A DNA stretch of 64,000 nt from Blumeriella jaapii (lineage: Eukaryota; Ascomycota; Leotiomycetes; Helotiales; Drepanopezizaceae). Below are positions 1 through 64,000 of the stretch, piece by piece. The DNA lies in NCBI GenBank assembly GCA_009599575.1, contig VWND01000045.1:1-64000 (forward strand). Direction: 5' to 3'. Made by a program: the position numbers and the translations under genes. Below the pieces are notes generated by a model. It was not told the DNA's origin. It made no database searches and saw only the letters and a list, made by a program, of their open reading frames with translations. Every line of letters starts with the position of its first letter. Position 1 is the first letter of the stretch.

Positions 1-395
1 AAAACGGTATTAAAAAGTATAAAAACCTTTTTTTCGATATTTTCGAAAGCGTTAAGTTTTCGTTGGAATTATTTAATTTTTTTTTTTCGGAATTCGTTTC
101 GGCGTTTTTTTTTTAGTTTTTTTCGAATTTTTTAATTATTTTGTAAACTTTTTTCTCAGTTTTTTTTTATTTTATTTTAGCTCGTATTTCTTTTATTTTT
201 TTACGTTTATCGTTTTTTTTTTATTCGGCGCGAATTCGTTTATCCGTTAAATAAATCAAAATTTCGGTAAAAAATCCTTTCGAATCGCTTTAAGCGTGGC
301 CTTTTTTAATGATTTTTTCGATAAAAAAAATTAAAAAGTCGTCGCGCTTTGATAATAAAATATTTTCGATTTTTAATAAAATTGGTAACGTTAAA
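1..395 (-). pseudogene. gag: gag N-terminal part of A3 (truncated)
   Basis: On the minus strand this matches the start of the A1 and A2 gag regions (near 4930 and 16775): a Lys/Glu/Arg-rich, probably coiled-coil stretch. No ATG could be chosen with confidence because all copies carry stops. The fragment ends at the window edge. Confidence 0.65.
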
Positions 396-582
396 AAAAA
401 CGATAATACGGAGTTTTTCTAAGCAGCCGAAAATGCTAAGTTTTTTTAAATAGTTAAAAATATTTGTTTTTTGCGAATGCGAAAAACTATAATATCGATA
501 ATAACGATATAAATATAATAATATAATAAAAGGTTGTTTTAGTAATATCGAACTGCCGTTCCGATAAATAAAAAAATCAGAA

Positions 583-995
583 TATAAAAATTAAAAAACA
601 GAAAAACATTAGTTTAAATAATAAAACTCAAATAAGATTGGGTTAATAATCAAATTGATTTTTACTTTTTATATTTTTAATAAAAAGCGTGTATAAATAC
701 AAAAGAAAAAATAAAGCCTTCGAAAAAAGTATTTTCTAGAAAACCAAGCGAATTTTATTTAATATGCTTTTCCAGCCTCTATCCCGACCTCTTTTCATTT
801 TTTTTAATATAACCTTAATAACTGGTTTTTTAGCAATTATTCCTATAAAATGTTTTATTTAAATATTATTTCTAGCCTTTATAATACTATCCGGCCCCTA
901 CGGCCTATCCGCAGAAAATACTATTCGAGAATTAGTAGGAAGCAGAGGGTCTTGGCGGATCACCTGACTTATATACGTAATGTTGGTTCCTGACA
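583..995 (-). repeat. 5' LTR of A3 (413 bp)
   Basis: The LTR is 413 bp, the same length as the four other A LTRs. Read on the minus strand it begins TGTCAGGAACCAA and ends TATA (original CA, changed by RIP). It contains the strongly conserved block around 880-920 with the CCGGCCCCTACGG core. Confidence 0.92.
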
Positions 996-2340
996 GTTAG
1001 TTTAGTACGAAAATTGCCTAGAAATCTTACGATTGCGAATATCTTTTTGTCGTATACGACGTAATTTAGTTTTGCGAAGGCTATAATTTTGCTAAAATAA
1101 GCGATTAAAAGCCAGTCGTTATTATAAAATTGCGAAAGCACAAAAGCTACTACGCCGTCGGAAGCGTTAATTTCTAATATGCAAAAAAGGTTTTGCCTGT
1201 AATATTATAAAACTGGTGCAATAATAAAAGCTAATATAAAAAGGTCAAAATTTTTTTGATATTTAAAAGTAAAATTGTAAAAAACGTTAGCTTTGGTTAA
1301 ATAAATCAGAAGCTTTGCAATTATACCGTAGTTTCGAATAAAACGTCGGTAAAAATTACAAAAACCAAAAAAGCTTTATATATTTTTTATAATAATAAAA
1401 AACTTTTAATAAACGATTACGAAAACCTTTTTTAAATTTACTTCTAAGCTTTTAATTAAAATAATAAAACTTAAATAACGGATCCGAATAACGTTAAATT
1501 CAAACTTCCGAATATCGGCCTATAATCCAGCGTCAGCGAGCTTTTAAAGCATTTTGCGAACGTATATAGCGTGTTTCAAAAGGTCGGACGAATAAATAAA
1601 AATATTATTTAAATATATAATACAAAAATCGTTTAAATAATCGAAAAAAACGTCGTTTATATAACGTTAATAAATTGCGGATTTATTAATAAAACCAAAA
1701 GATAGCATTTTGCATTTATAAGCGTTGTAACGCGTACGAAACGTCGTTAGTTTTTTATTAACGAGGTTTATTCGAATTTTATAAAAAGTTTAACGAATAT
1801 CGAATTTCGTAAAAATTCGCGCTTTCGAAAAACAAACAAAAATCTTATCGAAAAAAAAAAAAAATAGCGATTTTTACGAATAATATTATTAAAAGCTCGA
1901 TAATCGATACAAAAACGAAATAAACCGTCGGGTTTTTTAGCGAAAAACATTAAAACAGCGAAAAAAACGGTAAAAAATTCGATAAAATTTTTATTAAAAT
2001 TATTTTGCAAATAAGTTTTAATAATTTCGAGCTTTAAAATCGATATTTTGTATAAAAAAGTGTATTTCAGCTTTTTTTCATTTATAATAAGCTCGATCTT
2101 ATAATCGTAAAGCCGATAAAAAGCTAGCTCGTTACTAGCGGCCTTAAAAAACACGTATTCGAAATTTTTATATTCCGAAAAAAAAAATTCGAAAAAAAGT
2201 TTATTCGAAATTAGCTTTGCTAAGCTAATTAAAAAAATCGAAATCGATATTTCGTTGGTTTTAAAACGTTCGAAAAAATTATAAAATTAAATTTTAAAAA
2301 AAGTATTATACGTAAAATCGTTTAGTATTTTATCGATTTC
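996..2340 (-). pseudogene. pol: D-minus reverse transcriptase and start of RNase H
   Basis: Minus-strand Ty3/gypsy RT. The clearest block, around 1860-1960, reads FAKKPDG and then IDYRAFN, matching the usual KKDG and VDYRALN motifs. The catalytic box near 1600 reads YLNN instead of YLDD, so both Asp codons have become Asn, as RIP on the opposite strand would do. RNase H follows (FAKLNYVVYDKK near 1060) and is cut by A3. There are many stops, so no activity is possible. D-plus keeps a longer version of the same region. Confidence 0.88.
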
Positions 2341-2672
2341 GTATAAAAAAATTAAAAACATTTTAATTGCTTTTTTTCTGAAAATCAGCTTAAAAGCGTA
2401 TATAATAATCTGGCAAATAAAATTAAATAAGCAGTAGATTAAAAGATTCGTTTTCGAACTGGTCGTTTAAAAAATTTAAAAAATAGCTTATTTAAATTAT
2501 CGATTATATTAAACTAAAAGGCTATCGCGGCGAAAATCTTTTTTCGGTTTTTAATATAATTGTTTTTCGTAGAACGAAAAAGCTGTTTTGACGAAAAAAA
2601 AAAAAAAAAAAAAGAAATAATAAAAAAGAAATCGTCAGCCTGGTAAAATAATGTAATTTTTTGTATTATTTT

Positions 2673-2705
2673 ATTAGCGTCGCTATCGAAATTAGCACCG
2701 CGAAT
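2673..2705 (-). repeat. 33-nt palindrome, D-minus copy
   Basis: Read on the minus strand: left arm ATTCGCGGTGCTA, 7-nt loop ATTTCGA, right arm TAGCGACGCTAAT. The arms pair over most of 13 positions, with the mismatch at arm position 8 shared by the family and one decayed pair. It lies between protease and RT, in the opposite orientation to the E copies relative to coding sense. Confidence 0.8.
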
Positions 2706-2759
2706 AAAATTCGACCTTTTCGCGTTTCGTATAACGTCGTAGGTTTGCTATAATTGGTT

Positions 2760-3310
2760 AAGATTTTTATCACGTTTTATAACGTCGTTTTGATAGCGAA
2801 ATTAAATTTTTCGGAATTGCAAATAAAAGATTTTAATACAACGAGCGTAAAAAGCTGTAGAAGAATAAAACTTCGGCCAATAAAATTTGCGTTTATTACA
2901 GTCTAGTAGAATTTGATGTTCGGCTAACCAAGCTTTTTTTAAAATTATATTATAATTTCCGAAATTAATAATTAAAAAAAAAGTAAACGATTGTATTCGG
3001 TTATTAATAATAAGATTAAAAAGCGTAAAATATATAATTAAATAGCCACGAATTTTATTATACTTTTTTACAAAAAAAAAAGCCGGGAAAATTAAATCAA
3101 AGATTTTTAAAAAAAAAAAAAAAAAAATTTTTATTAGCGCCGAATCGATTAACGCATAACCGTTCGTTTCAAAATCGGCGAGCGCTTTTATTTTGTACGA
3201 AAGGCCATTTTTAGTAAATATAACGGGGATTATTAGTAAATCGCCACTAAAAAGCTTTCGAACGTTAAAATAACGCATATCGCGCAATACGCCCAAAAAA
3301 AAGGCTTTGC
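2760..3310 (-). pseudogene. pol: D-minus aspartic protease
   Basis: A retroviral-type aspartic protease. The active-site region near 3165-3185 reads ADFETNGYALID; the expected D-S/T-G triplet has become D-F-E, both explained by C to T and G to A changes. A downstream block near 2900-2950 reads WLAEHQILLDC, the usual C-terminal flap of fungal gypsy proteases. D-plus shows the same motif as ADFEANGY at 55721-55744. Confidence 0.8.
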
Positions 3311-3329
3311 TTAAGCCTAAGCGTTTTTT

Positions 3330-4290
3330 CGACTGGCGAAAAAGTTTTTAATTTTTTCGTATGCGTTTTGAAAATCGTTTAGAAAAAGGTTTTCGTTTTT
3401 ATTATTATTATTAAAAAGCGAATTTTCGGCCGGTTCGATTTCGTTTATATCTACTAGCCTGAAAAAGCTTTTAAATAAAACCGAAGATCGGCCCGTAAAA
3501 AATCGTGCAAATTGATTTTTCTGAATTTTCTAATATAAAATAAAAAACGAGCGTTATTATTAATCCGATCGAAAAGAAAAAACGCCAAAAAAAGCGTTTT
3601 GACGTAAAAAAAAAGAAAAAACAGCAAAGGATTAAAAAAAAGCTTATAAAACATTTGAACGACTTTCGTATATACGATTTAACTCGTAATACGCTTTGAT
3701 TAAAAACCTACCATTTTAATAAATAATAAATTTGATTAAAAAGCGATTCGCGTATAAAATTCGTTTAGCTAATTAATTTTGTTTTTTTTAACGGACGGCG
3801 GTAAGCTAATTTTTAAAAATCGTTATACGCGCTTATTTCAAATACAGCTTTTTTCGTAAACGCTTTGATATTTTATCGCGAAAAGCGTTTCGAAGCTATT
3901 TATTAATTCGTATTTAAACATTCGCTGCGAAAATAAAAAATCGCAAATAAAATCGCTAAAAATCGTCGTGCGTATTTATTACAAGCATTTTAAATTCGTT
4001 TTCGGCTTTTTAAACGTCTGAAAAATCGGCTAGAAAATCGGCGATTTTTTTAATTAATTCTTCGGAAAAAATAAAATCGGAACGGTTTAAAATACGCGGA
4101 GTTAAAAACTTTTTTATTACGCTTTCGGTCTGATCGAATATATAATTTTTGCGAAATCGATCGCTAGCGAAATAATCGTAATAAAATTCGAAATTGTCGA
4201 AAACTTTAGTTTTTTAATAGCGTGTTTTGTAATTTTTATTATTATTTAATTTAAATTTAAAATTCGAAACGCGTTTTATACGAGCTAGTC
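3330..4290 (-). pseudogene. gag: D-minus gag
   Basis: Corresponds to D-plus 54620-55590. It is a charged gag-like protein with no clear intact zinc knuckle; a short Arg/Lys-rich stretch near 3490-3560 sits where one is usually found. It is broken by several stops. The identification rests on position upstream of protease and similarity between the two D copies. Confidence 0.65.
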
Positions 4291-4313
4291 GAAAATTAAT
4301 AAATAAATAGAAA

Positions 4314-4318
4314 TTATA
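4314..4318. repeat. Target duplication of A1, left (TTATA)
   Basis: TTATA lies directly before the LTR start TG at 4319 and is repeated at 11606-11610 directly after the 3' LTR. The uninterrupted site in D-plus at 54585-54592 reads GCTATAATT on the other strand, which confirms the joint. Confidence 0.93.
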
Positions 4319-4731
4319 TGTCAGAAACCAATATCACGTGTATAAGTCAGGTGATCCGCCAAGGCTTTCTGCCTTCTACCAATCCTCGAATAATACTTTC
4401 TGCGGATAGGCCGTAGGGGCCGGATAGTATTATAAAAGTTGAAAATAATATTTAGATAAAACATTTTATAAAAGTGATTGCTAAGAAATCAAATATTAAA
4501 ATTATATTAAAAAGAATTAAAAAAAGGTCGGGATAAGGGCTGGAAAGCATATTAAATGGAATTCGCCTGGTTTTCTAGAAAATACTTTTTTCGAGGGCTC
4601 TATTTTTCCTTTTATATTTATATACGCTTTTTATTAGAAATGTAAAAGGTAGAAATTAGTTTGATTATCAACCTAATTTTATTTAAGTTTTATTATTTAA
4701 ACTAGTGTTTTTTTGCTTTTCAATTTTTATA
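4319..4731 (+). repeat. 5' LTR of A1 (413 bp)
   Basis: Begins TGTCAGAAACC and ends TATA (CA before RIP). A TATA-like stretch, TATTTATATA, lies near 4614. It differs from the 3' LTR mostly by transitions. Confidence 0.95.
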
Positions 4732-4929
4732 TTTTGATTTTTTTATTTATCGAAACGGCAATTCGATATTATTAAAACAATCTTATTATATTATTATATT
4801 TATATCGTTATTATCGATATTATAATTTTTCGCATTCGCAGCGAACAAGCATTTTTAGCTATTTAAAAAAACTTAGCATTTTCGGCTGCTTAGGAAAATC
4901 TCGTATTATCGTTTTTTTTAACGTTATCA

Positions 4930-6330
4930 GCTTTACTAAAAGCCGAAAATATTTTATTATTAAAACGCGACGATTTTTTAATTTTTTTTATCGAAGAAAT
5001 TATGAAAAAAGGCCACGTTTAAAGCGATTCGAAAGGATTTTTCATCGAGATTTTAATTTATTTGGCTGATAAACGAATTCGCGCCGAATAAAAAAAAAAC
5101 GATAAACGTAAAAGAATAAAAAAGATACAAGCTAAAATAAAATAAAAAAAAACCGAAAAAAAAGTTTACGAAATAATTAAAAAATTCGAAAAAACCAGAA
5201 AACGCCGAAACGAACTTCGAAAAAAGATTAAACAATTTTAATAAAAACTTAACGCTTTCGAAAATATCGAAAAAAAGATTTTTATATTTTTTAATATCGT
5301 TTTAATTAAAAAAAAACAGAAAATAACCTAAGCCGGCGATTATTATAAAATATTTTCGAAACATTACGATAATAATACTTATTAAAAACGATTTAGCATT
5401 TTCTTTAAATATATTATATTTTTTGTAAAAGATATAGCGAATTCGAGCCGAAAAGTATTAAAAATAAGAAATTTTCTAATATATCGAAAAAAAAATACTA
5501 AAAAAGTTTAATTTTTAATTCGGCGTATAAAGCGAAGCTTTCGCCAAAATAAAAAAATAATATTTTATATCGATTAAAAAAAAATTAACGCTTGTGTTTT
5601 AGCTTTCGACGATAAAATAAAAAAAAAATAAACCGGATATAAACGACGTTCTACGAATATTCGAATTATATAAAACGATTTTAAAAAATAAATATTAGAT
5701 TTTCTAATAAATGCGGAAAATCGAAAAATCGCGGTTTCGAATTTATACGATAAAACGAAGCAAAAAAAACATAAATTAATTAACGATTTCGTTGCTTATT
5801 TAGATAATTTCGAATAGCAATTGCAAATAATAAACGATGCGATTAAAAAAAAAATGCTTTTCGTAAAATTTCGATTTATTTTTCGAAAAAAAATTATTAA
5901 ACGAAGCAATATTGCAATTATAAATTCGCACGAAAAATTAATATTAATCGCTTATCGTATCGAAAATATTAATAAAATTATTAACGACGAAACGAAAAAT
6001 AATAAACGACGAAATAAACGCAAAAAAAAAAAAAAGAAAAAAACTTATATTTACGATTAAAATTTAAAAGTTAAAACAAATATATATCGTTTTCGATTCG
6101 AAAATACGTTATAAAAAAAAAACGAAAGCGAAAAAACGATAATTTTAATAAAATCTTTTAAAATTTTAAAATTCTTAACGATTTTTTTTATTTTTCGAAA
6201 TGCAATCGCTGTTAAAAAAAAAGTATCGTATAATTAATTATTCAAAAGTCGAATATTATAAATGTAATAAAAAAAAATATATAATTTTAAATTGCTCCGA
6301 AGCTAACAAATCTAAGAATTCGGAAAAAGT
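4930..6330 (+). pseudogene. gag: A1 gag with decayed CCHC knuckle
   Basis: Gag polyprotein of a chromovirus. The N-terminal ~100 residues are rich in Lys, Arg and Glu. The capsid-like part is clearest at 5730-6000 (LINDFVAYLDNFE followed by the A2-conserved HEKLVLIVRRIEN-type block). A CCHC zinc knuckle sits at 6254-6295: the Cys, Cys, His, Cys positions read Tyr, Cys, Tyr, Cys, so one outer Cys and the His were lost by G to A or C to T changes. A2 has the same knuckle with fewer Cys left. Stops occur throughout; the start is uncertain. Confidence 0.8.
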
Positions 6331-6389
6331 TTTCGTTTGATTTTAATTTCGTCGTTATTAATAAAATCGAGCGAAAAAAAAAAATAAAA

Positions 6390-6600
6390 AATAATAATTT
6401 TAATCGGAATTAAAAAAATCAAAAGCGAAATTCGTACGAAACGAGCTTTTATCGACTGCGGCGCGAAAAAAAACTGCGTAATTTAAAAATTATCAGTTAA
6501 ATATAAATAAAAACTAATTTAAAAACGTATTAATTTATTTACGATTAAAAAAAAAAAAGTAATTATTTACGGCACGTATACGTAATTTATTCGCGCTATT
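6390..6600 (+). pseudogene. pol: A1 aspartic protease
   Basis: The active-site box AFIDCGAKKNCVI has its D-C-G-A at 6454-6465, a normal chromovirus protease signature in which the catalytic Asp is kept. Stops follow soon after (TAA in place of Gln codons). It lies between the gag knuckle and RT, as expected. Confidence 0.85.
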
Positions 6601-6879
6601 AATAGTTATGAAATAATTAAAAAAATATAAAGCGATTTCGTGGCTTGCGATATAAATATTTTAAAGGTTTTATTTATTCTAAGGTTTTTTTGGTTGCGAA
6701 ATATCGATTCTGCTATAAGTTTTCGAGCTAAATCGTAGCGATATTTAATCGAACGCTTATAATTTAATTTCGTTATAATTAAACGTTTTAAAAAGGAATC
6801 CAAAAAAAAATAAGCGTTTTGTATCGTTTTAAAAAAAGCTATTAAAAAACAGTATTAATTACTTTTTAAATACGACGAT

Positions 6880-8280
6880 TACGCCGACGTGTTTATCGAT
6901 ACCGCCGCGGTTATTTTAGTTTTTTATTATTTTATAAAGCATCGAATAAATTTCGCGGAAAAAAAAAATCTTTTTTGGAAATTAATTTACTTTTTATCGG
7001 AATTTAAATTTATCGAATTGCGCGAATATTTCGATTCGAATTTAAAAAAAAATTGGATAAAAAAATTTATTAGTTTTGCCGGCGCACCGGTAATATTTAT
7101 ACCGAAAAAAAACGGAAGTTTACGATTATGCGTCGATTATAAGAATTTAAACGCAGTTACGGTTAAAAATCGAATTTTTTTATTTTTTATAAGCGAAACT
7201 TTGGACCGTTTGAAAAAAATTAAAATATTTATTAAACTAGATTTTACTTAGACGTACCACCGCTTTCGAATAAAAAAAAAAGATAAATAAAAAATTGCGT
7301 TTCGCATTTATTACGGATATTTCGAATATTGCGTATTACTTTTCGGCTTTTCGAACGTATTAGTAATTTTTCAAGCGTATATTAATTAAGTTTTAATCGG
7401 TTTAATAAATGTTACGTATATAATTTATTTCGACGATATTTTAATATTTTCCGAAAACCCCGACGATTATACAAACGCGATAAAAAAAGTTTTCGAAAGA
7501 TTTCGTATTAATAAATTTTACGAAAATCTAAAAAAATATGCTTTCGATACGAATACGGTCGAGTTTTTAAGTTTCGTCGTTATTTCTACGGAAATTAAAA
7601 TAAATTTAAAAAAAATAAATAATATTCGGAAATAACCTTTTTTTATTACGTGGCGAAATATTTAAGTGTTTTTGGGTTTTATTAATTTTTACAAACGTTT
7701 TATTAAAAACTACGTTAAGCTTTGCCGATTTATTACAGATTTTTTAAAAAAAATATAACGAGGAAAAATGTCGGGCCTTTTTCGGTTTTTATTCGAAGCG
7801 AAGGTCGCTTTTTTATTTTTAAAAGAAAAGTTTTGCCGAGCATCGATTTTACGCTATTTCGACTTTCGATTGAAAATTTAAATCGAAACAAACGCTTCGA
7901 AATTTATTATTAACGGAATATTATTTTAATTATTCGGAAAAAGTACGGAGGCACGTTGGCATTTTATCGTATATTATTCGAAAAAGCTTTTTTTTATAAA
8001 ATAAAAATACAAGGTTTACGACGCTAAGTTAATAGCTATAATTTACGCTTTTAAATAATAAAATTAATATTTACGTAGCGCTTTCGACGTTATTATTATA
8101 CGTACAAATTATTACAATTTGAAATACTTTTTTACGAAAAAACGTTTAAACGGACGCTAAACGAAATAGGCCGACGAGCTAGCTGAATACGATTTTGCAA
8201 TCGAATATAAAATAAAAGTTTTTAATCCGGCGGATAGTTTTTTTCGCCGGTCAAATTTAAAAAAAGATTTAAAAAAAAAT
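6880..8280 (+). pseudogene. pol: A1 reverse transcriptase and RNase H
   Basis: The start region at 6889-7251 is open for 120 codons and shows [12 protein letters not shown] and [11 protein letters not shown], classic Ty3/gypsy RT motifs. The catalytic box at 7426-7437 reads YFDD and is intact. The RT thumb and connection follow, with FLGFINFYKRFIKNY near 7670. RNase H at about 7800-8270 includes YYSKKL and the tether block with ADELAEYDFAIEYK. Stop codons in frame, mostly TAA at former Gln codons, inactivate it. Confidence 0.92.
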
Positions 8281-8289
8281 AACGAACAG

Positions 8290-9975
8290 CTGCTTACGCT
8301 ATATCGTAAGCTAAAATTAGCTTATTTAAGAAATTTTAAAATGTTTTCCGCAGTAAAAACACGCTTAAAATCGAAGCATAAATTATTTCGCGCCGATAAA
8401 TATTCGAAGCTTTTATTAACGGAATTAAAAAATAAAAAGCAAACGGAAAAAAGCCAAATAAAAGGCTTTTTCGCCGGACTGTTTTTTATTAATATTATTG
8501 ATTATAAATAATATATATTACAAAGCGTAGCCGCTATATTATTATAATCCGAAACGGCTAATAACGAGCTAGCAAAACCGATTTATAAAATTATTTTTAA
8601 ATTGCAAAAATTTGATTTTTTTGTATTACAAAAGACGTACGAATCGGCTTCGCAAAATAATCGAGCCGGATCCGAAAAATATTGGCGTATAAACTAAAAT
8701 AAATTATTACGTTATAAAAAACGTGCGTATATTTCGAATAAAAGTGTTATTAAAAGCGAAATATTAAAAATTAATTACGACGATCCGACCGCCGGTTATT
8801 AAGGTTTTCGGCGAACGCTAAAATTAATCGAAAAAAAGTATTTCTGGCCTGGTTTACGAAGCGACGTAAAGCGTTACGTTAATACGTATGGAAAATATTA
8901 AAAAAGCAAATTTAAAAAGCATCGATCCTATAGCGAATTAGCTTTTTTTTCGATTTTTACGAAATTTTAAAAAGAAATAATTATAAATTTTATTACGAAT
9001 TTATTTTTTAGCAAAAAACGAAATCGTATTTACGATTCGATATTCGTTATAATAAACCGATATACAAAGCTGTCGAAATATATACCGATATAAAAAACGA
9101 TTTCAGCTTCAGATTTGGCTGAAATATTTATATAATACGTTTATAAAGATTTTGGCTGTTTTAAAAAGATTATTACAAATAAAAGGTTAGTTTTTATTAA
9201 TAAATTCTGGTTTTTAGTAATATTTTATTTACAAATACGACGTCGATTAAGCATCGTTTTTTATTTTTAAACCGATAGCCAAACGAAACGTTAAAATCAA
9301 GTTTTAAAATTTTATTTTCGTACGTATTGCGATTATCGATAAAACGATTAGATTACGAAGCTTGTTTTAGCCGAGTTTACGTATAATAATTCGATATACG
9401 CTTTTACGAGTTTTATTTTTTTTCGCATATTATACGGCTTTTACTTAGAATTTGGCAGCAACGTCGAAAACGACGTCGTAAAAAAAAAGGTACCGTTAGC
9501 GGAAAAACGAATTAAAATATTGCAAAAAAAAAAAAAAAGTATTTAGTAGAAAGTTAAAAAAAGCTAACGCGAATTACAAAAAGTTTTACGACGCTAAATA
9601 TAAGAAAATTAGATTTTAAATAAGCGATAAAATATTATTATCGATCAAAAACTTTCGATAGCTGCGACTTTTTCGAAAGCTTTCAAATAAATATCTAAGG
9701 TTTTTTAAAATTAAGCGAATTATATACGAGCACGGCCAAGCTTATTAATTCGAACTTTTTCCCTAATATCGTATTTACGATACTTTCCACGTTTTCCTAC
9801 TAAAACCTTGGCAGGGTCGGGACGACACCGAGCCGAAGGATAGTATAAAAAGGGCCGATATTATTTGGTGCGATAAAAAGGCTATTCACTAAGCGAAAAC
9901 TCGTGGAAGCCAGAAAACTATTTTACGAACGCAAAAAAAGTTGTAAAAAAATATTTAAAAAATACGATAAATAAT
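8290..9975 (+). pseudogene. pol: A1 integrase with shortened chromodomain
   Basis: The HHCC region near 8760-8930 reads DDPTAGYQGFRRTLKLIEKK with the zinc Cys pair changed to Gly/Tyr-type residues. The core starts near 8980, where the first catalytic Asp of the MDF box has become Asn. The C-terminal GPF-type module and FHVFLLKPWQ lie near 9690-9830. A chromodomain follows (KKGRYYLVR, then KGYSLSENSWKPENY, 9845-9930), but about 61 nt at its start, present in A2, are missing, and its first conserved Trp is a stop. Confidence 0.88.
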
Positions 9976-11192
9976 AACAACGGAGCAATAACGAATGCGC
10001 GCCGTAAAAATAAAAAAAAAAAAACAAAAACATTTAAAAAACTTTAGAATCGCCGTTAAGCTAATTTATTTTTATTATCGTTATTTTTTTTTTTTTTTTA
10101 TCGCTATTTTTTTTAAATTTAAAAGCAGCGGCAGGCTAAAAAAAATTAGTATTAAACGAATTCGTAAAGTATTCGATTTATTTTAATTAAAGCTTTTACG
10201 ATAATCGTAATCGAATTTTAAATTGCAATTACGATATTTTCGTAAAAATTCAGAATTTAATTTAATTAATTAAAATAAATTCGAGCGACGTTTTCGAAAC
10301 ATCGAAAAATACGTTTTATATTAGCGTCGTTAAAAAAAAAGGCCGGCGCAGCCAAAGCTTTTAAAACAGCAGCAGCCGCTAAACCGGCAGAAACAAACGC
10401 AGCAGCAGCGGCGGCAATTCGAGCCGCGGCGCGATTCGTACGATTTCCGATTATTATAAAAGCCGAAGCGTTATTTTTTTTTAAACGATTTATATAAACG
10501 TCGTAAATAATAAAATCGATAAAAATTTTAATAAAAGCTTTAGCTTCGGCAAAAAAAAAAAAAACAGCAGCGGCGATAGCAGCATCGAAACGATTTATAA
10601 AATCGTTAAAATTCGCGAAAAATATTTGCGTTTTGATAACGCGTGCGGCAAAAACTTATAATTAATTAAAAGCGAATTCGAATAAAAGTTTAAAAAATTT
10701 ATAAAAAAGCATTAAATATGCGAAGTTTTGCAACGGTTGCATTTTACGCTGAAAAGCTCGAAAACGCAAAAAAGCAAAAAGGCCGTTATAATGCTTTCGC
10801 GTAAAATTAGGCGGACGCACCGAAAGCAGATAAAAGTCAAAAGCATTTTAAAAATTCGCGGCGAACGCGGCGAAAAGCAATTAATTAAAATAAAAAAAAG
10901 CTAACGAAAAAATATAAAAAAAAAAGAAAAAAAAAATTAAGCAGGAAAATAACGGCTATTTTAAAAAAAAAAGCTTTTTTAAACGAAAATGCGAGCGTTA
11001 TCGAAAACAAAAAAAACAAAACAGCAAAACAGCTATTATTTACGATTAAAAACGGAAAAAACAATTATAATTTACGATCGAAAACGAAAAAAACCGTACG
11101 TTATTTCAAAAGCGTAACGCATATTATATACGGAAGCATACGCATAAAAAAATCAATCGCTTTTAGAAATCAAAAGCTTAAAAAAAAAAAAA
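9976..11192 (+). pseudogene. A1 Lys/Ala-rich tail region after the chromodomain
   Basis: About 1.2 kb between chromodomain and 3' LTR. Long runs of Lys codons, then an Ala-rich segment near 10325-10440 (AAAAKPAET, then a run of Ala and AARFVRF). It appears to continue the pol frame, with Gln codons turned to stops and frame slips in A runs. No known domain is recognised. The last bases before 11193 are A-rich and may be the polypurine tract. Confidence 0.55.
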
Positions 11193-11605
11193 TATTAAAA
11201 ACTAATATCACGTATATAAATTAAATGATCCGCTAAAGCTTTTTGCTTTTTATTAATCTTCGAATAATATTTTCTGCGAATAAACCGTAGGGGCCGGATA
11301 ATATAATAAAAGTTGGAAATAATATTTAAATAAAACATTTTATAAAAATAATTGCTAAAAAATCAAATATTAAAATTATATTAAAAAGGATTGAAAAAAA
11401 GTCGGAATAAAAGCTGGAAAGCATATTAAATAAAATTCGTTTGGTTTTCTGAGAAATACTTTTCTCGAGGGCTCCACCTTTCCTTTTGTATTTATACACG
11501 CCTTTTACTAGAAATATAAAAGATAAAGATTAGTCTGACTATTAACCCAATTTTATCTGAGCTTTATTATCTGAACTAGTGTTTCCCTGCCTTTCAATTC
11601 TTATA
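11193..11605 (+). repeat. 3' LTR of A1 (413 bp)
   Basis: Matches the 5' LTR end to end. Its start has lost the TG (now TA), while its 3' half, about 11440-11605, keeps many CpA sites and is less mutated than the 5' LTR. Confidence 0.95.
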
Positions 11606-11610
11606 TTATA
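11606..11610. repeat. Target duplication of A1, right (TTATA)
   Basis: Exact repeat of 4314-4318. D-minus leader sequence resumes directly after it. Confidence 0.93.
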
Positions 11611-12223
11611 GCGTTTAAAAAGCGCGCTAAGATTTTGGCCGTTAAAAAAAGATTTAAAAAAAGTTTGCGAAAAGCGTAGAAATTAATTTACAGCGTTTAT
11701 TAATTGAAATAAAACGTTGCGAAAAAAAAAAAAAGCAGCAGATTCGCGATTAGCAAAAGCACGTTCGATAGATTTTATTAAACGCTTTAATTAAAAAATT
11801 TGTCGCAATCGTATAATTTCCAAAAGTTATCGTTTACGTTTTTGCGCTTTTTTCAGTTAATTTTGCAAAAGTTTCAATTAAACGCTTTTAGCGCTAGGCT
11901 GCAAAAAAAAAATGGCAGGCGAAATAGTTGATGCTCTGCTTTTTCTTTTGTTTTTTTTTTTTTTCGAAAAAAGAATTGTTTTTCAGAAAAAAAAGCTTTT
12001 AAAAGAGGCTGCTTTTTCGCTAATTAAAAAAAAGGAGGTTAAGGTGTAGTAGCAAAAGCTGAAAAATTTTGTTAAAAAAAGAATCGTTAAACAAAAGCTA
12101 TTTTTCGCGAAATGCGGAAATAAGCTTTTTCACGACCGGTCGATTATTTTGATATAACTCGTAAAAAATTCGAAAAAAAAATAGTTTACGCCGTCGCTAG
12201 CGTAGAAAAAATATTATTAATAA
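11606..12223 (-). mobile_element. D-minus leader, between 5' LTR and gag
   Basis: Reverse complement of D-plus 54009-54590, plus about 33 nt next to the LTR that D-plus lacks. It would hold the primer-binding site right after the LTR, but that stretch is too mutated to read. No protein is supported here; short open stretches are not conserved in frame between the two D copies. Confidence 0.82.
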
Positions 12224-12386
12224 TATAACGATTTAATTAATCGAAGGGTTAGGAGATTAATTAACTGGTCGCCGTGTTTATATAATATAAAAAACGAGCC
12301 TTTGGTTCTGTAACAAAAATATTTATTTAGAATCAACAATTACAAAAGGCAGAGGTTGTTAAGAAAAAAAAGTCTTATATATATAA
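12224..12386 (-). repeat. D-minus 5' LTR, inner part
   Basis: Inner 163 bp of the D-minus 5' LTR, ending (minus strand) TCGTTATA, the RIP form of TCGTCACA. Its outer part is at 53901-54008, on the far side of E1. The joined length equals that of the D-plus 3' LTR (268 bp). The last bases, ATAA at 12383-12386, are the left target duplication of E1. Confidence 0.9.
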
Positions 12387-12654
12387 TATAAAAGTAGGTA
12401 GGAAAACCAGACTGATACGGCCACATGTCGGTGGGTAAGATAGTCTAGGAAATTCCTAGAAAAAACTAAAAAAAGGAAAAGAAAAATAAATAAAGGTATA
12501 AATTGGACTGCGTGTTTTATAATATTATTTAAAAGAATGCTTTGCTTTTATATCTGTTGAAAATAGTCAGTAGCAAAGGGTTTCGAAAAGGTCCATGCCT
12601 CGACCATAATTAAAACTATTAATTTTTATTAATACAAAATATCACCGTTTTATA
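12387..12654 (-). repeat. 3' LTR of E1
   Basis: On the plus strand it begins TATAAAAGTAGG (from TGTAAAAG) and ends CCGTTTTATA (from TTTTACA), so the LTR has TGTAAAA/TTTTACA inverted ends. Length is 268 bp. Confidence 0.93.
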
Positions 12655-13410
12655 TTTTGTTCTAAACAATATACGTAGTCGTTTTTAACTACGACTAAAA
12701 AAAAACATAATTCTAATAAATGCAATTTAATTTATTTTATATGATTTAAAAACTAATTAATTAAAAATCGAACTTTTTAACCTTATACTTTTTCGGTCTT
12801 TTAACCCGTTTTTAGTCTTTTTGCTATTGGCTTCTGCGAAAAAATAGCGTTTCGCTTATCGTTTAAATTATTTTGTTTATTTTGCTTTTTTAAAAAATAG
12901 CTCGATAAAATATTAATCGAAATATCGTTTAAACTTACGAACGTTTTAATAACTTTTTCGTCGATAATATTATTAAATATCGCTACGACGAATGCTTTTT
13001 ACGACTTTTTTCGTAAATATTAAATTTCAGTTTTTAAACGTGATTCTACGCTTTGCAAAAAGCGTTGAAAAGTTTTGTATTAAAATCGTAAAAATAATCG
13101 ATTAATTCGTTGTAATTAAAACCGATTAACGCTTTTGCTTCGCGTAAAACTAATAAATCGGACCACGGTTGTTTGCCGACGAATGCTTTTAAAAAAGTTC
13201 CGAAGCTTGTAAAAAAAACTATTTTTCGAAATAATTCGGAGATAATCGTTTGTAATCGAAACCACCGAAAATATTATAATTGCTTTCGCCGCAATACAAA
13301 TAATATCAGATTATTTATCGGATTATCGTTTTCGAAATAGTTTTTGTATTTCTGCGCCGTATAATTATTCGAATAAATTAGCATTGCGCCGTCGGTTTTT
13401 TAGGTTTTGA

Positions 13411-13938
13411 ATTTAACGAAAACCTTTTGCTTAATCGAAAAGCTGACAAAAGTTATTTTATTTTTTATTTCGTAGCTTTCGGTTTCGTAATCCGATAAAA
13501 TAGCCGAAGCCACTGTTTTAAACGCGCTGAAATACGAAAAAACTGGGCTTTTCTGAATAATTTTAATTAATTTTTGGCATCGTGGTGTAATTGCAAATAA
13601 GCTTCGATTATTTCCGAATTATATACGAATGCAGGCAAAACATAATAATCGAAAATAGCGTCGGTAAAGTTTTCGATTTAACGAAAACCTTTTGCTTAAT
13701 CGAAAAGCTGACAAAAGTTATTTTATTTTTTATTTCGTAGCTTTCGGTTTCGTAATCCGATAAAATAGCCGAAGCCACTGTTTTAAACGCGCTGAAATAC
13801 GAAAAAACTGGGCTTTTCTGAATAATTTTAATTAATTTGGCATCGTGGTGTAATTGCAAATAAGCTTCGATTATTTCCGAATTATATACGAATGCAGGCA
13901 AAACATAATAATCGAAAATAGCGTCGGTAAAGTTTTCG
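13411..13938 (-). repeat. Tandem duplication, 265 + 263 bp, unique to E1
   Basis: Unit 13411-13675 is repeated at 13676-13938. The two are identical except for two extra T in the first (AATTTTTGG against AATTTGG near 13570 and 13836). E2 and E3 have one copy. The junction shows a 4-base ATTT microhomology. Shared RIP changes place it after RIP, unless it is an assembly error. Confidence 0.9.
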
Positions 13939-15230
13939 ATTTTTTTCTTTTTTTAAAAATCGGCGATATCGAATTTTATAATTATAATACGGTCGGAGTC
14001 AACGAAACCTAAAGCGATCGAAACGTTAAAATATATTATAAAACGGCAGTTTCCAAAATTCCGGATAATTAAAACAGCGAAATAAAGGCCGAGATACATT
14101 TTAAAAGCTTATTAAGTAAAACTGTAGAGTATATTAGCGAAAAAAGCTATAAGCGCTTTTTAGGTTTTAATCAATCGAAAATAATATTTATATATAATTA
14201 TTTTTTTTTTTATAAAATGCAACAGTAGCTTATTTTTTCCGTTATGAAATTTTACGTAATTAACGAATTCGCAGCTTAGTTCGGATAGATTCTGAAAAAC
14301 ATTTTCGGTTAAAAGGCCAAAAAAGTCGGCTTTTGGAAATACTTATTATTTTCATTTTTTTACGTTTCAATCGAGTTTTATAATTACGTTAAAAACCTTA
14401 AGATTTGCTTTAAAATTTACGTAGCTTAAATAAGCTTTAATATGCGTTTAAATAATTTTCGCAGTTTTTCGTCGGAATATAAATTAATTATTAAAATCAA
14501 TTTCGAACACGTCGTAATTCGAATTTTTAATAACAGCGAATCGATTAGCAAAGCCGATAACGTAAATTTTTTTTGTAATCAAATCGTAATACGCCGCGTA
14601 ATAGCGTACGTGAAAATAGCAAAACTTGCCGTTTTTTTTAGCGTTAACGTTATTTATAAAAACGAAATTAAAAAATCGAAGTTTTTTAACGAAAAAAAGC
14701 TCGAATAAAAACGGATTACCGTTTTCAAAAGTTTTTTTTATCGGTTTCGGCGTATTATATTTGCAATTTTCCGAAAAAAGCTTAATTTAGTTTTCGTTCG
14801 AAGCAAAAAAAAAAAGCTGACGGATTTATTTAATTTTTGTATAAAAATATCGAAATAAAATTTTTAAATCGTTTCGTTGTCGAAAGCGAAAGTTTTAAGC
14901 AAAATAATTTAATTTTATATTTTTTATATAATTTTTTCCGCGATAATTTCGATATTCTTTTTCAAGCTTTTTCGGTCGAATTATATAATAGTCGAGATTT
15001 TAAATGCTTTTATTAAAATTTAAAGTATTAACGATAGTAATACGACGTTTTTAAACGCAATAAGCGTTTTTAATATTTACGTATTTAATTTCGAAAAGTC
15101 AAATTCAAAATCGTTTAAATTTTTTTTTTTCGAAATGCCGGCGTTTTTTAAATTTGATTTCGTAAAATCGTCGCGTTTTTTATTAATTAGCTTAAAACTT
15201 ATAACTCGGCGTCGATTTCCGGCTGTTTTT

Positions 15231-15263
15231 ATTCGCGATGCCTTTTTTGCTAACGACGCGAAT
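15231..15263. repeat. 33-nt palindrome in E1 extra ORF
   Basis: Arms ATTCGCGATGCCT and TAACGACGCGAAT around loop TTTTTGC (plus strand). On the coding strand the phase is A TTC GCG, giving a peptide of type FA-x5-A-S/P-R-I. Confidence 0.8.
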
Positions 15264-16156
15264 AATTTTTTCTTCCGAATAAAAAAAGTTTCGAAAATAT
15301 CGGCGCGCTTTTTTACGTTTTTTGTTTTTATTTTTTTCGGAATCGTTTCTATAAATATAATAAATTTTTTATATTCGAATAAGCGGTTATTTATTATTAC
15401 GCTTTTAATTTCGTTTTCGGATTCGTTTTCGATAATTAAAAATAAAAATCGCTGAATTGTTTTAACTGCTTTAAAAATATTAATTATTACCGCGTATATT
15501 TTTTCGAACTAAACAAAAATAATATTAGTTTTTTCGTTTTTTTTATCGTCGTAAATTTAAAATGTCGGAATAGCGTCGTTTTCTTTTTTCGGTATAAAAA
15601 TACCGTATTTAGCGACGTTTAGTTTTTTATTTTAAAAAAAAATCAAATTTAAAATTTCGCAATCGATTAAAACTTTTTTTAGCGATTGCATAACGTCGTC
15701 GACCAGTTTGCAACAGCTGTAAAAAGGCTTGTAAATCTGCGGGCCTTTAAATTATTGATTTTTAAGATTTGCGTTTTAAAAATATACGCGTTTAATATTC
15801 AGACTTTTTTTTTAATAAAAGTAATGGTTTCGAAAAAGCAAGCAAAATGCCGAAATAAAATAACGCCGATGATTTTGCTAAAAACGTATTTTTGAATATT
15901 TTTTTTTCGTTGATTTAATAAAAAGCGCAAAATTCGGTTTGTTATTTTCTTTTTGTTATTTCGAGCTTTTTTTGCTTCGGAGAAAGCTTTTAAAACGTTG
16001 TCGTAATTTAACAAGAATTTATCGTAATCAAAGCTTTTACAAACGAATTTAGCTTTAACGAAACCTTCGTAATCGAATAAAAATTCGTTAACGTTTTCAG
16101 TTATTATATCGAATTATTTTATAAACGTTTTTACAAAAGTTATTTATTAATTTGGA

Positions 16157-16161
16157 ATGGC
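16157..16161. repeat. Target duplication of A2, left (ATGGC)
   Basis: ATGGC lies directly before the LTR at 16162 and again at 23531-23535. The empty site is seen in E2 near 29618 (AAATGGCGGC), so the insertion point is exact. Confidence 0.96.
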
Positions 16162-16574
16162 TGTCAGGAACCAATATCACGTGTATAAGTCAGGTGATCC
16201 GCCAAAACCCTCTGCCTTTTATTAATCCTCGAATAGCATTTTCTGCGGATAGGCCGTAGGGGCCGGATAGTATTATAAGGGCTAAAAATAACATTTAAAT
16301 AAAATATTTTATAGGAATAATTGCTAAAAAACCAGTTATTAGAATTATATTAAAAAAAATAAAAAAAGGTCGGAATAGAGGCTGAAAAAGCATACTAAAT
16401 GAAATTCGCTTGGTTTTCTAAGAAATACTTTTTTCGAGGATTTTACTTTTCCTTTTGTATTTATATACGCTTTTTATTAGAAATATAAAAAGTAAAAATC
16501 AGTTTGATTATTAATTCAATTTTATCTGAGCTTTATTATTTAAACTAATGTTTCTTTGTTTTTTAATTTTTATA
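16162..16574 (+). repeat. 5' LTR of A2 (413 bp)
   Basis: Starts TGTCAGGAACCAA with TG intact; the end has become TATA. The leader that follows (ACCGAAACGGCAGTTCG near 16590) is conserved with A1, but a primer-binding site cannot be read safely. Confidence 0.96.
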
Positions 16575-16774
16575 TTTTGATTTTTTTATTTACCGAAACG
16601 GCAGTTCGATATTATTAAAACAATTTTTTATTATATTATTACATTTATATCGTTATTATCGATATTATAGTTTTTCGCATTCGCAGAAAACAGATATTTT
16701 CAGCTATTTAAAAAGATTCAGCATTTTCGGCTGCTTAAAAAAACTCCGTATTATCGTTTTTTAACGTTATCAAT

Positions 16775-18200
16775 TTTATTAAAGGCCGAAAATACTTTAT
16801 TACTAGAGCGCGACGACTTTTTAACTTTTTTTATCGAAGAAATTATTAAAAAAGGCCACGTTCAAAACGATTCGGAAGGATTTTTTACCGAAATTCTGAT
16901 TTATTTGGCTAACGAACGAATTCGCGCCGAACAAAAAAAAAACGATAAACGTAAAAAAATAAAAGAAATACGAGCTAAAATAAAATAGAAAAAAACTAAG
17001 AAAAAAGTCTACGAAACAATTAAAAAATTCGAAAAAACCAAAAGACGCCGAAACGAATTCCGAAAAAAAGTTAAATAATTTTAACGAAAACTTAACGCTT
17101 TCGAAAATATCGAAAAAAAGATTTTTATATTTTTTAATACCGTTCCAATTGAAAAAAAACAAAAAATAATTTAAGCCGGCGATTATTATAAAATATCTTC
17201 GAAGCATTACGATAATAATATTTATTAAAAACGATTTAATATCTTTTTTAAGCATATTATATTTTTTGTAAAAAACACAGCGAATTCGAGCCGAAAAGTA
17301 TTAAAAATAAAAGACTTTTTAATATATCGAAGGAAAAATATTAAAAAAGCTTAATTTTTTATTCGGCGTGTAAAGCGAAGCTTTCGCTAAAATAAAAAAG
17401 TAATATTTTATATCGATTTAAAAAAAAATTGACGCTTATATTTTAGCTTTCGACAATAAAATAAAAAAAAAATAAACCGGATACGAACGACGTTTTACGA
17501 ATATTCGAATTATATGAAACGATTTCAAAAAATAGATATTAAACTTTCTAATAAATACGAAAAATCGAAAAATCGCGGCTTCGAATTTATACGATAAAGC
17601 GAAGCAAAAAAAATATAAATTAATTAACGATTTCGTTGCTTATTTAAATAATTTCGAACAGCAATTGCAAATAATAAACGATACGACTAGAAAAAAAATG
17701 TTTTTCGCAAAACTCCGATTTATTTTTCGAAAAGAAATTATTAAACGAAGCAATATTGCAGCTATAAGTTCGCACGAAAAATTAGTATTAATCGTTCGTC
17801 GTATCGAAAATGCTAATAAAATTATTAGCGACGAAACGAAAAAAAATAATAAACGACGAAACAAGCGTAAAAAAAAAAAAAAAAAAAAAAAAACTTATAT
17901 TTACGATCAAAATTTAAAAGCTAAAACAGATACATACCGTTTTCGATTCGAAAATATATTATAAAAAAAAAAACGAAAGCGAAAAAACGATAATCTTAAT
18001 AAAATCTTTTAAAATTCTAAAACTTTTAACGATTTTTTTTACTTTTCGAAATGCAGTCGCTGCTAAAAAAAAAAGCATCGCATAATTAATTATTCAAAAG
18101 TCGAATATTATAAATGCAATAAAAAAAAATATATAATTTTAAATTATTCCGAAGCTAACAAATTTAAAAATTCGAAAAAAGCTTCCGCTCGATTTTAATT
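16775..18200 (+). pseudogene. gag: A2 gag with decayed CCHC knuckle
   Basis: Same layout as the A1 gag. The first part is Lys/Glu-rich (YETIKKFEKTKRRRNE near 17010). The capsid part at 17580-17860 includes QQLQIINDTTRKKMFFAK and HEKLVLIVRRIENANK. The knuckle at 18106-18147 reads Tyr-x2-Cys-x4-Tyr-x4-Tyr, so only one of four zinc ligands survives. The run of Lys codons at 17870-17895 has become almost pure A. Confidence 0.8.
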
Positions 18201-18244
18201 TCGTCGCTGCTAATAAAATCGAGCGAAAAAAAAAAGCAAAAAAT

Positions 18245-18450
18245 AATAATTTTAATCGAAATTAAAAAAATTAAAAGCGAAACACGTACGAAACGAGCTT
18301 TTATCGATTGCGGCGCGGAAAAAAATTGCGTAATTCAAAAGTTATTAGTTAAATATAAATAAAAATCAATTTAAAAACGTATTAATTTATTTACGGTTAA
18401 AAAAAAAAAGTAATTATTTACGGCACGCATACGTAATTTATTCGCGCTAT
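18245..18450 (+). pseudogene. pol: A2 aspartic protease
   Basis: AFIDCGAEKNCVIQKLLVKY with D-C-G-A at 18306-18317. This is the best-kept protease in the window for this family, with Gln still present where A1 has stops. Stops appear further on. Confidence 0.86.
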
Positions 18451-18719
18451 TAATAATTATGAAATAATTAAAAAAATACAAAGCGATTTCGTGGCTTGCG
18501 ATATAAATATTTTAAAAGTTTTATTTATTTTAGGATTTTTTTGATTGCGAAATATCGATTCCGTTATAAGCTTTCGAATTAAATCGTGGCGATATTCAAT
18601 CGAACGCTTACAATTTAATTTCGTTATAATTAAACGTTTTAAAAAAAAATTTTAAAAAAAGTAAGCGTTTTATATCGTTTTAAAAAAAGCTATTAAAAAA
18701 CAGTATTAATTACTTTTTA

Positions 18720-20120
18720 AATACAACGATTACGCCGACGTGTTCGACGATACCGCCGCGGTTATTCTAGCTTTTTATTATTTTATAAAACATCGAATAA
18801 ATTTCGCGGAAAAAACCTTTTTTGAAAACCAGTTTATTTTTTATCGAAATCTGAACTTATCGAATTGCGCGAATATTTCGATTCGAATTTAAAAAAAGGC
18901 TAAATAAAAAGGTTTATTAGTTCTGCCGGCGCACCGATAATATTTATACCGAAAAAAAACGGAAATTTACGATTATGCGTCGATTATAAAGATTTAAACG
19001 CAGTTACGGTTAAAAATCGAACTTTTTTACTTTTTATAAGCGAAATTTTAGATCGTTTAAAAAAAGCTAAAATATTTATTAAATTAAATTTTATTTAGGC
19101 GTATTATCGCCTTCGAATAAAAAAGAAAAATAAATAAAAAACTGCGTTTCGCATTCGTTACGAACACTTCGAATATTACGTATTACTTTTCGGCCTTTCG
19201 AACGCATCAGCAATTTTCCAAGCGTATATTAATTAAATTTTAGTCGGTTTAATAAATATTACGTGTATAATTTACTTCGACGATATTTTAATATTTTCCG
19301 AAAACTTCGACGATTATACAAACGCGATAAAAAAAGTTTTCGAAAAACTTCGTATTAACAAACTTTACGAAAATCTGAAAAAATATGCTTTCGATACGAA
19401 TACGATTAAGTTTCTAGGCTTCGTCGTTATTTTTACGGAAATTAAAATAAACCCAAAAAAAGTAAATAATATTCGGAAATAGCCTTTTTTTATTACGTAG
19501 CGAAATATTTAAGTATTTTTGGATTTTATTAACTTTTATAAACGTTTTATTAAAAACTACGCTAAGCTTTGCCGATTTATTACAAATTTTTTAAAAAAAA
19601 TGCAACGAAAAAAAATATCGGGCCTTTTTCGTTTTTTATTCGAAGCGAAGCTCGTTTTTTTACTTTTAAAAGAAAAGTTTTGCCAAGCATCGATTCTACG
19701 CTATTTCGATTTTCGATTAAAAATCCAAATCGAAACAAACGCTTCGAAATTCGTTATAAGCGGAATATTATTTCAATTGTTTAAGAAAAGTGCGAAAACA
19801 CGTTGGCATTTCATCGCGTATTATTCGAAAAAGCTTTTTTTTATAAAACAAAAATACGAAGTTTACGACGCTAAGCTAATAGTTATAATTTACGCTTTTA
19901 AATAATAAAGCTAATATTTACGTAGCGTTTTCGACGTTATTATTATACGTACAAATTATTACAATTTAAAATACTTTTTTACGAAAAAACGTTTAAACGA
20001 ATGCCAAGCGAAATAGGCCGACGAATTAGCTAAATACGATTTTGCAATCGAATATAAAACAAAAGTTTTTAATTCGGCGGATGGTTTTTTCCGCCGGCCA
20101 AATTTAAAAAAAAATTTAAA
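18720..20120 (+). pseudogene. pol: A2 reverse transcriptase and RNase H
   Basis: RT motifs near 18920-19010 include [12 protein letters not shown] and [11 protein letters not shown]. The catalytic box YFDD at 19273-19284 is intact. A 128-codon open stretch at 19519-19905 covers the RT connection and RNase H: FINFYKRFIKNYAKLCRF, then IQIETNASKFVISGILF (the catalytic D of the usual TDAS box reads N), then WHFIAYYSKKL. In-frame stops and a lost Trp at 19090 show decay. Confidence 0.92.
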
Positions 20121-20124
20121 AAAA

Positions 20125-21690
20125 AATAACGAGCAATTGTTTACGTTGCATCGTAAGCTAAAATTAGCTTATTTAAAAAATTCTAAAATGTTTTCCGCAG
20201 TAAAAACACGCTTAAAATCGAGGCATAAACTATTTCGCGCCGATAAGTATTCGAAGCTTTTGTTAACGAAATTAAAAAATAAAAAGCAAGCGGAAAAAGC
20301 CAAATAAAAGGTTTTTTCGCCGGATTATTTTTTGTTAATATTATTAATTGCAAATAATATATACCACGAAGCGTAGCCGTTATATTGCTATAATCCGAAA
20401 CGGCTAATAACGAATTAGCAAAACCGATTTACAAAACTATTTTTAAATTGCAAAAATTTGATTTTTTTATATTATAAAAAACGTACGAATCGGCTTCGCA
20501 AAATAATCGAGCCGGATCCGAAAAACATTGGCGTATAAGCTAAAATAAATTACTACGTTATAAAAAACGTACGTATATTCCGAATAAAAGCGTTATTAAA
20601 AGCGAGATATTAAAAATTAATTACGACGACCCGACCGCCGGTTATTAAGACTTTCGGCGAACGTTAAAACTGGTCGAAAAAAAGTATTTCTGGCCTGATT
20701 TACGAGGCGACGTAAAGCGTTACGTTAATACGTATAAAAAATACTAAAAAAATAAATTTAAAAAACACCGATTTTATAACGAATTAGCTTTTTTTTCGAC
20801 TTTTACGAAACTTTAAAAAAAAATAATTATGGATTTTATTACGAATTTACTTTTTAATAAAAAACGAAATCGTATTTACGATTCGATATTCGTTATAATA
20901 AACCGATACATAAAGCTGTCGAAATATATACCGATATAAAAAACGATTTCAGCTCTAGATTTGGCTAAGATATTTATACAGCACGTTTATAAAAATTTTG
21001 GCTGTTTTAAAAAAATTATTATAAACAAAGGGTCAGTTTTCATTAATAAATTCTGATTTTCAGTAATATTCCATTTACAAATACGACGTCGATTAAGCAC
21101 CGCTTTTTATTTTTAAACAAATGGCCAAACGAAACGTTAAAATTAAATTTTAAAATTTTATTTTCGCACGTACTACGATTATCGACAAAACGATTAGGCT
21201 ACGAAGCTTGCTTTAGCCGAATTTACGTATAACAATTTTATATACGCTTTTACGGGTTTTATTTCTTTTCGTATATTATACGGCTTTTACTTAAAATTTG
21301 ACAGCAACGTCGAAAGCGATATTATAAAAAAAAAAATACCGTCAGCGGAAAAACGAATTAGAATATTGCAAAAAAAAAAAAAAATACTTAGTAAAAAACT
21401 AAAAAAAGCTAACGCGAATTATAAAAAGTTTTACGACGCTAAATATAAAAAGATTAGATTTTAAATAAGCGATAAAATATTATTATCGATTAAAAACTTT
21501 CGATAATTGCGATTTTTTCGAAAGCTTTTAAATAAATATCTAAAGCTTTTTAAAATTAAACGAATTATATACGAATACGGCCAAGTTTACTAATTCGAAC
21601 TTTTTTTTTAATATCGTATTTACGATATTTTCCACGTTTTTTTATTAAAATTTTAATAGGATCGGAACGATATCGAGCCGAAAAATAATA
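20125..21690 (+). pseudogene. pol: A2 integrase
   Basis: The HHCC segment lies near 20610-20760 (DDPTAGY, then KYFWPDLRGDVKRY). The core starts at about 20826, where MDFITN keeps the first catalytic Asp that A1 has lost. The second Asp box near 21035 reads NKGSVF instead of D-x-GSxF. The C-terminal module, with FHVFLLKF, lies near 21550-21660. The chromodomain follows directly. Confidence 0.9.
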
Positions 21691-21694
21691 TAAT

Positions 21695-21885
21695 AAAACT
21701 TTAAAAATCCGAAAAATACAAAATTAAATTAATATAAACTTATAAAAATACAAAAAAAAGCCGATATTATTTAATACGATAAAAAAGCTATTTACTAAGC
21801 GAAGATTTTTAAAAACCAAAAAATTATTTTACGAACGCAAAAAAGATTATAAAAAAATACTTAAAAAATACGATAAATAATAACA
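21695..21885 (+). pseudogene. pol: A2 chromodomain (full length)
   Basis: A C-terminal integrase chromodomain. The first strand (SEKYKIKLI, 21708-21734) is followed by TYKN and KSRYYLIR; then the Trp position is a stop, KSYLLSEDF, a second Trp stop, KPKNYFTNAKKIIKKY. The pattern YYLIxWKGY, W-P-E-N and TNA is typical of chromovirus chromodomains, which in this group guide insertion to marked chromatin. Changes from the pattern are all G to A. A1 has lost the first strand. Confidence 0.85.
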
Positions 21886-22815
21886 ACGGAGCAGTAACGA
21901 ATGCGCGTCGTAAAAATAAAAAAAAAAAAAAAAAATATTTAAAAAACCTCAAAACCGCCGCTAAATCAATTTATTTTCATCGTTATTTTCTTTTTTATCG
22001 TTATCGCTATTTTTTTTAAATTCAAAAACAGCGGCAGGCTAAAAAAAATTAATACCAAACGAATTCGCAAAATATTCGATTTATCCCAGTTAAAGCTTTT
22101 ACGATAGCCGTAATCGAATTCTGAATTGCAATTACGATATTTTCGTAGAAATCCAGAATTTAATTTAATTAATTAAAATAAGTCCGAGCGACGTTTTCGA
22201 AACGTCGGAAAATACGTTTTATATTGGCGTCGTTAAATAAAAGGGCCGGCGCAGCCAAAACCTTTAAAACAGCAGCAATCGCTAAACCGGCAGAAACGGG
22301 CGCAGCAGCAGCAGCGGCAGCGGCAGCCCGAGCCGCGGCGCGATTCGTACGATTTTCGACTATTATAAAAGCCGAAGCGTTATTCTTTTTTAAACGATTT
22401 ATATAAGCGTCGTAAATAATAAGATCGATAAAGGTTTTAGCAAAAGCTTTGATTTCGGCAGCAAAAAAAAAAAAAGCGGCAGCGGTTGTAATAGTATCGA
22501 AACGATTTATAAAATCGTTAAAATCCGCGAAAAAAGTTTGCGCTTCGATAGCGCGTGCGATAAAAACTTATAGCTAATTAAAAACGAATTCGAATAAAAA
22601 TCTAAAAGATTTATAAAAAAGTATTAAATATGCGAAGCTTTGCAGCGGTTGCATTTCACGCTAAAAAGCTCGAAAACGCAAAAAAGCAAGAAATCTTTTA
22701 TAATGCCTTCGCGTAAAATTAAACGGGCGCATCGAAAGCAAATAAAAGTCAAAAGCATTTTAAAAGTTCGCGGCGAACGCGGCAAAAAACAATTGATTAA
22801 AATAAAAAAAAGCTA

Positions 22816-22863
<48 letters not shown>

Positions 22864-23105
22864 AGCAGGAAAATAGCGGCCATTTTAAAAAAAAAAGCTT
22901 TTTTAACGAAAATGCGAAGCGCTATCGAAAACAAAAAAAACAAAACAGCAAAACAGCTATAATTTACGACCGAAAACGAAAAAAACAGCTATAATTTACG
23001 ATTAAAAGCGGAAAAGACCGCACGTTATTTCGAAAGCGTAACGCACGTTATATACGAAAGTATACGTATAAAAAAATCAATCGCTTTTGAAAATCAAAGG
23101 CCTAG
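21886..23105 (+). pseudogene. A2 Lys/Ala-rich tail
   Basis: Counterpart of A1 9976-11192. The open stretch 22224-22406 (first codon TTG, so it is the inside of a longer frame) reads KRAGAAKTFKTAAIAKPAE followed by a run of nine Ala. Further on come AKALISAAKKKKAAA and many Lys codons. No domain is recognised. Shared by both full A copies, so it is part of the family. Confidence 0.55.
22818..22859. repeat. 42-bp poly(A) tract
   Basis: Uninterrupted A run inside the Lys-rich tail of A2. A1 has a shorter, interrupted version (10902-10938). Best explained by G to A change of AAG codons followed by slippage. Confidence 0.95.
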
Positions 23106-23117
23106 AAAAAAAGGTAA

Positions 23118-23530
23118 TATCAGAAATTAATATTACGTATATAAGTCAAATGATCCGCCAAAACCTTTTGCTTTTTATCAACTTTCGAATAACACTTTTT
23201 GCGAATAAGCCGTAAGGGCCGGATAATATTATAAAAGCTAAAAATAATATTTAAATAAAACATTTTATAAAAATAATTGCTAAAAAACCAATTATTAAAA
23301 TTATATTAAAAAAAATAAAAAAAGGTCGGAATAAAAGCTGGAAAAGCATACTAAATAAAATTCGCCTGATTTTCTGAGAAATACTTTTTTCGAAGGCTCT
23401 ACCCCTCCTTTTGTATTTATACACGCCTTTTACTAAAAATGTAGAAAGTAGAAATCAGTCTGATTATCAACCCAATCTTATCTGAGCTTTATTATCTGAA
23501 TTAGTGTTTCCCTGCCTTTCAATCCTTACA
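23118..23530 (+). repeat. 3' LTR of A2 (413 bp)
   Basis: Aligns without gaps to the 5' LTR. Start reads TATCAG, end reads CTTACA with the CA intact. An A/G-rich stretch at about 23102-23114 directly upstream is the likely polypurine tract. Confidence 0.96.
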
Positions 23531-23535
23531 ATGGC

Positions 23536-23790
23536 GGTATTATATATTTGCTTAAATTCGAAAAGATTACGTATAATAGTTTCGTTTTAAAATAAATTAA
23601 AAATAAATTTGCCAGATTTAGCAACGCTTTGCTTAGGAAACGATATAATATCGATAGGTTTATTAATTAAAAAAATATATTATATTTATTAAAAAATAAT
23701 TAGAAAAAAGTACGAAGATTATAAAATATTTGTATTTAAAAATTACGAAAATTCGCATATTGTTTTTTTAATAAATTATAACTGTTTAGA
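23536..23790 (-). pseudogene. E1 extra ORF, N-terminal part
   Basis: Continuation of 12780-16161 beyond A2, after the ATGGC duplication. It matches E2 29630-29880 and E3 34745-34990. In E2 the same stretch reads FNKYNKPIDIISFPKQ and NFSEFKQIYNAAI. Confidence 0.65.
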
Positions 23791-24180
23791 CAAACATCTG
23801 TTTAAAACAGCGAAAAAAATAAACAATGCAAAAAATAACAAATAATAAAATGCATAAAAAATAGTTTTCGTAAAATATGCGAATAATATAAATATATTAA
23901 ATATGCGGCTTAAATATATACAAAGCTTTTGTTTTGGTAAACAAAAATACAGTTAAACAAAAAAAAGTATAATAGATGTTTTAAATAATATAAAAAAAGG
24001 TTTTAAAAATAAACAAAATAATTAGGTTGTATACAAGCAAAGCAAAATAAAAATAATAAAATAGTATTTAATAAAAAGAAAAACAATAAATAATAAAAAC
24101 AGTAAAACAGTTAATAAATAATTTTGTATATACTTTTCTTTTTTTCGGTTATAAATGGAATTACGATTTGAATTATATTT
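23791..24180. other. E1 spacer between integrase and extra ORF
   Basis: About 390 bp of low-complexity A/T-rich sequence, conserved in position in E2 (29881-30290) and E3 (34991-35420). No gene is supported. It could hold signals for expressing the extra ORF, but none is readable. Confidence 0.6.
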
Positions 24181-25656
24181 TCAGCAGCGGAATTATCGTC
24201 CGGTCGTTTTCAGATTTTTCCAAAGGTTTTTTTTTTTCAAAAGTATAATCGTTTTAATCGAAGTCGTCGTCGGAATCGCTAAAATCGAAATCGCTTTTTG
24301 ATTCAGAATCCAAAGGGTAAATTTGCTAATTTTTTTGTAAAATCTTTTTAATCGGTTGGCGGCGAATATTTTTTTCAATTTTGTTTTATCGAGTTTCGTA
24401 AGCTTATAATAGCTTTTATTTAATTCGGCTTCGTATATTTCGTAAGGTCCGAGCCATTTATAATTAAGCTTAATATCGGCCGATTTGTCGATAACGCGTT
24501 AAACGTCGTAAATTAAAACCAAATCTCTTTTTTTAATTAGCGTTTTTTTTAAAACTTTAATTTTATTTCAGACTTTTTTAGCTGCTTTTTTATATTTTTT
24601 TTTTTTAAAATTATTTTTTTTATATTTATATCGCGGTAATTTAATTATTTAAATTTTATTATTAGCAAATCCGCTTTCGTTTTTATTTTAATCACGTTAT
24701 AAAACTTTTACATAAGCTATTTTGTTTTTAAAAGCAATCGAGCGTTTCTGCCGTATTAAATAAAAAATAAGATTATTTTAATAAAAGCGTATATATATAT
24801 ACGCATAGCAAAAAGCATTTCCGAGAATTTTCGCGATCAACGCTTATAACCCTTTCGAATAGCTTTTAAAAAGCCGTTAAAAATATTTCTATAGCTTCGT
24901 TTTACAAATCCGTTGCTTTTCGAATTATAAATTAAAATCTAAATACGCTAAATGCCGTATTTTTTTATAAAAGTCTCGATAACGCTTTTGTTTTCGGGTT
25001 TATTATCGACGTTTAATTTGCTAAACAAACCGTATCGATATACAACGTTTTTTCAAAAAAAAATCGCTATAATTTCGAAAATAACGTTTCGGAAAAATCG
25101 CTTTTCAGGCTATTTAAAAAAATCGTCGATAACGAATACAAAACATATATAACCGCGATCGATAATTAATACGCGTATAACGTCGAAATTGATTTTTTTT
25201 TAAATTTCAAAAAACTATATCGGATATAATAAGTTTTTTTTTCGGCCAGGTTTTCGTTTTTAGCAAAAAATACAACTTTTAACGAAAACTTTACAGTTTT
25301 CGAAGCATTTTTTCTATTAAAAATCGTTTTTGATTCGGTAATAAATAGCTTTAGCTTTTTTATAAAACACTTTTTCGTAGGCTTTTTTTATAATTTGAAA
25401 TTTATCGGCTTTATTATTTATTACTAAGCGTTTTTAATATATATTATTTTTTATTTTATACAGCTTTTTATCGGCTAAAATATAATCGAAAGCTTGGTTT
25501 TTAAATAATTTAAATTAATAATTTGGTACGCTAAATAATTTAAATAAAATAATTAAATAATATACGATTAAATAAAAGTTTTTAATTTCGTAATTATCGA
25601 TTAAAAATTTATTTTCGTCGTTGGTCGGCTTATTCCGATCGTTTTCGATTAAATTT

Positions 25657-25689
25657 ATTCGCGATGCTAACCGAAATAACAACGCGAAT
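25657..25689. repeat. 33-nt palindrome, E1 RNase H/integrase locus a
   Basis: Arms ATTCGCGATGCTA and TAACAACGCGAAT, loop ACCGAAA. Confidence 0.82.
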
Positions 25690-25719
25690 GCTTTTTCGGC
25701 CCGAAAATTAATGTTTTTT

Positions 25720-25752
25720 ATTCGCGGTACCAGCCGAAATAGCAACGCGAAT
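25720..25752. repeat. 33-nt palindrome, E1 RNase H/integrase locus b
   Basis: Arms ATTCGCGGTACCA and TAGCAACGCGAAT, loop GCCGAAA; only 30 nt from locus a and in the same orientation. Confidence 0.82.
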
Positions 25753-26115
25753 AATTTTGATTCTGTAAAACCCAAAGCGCAAATAACAAAGCAGCCGATT
25801 TCGTTAGCGATTTATTCGTCGATATTTTATTCGCTTTGTTTAACGAAATTAAACGGATAAAAGCGTTTTCGTTTTAAAAAAGGCCGTTTGCCGCTGTATT
25901 AATTATTTTTTTAATATGTTTAATTTCGAAGTTTATAAATCGTATCTAAGCTATTTAATTAATAACGAATGCTTTTAGCAAATCATTGGCTTTTTTATTT
26001 AATTAATCGATAAGAATTTTTGCGTTTGTTTTTAAAATAAAATATACGCCGTACAATTCGCTTTTCATTTTTTTTATTATTTTAAAAGCGCCTCGATATT
26101 TTCGTTTAATAATAT

Positions 26116-26382
26116 TGTAAAAGTAGGTAGGAAAACCAGACTGATACGGCCATATGTCGATGGGTAAAATAGTCTAGGAAATCCCTAGAAAAAACTGACG
26201 AAAAAAAAAGAAAAATGAATAAAGGTATGAATTGAACTGCGTACCTATAATACTATTTAAAAGAGTGCTTTGCTTTTATATCTGTTAAAAGTAGTCAGTA
26301 GCAAAAGGTTTCGGAGGAGTTTATGCCTCGACCATAGCTAAAACTATTAATTTTTATTAATACAAAGTATTACCGTTTTATA
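26116..26382 (-). repeat. 3' LTR of E2 (267 bp)
   Basis: Keeps the TG end (TGTAAAAGTAGGTAGG on the plus strand). The internal side ends TTTTATA. Confidence 0.95.
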
Positions 26383-26499
26383 TTCTGTTTTAAATAATAT
26401 ACGTAATCGTTTTTGATTACGACCAAAAAAAAACATAATTTCAATAAGTGCAATCTAGTTTATTTTATATAATTTAAAAATCAATTAACCAAAACCCAA

Positions 26500-29400
26500 C
26501 TTTCTAATCCTATACTTTTTCGGTCTTCTAACCCGTTTTTAGCCTTTTTGCTATTAGCTTTTGCGAAAAAATAGCGTTTCGCTTATCGTTTAAATTATTT
26601 TGTTTATTTTGCTTTTTTAAAAAGTAATTCGATAAAATGTTAATCGAAGTATCGTTTAGATTTACGAACGTTTTAATAGCTTTTTCGTCGATAATATTAT
26701 TAGATGTCGCCGCTACGAATGCTTTTTACGACTTTTTTCCGTAAATAATAGATTTCAGCTTTTGAACGTGGTTCCACGCTTTGCAAAAAGCGTTAAAAAG
26801 TTTTGTATTAAAATCGTAAAAATAATCGATTAGTTCGTCGTAATTAAAACCGATTAACGCTTTTGCTTCGCGTAAAACTAATAGGTCGGATTACGGTTGT
26901 TTGCCGACGAATGCTTTTAAAAAAGTTCCGAAGCCTGTAAAAAAAACTATTTTACGAAATGATTCGAAAATAATCGTTTGCAATCGAAATTACCGAAAAT
27001 ATTATAATTGCTTTCGCCGCAGTATAAATAATATTAGATTGCCTATCGAATTGTCGTTTTCGAAATAGTTTTATATTTTTGCGCCGTATAATTATTCGAA
27101 TAAACCAGTATTGCGCCGTCGGTTTTTTGGGTTTTGAATTTAACGAAAACCTTTTGCTTAGTCGAAAAGCTAATAAAAATTATTTTATTTTTTATTTCGT
27201 AGCTTTCGGTTTCGTAGTCCGATAAAATAGCCGAGGCCATTGCTTTAAACGCGCTGAAATACGAGAAAACTGAGCTTTTTTAAATAATTTTAATTAGCTT
27301 AACGTCGTGGTATAATTGCAAATAAGCTTCGATTATTTCCGAATTGTATGCGAATACAGGCAGAACGTAATAATCGAAAATAGCGTCGGTAAGGTTTTCG
27401 ATTTTTTCTTTTTTTTGAAAATCGGCGATATCGAATTTTATAATTATAATACGGTCGAGGCCAGCGAAATTTAAAACGATCGGAACGTTAAAGTATATTA
27501 TAAAGCGGCAGTTTCCAAGATTTCGAATAATTAAAACAGCGAAGTAAAAGCCGGGGTGTATTTTAAAAGCTTGTTAAATAAAACTGTAAAGCATATTGGC
27601 GAAAAAAGCTGTAAGCGCTTTTTGGGTTTTAATTAATCGGAAATAATATTTGTATATAGCTATTTTTTTTTTATAAAATGCAATAATAGCTTATTTTTTC
27701 CGTTATAAGTATTTATATAATTAACGAATTCGCAGCTTAATTTAAGCAGATTTTAAAATATACTTTCGGTCGAAAAGCTAAAAAATCGGTTTTTAAGAAT
27801 ATTCGTTGCTTTTATTTTTTTACGTTTTAATCGAGCTTTATAATCGCGCTGAAAATCTTAGGATTTGTTTTAAAATTTGCGTAGCCTAAGTAAACTTTAA
27901 TATGCGCTTAGATAATTTTCGCAGTTTTTCGTCGGAATATAAATTGGTTATTAAAATTAATTTCGAATACGTCGTAATTCGAATTTCTGATAGCAGCGAA
28001 TCGATTAGCAAAGCCGACAACGTTAACTTTTTTTGTAATCAAATCGCAGTACGCCGCGTAATAGCGTATATAAAAATAGCAGAATTTGCCGTTTTTTTTG
28101 GCGTTAACGTTATTCGTAAAAACGAAATCAAAAAATCGGAATTTCTTAGCGAAAAAAAGTTCGAATAAAAACGGGTCACCGTTTTTAAAAATCTTTTTTA
28201 TTTGCTTTAGCGTATTATATTTGCAATTTTCCGAAAAAAGCTTAGTTTAGTTTTCGTTCGAAGCAAAAAGAAAAAAATTAACGGATTTATTTGTTTTTTA
28301 TATAAAAATATCGAAATAAAACTTTTAAATCGTTTCGTCGTCGAAAGCGAAAATTTTAAGCAGAATAATCTAATCTTATGCTTTTTGTATGATTTTTTCC
28401 GCGATAACTTCGATATTTTTTTTCAGGCTTTTTCGGTCGAAACGTATAATAATCGAGATTTTAAATGCTTTTATTAAAGTCTGGAATATTAGCGATAGCG
28501 GTATTACGTTTTTAAACGCGGCAAGCGTTTCTGGTATTTATATATTTAATTTCGAAAGATTAGATTCCGGGTCGTTTGAGTTTTTTCTTTTCGGAATGCC
28601 GGTGTTTTTTAAATCTGATTTCGTAAAATCGTCGCGTTTTTTGTTAATTAATTTAAAGCTTATAATTCGGCGTCGATTTCCGGCTGTTTTTATTCGCGAT
28701 GCCTTTTTTATTAGCGACGTGAATAGTTTTTTTTTTCGAACAAAAAAGGTTTCGGAAATGTCGGCGCGCTTTTTTACGTTTTTTGTTTTTATTTTTTCCG
28801 GAATTATATTTACAAATACAATAAGTTTTTTGTATTCGAATAAGCGGTTGTTTGTTATTACGCTTTTGGTTTCGTTTTCGGATTCGTTTTCGATAATTAA
28901 AAATAAAAATCGCCGAGTTGTTTTAGCTGTTTTAAAAATATTAATTGCTATTGCGTATGTTTTTCGAATTAAACGAAAATAATATTAGTTTTTTCGTTTT
29001 TTTCGTCGTCGTAAATTTAAAACGTCGGAATAGCGTCGTTTTTTTCGTTCGGTATAAAAATGCCGCATTTAGCGACGTTTAGTTTTTTGCTTTGAAAAAA
29101 AATCAGATTTAGAATTTCGCAACCGATTAGGATTTTTTTTAGCGATTATATAGCGTCGTCGATCAGTTTGCAGACAGCTGTAAAAAGGTTTATAAATCTG
29201 CGGGCTTTTGGATTGTTAGCTTTTAGGATTTGCGTTTTAAAAATATAAGCGTTTAGCATTTAAATTTCTTTTTTCGTAAGGGTAATAGTTTCGAAAAAGC
29301 AAGCGAAATGCCGAAATAAAATAATATTAATAATTTTGCTAAAAACGTATTTTTAAATATTTTTTTTTTATTAATTTAGCAAAAAGCGCAATATTCGGTC

Positions 29401-29880
29401 TGTTATTTTTTTTTTATTATTTCGAGCTTTTTTTGCTTCGGCGAAAACTTTTGAAGCGTTGTTATAATTTAGCAGGAATTTATCGTAATTAAAATTTTTG
29501 CAAACGAATTCAATTTTAACGAAACTTTCGTAATCGAATAAAAATTCGTTAACGTTTTTAATTATTATATCGAATTGTTTTATAAATGTTTTTACGAAAA
29601 CTGCTTATTAATTTAAAATGGCGGCATTATATATTTGTTTGAATTCGGAAAAGTTGCGTATAATAGTTCCGTTTCAGAATAGATTAAAAATAAATTTGCC
29701 AGGTTTGGCAACGCTTTGCTTAGGAAACGATATGATATCGATGGGTTTGTTATATTTATTAAAAAGTAGATGGAAAAAAGTACGGGGACTGTAGGGTATT
29801 TGTATCCAAAAGTTACGGGAATCCGCATGCTGTTTTTCTAATAAATTATGACTGTTTAGACAAGCATCCGTTCAGAACAG
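26500..29880 (-). pseudogene. E2 extra 3' ORF (unrecognised, most legible copy)
   Basis: About 1,100 codons on the minus strand, starting near 29880 (ATG not certain) and ending near 26500. Blocks in order: NKPIDIISFPKQ (29750), SEFKQIYNAAI (29630), EAKKARNNKKKI (29430), FINLFTAVCKLIDD (29180), RADISETFFVRKKK (28750), AGNRRRIISFKLINKKRDD (28650), ILLKIFAFDDETI (28350), GDPFLFELFF (28160), FCYFYIRYYAAYCDLI (28070), IKFDIADFQKKEKIENL (27415), SAILSDYETESYEIKNKI (27220), DGAILVYSNNYTAQ (27110), LREAKALIGFNYDELIDYF (26860). No family was recognised; it is not a readable chromodomain, envelope or RT. Broken by few stops relative to its length. Confidence 0.68.
28692..28724. repeat. 33-nt palindrome in E2 extra ORF
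   Basis: Arms ATTCGCGATGCCT and TAGCGACGTGAAT, loop TTTTTAT. Same site as in E1 (15231) and E3 (33809). Confidence 0.8.
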
Positions 29881-30290
29881 CGAAAAAAGTAAACAATGCA
29901 GAAAGTAGCAAATAATAAAATGCATAAAAAATAGTTTTCGTAAAATGTACGAATAATATAAATATATCAAATATGCGGCTCAAACATATATAAAGCTTTT
30001 GTTCTGATAAACAAAAATATAATTAAATAAAAAAAAGTATAGTAAATGTTTTAAATAATATAAAAAAAGTCTTAAAAATAAATAGTATATATAAAACAGA
30101 ATAATTAGATTATATACAAACAAAGCAAAACAAAAACAATAAAATAATATATAATAAAAAAAAAATAATAGACAAATAAAAACAGTAGAACAGTTAGTAA
30201 ACAATTTTGTAAGCACTTTTCTTTTTTTCGGTTATGGATGGAATTACGATTTGAATTATGCTTTTAGCGGGGTTATCGTTCGGCTGCTTC
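29881..30290. other. E2 spacer between integrase and extra ORF
   Basis: Low-complexity, A-rich on the plus strand. The minus-strand open stretch 29980-30216 is Phe/Leu/Tyr-rich because of T runs and is not conserved as protein in the other copies. Confidence 0.6.
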
Positions 30291-31235
30291 CAAACCTTTT
30301 CAGGGGGCTGGGCTTTTTTTTTTTCAGAAGTATAATCGCTTTGGTCGGAATCGTCGTCGGAATCGTTGGAATCGGAGTCGCTGTCTGAATCAAAGTTTAA
30401 AAAATAAATTTGCTGGTTTTTTTTGTAAAATCGCTTAACCGGTTGGCGGCGAACGTTTTTTTCAGTTTTGTTTTATCGAGTTTCGTAAGCTTATAATAGC
30501 TTTTATTCAATTCGGCCTCGTATATTTCGTAAAGTCCGAGCCATTTATAATTAAGTTTAATATCGGCCGATTTATTAATAGCGCGCTGAACGTCGTAAAC
30601 TAAAATCAAATCTTTTTTTCTGATTAGCGTTTTTTTTAAAATTTTAATTTTATTTCAGACTTTTTTAATTGCTTTTTTATTTTTTTTTTTTTTTAGAATT
30701 ATCTTTTTTATATTTATATCGCGGTAATTTAGCTGCTTAAATTTTATCGCTAATAAATTAGCTTTCGTTTTCATTTTGATTACGTTATAAAGCTTTTATA
30801 TAAGTCATTTTGTTTTCAAAGGCAGTCGAACGTTTTTGCCGTATTAAATAAAAAATGGGATTATTTTAGTAAGAGCGTATATATATATGCGTATAGCAAA
30901 AAGCATTTCCGAGAATTTCCGCGATTAACGCTTATAGCCTTTTCGAATGGCTTTTAAAAGGCCGTCGAAAATATTTTTATAGCTTCGTTTAACGGATTTA
31001 TTGCTTTTCGAATTATAAGCTAAAATTTAAATGCGTTAAATGCCGTATTTTTTTATAAAGATTTCGATAACGCTTTTATTTTCGGATTTATTATCGACGT
31101 TTAATTTGCTAAACAAACCGTGTCGATATATAACGTTTTTTAAAAAAAGGTCGCTATAGCTTCGGAGATAGCGTTTCGGAAAAATCGCTTTTCAAGCCAT
31201 TCAGATAGGTCGTTAATAGCGAATACGAAATATAT
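30290..31235 (-). pseudogene. pol: E2 integrase, C-terminal part
   Basis: The open stretch 30397-30609 reads LVYDVQRAINKSADIKLNYK, then WLGLYEIYEAELNKSYYKL and FAANRL, the GPY-type end of the integrase. It is followed by an acidic Ser/Asp-rich tail (30310-30400). Upstream, toward 31235, it runs into the integrase core and is cut by E3; it resumes at 42539. Confidence 0.85.
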
Positions 31236-31502
31236 TATAAAAGTAGGTAGAAAAACCAGACTGATACGGCCATATGTCGGTGGGTAAAATAGTCTAGGGA
31301 ATCCCTAGAAGAGACTGAAGAAAAGAAAAGAAAAATAAATAAAGGTATGAATTGGATTGCGTGCTTATGATATTATTTAAAGGGATGCTTTGCTTTTATA
31401 CCTATTGAAAGTAGTTAATAGCAAAGAGTTTCGAAAGGATTTATGCTTCGACTATAGCTAAAACTACCAACTTTTATTAATACAAAGTATTACCGTTTTA
31501 TA
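31236..31502 (-). repeat. 3' LTR of E3 (267 bp)
   Basis: Pairs with 42270-42534. The internal side is followed (plus strand) by TTTTGTTCCAAATAAT, whose complement is a weak polypurine candidate. Confidence 0.95.
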
Positions 31503-31629
31503 TTTTGTTCCAAATAATATACGTAATCGTTTTTGATTACGACCAAAAAAAAATATAATTTTAATAAGTTCAATTTAGTCTATCCTATATAATCTAAAAA
31601 TCAATTAATTAAAAACCGAACTTTTTAGC

Positions 31630-34600
31630 TTTATATTATTTCGGTTTTTTAATCCGTTTTTGGCCTTTTCGCTATTGGCTTTTGCGAAGGGATAGCGTTT
31701 CGCTTGTCGTTTGAATTATTTTGTTTATTCTGCTTTTTTGAAAAATAGCTCGATAAAATATTAGTCGAAGTATCGTTTAAACTTACGAACGTTCTGATAG
31801 CTTTTTCGTCGATAATATTATTAAGCGTCGCCGCGACAAATGCTTTTTACGATTTTTTTTCGTAAATAATAAATTTCAGTTTTTGTATATGATTCTACGT
31901 TTTGCAAAAAGCGCTAAAAAGTTTTGTATTAAAATCGTAAAAGTAATCGATTAGTTCGTCGTAATTAAAATCGATTAACGTTTTTGCTTCGCGCAAAACT
32001 AATAGATCGGATTACGGTTGTTTACCGACGAATGCTTTTAAAAAAGCTTCGAGGTTTGTAAAAAAGACTATTCCACGGAATAGTTCGGAAGTAATCGTTT
32101 GCAGTCGAAATTACCGAAGGTGTTATAATTGCTTTCGCCGCAGTACAAACAGTATCAGATTGCTTATCGGATTATCGTTTTCGAAATAGTTTTTGTACTT
32201 TTGCGCCGTGTAATTGTTCGAATAGATTAGCATCGCGCCGTCGGTTTTTTGGGTCCTGAATTTAACGAAAACTTTTTGCTTAGTCGAAAAGTTGACAAAG
32301 ATTATTTTATTTTTTATTTCGTAGCTTTCGGTCTCGTAATCCGATAAAATAGCCGAAGCTACTGTTTTAAACGCGTTAAAATACGAAAAAACTAGGCCTT
32401 TTTAAATGGTTTTAATTAGCTTGGCGTTGTAGTATGATTGTAAGTAAACTTCGATTATTTTCGAATTATATGCGAGTATAAGTAAAACGTGATAATCGAA
32501 AATAGCGTCGATAGGATTTTCGATTTTTTTCTTTTTTTAAAAATCGGCGATATCGAATTTTATAATTGTAATACGGTCGGGACTAATAAAACCTGGGGCG
32601 ATCGGAACGTCAGGGTATGCCACGAAGCGGCAGTTTTTAAAGTTCCGAGTAATCAAAGCAGCGAAGTAAAAGCCGGGATGTATTTTAAAAGCTTGTTAAA
32701 TAAAATTGTAAAATATATTAGCGAAAAAAGCTGTAAGCGCTTTTTGGGTTTTAACTAATCGAAAATAATGCTTGTATATAGCTACTTTTTTTTTTATAAA
32801 ATGCAGCAGTAGCTTGTTTTCTCCGTTGTAAAATCTTACGTGGTTAACGAATTCGCAGCTTAATTCAGGCAGATTTTAAAATACATTTTCGGTCGAAAAG
32901 CCAAAGAAATCGGCTTTTAGAAATATTCGTTGTTTTTACTTTTTTACGTTTCAATCGAGCTTTGTAATCGCGCTGAGAGTTTTAAAATCTGTTTTAAAAT
33001 TTGCGTAGCCTAAGTAAGTTTTCGCACGCGCTTGGGTAATTTTCGCAGTTTTTCGTCGGAATATAAATTAATTATTAAAATTAATTTCGAATACGTTGTA
33101 ATCCGAATTTCTGATGATAGCGAATCGATTAACGAAGCCGATAACGTTAACTTTTTTTATAATTAAATCGTAATACGCCGCGTAATAGCGTACGTGAAAA
33201 TGGCAGAATTTGCCGTTTTTTTTAGCGTTGATATTATTCGTAAAAACGAAATTAAAAAATCGGAGTTTTTTAACGAAAAAAAGCTCGAATAAAAACGGGT
33301 CACCGTTTTTAAAAGTTTTTTTTATTTGCTTTAATATATTATATTTGCAGTTTTCCGAAAAAAGCTTGGTTTAGTTTTCGTTCGAAGCAAAAGGAAAAAG
33401 CTGACGGATTCGCTTGGCTTTTATATAAAAATGTCGAAATAAAACTTCTAGATCGTTTCGTCGTCGAAAGCGAAAGTTTTAAACAAAGTAATTTGATTTT
33501 GTATTTTTTATATGATTTTTTCCGCGATAATTTCGATATTTTTTTCCAAATTTTTTCGGTCGAATCGTATAATAGTCGAAATTTTAAATGCTTTTATTAA
33601 AATTTAAAATATTGGCGGTACGACGTTTTTAAACGCAGCAGGCGTTTTTGATATTTGCGTATTTAGTTTCGAAAGGTTAGATTTAAAATCGTTTGAGTTT
33701 TTTTTTTTCGGAATGCCGGTGTTTTTCGAATCTGATTTCGTAGAATCGTCGTTTTTTTTATTAATTGGCTTAAAAGCTATAGCTCGGCGTCGATTTCCGG
33801 CTGTTTTTATTCGCGGTGCCTTTTTTGCTGGCGACGCGAATAATTTTTTTTTCCGAACAAAAAAGGTTTCGGAAATGTCGGCGCGCTTTTTTACGTTTTT
33901 TATTTTTATTTTTTCCGGGAACGTTTTTATAAGTATAATAAGCTTTTTGTATTCGAATAGACGGTTGTTTGCTGTTACGCTTTTGGTTTCGTTTTTTAAT
34001 TCGTTTTCGACAGTTGAAAATAAAAATCGCTGAATTGTTTTAGCTGTTTTAAAAGTATTAATTGCTACCGCGTATGTTTTTTCGAACTGAACGAAAATAA
34101 TATTAGCTTTTTCGTTTTTTTTATCGTCGTAAATTTAAAATGTCGAAATAGCGTTGTTTTTTTTTTTCGGTATAAAAATGCCGCATTTAGCGATATTCAG
34201 TTTTTTGCTTTAAAAAAAAGTCAGATTTAAAATTTCGCAACCGATTAAAACTTTTTTTAGCGATTGTATAACGTCGTCGATTAGTTTGCAGACGGCTGTA
34301 AAAAGGCTTATAAATCTGCGGGCCTTTAGATTGTTGGCTTTTAGAGTTTGCGCTTTTAAAATATAAGCGTTTAATACCCAGACTTTTTTTTTAATAAAGG
34401 TAATAATTTCGAAAAAGCGAGCGAAATGCCGAAATGGAATAATACCGGTGATTTTGCTAAAAACGTATTTTTAAATATCTTTTTTTCGTTGATTTAGCAA
34501 AAAGCGTAATATTCGGTCTGTTATTTTTTTTTGTTATTTCGAGTTTTTTTTGCTTCGGCGAAAATTTTTAAAACGTTATCGTAATTCAGCAGAAATTTTT

Positions 34601-34990
34601 CGTAGTTAAAGCTTTTACGAACGAATTCAGTTTTAACGAAGCTTTCGTAATCGAATAAAAATTCGTTAACGTTTTTAATTATTATATCGAATTGTTTTAT
34701 AAATGTTTTTACGAAAGCTGCTTATTAATTTAGGATAGCGGTATTGTATATTTATTTGAATTCGGAAAGATTGCGTATAATAGTTTCGTTTTAAAATAAG
34801 TTAAAAATAAGCTTGCCAGGTTTAGCAACGTTTTGTTTAAAAAACGATATAATATCGATAGGTTTGTTAATTAAAAAAATATGTTGTGTTTATTAAAAAA
34901 TAAATAAAAAAAAGTACGAAAATTATAAAGTATTTGTATTTAAAAGCTACGGGAATCCGCATGCTGTTTTTTTAATAAATTATAACTGTT
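31630..34990 (-). pseudogene. E3 extra 3' ORF (unrecognised)
   Basis: Same ORF as in E2, about 3.36 kb. Its reading frame restores several residues lost in E2, for example GFYFAALITRNFKNCRFVAY near 32620-32680 and LLHFIKKKVAIYKHYFRL near 32760-32815. The C-terminal end reads NDKRNAIPSQKPIAKRPK near 31670-31710, a basic tail. Function is unknown to me; its presence in all three E copies in the same place shows it belongs to the element. Confidence 0.67.
33809..33841. repeat. 33-nt palindrome in E3 extra ORF
   Basis: Arms ATTCGCGGTGCCT and TGGCGACGCGAAT, loop TTTTTGC; the least mutated copy at this site. Confidence 0.82.
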
Positions 34991-35420
34991 CAAATAAGCA
35001 TTCGTTTAAAACAACGAAAAAAATAAATAATGCAGAAAATAGCAAATAATGAAATGCATAAAAGATAGTTTTCGTAAAATATACGAATAATACAAATGTA
35101 TTAAATATGCGGTTTAAAACATATACAAAGCTTTTGTTCTGATAAACAAAAATACAGTTAAACAAAAAAAAGTATAATAAGTGTTTTAAATAATATAAAA
35201 AAAGGTTTTAAAAATAAACAGTGTATATGAAACAAAATAATTAGGTTGTATACAAACAAAGCAAAATAAAAACAATAAAATAGTATATAATAAAAAAGAA
35301 AAACAATAGATAATAAAAAACAATAGAATAGTTAGTGAACAATCTTGTATATATCTTTTTTTTCCTCGGTTATAGGTGGAATCACGATTTGAATTATGCT
35401 TTTAGCGAGGTTATCGTTCG
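34991..35420. other. E3 spacer between integrase and extra ORF
   Basis: A/T-rich low-complexity stretch, no gene supported. The acidic integrase tail ends at its right border. Confidence 0.6.
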
Positions 35421-36800
35421 GCTGCTTTCAAACCTTTCCAGAGGGTTTCTTTTTTTTAAAAATATAATCGCTTTGATCGGAATCGTCGTCGGATTCGCTG
35501 GAATCGGGGTCGCTGTTTAATTTAAAATCCAAAGGATAGATTTGCTGATTTCTTTTATAAAATCGTTTTAACCGGTTGGCGGCGAACGTTCTTTTCAGTT
35601 TTGTTTTATCGAGTTTCGTAAGCTTGTAATAGCTTTTATTTAATTCGGCTTCGTATATTTCGTAAGGTCCGAACTATTTATAATTAAGCTTAGTGTCGGC
35701 CGATTTGTTAATAGCGCGCTAGACGTCGTAAATTAGAACCAGATTTCCTTTTTTGATTGACGTTTTTTTAAAAACTTTGGTTCTATCTCAAATTTTTTTA
35801 ATTGCTTTCCTATATTTTTTTTTTTTTAAAATTATTTTTTTTATATTTATATCGCGGTAATCTAGCTGTTTAAATCTTATTGCCAGCAGGTCAGCTTTCG
35901 TTTTTATTTTAATCACGTTATAAAGCTTTTATACAGGCCATTTTGTTTTTAAAAGCAATCGAGCGTTTTTACCGTATTAAATAAAAAATAAAATTATTTT
36001 AATAAAAGCGTATATACACGTGCGTATAACAAAAAGCATTTCCGAGAATTTCCGCGACCAACGCTTATAGCCTTTTCGAATAGCTTTTAAAAGGCCGTCG
36101 AAAATATTTTTATAGCTTCGTTTAACGAATCCGTTGCTTTTCGAATTATAAGCTAAGATTTAAATGCGCTGAATATTATATTTTTTTGTAAAAGTTTCGA
36201 TAACGCTTTTGTTTTCGGGTTTATTATCGACGTTTAATTTATTAAATAAACCGTGTCGATATACAACGTTTTTCTAAAAAAAAGTCGCTATAGCTTCGAA
36301 AATAGCGTTTCGGAAAGGTTTTTTTTCAGGCTATTTAAACAAATCGTCGATAACGAATACGAAGCACGTATGCTTGCGGTCGGTGGTCGGTACGCGTGTA
36401 ACGTCGAGATTGATTTTTTTTCAGATTTTAAAAAACTACGTCGGATATAATAAGTTTTTTTTTCGATTAAGCTTTCGTTTTTAATAAAAAATGCAGCTTT
36501 TGACGAAGATTTTGCAGTTTTCGAAGCATTTTTTTCTATCAGAAATCGTTTTTGGTTCGGTGATAAGTAGCTTCAGCTTTTTTATAGAATATTTTTTCGT
36601 AAGCTTTTTTTATAATTTGAAACTTGTCGGCTTTGTTATTTATTATTAAGCGTTTTTGGTATATATTGTTTTTTATTTTGTATAGCTTTCTGTCGGCTAA
36701 AATATAATTAAAAGCTTGGTTTTTAAATAATTTAAACTAATGGTTTGGTATATTAAATGGTTTCGATAAAATGGTTAGATAGTATGCGATTGAATAAAAA
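35420..36800 (-). pseudogene. pol: E3 integrase
   Basis: Minus strand. The zinc-binding region near 36530-36640 includes ADKFQIIKKAYEK and AEATYHRTKND. The core spans roughly 35900-36450 and is broken by frame slips in A/T runs. The C-terminal part includes LNYK, then GPYEIYEAELNKSYYKL (near 35620-35690), FAANRLKRFYKR (35560-35595) and a tail SDPDSSESDDDSDQSDY (35465-35515). The GPY box is intact here. No chromodomain is seen. Confidence 0.83.
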
Positions 36801-36878
36801 TCTTCGGTTTCGTAGTTATCGATCAAAAGTTTATTTTCGTCGTTAATCGGCTTATTTCGATCGTTTTCGGTTAAATTT

Positions 36879-36911
36879 ATTTGCGATGCCAGCCGAAATA
36901 ATGACGCGAAT
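36879..36911. repeat. 33-nt palindrome, E3 RNase H/integrase locus a
   Basis: Arms ATTTGCGATGCCA and TAATGACGCGAAT, loop GCCGAAA. Confidence 0.82.
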
Positions 36912-36941
36912 GCTTTTTCGGCCCGAGAATTAGTGTTTTTC

Positions 36942-36974
36942 ACTCGCGGTGCTAGCCGAAATAGCAACGCGAAT
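36942..36974. repeat. 33-nt palindrome, E3 RNase H/integrase locus b
   Basis: Arms ACTCGCGGTGCTA and TAGCAACGCGAAT, loop GCCGAAA. Coding-strand peptide FALLFRLAPRV. Confidence 0.84.
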
Positions 36975-38887
36975 GGTTTTGGCTTTATAAAATCCAAAGC
37001 GTAAATAACGAAGCAGCCGATTTCGTTAGCAATTTATTCGTTAATATTTTATTCGTTTGTTTAGCGAAATCAAACGAATAAAAGCGTTTTCGTTTCGAAA
37101 GGCCGTTTGCCGTTGTATTAATTGTTTTTTTGATATGTTTAATTTCGAAATTTATAAATCGTATTTAAATTATTTAATTAATAACGAATGCTTTTGGCAG
37201 ATTATTGGTTTTTTTATTCAGTTGGTCGATAAAAACTTTTGCGTTTGTTTTTAAAATAAAATATACGTCGTACAATTCGCTTTTTATTTTTTTTATTACT
37301 TTGAAAGCGCTTCGATATTTTCGTTTGGTAGCATCGTAGCGTATTTCCGCAAAGGATTATAAACCGCTTTCGAATCGTGAAAAATGCCGTTTTTTGTTTT
37401 TATCGATTTGTTATAATACAGCTTTTTAACCGAAAATATTAGCGTCGATAGTTAAAATGATTTTTTCTGCGTTTAGGCTGTAATCGATTCGCATAAATAA
37501 TAAAATCGATAAAAAATCGTTTTTAAAGATTTTTATAGCTTTGTTTTGTTTTTTTTTTTAAACGAAATCGATTTTTTTTTTTATCGTAGCGTAAATGGAT
37601 GCGGCTTTTTGAAAAAAGTTTTTAATTCAATTGCGATAATAAATCATAACGCTAATAAAAGTTTTGGCTTCGGTAATATTTTTATACTTTTTTTATTCGC
37701 AGATTTTTTTAATTTTTTTTCGTTAAGGATAGCGGCCAACGCTGTTAATTATATAACCGACGATATTTATTTCGGATATACAGAATTTTAATCGAAGGCT
37801 AATAATAGCTTTGGCTTTTTCGAAGCAAATTATAATTTTGTCGATGTTTTGGATATGTTTTATTATATAGCGTCGAATTTTAAAAAAAAAATTTTTATTA
37901 TTATAATATAATTTGAAGCTTTTTATTCCGACGTCGTTAACGTAAAGCAGAGCAATATTAGAAATGCAAATTATAAGAATTTTGTATACGATTTTCACGA
38001 ATTAAACGATTAAATTAATGGCTCTTATAAGTATTCTGGTTATACGTAATAAACCGATTGGAATTTGAATTGCTGTTATATTTCGAGATCGTGGATTAAA
38101 TATTAAATAGTCGTAGCCGGAAAACAGGTCGAAAAGAAAAGCGATTGTTAATTTTGCGAATTCGTTCGAAAATTGATCGACGTTGGATAGCACGTTAGCG
38201 TTTCGTATCGTTATTTTGTTTATTTCGACGATTGCGATAATAAATTTGTAAATGTTTTTTTTTTTTTTCGCAACGATAAATTATTTGTTTTTGTATAAGC
38301 CGTGGCAGAATTCGAAGATTTTTTGCTTAATTCGTTTTTTTAGCATTTCGATTATTTTATTTTAAAAGGTTTTGGGAATTGAAAAGGTTTTTTTTTGCCA
38401 AGCTTCGTACGATATAATTTTAATATCGATATAAAACGTAACGTTAAAGCTGAATTAGTTTATTTCGGTGAAATCGAAAGTTATAATTTTTTCCCGGTTG
38501 CGTAAAACTTCGTACAAAACCTTTTTTTTTTTTGGCAAAAATTAAATTCCGATTGCTAAATTATCAAATCGTTTTTTTGTAAATCGGCTGTCAAATAATA
38601 AGCTGGAAAATCGGCCGGTGATAAGTCCTTCGAGTTCGTTAGTAATTGATTAAAATGGTTTTGTTGTTTTATTTTTTTTAAATTAATCGTTTATTTTTTT
38701 AGAAATATTTCCATCGGATTCGCCAAGATTTACGAATCGTATTTTATTAGCTTTGCGCTTATAAAAAGTGCTAATATTAATACAAAAAAGTAGAATATGT
38801 AAATCGGATTTGTTTAATACGAAAACGAAATCTTCGGAATTTTTATTTTCGAATTAATAGCCGAAAATATTAATATTAGCCAATTTT

Positions 38888-38920
38888 ATTCGCGATGCCA
38901 TTTCGATTAATAACGCGAAT
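38888..38920. repeat. 33-nt palindrome, E3 protease/RT locus
   Basis: Arms ATTCGCGATGCCA and TAATAACGCGAAT, loop TTTCGAT. Coding-strand peptide FALLIEMASRI. Confidence 0.84.
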
Positions 38921-38929
38921 GCTTTTGAC

Positions 38930-40250
38930 TAAGTATTTTCCAAGTTTTATTATAACTCAGCGTTTGTTTTAAAACTAGAGCCGGCTATTCGTTTTTCGAT
39001 AAAACGTCGATTAAAAAGACTTTGTCGCCGGCGACGATGATTTGATTTTAAAAAAACCGGTTCCAGTTTTAGAAAAAGGTTTTTATTTGGCCGTTTTCGG
39101 TGTATTTGAAGCTGACGAGATTTTCTAAGATTCAGGGTATTTTAAAAATAATAAAATAGAAGTATTTTTTTATTATTAAAAAGTTTTTATAAATAATAAT
39201 ATTTTTAACGTCGATTTTTATATTTCGTACAATTTTATTAAATTTAATAATATTTTTATTAACGGTGATATAAATTATTCGTTTGTTAATAATAATCGGA
39301 ACATTATTGGTTTCGGCTGTTTTCTGGTTTATATAATTGATTTCGGTTTTATTATCGAATAAAACGAAAGCTGTCGTGCTTTTTTTAAGTATTGTTTTTA
39401 TTTTTAACGCTTTTATAGCCGTGTAAAAATAATTTCGTCGTTTTGACTTTTGGGTTTTTATAGCGAAAACTAAAAGGCTGATTTTTTCCGAGGATTTTTT
39501 TTTATCGGCTAAATTAACTGCGGTGTTGTAAATTTCTTTTTGGTTTTTTTTCAATTTAAAATCGTTTTTTTTTCGGGTAATTTCAATTTTTTCGTTTTTT
39601 TTTAATGTAAGAATTTGTTTATTAATAACTTTGTCGAATTTTTTTTTTGTGCTAAATAAATCGCTGAATTTCAATTTAATTTTTTGTTTTATAATTTTTT
39701 TAATAGCTTTGTCGACGGCTTCGGAGCTAATATATTTGTCGATTTATTTTTCGCTTCGCATTAATAGTAAACGTTTAAAAGCTGATATTTTCTGAATAAT
39801 TTAAACCGGAGTATCGGTATCGATATTTTTTATATCGTCGTTAATTTCTTTTATTATAAGCGTTTTTCTAATAGTTTTATCGGTTTTTTTTCGAATTCCA
39901 AAATCTTTTTTCTTTTCGATTTTAACGTTTTTTTTCATACCAGTTGGTTTGGCGAATAGAACAGAAGCATTTTGCTTTTTTATAATTCGCTGGCTTGATT
40001 ATGCAGCCATAATATCTGCAGATGCGATACTTGCATTGGTAATATATATATTTGTCCTCCATTTATATATTTAAATTTTATTTATATTTAGAATAAGGGA
40101 TTTTTTTTTAATTAGTACGCTTTCGGAGATATTTTCTTTTTTACTAATGAAAATCGTTTTCGCATCCTTTTTATTTTCTAAGCAATCGTTTTATTTCGTA
40201 CTTTTTATTTTTAAGCGAATGGTATTTAACCAGCTTTGGTTTTCAGCTTT
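38930..40250 (-). pseudogene. pol: E3 protease and preceding linker
   Basis: The open stretch 39132-39674 holds the aspartic protease. Its active-site box reads VLFDNKTEINYI (39340-39375), a D-N-G-T type site in which Gly became Lys; E1 keeps ALFDNGTEINCI. Before it lies a 200-codon Lys/Glu-rich linker (SSEAVDKAIKKIIKQKIKLK near 39690-39745). After it KYTENGQIK and KIKSSSPATKSF lead to the palindrome and RT. Confidence 0.8.
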
Positions 40251-42190
40251 GTTAAAAAAACTTATTTCTGTTTCCGTCGGTCCGAAGCAGATCGCTTCGT
40301 ATTTATTAATATAGCAGATATTATTATTTATACAGAAATTAAATGCTTTGCATTTTGAGCGAATATAAGGTTTTTCGCAATAAATTTTTTTGTTATTACA
40401 GAATCTATACTTGGGGCCACGGGGTCTTTTTTAATAATTACCTTTACCGTTTTAATAGCCGCGATTTTGGTTTCCGCGTTGGTTTCTTTTTTTTTTTTAA
40501 TAATCGTTATTATAATTAGTGTTTCGCTGATTTTGATCGCTAATACGAGAAGATTGCTATTAGGCAGCTATTACTTTTACGGTGGCTTGGCGAGGCTGAT
40601 CGCTTCGAATATTTTAAAAGGAGTAGTTATTATACGAGCTATTTTAATCGTTTTTATTATCTGAATTAACGTAAAGGAATTTTTTCTGCTGCTGTATAAA
40701 ACTTTCGATTTTGTTTTAAAGTTTTTAAATTTTGATATCGGTAAATTTTAATACGAAAGTTTCGATATTTTTGTTAAGTTTTTCCAAGCTTGTAGATTTT
40801 GCAAAACGATTAAATAATATAATAACCGGTTGTTTTTTAGCGATTTCGGTAACTTTTAATAGCTAGACATATTCCTGCATTAGAGCTTCCACGTTTTTTT
40901 TGTAAATAAAAAAGAGCGATTTCTTTTGGTTTATAACTTCGATAATACGTTCGCTTTGGTTTTGTTTAAAAACGAATTTCATAAATTTGAAATATTGATC
41001 GAAGGTTTCAGGGTTTTGTTTATTAATTTTAAAATGCTTAATGGTTTTATTGCGAATATTAATTGAAAGGCTAAATAAAAACAATTTTTTTTGTTTAATT
41101 TCGCTTAAAATCTTTTTGTTAACGAAAACGTTAAAAACTTTCGTATAAGTACGACAATAGGTCTTAAATTTTTTAGCTTAGCGAATAGTTATAACAAATT
41201 GTTTAAGAAAAGCGATAATATCGCGAATTTGCTAACGATCGTAGTTTCGGAATTCCGATTTCAAAGCTTTAACTAGCTTACGCTAGTTTCGAGTTTTAAT
41301 AGCTTTCCATTTATTTATCGATTTAATAATATTTTTAATGGTTGGGTTATAGTAGCGAAGGAGTTTATCGAATATTTTAATTTCAGAGATTTCGAAATTC
41401 TTATAGGTTTTTTTATATTTCTCGATGAAATCGGTAACGTTGGCGCCACTGAATAAGAATGTATTAAGGGAGCCAGGAAGAAGCATGCGGCCTCGCATAA
41501 GAAAACGAAAAGCGTCGTTGTCTATAGTATTAGCGAAAGTATTAGTAGGGTTTAAATTAAATAAATAAGTGTTTTCTGAAATTGCAGATTAAAAGTTTTC
41601 AGCGTAAAAGAAATCGTTTTTAATAAAAGAGCTATTAAAAAAGTTTTTGTGTTTTCTAAAGGAATTAAATAAAATAAGGTTGCGTTTAAATATTTGGATA
41701 GCGTATTAAAGAATTTGTTTTTTAATAAGTTGATTGGATTGATATAATATTATTATATAATTTACGGTTTCGATATTCCGTGGCTTAGGCTAATGCACGT
41801 ACAGCCATTTTTTTACTATTTTTAATAAGAAGCCGCAAATTGTAATTGCCATAATTACAAAGCGTAAGATCAGAAGGTTGAGTTTTCGCCAGGCGTTTGA
41901 CCAAAAAAGATTTAGTTCAGAAGGGCCGAGCGCAGCGGTCGAAGCGTACGAATTAATATTCGATTTGTTATTTTTAAATAAAAAAGCGATTTTCGAGCTT
42001 TGAATTTCGCACGGTTTAAGATTGCCTGATCGTAATTTCAGACGTTTCTAAAATGTGTTGCATTTTTGTAGTTTAATAACTGTGCGTAAAATAAGGGAAG
42101 CTATTAAGGGTTTTTTATATAATACAGCTGCGAATAATATTATATAAGAAGTTTTTTAAGCCGTAATGGCGAAATATCGAAGTCGATTTT
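40251..42190 (-). pseudogene. gag: E3 gag with Cys-rich C-terminus
   Basis: Starting from the 5' end: a region near 41790-42060 with the hydrophobic stretch LLILRFVIMAITICGFLL, then the capsid part with FSGANVTDFIEKYKK at 41400-41445, the core block of fungal Ty3/gypsy gag, and FKQNQSERIIEVINQKK near 40940. A Gln/Asn/Arg-rich linker follows (40440-40760). The Cys-rich block 40300-40420 reads FCNNKKIYCEKPY and then SKCKAFNFCINNNIC: spacing C-x6-C-x8-C-x5-C-x5-C, not a CCHC knuckle. The protein seems to continue into the protease in one frame. Confidence 0.78.
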
Positions 42191-42251
42191 GATTATGAAT
42201 TTGAGAAATGCATCGGCGAATATATAAAAACGAAATATCGAAGTTTGAATT

Positions 42252-42267
42252 TTTGCGTAGATTATTA
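42252..42267 (-). promoter_or_regulatory. Primer-binding site of E3 (RIP-mutated)
   Basis: Counterpart of the better-kept E2 site at 48415-48430. Two bases separate it from the LTR. The TGG has become TAA. Confidence 0.6.
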
Positions 42268-42269
42268 AA

Positions 42270-42534
42270 TATAAATAGATAGAAAAACCAAATTGATACG
42301 GCCATATATCGGTAGGTAAAATAATCTAGGGAATTCTTAAAAGAGACTGAAGAAAGGAAAAGAAGAATAAATAAAGGTATAAATTGGACTGCGTGCTTAT
42401 AGTATTATTTAAAAGGATGCTTTGCTTTTATATCTGTTGAAGGTAGTTAATAGCAGGGGGTCTCGGAGGGGTCCATGCCTCGACCATAGCTAAAACTACC
42501 AACTCCCATTAATACAAGGTATCACCGTTTTACA
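42270..42534 (-). repeat. 5' LTR of E3 (265 bp) with TATA box
   Basis: Ends TTTTACA on the plus strand with CA intact. A perfect TATAAAAG lies on the minus strand at 42425-42432 within a conserved block, the likely Pol II promoter driving leftward transcription into gag. Confidence 0.93.
42425..42432 (-). promoter_or_regulatory. LTR TATA box of E3
   Basis: TATAAAAG on the minus strand inside the 5' LTR; the same sequence recurs in the LTRs of E1 and E2. Confidence 0.5.
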
Positions 42535-42538
42535 ATAT

Positions 42539-43100
42539 ATAACCGCGGTCGGTGGTTAATACGCGTGTAACGTCGAAATTAATTTTTTTTCAGATTTTAG
42601 AAGATTACGTAAAATATAATAGGTTTTTTTTTCGGCCAGGCTTTCGTTTTTAATAAAAAATGCAATTTTTAACAAAAGCTTTATAATCTTCGAAATATTT
42701 TTTTTATTAAAAGTCGTTTTTGATTCGGTGATAAATGGCTTTAGCTTTTTTATAAAACACTTTTTCGTAGGTTTTTTTTATAATTTGAAACTTATCGGCT
42801 TTATTGTTTATTATTAAGCGTTTTTAATATATATTGTTTTTTATTTTGTATAACTTTTTATCGGCTAAAATATAATCGAAAGCCTGGTTTTTAAATAATT
42901 TAAACTGATAGTTTGATACGTTAAATAGTTTGGACAAAATAGCTAGGTAATATGCGATTAAATAAAAATCTTCGGTTTTGTAATTATCGATTAAAAGTTT
43001 ATTTTCGTCGTTAGTCGGCTTATTCCGATCGTTTTCGGTTAAATTTATTCGCGGTGCTAGCCGAAATAATAACGCGAATGCTTTTTCGGCCCGAAAATTA
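42539..43100 (-). pseudogene. pol: E2 integrase, N-terminal part
   Basis: Continues 30290-31235 on the other side of E3. It carries the zinc region (near 42700-42780) and the stretch LLIDNYKTEDFYLIAYYL near 42930-42985, which precedes the zinc region in all E copies. The open stretch runs 42824-43135. Confidence 0.82.
43047..43079. repeat. 33-nt palindrome, E2 RNase H/integrase locus a
   Basis: Arms ATTCGCGGTGCTA and TAATAACGCGAAT, loop GCCGAAA. Confidence 0.84.
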
Positions 43101-43109
43101 ATGTTTTTT

Positions 43110-43142
43110 ATTCGCGGTACCAGCCGAAATGGCAACGCGAAT
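43110..43142. repeat. 33-nt palindrome, E2 RNase H/integrase locus b
   Basis: Arms ATTCGCGGTACCA and TGGCAACGCGAAT, loop GCCGAAA. Confidence 0.83.
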
Positions 43143-44930
43143 GGTTTTAGTTTTATAAAATCTAGGGCGCAAATAGCGAAGCAGCCGATTTCGTTAATAA
43201 TTTATTCGTCGATGTTTTGTTCGTTTTATTTAGCGAAATCAAACGAATAAAAACGTTTTCGTTTAAAAAGGCCGTTTGCCGCTGTATTAATTATTTTTTT
43301 AATATGCCTGATTTCGAAGTTTATAAATCGTATTTAAGTTATTTAATTAATAACGAGCGCTTTTAATAAATCGCTAGTTTTTTTATTTAATTAATCGATA
43401 AAAACTTTTGCGTTTGTTTTTAAAATAAAATATACGCTGTATAATTCGCTTTTTATTTTTTTATCGCTTTGAAAGCGCTTCGATATTTTCGTTTAATAGC
43501 ATCGTAGCGTGTTTTCGCGGAGAATTATAAGCCGTTTTCGAATCGTAAAAAATGTCGTTTTTTGTTTTTATCGATTTGTTGCAATATAGTTTTTTAGCCG
43601 AAAATATTGGCGTCGACGGTTAAAATAATTTTTTTTGCGTTTAGGCTGTAGTCGATTCGTATAAATAATAGAGCCGATAAAAGGTCGTTTTTAAAGATTT
43701 TTATAATTTTGTTCTGTTTTTTTTCCTAAACGAAATCGATTTTTTTTTTTATCGTAGCGTAAATAAATGCAGCTTTTTGAAAAAAGTTTTTAATTTAATT
43801 ACGATAATAAATCACAACGTTAATAAAAGCTTTGGTTTCGGTGATATTTTTATACTTTTTTTATTCGCAGATTTTTTTAATTTTTTTTCGTTAAAAATAG
43901 CGGCTAGCGCTGTTAATTATATAATTAACGATATTTATTTCGGATATGCAAAATTTTGATCGAAAGCTAATAATAGCTTTGGCTTTTTCGAAACAAATTA
44001 TAATTTTGTCGATGTTTTAAATATATTTTATTATATAGCGTCGAATTTTAGAAAAAATCTTTTTATTATTATAATATAATCTAAAGTTTTTTATTTCAAC
44101 GTCGTTAACGTAAAAAGGCAATATCAGAAATGCAGATTATAAAAACTTTGTATACGACTTTTACAAATTAAGCGATTAAATTAATAGCTTTTATAAATAT
44201 TTTCGTTATACGTAATAAACCGATTGGAATTTGAATTGCCGTTATGTTTCGAAATCGTAGGTTAAGTATTAAATGGTCGTAGCCGAAAAATAAATCGAAA
44301 AAAAAAACGATCGTTAGTTTTGCGAATTCGTTTAAAAATTAATCGACGTTGGATAGCACGTTGGCGTTTCGTATTATTATTTTATTTATTTCGACGATTG
44401 CGGTAATAAGTTTATAAATGCTTTTTTTTTTTTTCGCAACGATAAATTATTTGTTTTTATATAGGCCGTAGCAAAATTCGAAGATTTTTTGCTTAATTCG
44501 TTTTTTTAGCATTTCGATTATTTTATTTTAAAAGGCTCTAGAAATTAAAAAGGTTTTTTTTTGCCAGGCTTCGTAAAATACGGTTTTAATATCGATATAA
44601 AACGTAATATCAAAGCTGAATTGATTTATTTCGGTAAAATCGAAAGCTATAGTTTTTTTTCGGTTGCGTAGGATTTCGTATAAAACTTTTTTCTTTTTTG
44701 GCAAAAATTGGGTTTCGATTATTAAATTATCAAATCGTTTTTTTGTAAGTCGGCTGTTAAATAATAAATTAGAAAATCGATCGGTGATAAGTTTTTTAAA
44801 TTCGCCAGTAACGGATTAAAATGGTTTTATTGCTTCGTTTTTTTCGAACTAATCGTTTATTTTTCCGGAAATATTTTCACCGGATTCGCTAAGATTTACG
44901 GATCGTATTTTATTAGTTTTGCGTTTGTAA
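43143..44930 (-). pseudogene. pol: E2 reverse transcriptase and RNase H
   Basis: Same layout as in E3. RNase H lies at about 43150-43620 and RT at 43780-44900. Just before the catalytic box (about 44100-44120) E2 has lost two bases relative to E3 (GCTCTGCTTTACG against GCCTTTTTACG), so RT is frameshifted at the active site itself, besides its stop codons. Confidence 0.87.
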
Positions 44931-45053
44931 AAAATGCTGATATTAATATAAAAAAGTAGGGTATATAGGTTTGGTTTGTTTAATACGAAAACGAAATCTT
45001 CGGAATTTTCATTTTCGAATTAATAGCTAAAAATATTAATATTAGCCAATTTT

Positions 45054-45086
45054 ATTCGCGATGCTATTTCGATTAGTAACGCGAAT
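45054..45086. repeat. 33-nt palindrome, E2 protease/RT locus
   Basis: Arms ATTCGCGATGCTA and TAGTAACGCGAAT, loop TTTCGAT. Confidence 0.84.
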
Positions 45087-45099
45087 GCTTTTGGCTGAT

Positions 45100-46420
45100 T
45101 ATTTTCCAGGTTTTGTTATAGCTCAGCGTTTATTTTAAAACCAAAGTCGGCTATTCGTTTTCCGATAAAACGTCGATTAGGAAAATCTTATCGCCGGCGA
45201 CGGTGATTTAATTTTGAAAGAATCGGTTTTAGTTTCAGAAAAAGATTTTTATTTGGCCGTTTTCGGTATATTTAAAGCTGACGAAACTTTCTAGAATTTA
45301 GAACATTTCAAAAATAATAAAATAGAAATATTTTTTTATTATTAAAAAATCTTTATAAGTAATAATACTTTCAACGTCGACTTTTATATTTCGTATAATT
45401 TTATTAAATTTAATAATGTTTTTATTAACGATAATATAAATTATTCGTTTGTTAATAATAATCGGAATATTATTAGCTTCGGCTGTTTTCTGGTTTATAT
45501 AATTGATTTCGGTTTTATTATCGAATAAAGCGAGGGTTGTCGTATTTTTTTTAAATATTGTTTTTATTTTTGGCGCTTTTATAGCCGTGTAAAAATAGTT
45601 TCGTCGTTTTGATTTTTAGGTTTTTATAGCGAGAGCTAAAAAATTGATTTTTCCGAGGATTTTTTTTTATCGGCTAAATTAATTACGGTGTTATAAATTT
45701 TTTTTTGATTTTTTTTTAATTTAAAATCGTTTTTTTTTCGAATGATTTTAATTTTTTCGTTTTTTTTTAATATAAAAATTTGTTTGTTAATAATTTTGTC
45801 GAATCTTTTTTTTATGTTAAATAAATCGCTGAATTTCAATTTAATTTTTTGTTTTATAATTTTTTTAATAACTTCGTCGACGGCTTCGGAGCTGATATAT
45901 TTATCGATTTATTTCTCGCTTCGCATTAGTAGTAGGCGCTTAAAAGCTGGTACTTTTTGAATAATTTGAATCGGAATATCGGTATCGATATTTTTTATAT
46001 CGTTGTTAATTTTTTCTATTATAAGCGTTTTTTTAATGGTTTTATCGGTTTTTTTTCGAATTCCGAAATCTTTTTTTTTTTTAATTTTGACGTTTTTTTT
46101 TATATCAGTTAGTTTGGCGAATAAAACAGAAGCATTTTGCTTTTTTATAATTCGCTGGCTTAATTATGCAGCTATAATATTTGCAAATATAATATTTGCA
46201 TTGGTAATATATATATTTGTTTTTTATTTATATATTTAAATTTTATTTATATTTAAAATAAAGGTTTTTTTTTTGATTAATATATTTTTTGGGATATTTT
46301 CTTTTTTATTAATAAAAATCGTTTTTGCATTTTTTTTGTTTTCTAAACAATCGTCCTATTTCGTACTTTTCATTTTTAAGCGAATAGTGTTTAATCAGCT
46401 TTAATTTTTAGCTTTATTAA
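45100..46420 (-). pseudogene. pol: E2 protease and linker
   Basis: The linker KKNEKIKIIRKKNDFKLKKN lies near 45730-45790 (open stretch 45636-45839). The protease follows toward 45300 with the Asp box near 45520. It corresponds to E3 38930-40250 and is more broken. Confidence 0.77.
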
Positions 46421-48350
46421 AAGAGTTTATTTCTGCTTCCGTCGGTCCGAAGCAAATCGCTTCGTATTTATTAATATAGCAAATACTATTATTTACACAA
46501 AAATTAAATGCTTTGCATTTAAAGCGAATATAAGATTTTTCGCAGTAAATTTTTTTGTTATTACAAAATTTATATTTAAGGCCACGGGATTTATTTTAAT
46601 AATTACTTTTACTATTTTAGTAATTGCGATTTTGGTTTCCGCGTTGGTTTTTTTCTTTTTTTTGATAATCGTTATTATAATTAATATTTCGCTGATCTTG
46701 ATCGCTAGCACAGGGAAATTGCTATTAGGCAGCTATTACTTTTACGATGGCTTGGCGAGGCTGATCGCTTCGAGCATTTTAAAAGGAATAATTATTGTAA
46801 AAGCCATTTTAATCGTTTTTATTATTTAATTAACGTAAAGAAGTTTTTTCTGCTATTGCATAAAACCTTCGATTTTGTTTTAAAGTTTTTAAATTTTAAT
46901 ATCGGTAAATTTTAATACGAGAGTTTCGATATTTTTGTTAAGCTTTTCTAAGCTTATAAGTTTTGCGAAACGATTAAACGGTATAATAACTAATTGTTTT
47001 TTGGCGATTTCGGTAATTTTTAATAGTTGGGCATATTTTTGTATTAAAGCTTTTACGTTCTTTTTGTAAGTGGAAAAAGGAGATTTCTTTTGGTTTATAG
47101 CTTTAATAATACGTTCGCTTTGGTTTTGTTTAAAAACGAATTTTACAAATTTAAAATATTAATCGAAGGTTTTAAGATTTTATTTATCAATTTTAAAATA
47201 TTTAATAATTTTGTTACGAATGCTGGTTGAAAAGCCAAATAAAAACAATTTTTTCTGCTTTATTTCGCTTAAAACCTTTTTGTTAACGAAAACGTTAAAA
47301 ACTTTCGTATAAATACGATAATAAGCTTTGAGTTTTTTGGCTTAGCGAATTATTATAACAAACTGTTTGAAAAAAGCGATGGTATCGCGAATTTACTAAC
47401 GATCGTGGTTTCGGAATTCCGATTTCAAAGCTTTAACTAGCTTACGCCAGTTTCGAGCCTTAATAGCTTTTTATTTATTTATCGATTTAATAATATTTTT
47501 GGTAGTTAAATTATAATAACGAAAAAATTTATCGAATATTTCGGTTTTAAAAACTCCGAAATCTTTACAGGTTTTTTTATATTTCTCGATAAAATCGGTA
47601 ATATTAGCGCTATTAAATAAGAATGCATCAGAGGAGCCAGAAAGAGGCATGCGGCCTCGTATAAAAAAGCGAAAAGCGTCGTTATTTATAATATTAATAA
47701 AAGTGTTGGTAGGATTTGAATTAAATAAATAAGTGTTTTTTGAAATTGCAAATTAAAGGTTTTTAATATAAAAGAAATCGTTTTTAATAAAAAGCTATTA
47801 AAAAGGTTTTCGTGTTTTCTAAAGGAATTAAATAAAATAAGATTGCGTTCAGATATTTGAATAGCATATCGAAGAATTTGTTTTTTGGTAGATTAACTGG
47901 ATTAATATAATATTGCTATATAATCTACGGTTTCGATATTTCGTGGCTTAGGCTAATGTACGTATAGCCATTTTTTTATTACTTTTAATAAAAAGCCGCA
48001 AATTGTAATTGCTATAATTACGAAGCGTAAAATCAGGAGATTGAGTTTTTGCCAGGCGTTTGACCAAAAGAGATTTAATTTAAAAAGGCCGAGCGCAGCG
48101 GTCGAAGCGTATAAATCAATATTCGATTTATTATTTTTAGATAAAAAAGCGATTTTCGTGCTTTGAATTTCGTACGGTTCAGAATTGCCTGACCGTAATT
48201 TCAAACGTTTCTGAAATATATTGCACTTTTGTAATTTAATAATTATGCGCAAAATAAAAGAAGCTATTAAAGGTCTTTTATATAATACAACTGCGAATAA
48301 TATTATATAAAAGATTTTTTAAGCCGTAGTAGCGAAATATCGAAGTCGAT
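46421..48350 (-). pseudogene. gag: E2 gag
   Basis: The 99-codon open stretch 47953-48252 at the 5' side includes YASTAALGLFKLNLFWSNA and the hydrophobic LLILRFVIIAITICGFLL. The capsid core lies near 47560-47650, and the Cys-rich block at 46470-46580 has the same spacing as in E3. The first codon of the open stretch is TTG and it stays open upstream, so this is not a proven start. Confidence 0.75.
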
Positions 48351-48414
48351 TTTAATTGTGAATTTGAAAAATGCATCGGCGAATATATGAAAACGAAACA
48401 CCGAAGTTTGAATT

Positions 48415-48430
48415 CCTGCGTAGATTACCA
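48415..48430 (-). promoter_or_regulatory. Primer-binding site of E2
   Basis: Minus strand: TGGTAATCTACGCAGG, two bases inside the 5' LTR. TGG matches the CCA end of tRNAs, and the rest fits an acceptor stem plus the T-stem 3' strand (CCTGC). The site fixes the orientation of all E copies. The tRNA was not identified. Confidence 0.75.
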
Positions 48431-48432
48431 AA

Positions 48433-48697
48433 TGTAAAAGTATAAGAAAACCAAATTGATACGGCCATATATCGATAAGTAAAATAGTCTAGAGAATCCC
48501 TAGAAAAGACTGACGAAAGGAAAAAAAAAATGAGTAAAAGTATAAATTAAATTGCGTACCTATGATATTATTTAAAAGAGTGCTTTGCTCTTATACTTGT
48601 TAAAGGTAGTCAGTGGCAGGGGGTTTCGGAGGGGTCCATGCCTCGACCATAGCTAAAACTACCAACTTCCATTAATACAGAGTATCACCGTTTTACA
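48433..48697 (-). repeat. 5' LTR of E2 (265 bp)
   Basis: Plus strand starts TGTAAAAG and ends TTTTACA, so both ends are intact. Least mutated E LTR terminus. Confidence 0.96.
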
Positions 48698-48701
48698 ATA
48701 T

Positions 48702-50110
48702 CGTAGCATGTTTTAGCGAAAAACTATAGGCCGCTTTCGAATCGTGAAAAATGCCGTTTTTTGTTTTTATCGATTTGTTATAATACAGCTTCCCAACCGA
48801 AAATACTAGCGTCGATAATTAAAATAATTTCTTTTGCGTTTAGGCTATAATCGATTCGTACAAATAATAAAGCCGATAAAAAATCGTTTTTAAAAACTTT
48901 TATAACTTTGCTCTGTTTCTTTTTTCAAACGAAATCGATATTTTTTTTTATCGTGGCGTAAATAAATGCAACTTTCTAAAAGAAATTCTTAATTTAATTG
49001 CGATAATAAATCACAACGCTAATAAAAGCTTTAGCTTCGGTAATATTTTTACATTTTTCCTATTCGCAAATCTTTTCAATTTTTTTTCGTTAAAAATAGC
49101 GTTCAGCGCTATCAGTTATATAATTAACGATATTTATTTCGGATATATAAAATTTTAATCGAAAGCTAATAATAATTTTAGCTTTTTCGAAGCAAACCAT
49201 AATTTTATCGATATTTTAAATATATTTTATTATATAACGTCGAATTTCAGAAAAGATTTTTTTATTATTATAATATAATCTGGAGCCTTTTATTTCGACG
49301 TCGTTAACGTAAAAAAAAACAATATTAAAAATGCAAATTATAAAAACCTTATATACGACTTTTACGAATTAAGCGATTAAATTAATAGCTTTTATAAATA
49401 TTTTCGTTATACGTAATAAATCAATTAGAATTTAAATTGCCGTTATATTTCGAAATCGTAGATTAAATATTAAATAATCGTAGCCGGAAAACAAATCGAA
49501 AAAAAAAGCGATCGTTAATTTTGCGAATTCGTTTAAAAATTAATCGACGTTGAATAACACGTTAGCGTTTCGTATCGTTATTCTGTTTATTTCGACGATT
49601 GCGATAATAAATTTATAAATACTTTTTTTTTTTTTCGCAACGATAAACTATTTGTTTTTATATAAGCCGTGGCAAAATTCGAAGATTCTTTATTTAATTC
49701 GTTTTTTCAGCATTTCGACTATTTTATTCTAAAAAGCTTTAAAAACTGAAAAAGTCTTTTTTTGCCAAGCTTCGTAAAACACGGTTTTAATATCGATATA
49801 AAACGTAACGTCAAAACTAAATTGGCTTATTTCGATAAAATCGAAAGCTATAGCTTTTTTTCGGTTGCGTAAGATTTTATATAAAACTTTTTTCTTTTTT
49901 AACAAAAATTGGGTTCCGATTGCTAAATTATTAAATCGTTTTTTTATAAATCGGCTGCCAAATAATAAGCTGGAAAATCGGCCGGTAATAAATCCTTCGA
50001 ATTCGCCAATAATTAATTGAAATGGTTTTATTGCTTCGTTTTTTTCGAACCAATCGTTTATTTTTTCGAAAATATTTCTACCGGATTCGCTAAAATTTAC
50101 GAATCGTATT
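48702..50110 (-). pseudogene. pol: E1 reverse transcriptase and start of RNase H
   Basis: Follows the ATAT duplication of E2. RNase H starts near 48720-48820, the RT catalytic box (YVND) near 49305, and the palm block with LTIVFF near 49510. The RNase H remainder is at 25650-26115. Stops and Asp to Asn changes as in E3. Confidence 0.85.
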
Positions 50111-50254
50111 TTATTAGCTTTGCGTTTGTAAAAAATGCTAATATTAATACAAAAAAATAAAATATATAAATCGGATTTGTTTAATACGAAAACGAAATCT
50201 TCGAAACTTTTATTTTCGAATTAATAGCCGAAAATATTAATATTAGCTAATTTT

Positions 50255-50287
50255 ATTCGCGATGCTATTTCGATTAGCGACGTAAAT
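50255..50287. repeat. 33-nt palindrome, E1 protease/RT locus
   Basis: Arms ATTCGCGATGCTA and TAGCGACGTAAAT, loop TTTCGAT; one CG of the right arm is RIP-changed. Confidence 0.8.
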
Positions 50288-50299
50288 GCTTTTAGCCGA

Positions 50300-51640
50300 G
50301 TATTTTTAAGTTTCGTTATAGCCTAGCGTTTGTTCTAAAACCAAAGTCGATTATTCGTTTTCCGATAAAATATCGACTAAAAAAACTTTGTCGCCGGCGA
50401 CGATAATTTGATTTTGGAAAAACCGGTTTCAGTTCTAAAAAAAGATTTTTATCTGGCCGTTTTCGATATATTTAAAACTGACGAAACTTTCCAAAATCCA
50501 AAGCATTCCAAAAATAATAAGGTAAAAGTATTTTTTTATTATTAAAAAGTCTTCGTAAATAATAATACTTTCAACGTCGACTTTTATATTTCGTATAATT
50601 TTATCAAATTCAATCGTGTTTTTATTAACGATAATATAAATTATTCGTTTATCGGTAATAATCGGAATATTATTAGCTTCGGCCGTTTCTTAGTTTATAC
50701 AATTAATTTCGGTTCCATTATCGAATAAAGCGAAAACGGTCGTACTTTTTTTAAACATTGTTTTTATTTTTAACGCTTTTATAATCGTGTAAAAGTAATT
50801 TCGTCGTTTTGATTTTTGGATTTTTATAACGAGGGCCAAAAAGCTGATTTTTTTCGAAAAATTTTTCTTATCGGCTAAATTAACTGCGGTATTATAAATT
50901 TCTTTCTGGTTTTTTTTTAATTCGAAATCGTTTTTTTTTCGAATAATTTCGACTTTTTCGTTTTTTTTTAATATAAAAATTTGTTTATTAATAATTTTGT
51001 CGAATCTCCCTTTTATATTAAATAAATCGCTGAATTTTAATTTAATTTTTTGTTTTATAATTTTTTTAATAGCTTCGTCGACGGCTTCGGAGCTGATATA
51101 TTTGTCGATCCATTTTTCGCTTCGCATTAATGATAAGCGTTTAAAAGCTGATACTTTTTGAATAATTTAGACCGGAATGTCGGTATCGATATTTTTTATA
51201 TTATCGTTAATTTTTTCCATTATAAGCGTTTTTCTAATAATTTTATCGATTTCTTTTCGAATTTCAAAATCTTTTTTTTTTTCGATTCTGACGTTCTTTT
51301 TTATACCAGTCGGTTTAGCGAATAGAACAAAAGCATTTTGCTTTTTTATAATTCGCTAGTTTAATTATGCAGCTATAATATTTGCAAATACGATATTTAC
51401 ATTAATAATATATATATTTGTTTTCCATTTATATACTTAAATTTTACTTACGCTTGGGATAAGGGTTTTCTTTTTAATTAATACGCCTTCTGGAATATTT
51501 TCTTTTTTATTAGTAAAAATCGTTTTTGCATTTTTTCTGTTTTCTAAGCAATCGTTCCATTTCGTACTTTTTATTTTTAAGCGAATAATATTTAATCAGC
51601 TTTGATTTTTAGTTTTGTTAAAAAAACTTATTCCTGTTTT
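50300..51640 (-). pseudogene. pol: E1 protease and linker
   Basis: The open stretch 50690-51127 holds the best-kept E protease start: FALFDNGTEINCI (around 50698-50736) with D-N-G-T intact. The linker before it reads SSEAVDEAIKKIIKQKIKLK. Downstream YTENGQIK-type sequence leads to RT. Confidence 0.82.
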
Positions 51641-53560
51641 CGTCGGTCCGAAGCAAATCGCTCCGTACTTATTAATATAATAAATACTATTATTTATACA
51701 AAAATTAAATGCTTTGCATTTTAAACGAATATAAGGTTTTTCGCAATAAATTTTTTTATTATTACAGAATTTATATTTAAGGCCACGGGGTTTTTTTTAA
51801 TAATTACTTTTATTATTTTAATAGCCGCGATTTTGATTTCCGCGTTGGTTTTTTTTTTTTTTTAATAATCGTTATTATAATTAATATTTCGCTGATTCTG
51901 ATCGTTAATACGAAAAAATTGCTATTGGGCAGCCATTATTTTTACGATAGCTTAACGAAATTAATCGCTTCGCGCATTTTAAAAAAAATAGTTATTATAA
52001 AAGTTATTTTAATCGTTTTTATTATTCGAATTAACGTAAAAAAATTTTTTCTGTTATTATATAAAACTTTCGATTTTGCTCTGAAGTTTTTAAATTTTAA
52101 TATCGGTAAATTTTAATACGAAAGTTTCGATATTTTTGTTAAGCTTTTCCAAGCCTATAAATTTTGCAAAACGATTAAATAATATAATAACTAATTGTTT
52201 TTTAGCGATTTCGGTAATTTTTAGCGGCTGGGCATGTTTTTATATTAAAACTTTTACGTTTTTTTTATAAATAAAAAAAAAATTTCTTTTGATTTATAGT
52301 TTCGATAATACGTTCGCTTTGGTTTTGTTTAAAAACGAATTTTACAAATTTGAAATATTAATCGAAGATTTTAAAATTTTGTTTATCAATTTTAAAATGC
52401 TTAATAGTTTTGTTGCGAATGCTAATTGAAAAGCTAAATAAAAACAATTTTTTCTGCTTAACTTCGTTTAAAACTTTTTTATTAACAAAAACGTTAAAAA
52501 CCTTCGTATAAATACGATAATAGGCTTTAAGTTTTTTAGCTTGGCGAATTGTTATAACAAATTGTTTAAAAAAAGCGATAGTATTGCGAATTTATTAATA
52601 ATCGTAGTTTCGAAATTTCGATTTCAAAATTTTAATTAATTTGCGCCAATTTCGAGCTTTAATAGTTTTTTATTTATTTATCGACTTGATAATATCTTTA
52701 GTAATTAAGTTATAATAGCGAAAGAGTTTGTCGAACATTTTAGTTTTAAAAATTCCGAAATCTTCGCAGGTTTTTTTATATTTTTCGATAAAATCGGTAA
52801 TATTGGCGCTATTAAATGAGGATGCATCAGAGGAGCCAGAAAGGGGCATGCGGCTTCGCATAAAAAAGCGAAAAGCGTCGTTATCTATAATATTAGCGAA
52901 AATATTGATAAGGTTTAAATTAAATAAATAAGTGTTTTTTGGAATTGCAAATTGGAAGTTTTTAGTATAAAAGGAATCGTTTTTAATAAAAGAACTATTA
53001 AAAAAGTCTTTGTGTTTTCTGAAAAAATTAAATAAAATAAGATTGCGTCTAGACATTTGGATAGCGTATTAAAAAACTTGTTTTTTAATAAATTAACTGA
53101 ATTAATATAATATTACTATATAATTTACGGTTTCGATATTCCGTGGCTTAAACTAATACACGTACAGCCATTTTTTTACTATTTTTAATAAAAAGCCGCA
53201 AATTGTAATTGCTATAATTATAAAGCGTAAAATCAGAAGATTAAGTTTTCGCCAGGCGTTTAACCAAAAGAAATTTAATTCAAAAGGGCCGAGCGCAGCG
53301 GTCGAAGCGTACGAACTAATATTCGGTTTGTTATTTTTAAACAAAAAAGCGATTTTCGCGCTTTAAATTTCGCACGGTTTAAAATTGCTTAACCGTAATT
53401 TCAAACGTTTCTGAAATATATTGCATTTTTGTAATCCAATAATTATACGCAAAATAAAAAAAGCTATTAGAAATCTTTTATATAATGCAGCTGCGAATAA
53501 TATTATATAAGAGGTTTTTCAAGCCGTAGTGGCGAAATATCGAAATCGATTTTATTTAAA
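51641..53560 (-). pseudogene. gag: E1 gag
   Basis: The longest open stretch of the E gags, 52670-53056, reads FKNDSFYTKNFQFAI-like sequence and then MPLSGSSDASSFNSANITDF and EKYKKTCEDFGI, the capsid core. The 5' hydrophobic part lies at 53153-53344 (YASTAALGPFELNFFWLNAW). The Cys-rich block is near 51710-51800. Confidence 0.78.
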
Positions 53561-53632
53561 AATTTAAAAAATGCATCGGCGAATATATAAAAACGAAACA
53601 CCGAAATTTAAATTTCTGCGTAAATTACTAAA

Positions 53633-53900
53633 TATAAAAGTAAATAAAAAAACCAGATTAATACGGCTATATATCGGTAAGTAAAATAATTTAGAAAATT
53701 CCTAAAAAAGACTAAAAAAAGGAAAAAAAAAATAAATAAAAATATGAATTAGACTGCGTGCCCTATAATACTATTTAAAAGAATGCTTTGCTCTTATACC
53801 TGTTGAAGGTAGTCAATGGCAGAGGGTTTCGGAGGGGTCCATGCCTCGATCATAGCTAAAACTACCAACTCCTATTAATACAAGGTATCACCGTTTTATA
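53633..53900 (-). repeat. 5' LTR of E1 (268 bp)
   Basis: Pairs with 12387-12654. The outer end, at 53900, reads TTTTATA and is followed by ATGA, the target duplication, then D LTR sequence. Confidence 0.94.
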
Positions 53901-54008
53901 ATGAATAGTTTCCATAATTGATGGAAAGACCTACCAAAAAACCAGGGAGCTTGCAGCTACACGTAGTTGCTGGGGTGATACGAGGGGCCAAAAGAATGAG
54001 TCGTCACA
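53901..54008 (-). repeat. D-minus 5' LTR, outer part
   Basis: Minus strand starts TGTGACGACTC at 54008 and runs left to the E1 junction; it continues at 12386. It matches the D-plus 3' LTR start at 59857, but in inverted orientation. This stretch keeps many CpA sites and is clearly less mutated than its surroundings. Confidence 0.92.
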
Positions 54009-54610
54009 GGCGTAAACTATTTTTTCCTTCGAATTTCTTACGGATCATACCAAAATGATCGACCGGTCGTAAAAAAGCTTATTTCCGCATTTCGCGAAAA
54101 ATGGCTTTTGTTCAACGATTTTTCTTTTAGCAAAGCTTTTCAGCTTCTGCTATTATATTTCAATCTTTCTTTTTTTAATCAGCGAAAAAGCAGCTTTTTC
54201 CAAAAGCTTTTTTTTCTGAAAAACAGTTTTCCTTTCGAAAAAAAAAAAACAAAAAAAAAAGCAGAGCGCCAACTATTTCGCTTGCCATTTTTTTCTTACA
54301 GCTTAGCGCTGAAAGCGTTCAGTTGAGACTTTTGCAAAATTAATTAAAAAAAGCGCAAAAGCGTAAACGATAACTTTTAAAAATTATACGACTGCGACAA
54401 ATCTTTTAATCAAAGCGTTTGATAGAATTTATCGAACGTGCTTCTGCCAGTCGCGAATCTGCTGCTTTTTTTCGCAACGTTTTATTTTAATTAACAAACG
54501 CTGCAAACCAACTTTTACGCTTTTCGCGAACTTTTTTTAGATTTTCTTTTAACGGCCAAAATTCTAGCGCGCTTTTTAAACGCTATAATTTTTATTTATC
54601 TGCTGACTTT
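54009..54610 (+). other. D-plus leader
   Basis: About 600 bp between the D-minus junction and gag. It aligns to 11611-12190 (minus). The open stretch 54108-54326 is not kept as a frame in D-minus, so it is taken as untranslated. The uninterrupted A1 target lies at 54585-54592. Confidence 0.7.
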
Positions 54611-55590
54611 CGATTAGCTCGTATAAAACGCGTTCCGAATTTTAAATTTAAGTTAAATAATAATAAAAATTATAAAACACGCTATTAGAAAATTAAAGTT
54701 TTCGACAATCTCGAATTTTATTACGATTATTTCGCTAGCGATCGATTTCGCAAAAATTATATATTCGATTAAACCGAAAGCGTAGTAAAAAAAATTTTAA
54801 CCCCGCGTATTTTAAACCGTTTCGATTTTACATTTTCCGAAAAATTAATAAAAAAGGTCGCCGATTTCCTAACCGACTTTTCCGACGTTTAAAAAGCCGA
54901 AAACGAATTTGAAATGCTTATAATAAATACGCACGACGATTTTTAGCGATTTTACCTGCGATTTTTTATTTTCGCAGCGAACGCTTAAATACGAATTAAC
55001 AAACAGCTTCGAAACGTTTTTCGCGATAAAATACTAAAGCGTTTACGAAAAAAGCTGCATTTAAAATAAACGCGTACGACGATTTTTAAAAATTAATTTA
55101 CCGCCGTCCGTTAAAAAAAATAAAATTAATTAACTAAACGAATTTTATACGCGAATCGCTTTTCAACCAAGTTTATTATTTATTAAAATGATAGGTTTTT
55201 AATCAAAGCGTATTACAAATTAAATCGTACGTATAAAAATCGTTCAAATGTTTTACAAGCTTTTTTTCAGCCTTTTGCTGTTTTTTTTTTTTTTACGCTA
55301 AAACGCTCTTTTTGGCGTTTTTTTTTTTCGATCGGACCAACGATAACGCTCGTTTTTTATTTTATATTAAAAAGTTCAGAAAAGTCAATCTGCACGACTT
55401 TTTACGGGCCGATTTTCGGTTTTATCCAAAAGCTTTTTTAAGCTAATAAATATAAACGAAATCGAACCGGCCGAAAATTCGCTTTTTAATAATAATAATA
55501 AAAACGAAAATCTTTTTTTAAACGATTTCCAAAACGCATATAAAAAAATTAAAAGCTTTTCCGCTAGTCGGAAAAACGCTTAAGCTTAAA
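54611..55590 (+). pseudogene. gag: D-plus gag
   Basis: Gag-like protein with several legible blocks: FASDRFRKNYIF near 54735, ILNRFDFTFSEKLIKKV near 54805-54860 and THDDFQRFYLRF-type sequence near 54930-54970 (stop in place of Gln). The end of the region is Arg/Lys-rich. No sure zinc knuckle. Length of about 320 codons is short to normal for gag. Confidence 0.7.
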
Positions 55591-55599
55591 TAAAGTTTT

Positions 55600-56110
55600 T
55601 TTTTTAAACGTATTGCGCGATATGCGTTATTTTAACGTTCGAAAACTTTTTGATAACGATTTACTAATAATTTCCGTTATATTTATTAAAAATAATTTTT
55701 TGTACAAAATAAAAGCGCTCGCCGATTTTGAAGCGAACGGTTATGCGTTAATCGATTCGGCGCTAATTAAATTTTTTTTTTTTTTTTAAACCTTTGATTT
55801 AATTTCTTCCGGCTTTTTTTTTTGTAAAAAAATATAATAAAGCTCGTGGCCATTTAATTATATATTTTACGCTTTTTAATTTTATTATTAATAATCGAAT
55901 GCAATCGTTTATTTTTTTTTTGATTATTAATTTCGGAAATTATAATATAATTTTAAAAAAAGCTTGGTTGGCCGAATATTAAATTTTATTAAATTGTAAT
56001 AAACGCAAGCTTTATTAGCCGAAGTTTTACCTTTCCACAGCTTTTTACGTTCGTTGTATTAAAATCTTTTATTTGCATTTCCGAAAAATTTAATTTCGCT
56101 ATTAAAACGA
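55600..56110 (+). pseudogene. pol: D-plus aspartic protease
   Basis: Begins with MRYFNVRKLF near 55620. The active-site region at 55721-55760 reads ADFEANGYALIDSALI, where the DSG has become DFE. The flap block with WLAEY lies near 55965. It matches D-minus 2760-3310. Confidence 0.82.
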
Positions 56111-56189
56111 CGTTGTGAAACGTGATAAGAATTTTAATTAATTATAACAGACTTACGACGCTGTGCGGAGCGCGAAAAAGTCGAATTTT

Positions 56190-56222
56190 ATTCGCGGTGC
56201 TAATTTCGATAGCGATGCCAGT
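56190..56222 (+). repeat. 33-nt palindrome, D-plus copy
   Basis: Left arm ATTCGCGGTGCTA and loop ATTTCGA identical to D-minus; right arm TAGCGATGCCAGT has diverged. Confidence 0.7.
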
Positions 56223-56284
56223 AGGATAATATAAAAAATCATATTATTATTTTCCTAGGCTGACGATCCCTTTTTTTATTATTA

Positions 56285-56310
56285 TTTTTTTTTTTTTTTT
56301 TTTTTTTTTC
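56285..56310. repeat. 26-bp poly(T) tract
   Basis: Uninterrupted T run between the D-plus protease and RT. D-minus has the matching run near 2597-2614, interrupted by other bases. Confidence 0.9.
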
Positions 56311-56539
56311 GTCAGAACAGCTTTTTCGTTTTACGAAAAACAGTTATATTAAAAACCGAAAAAAAACTTTCGCCGCGATAGCCTTTCAGTTTAATATAAT
56401 CGATAGTTTAAATAAATTATTTTTTAAACCTTTTAAACGACCAGTTAGAAAACGAGTTTTTTAATCTATTGTTTATTTAATTTCTATTTGCCAAATTATT
56501 ACATATGTTTTTAAACTGATTTTCAGAAAAAAAGCAATT

Positions 56540-58140
56540 AAAATGTTTTTAATTTTTTTGTACGAAATCGACAAAATACTAAACGATCTTACGTATAACA
56601 CTTTTTTTAAAACCCAATTTTACAATTTTTTCGAACGTTTTAAAACAAACGAAATATCGATTTCGACCTTTTTAATTAATTTAGCAAAGCTAACTTCGAA
56701 TAAATCTTTTTTCGAATCTTTTTTCCCGGAATATAAAACTTCGAACACGTGTTTTCTAAGGCCGCTAGTAACGAACTAGCTTTTTATCGGCCTTACGACT
56801 ATAAAATCGAACTTATTATAAATAAAAAAAAACTGAAATACACTTTTTTATATAAAATATCGATTTTAAAATTCGAAATTATTAAAACTTATTTGTAAAA
56901 TAATTTTAACAAAAGCTTTATCGAATTTTTTACCGCTTTTTTCGTTGTTTTAATGCTTTTCGCTAAAAAACCCGACGGTTTATTACGTTTTTATATCGAT
57001 TATCGAGCTTTTAATAATATTATTTATAAAAATCGCTATTTTTTTTTTTTTATCGATAAAACTTTTGCTCGTTTTTCGAAAGCGCGAATTTTTATAAAAT
57101 TCGATATTCGTTAAGTTTTTTATAAAATTCGAATAAACCCCGCTAATAAAAAACTAACGACGTTTCGTACGCGTTACGGCGTTTATAAATGCAAAATGCT
57201 ACCTTTTGGCTTTATTAATAAATCCGCAATTTATTAACGTTATATAAACGACGTTTTTTTCGATTATTTAAACGATTTTTGTATTATATATCTGGATAAC
57301 ATTTTTATTTATTCGTTCGATTTTTTGAAATACGTTATATATATTCGCAAAATGTTTTAAAAACTCGCTGACGTTGAATTACAGGCCGATATTCGAAAGT
57401 CTGAATTCAACGTTATTCGAACCCGTTACCTAGGTTTTATTATTTTTATTAAAAGCTTAAAAATAAACCTAAAAAAAGTCTTCGTGGTCGCTTATTAAAA
57501 ATTTTCTACTATTATAAAAAGTGTATAAAGCTTTTTTGGTTTTTGTAATTTTTACCGACGTTTTATTCGAAACTACGATATAATTGCAAAGCTTTTAATT
57601 TATTTAACTAAAGCTAACGTTTTTTTAATTTTACTTTTAAATATTAAAAAAATTTCGACTTTTTTATATTAGCTTTTATTATTGCATCAGTTTTATAATA
57701 TTACAGGCAAAACCTTTTTTATATATTAAAAACTAACGCTTCCGACGGCGTAATAGCTTTTATGCTTTCGCAATTCCATAGCGACGATTAGCTTTCAATC
57801 GCTTATTTTAGCAAAATTATAATTTTCGCAAAACTAAATTACGTCGTATACGATAAAAAAATGCTCGTAATTATAAGATTTTTAAGCAATTTTCGTATTA
57901 AACTAGCTGGCTTAGTTTATTAAATTAAAATAATTATTAATTATAAGGTTTTGAAATATTTTATAATTTTTAAATTTTTAAACGCTCGATAAGCACGTTG
58001 GGCCGAGCTTCTCGCCGATTACAATTTTTTTATTACGTATAAACCAGATAAACACAATCTTTTGGCTAACGCATTAATACGTCGTACGAGCGAATTCGAT
58101 CGCCAAAACTTTTTTAAACGCATTTAGCGCCTGCAAATCT
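56540..58140 (+). pseudogene. pol: D-plus reverse transcriptase and RNase H
   Basis: The open stretch 56543-56779 precedes the RT core and includes TFLINLAKLTSNKSFFESFF. RT blocks: FAKKPDG, then IDYRAFN (56955-57010), YGVYKCKMLPFGF (57175-57215), and the catalytic box YLDN at 57289-57300, second Asp changed to Asn. FFGFCNFYRRFIRNYD near 57530-57575 marks the connection; RNase H follows, with frame slips in T runs near 57640. Confidence 0.9.
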
Positions 58141-58149
58141 TTTTTCGAG

Positions 58150-59555
58150 CAAATTAAATTAATTATCGCTTTTTAATTAAAAAACTTCGATTTTCTACGG
58201 TCTCCGAAACAGTTGTTTTTATCGTTAAAATAATTGATTTTTCTTTCGCATTTCGTATCGTTAATCAAATTTTCTACGTTAATCGTATAGCTAACAATCT
58301 GATAGCTTTCCGAAAAAAAGCTATACGAGAAGCTACGAAAAAAAACGACGATAATAATATTTCGTATATATTTAAACGCGATTTACTATTATATTACGGT
58401 CGTTTAATAATATTAAACGTCGATTATTTTCGTTTGACTTTTGTACGAAAAATGCACGACCAAATTTCCACCGCTTATTTCAACGCTCGCAAGATTACGC
58501 AATTGCTTTCGAATTAATATTATTAACGAAGTATAACAGCTTTCGTAAAATAATACTGTCGCAATTGCTACGCTTATCGAAAAAGTTTTGTTTTAAAAAA
58601 TAATCGTTCCGGCCTTTTTCAGCCTTTTTTTGTTTTTGACCATTTTTAAAAGCACGTTATAATAAACTTTTGCAGCTTTAACAAAAACAAACACGGTTAC
58701 GATAACGTATTCGTAATAATAAATCGCTTTTTTAAATAAGCTATTTCGATTTTCTGTTATAAAAATATCGACGCTCGAAGCTTCGCCAAATTATATATAT
58801 TCCACGTATATAAATATTTTGGCCTTTCAAAAAGTATTATTAACGATCGTAGCTTTTAATATTAATTTATCTTTTAATCTGAATTAAATAAAATATTCGG
58901 TACGCAATTAAAACTTTCGATAGCCGCTTATTTTAAAACCGACGATCAGACCGAAATTTACAACTAATATTTGCAAAAACGTTTTCGACCTTTCGTAAAC
59001 TTTTATCAAAACGATTAAAACGAATTTCTTTTAATAATGGATTTCGTTTAAATAATTTTTTTACGAAAATTTAAATGGCTTTTTACCTTTTGAAATTATA
59101 TACGATTATACTTTCCATATTAATTAAAACTGAAAATTCGATATTTTCCTTTTTTTCAACTTTTTATATAAGCTAAACGCAAACAAAGCTCGTGCGTACG
59201 CTTGTCGCTATTACGACGCTTGAAACTTCGCCAAATCGCACCTTTAATAAATTTACGATAAAATAAAAAAAAATGCGAATAAATCTCGCCGCGCGATCGA
59301 TTTTAACGTTGGCGATTACGTATGGCTCGATATGCGTTTATTTCCGACCTTCCGGCCTTTCCGCAAATTCGATAACTTTACAAACGGCTTTTTTAAAATT
59401 GTAGCTAAAATTTTCGATAACGTTTTTAAGCTAAATTTTTTTAATATTATAAACGTATATTCAGTTTTTCACGCTAATCGACTGCGTAAAGCAGCTAACG
59501 ACGCGCTTTTAAATCAAATTAATTTAGCTTTTGAATTTATTAATATAATTAATAA
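58150..59555 (+). pseudogene. pol: D-plus integrase
   Basis: The zinc region lies near 58440-58800 and the core to about 58990, with TDDQTEIYNQYLQKRFRPF near 58930-59000 (the third catalytic region of gypsy integrases). The open stretch 59332-59613 holds the GPF-type C-terminal module: FTNGFFKIVAKI and VYSVFHANRLRKA. Stops and shifts are frequent in the first half. Confidence 0.86.
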
Positions 59556-59850
59556 GCTTAAATACGAAATCGAAAAATTAATCGTTTGTCGAATACAACG
59601 GAAAATTTTTTAATACAAAGCTTTTTAAATAGGCTTAAATAAAAATCTCACGTGGTATTCCGCGTCTGATTTTATATATATTTTTTTAAAAATGCGCGAC
59701 TTTTATTTGGCGCATAAAAAGTTTCTCGGTTTTTCTGCAAAACTTGTAAATTGGCTGAAAGCGTATTCCAAAGATTTAAATTCGTACGATTATTTGAATA
59801 ACAACGTATTAATGGATAAAAGTTCGAAAGCGCGCTTTTTTCGGACGGAA
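59556..59850 (+). pseudogene. pol: D-plus chromodomain
   Basis: C-terminal chromodomain: KYEIEKLIVCRIQRKI, then YKA, IGLN, LTWYSASDF, LKMRDFYLAHKKFLGF and LVNWLKAY. The arrangement of YEVE, the W-Y-x-A-S-x-F block and the DFHxxHP-like block is typical of fungal gypsy chromodomains. The frame ends at TAG next to the GGAAGGGTAG polypurine tract before the LTR. Only the first Trp is lost. Confidence 0.85.
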
Positions 59851-59856
59851 GGGTAG

Positions 59857-60124
59857 TATAACGATTTATTTTATTGCTACTTTTCGTATTATTTCAGCAA
59901 TTACGTGTAGCTGTAAGCTTTCTAGTCTTCTGATAGGTTTTTTTATTAATTGTGGAAATTATTTATATATATAAGGCTCTTTTTTTTTAGCAACCTCTGT
60001 TTTTTGCAATTGTTGATTTTAAATAAATATTTTGTTACAAAACCAAAGGCTCGTTTTTTATACCATATGAATACGGCGACCAATTGACTGATCTCCCAGC
60101 CCTCCGACTGATTAGATCGTCATA
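59857..60124 (+). repeat. 3' LTR of D-plus (268 bp)
   Basis: Starts TATAACGA (from TGTGACGA, intact in D-minus) and ends TCGTCATA (from TCGTCACA), giving 8-bp inverted ends. A TATATATATAAGG box lies at 59964-59976, the site where E1 entered D-minus. The last ~90 bp are little mutated. Confidence 0.92.
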
Positions 60125-60560
60125 TAAGTTTTTTTTTCAAAAAAAAAAGTCTATTTCGATTTTGAAAGCAAAAGCAATTCGAAAAATAACAGCGCTTTTA
60201 TCAAAAAAACACTACCGAATCGCTATTTTTAAATTTCAACTTTTATTTCCTACGCATATTATTAATAACTATTTTAAATAATATTAAAAGAAAAATCAGA
60301 TATTCCGAAATCGATTAAAAAAAAAAAAAAATTACGAAAAAACAACGTTTGCTTTTTCTGCGAAAAAAACCGGACATATAACGTCAAAATGCTTAAAAAA
60401 ACGAAAATTTTATTCGTCGTTAAAAACGACGGGATTTCTAAGCAAAAACTCCGCTATTAAAACCTTTTAAAAAGGCTCGGATAATTAAAAAATCGAAATT
60501 AATAATAATTTACTAATTATATTTAATATATTTTTTTTAAATTACGACGATTTGCTTTAT
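60125..60560 (+). pseudogene. gag: F gag C-terminal fragment with CCHC knuckle
   Basis: The knuckle at 60350-60392 still encodes all four zinc ligands: CFFC in one frame and GHITSKC in the next. An extra A in the A7 run between them (60362-60368) shifts the frame by one. With that run one base shorter the spacing would be the standard C-x2-C-x4-H-x4-C. Confidence 0.78.
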
Positions 60561-60569
60561 ATTATTAAT

Positions 60570-61180
60570 ATTAATTTCAATTTCTACGTTATACCGATAT
60601 ATATTAAATACGAAAACCAAAATATTAAAAAACTCGACGCTATTATAAATTGCGGCGCTATTAAAAACTTTATTAATAACGTAATCCTACCGTTTATTTA
60701 TTATTAAATACAGATCGACTTATGCTTTTTAATTAAAAACGCTTAAAAACGGAAACTAACTTTTGTTTGCGACGATAGCATAATTCAGATTCTATTAAAT
60801 TGCTACGTAATAAAAATATTAATTATACAAAAATTCCGGAAAATAAATATACATCCCGCTAATTTTATTTTCGGACGATTATAATTTTAATAATATAATT
60901 TAATCGTAAATTAAAAATCGGAAAAAAACTCAGCTTAAAATCAAACCATTTTTGTAATTAAAACACTTTTTACTTAATTATTATTACGAAAAAATATATG
61001 CTTTTAATAAACGACGCCGCGAACGCGGCAAAAAAACCTTTTTAACGATACACCGATTTATAACGCTAAATTTCGAAACTTTTATAAATTTATAAACGAA
61101 TTATTATTTTTTATTATCGAAAATTTTAAAAAGCTACGATTATCCGATAAATACGCCGAATTTAAAAACTTAGTTTTTAG
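60570..61180 (+). pseudogene. pol: F aspartic protease
   Basis: LDAIINCGAIKNFINNVILP with the active-site triplet at 60648-60659 reading N-C-G-A, so the catalytic Asp has become Asn. It lies between the knuckle and RT as in chromoviruses. Confidence 0.83.
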
Positions 61181-61189
61181 CAAATCTAA

Positions 61190-62560
61190 ATTTTAAGTTT
61201 TTTTTTTTCCGAACGCCCGGACTTCGATTACGAAATTAATTTACGATTCGAATTTAAATTTTTTTACGGACCGTTGTATAATTTATCCGAAAACGAATTA
61301 AAAGTTTTTAAAATTTACTTGGCATAAATACAAAAACAAAAATTTATAAAATCATCGAAATCGAAGGCCGCGGCATTTTTTTTTTATACGACGAAAAAAA
61401 AACGGCGTATTAAAACTTTACGTAAATTACAAAAAACTAAACGCTATTATAATCCCAAACCGGTATTTAATTTTTTTAATATTAAAAATTTTTAACCGAC
61501 TGAAAAAAGCCAAAATTTTTATTAAACTGAATTTACGATAGAAATTTAATTTAATTCGCATCGCGAAAAAATACGAATAAAAAACCGCTTTTCGTATTCG
61601 ATTTGACTTTTTCGAATATTTAATAATATCGTTCGGATTATGTAATATACCGGCCATTTTCCAAGTTTTTATATCGATAAGATTTTAAAAAAATTCGTAA
61701 ACGTATTCGTTATAATTTATTTTAATAATATATTAATTTATTCCGATAACGAATTTATTTATACCGAATACGTTACTAAGGTTCTGAAAGCTTTTCTAAA
61801 CGTTAAATTGTATTACAAGCTGAAAAAGTGCGAATTCGATACGGATATAATCGAATTTCTGAAATTTATAATTTTATTTTCCGGTATAAATATAAACAGA
61901 AAAAAAAATGGCCACGATTAACGAATAATCAATTTCTATTACAGCTAAAAAAACTTTATCGTTTTTAAAGTTTTGCAACTTTTACCGAAAATTTATTTAT
62001 TATTATAGTTTGATCGTTATTAAAATAACCAAACTTTTTAAAAGCAAAGGCTTATTTTTTTAAAACGACGAAGCAATCGAAATTTTTTTTTCGAGCTATA
62101 AAAAGCTTTTAGCAAAGCCTTACTTCTAATGCATTTTAATTTAAGCCTAAAAAATCTGGCTTAAATGCGACGCATTAATTATCGTATTCGCGGAAATTAT
62201 ATTTTAACGACAAAACGATTCCTATTTTTATTTTAATCGCATTTTATTTTAGAAAATTTATTTCGGCGAAAATAAATTATATTATTTTCGACCAAAAACT
62301 TTTAGCAATCGTGGAATTAATAAAATATTAGCGATATTATTTAAAAAACGTATATTATAAAATTATTATTATTTCAAATTATAATAATTTAAAATATTTT
62401 ATAATAATTCGCATTTTAACAAAACGATAAATTAAATAAGCTATAATATTATTTATTATTAATTTCGAAATCATTTATAAAGCCGGTTTTAAAAACCCGG
62501 CCGATGTACTTTTTAAAAAAACCAGATTACGCTTAAAAACCTTCAGAATCTGTCAAACTT
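61190..62560 (+). pseudogene. pol: F reverse transcriptase and RNase H
   Basis: The RT start reads YGPLYNLSENELKVFKIYL near 61270-61325. The catalytic box at 61718-61729 reads YFNN followed by ILIYS: both metal-binding Asp residues are now Asn, a direct RIP kill. RNase H (near 62130-62480) is recognisable only in pieces because of shifts. Confidence 0.87.
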
Positions 62561-62569
62561 TTGCTAAAG

Positions 62570-64000
62570 TTTTTTTATATCGAAAAATTTAAACGAATTG
62601 TTACTATTACAAAAACAAAAAAATCTATTTTATTTTATTAGCAATATAACGAAAAAATTAATAAAAAAAAAAATCGAAAGCGCGAAAGCAGAACTGAAAA
62701 AATATATAGCAAAATCAAATTTAAAATACGGGCAATTTTTTTATTACGAACGATAACGAACTTAAAACAAATATAATTTTTTAACGCGATATTGCTTTTA
62801 AAATCGAAAAAATATAATAATTTTATTAAAATCTTTTCGATCTCGATTTTTTATTCGTTAACGGTATATAAATATATAAAAAATTTAGATTTTATATTTT
62901 ACCGGACGCTAATTTTAAAAAGCGATTGCTAAAAAAATTTTATAACAATCCGACCGCGGATTATTTTAGGCGTAATAAAATTATTTCAATTTTGAAACGC
63001 TTGTTTTATTAGTTTAAAATAACGGCTGATATCGAAAATTATATATTTTTTTACGTTGCTTGCAAAAAAAACAAATTATTTAAATCGAAAACAAACGGAG
63101 AATTATATTTTTTGCTTATTTCCATACGTTTATAAGACAGCATTTTATTAAATTTAATTATAAATTTACCGAACGCTTTTAGTAAAAAAGATTTCGCTTA
63201 TAATAAAACCGGAAAACCATCCGTTTACGATATTATATTTATAATCGTTTGCCGCTTAACAAAACAATTTTATTTTACGACAGTTCGCAAAAATATAATT
63301 ACGATACAATTCGTTTATATTTTTTGCAAAACAGTATTTTTAAAATATAATATGCCCGACGATATCGTTTCCGATCGTAAGTTATTATTTACGTCGGATT
63401 TTTAAAACATTTTTATCGCAATACTTTATATTAAGCGGAAATTATTTATTATTTTTCATTTTTAAACTAACGAACAAACCGAAAAAGTAAACGCCGTATT
63501 AAAAACTTATTTACGTTTTTATATAAATTTTAATTAAAACGATTGGCCAGATTTATTGCCGATAACCGAATTCGCTATTAGCAACGCGATTTTTTTTTTC
63601 ATCGGAATATTTCTTTTTCAAACAAACGGTATTAAAGCAAAACCGTTTAATTTAGAAAAGCTGCCGAATTACGAATTAAAATTAGCCGTACAAATAGCGG
63701 AAAAATTAAAACAAATATATCAAATTTTTAAAAAAAAATTATTTTACGCGCAAAACTTTTAAGCAAAATATTATAATAAAAAACACGCTTAAACGTATTT
63801 TACTATCGGAGAAAAAAATATACTTAAATACAAAAAACTTAAAAACAAAAAGATTTTGCAAAAAACTAAACGCTAAAAAATTTAAACTTTTTCCGATATT
63901 AAACAAAATCGGCTTTTAAACATATAAATTTCGATTTTTAAATATTTAAAAATTTTATAACGTTTTTTACGTCAGCCTATTAAATTTTTATCGTAAAGCG
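62570..64000 (+). pseudogene. pol: F integrase (continues off the right edge)
   Basis: Zinc region near 62940-63090 (NNPTADYFRRNKI and a C-x2-K type end). The core has VYDIIFIIVCRLTKQFYF near 63220-63280, DIVSDRKLLF near 63360, and NEQTEKVNAVLKTYLRFY near 63470-63525. The open stretch 63556-63762 includes ITEFAISNAIFFFIGIF and EKLKQIYQIFKKKL. The C-terminal module KLFPILNKIGF and FYVSLLNFYRK runs to the window end, so any chromodomain would be outside. Confidence 0.86.

Follow-up and report, generated by a model that had tools for sequence, protein, structure and literature searches.

A 33-nucleotide palindrome shared by coding stretches of two retrotransposon families of Blumeriella jaapii

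A stretch of 64 kb of Blumeriella jaapii DNA (here called the window) carries two neighboring 33-nt palindromes inside a retrotransposon, and closely similar palindromes recur elsewhere in the same element and in a second retrotransposon family. This raises the question of how one short unit came to lie at unrelated places in coding sequence. A sequence-only reading had proposed a tiny mobile or copied palindrome that spreads through genes without breaking their frames. We examined its structure, its distribution and the accounts that could explain it.

The palindrome and its host elements in the window

The window was searched with the pattern ATTCGCGRTGCYA-N7-TRGCRACGCGAAT, allowing up to three mismatches. 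This gave 19 strand-wise matches, corresponding to 14 places, and none in 100 dinucleotide-shuffled controls. A further search returned these 14 places again. The twins T1 and T2 of E3 are two of these places (Table 1). The description given by the sequence-only reading was borne out: each of the three nested 11.3-kb E elements has four sites and each of the two D copies has one, all 14 are 33 nt long with a 7-nt loop, the majority sequences of the five site types (P, T1, T2, X and D) all show the mismatch at position 8 (opposite position 26), and the D palindrome has the opposite orientation relative to the D coding strand. The T1 and T2 loops are identical.

An unbiased palindrome scan of the window, requiring at least 11 of 13 pairs with at least five of these G-C, gave eight matches at six sites, every one belonging to the 33-nt family. 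First-order Markov controls (n = 20) reached 0 to 7 matches each, so the number of palindromes in the window is by itself not unusual. The observation of shared 33-nt palindromes is real and unusual.

Table 1. Positions in the window of the palindromes and of features of the E3 element
Feature	Positions	Strand	Basis and context
Palindrome T1 in E3	36879..36911	+	pattern match; downstream of RNase H, E codes on -
Palindrome T2 in E3	36942..36974	+	pattern match; 63 nt from T1, T1 loop
Palindrome P in E3	38888..38920	+	pattern match; protease/RT linker
Palindrome X in E3	33809..33841	+	pattern match; extra ORF
Palindrome T1 in E2	43047..43079	+	pattern match
Palindrome T2 in E2	43110..43142	+	pattern match
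Palindrome P in E2	45054..45086	+	pattern match
Palindrome X in E2	28692..28724	+	pattern match
Palindrome T1 in E1	25657..25689	+	pattern match
Palindrome T2 in E1	25720..25752	+	pattern match
Palindrome P in E1	50255..50287	+	pattern match
Palindrome X in E1	15231..15263	+	pattern match
D palindrome, first D copy	2673..2705	-	pattern match; D codes on - here; weak below-cut-off protease match upstream
D palindrome, second D copy	56190..56222	+	pattern match; D codes on + here; upstream of RT (RVT_1 match)
E3, full-length E element	31232..42538	-	LTR pair 31237-31500 / 42269-42532
RNase H match in E3	37207..37467	-	RT_RNaseH, E 2.7e-7; coordinates derived from residues

The E array (12381-53902) reads as an ordinary nested insertion, which would explain the partial copies: E3, whose LTR stretches agree to 86% over 264 nt, is placed inside E2 (26112-31230 and 42538-48700), which lies inside E1 (12381-26112 and 48700-53902). 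The window has about 27% GC and no ORF of 200 aa with an ATG, GTG or TTG start, its longest stop-to-stop frames being 202 and 203 aa. Over the approximately 5.2 kb compared, the three E copies differ by 635 to 688 transitions versus 16 to 21 transversions. TpA/ApT is 1.04, against 0.35 to 0.69 in three GC-rich loci of this genome, and CpG observed/expected is 3.28, against 0.92 to 1.10 in those loci. This excess of transitions and these dinucleotide values indicate that the window is strongly RIP-like. CG was changed in 9% of the E-copy comparisons versus 21 to 49% for the seven other dinucleotides counted; RIP-like decay here spares CpG, and the CG-rich arms therefore look more conserved than they are. 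The arms are also present in the less damaged loci L006 (34% GC) and L019 (37% GC).

Comparison of the site types showed that the arms are identical, in register, at 19 to 24 of 26 positions, the loops at 0 to 4 of 7 (except for the 7 of 7 shared by T1 and T2), and the 30-nt flanks at 7 to 17 of 30. Similarity between sites drops to the level of the flanks outside the arms, and the length of the unit is 33 nt. When the majority sequences are coded as purines and pyrimidines, 2 of 26 arm columns differ versus 4 of 7 loop columns, and as much difference as in the loop was held by 99 of 100,000 random sets of seven columns. The majority sequences thus have a constrained stem and a free loop, a pattern to be read with the CpG-sparing RIP in mind. 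P and D have in common an 8-mer across the loop, ATCGAAAT, and six of six bases of one near flank. Some weak blastn matches fall outside the palindrome too and are taken for T-rich chance.

The relationship between the two families was explored by BLASTP. Pieces of the D and E reverse transcriptases, both RIP-damaged, have no detectable similarity (best E 0.84), and neither do the RIP-damaged D piece and the intact protein P0002 (best E 3.8). P0002 is the one relative found for the E reverse transcriptase, at 34% identity; no relatives of P0002 were found in viral contigs. Given this lack of detectable similarity, vertical inheritance of a neutral 33-mer is unlikely. Near-identical arms in two families, with dissimilar flanks, on opposite strands and in different frames, point to a unit copied as DNA, as had been supposed.

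Reading frames and RNA folding

The twin sites had been placed between RNase H and integrase. The RNase H upstream was confirmed, but the RIP-damaged stretch on the other side gave no integrase match. Two of the E sites are described here as downstream of RNase H, the others being in the protease/RT linker and the extra ORF. The D palindrome lies upstream of RT; its position downstream of a protease comes from a weak, below-cut-off RVP_2 match. The D RT match is in a different frame from the D palindrome. The E extra ORF (33604-34134) has no Pfam match above the cut-off, and no protein relatives with E up to 1 were found for it (84 candidates) or for the twin-site ORF (3 candidates).

To establish the frame at each site, stops were counted over approximately 630 nt around it and the frame with the fewest was taken. 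For all four E sites this is phase 1 of the reverse strand, with 8.1 stops for T1 and for T2 (15 copies each) and 8.6 for P (33 copies), other frames having 12 to 22, and with 3.7 stops for X (22 copies), other frames having 5.2 to 19.5. For D it is phase 0 of the forward strand, with 7.9 stops versus 11.9 to 17.9 (ten rows, one of which is T1). The claim that the E copies share one phase is upheld by these counts, which agree in strand and phase at every E site. The lowest-stop frame is also open through the palindrome at all five site types, so that the unit is compatible with the reading frame and leaves it unbroken, as the sequence-only reading had stated. Four frames are open through the palindrome in nearly all copies. 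In two copies (38888-39743; L019 363-1738), a -1 difference in frame separates the E ORF on the protease side from the one with the P palindrome, perhaps a programmed frameshift.

RNA folding of one copy per site gave a hairpin for T2 (-13.8 kcal/mol, z -2.58) and X (-12.4 kcal/mol, z -2.67), weak ones for D (z -1.36) and P (z -1.19), and none for T1 (z 0.28). Pairing is limited to the outer 7 bp in T1 and P, whose majority inner stems are weakened by an extra mismatch at position 10 and by wobble pairs. The uneven folding makes it doubtful that the full hairpin is continuously needed at each site. A Rfam scan of 31000-43600 gave no match at the gathering score; a single sub-threshold match, MIR171_2 (22 bits versus 65), overlaps the twin sites.

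Genome-wide distribution and filled sites

The genome (47.4 Mb in 91 contigs) was searched with several patterns and their backwards controls. The strict palindrome pattern gave 183 matches (control 0); of the 100 matches listed, almost all carry the T loop, and all eight that were opened proved to be T2. With a second pattern, 89 places were found, mostly with the P loop (control 0). A third gave 267 matches on one strand and 264 on the other (2 in each control), which among those listed are mostly single X places counted on both strands. The D-site pattern, with up to two mismatches, gave 637 places (control 0). Copies thus number in the hundreds, and those traced sit at the same five E and D sites. 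Among the places read, none was shown to lie outside D and E.

Patterns avoiding the known loops and flanks were used to look for new contexts. Loops other than the known ones gave 31 places versus 1 in the backwards control, and a non-T base upstream gave 5 versus 0, all five of which were opened and are E. G/C three bases upstream gave 8 places versus 3, and G/C four bases downstream gave 5 versus 5. The eight G/C-upstream places comprise two shared with the non-T five, two opened GC-rich loci (63% and 56% GC) and the rest, judged by their letters, as were the matches of the other-loop and G/C-downstream patterns. No new context was confirmed by these patterns, the places read being E sites or GC-rich chance matches. 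One palindrome-like match, at C65:670340-670368, differs in its loop and in its mismatch and fits no known site. The retroelement-only distribution is the one seen by patterns that require largely intact arms.

Single arms were searched for as well, giving 167 matches (backwards control 0), against approximately 8 expected by hand calculation at equal base frequencies. Among the 100 matches listed, 96 read as X in reverse and 4 do not. A parent transposon with free single arms was therefore set aside, nearly all listed arms being the X site, with a few free arms possible. Exact matches to the palindrome numbered zero in viral contigs and zero in a collection of prokaryote genomes, both sets possibly leaving out records near the genome of the window.

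Empty sites were looked for in both families. From 1,540 first-look candidates, 78 E RT copies were scored, and in 28 of these a strict P palindrome lies no more than 420 nt from where it is expected. The other 50 could have been an empty E subfamily; this idea was dropped, as the seven of them examined, the window copy at 50255 and six fetched copies, are filled, with bases changed. The P site is thus filled in all 35 copies examined of the 78, with no empty site among them, and all three E copies of the window carry all four sites. P0002 was discarded as an empty-site comparison because its alignment begins after the P palindrome. For D, a gap pattern for empty sites had no matches genome-wide; by its flank words, 7 of 9 true D sites carry both at the filled distance. 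No site was thus seen both with and without the unit, as an insertion might leave it, among the E and D copies examined. Neither a clear target-site duplication nor a presence/absence difference was found at the palindromes. A GSTTTT-like flank on one side is common to the E sites and absent in D.

The lack of empty sites among the copies examined suggests that the palindrome most likely predates the bursts of both E and D. A currently mobile, genome-wide palindrome element is not supported, and the proposal that the palindrome spreads through genes was not sustained in this genome: among the places read, no palindrome was shown to lie outside these two families, and the part examined for empty sites held none.

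Accounts of origin and known systems

The account that we tentatively favor is that an inverted-repeat unit was copied between retroelements before their bursts and was then passively multiplied and exposed to RIP, with arms kept and spacer free. Two 13-nt arms with a 7-nt spacer would have been copied into parts of the E coding sequence that are linkers or poorly conserved (the protease/RT linker, the stretch downstream of RNase H and the extra ORF), with a local second copy giving rise to the twins, and a single inverted copy would have entered the distantly related D, upstream of RT. Copies that left the frame intact would have survived, and later spread would have been passive, via retrotransposition of E and D, with RIP afterwards. 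Since the arms are the same and the spacers are not, the arms, as hairpin stem or as two half-sites, would have mattered for copying or function. We infer the insertion itself and likewise the mode of copying, which may have been a template switch at the hairpin, from one co-packaged RNA to another, during reverse transcription; this would explain why the palindrome is seen only in retroelements. Besides the lack of empty sites and of a clear target-site duplication, two observations fit this account poorly: recent copying of the whole unit predicts matching loops, and a full match exists only between T1 and T2; random insertion does not predict the shared strand and phase at the four E sites.

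That shared strand would be expected of a selected cis-acting site, in which the arms are half-sites or an RNA hairpin for a putative element or host protein (in packaging, integration or transcription) and the spacers drift. The constant arms and free spacer, the 8/26 mismatch in all five site types and the folds of T2 and X are likewise consistent with it. We consider this possible but not probable, given that T1 and P pair on the outer 7 bp only, the D fold is weak, D is on the opposite strand with one arm transversion, and the Rfam overlap at the twins is far below threshold. Moreover, 26 positions is a large number to match by convergence, and copying seems needed anyway. Rather unlikely, too, is that the 33-nt repeat is a hairpin parasite of retrotransposons, copied only within LTR-element RNA or cDNA during reverse transcription, between distant co-packaged elements, with frames kept and never directly into host genes.

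The similar peptides read at the four E sites in shared strand and phase could also mean that a repeated motif F-A-x-x-x-x-x-A-P-R was kept for protein function, with palindromy as a by-product. This is improbable: in D the unit is read from the opposite strand and gives another peptide, which largely refutes the motif and speaks against descent of all hits from one ancestral protein repeat; third codon positions are common to the sites too; and the arms pair with each other. Least probable of all is a putative tyrosine recombinase site formerly acting on E and D, for although the 13-7-13 layout with free spacer resembles loxP- or FRT-type sites, the spacers differ by site type, spacer identity could pair T1 with T2 only, and the E array looks like ordinary nesting.

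Short palindromes of several kinds offer comparisons for the copied unit. Bacterial REP sequences are linked to RAYT transposases. They are palindromes of 20 to 40 bp in many copies (PMC3733652), as here, but are extragenic and prokaryotic. The likeness to Rickettsia palindromic elements (RPE) suggested by the sequence-only reading holds for behavior, as both are palindromic DNA in ORFs with the frame intact, and for nothing beyond it. RPE measure 100 to 150 bp and occur in many unrelated genes (PMC3767692, PMC10969869), whereas the unit here has 33 nt and was traced to two retrotransposon families only; presence in many unrelated host genes was not seen among the places opened or read.

Yeast mitochondrial GC clusters (GC42; PMC4478555) resemble the unit in being short palindromes in AT-rich DNA with a constrained stem, a freer loop and suspected RNA-mediated copying; they differ in being mitochondrial and for the most part intergenic, and in having sites that are present in some cases and absent in others, as well as AG target nucleotides, none of which was seen here. 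The inverted repeats of Nematomorpha mitochondria share the location in coding sequence, but are perfect, up to 284 bp long and not one repeated unit (PMC6649704). PARCELs, protein-coding repeats with dyad symmetry and a mobile-element link in some taxa, differ in being 25-residue tandem repeats (PMC2996958). No such unit in nuclear retrotransposons was recognised among the open-licence papers listed by our literature searches.

Rickettsia and organelles already provide examples of frame-compatible intragenic palindromes. The sharing of a much shorter one by two distant LTR families would mean that very small hairpin modules can pass between retroelements, and template switching at hairpins could then be tested directly as a route to coding insertions. 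The results also carry a warning, that CpG-sparing RIP can inflate the apparent conservation of CG-rich motifs.

Some minor observations concern the surroundings of the palindromes. In the E copy at C17:481670 (L080 1500-1540), another repeat starts right after the P palindrome. Element A reads as inserted in E1 and also in D. In D, a long poly-T tract of variable length follows the palindrome (56223-56320).
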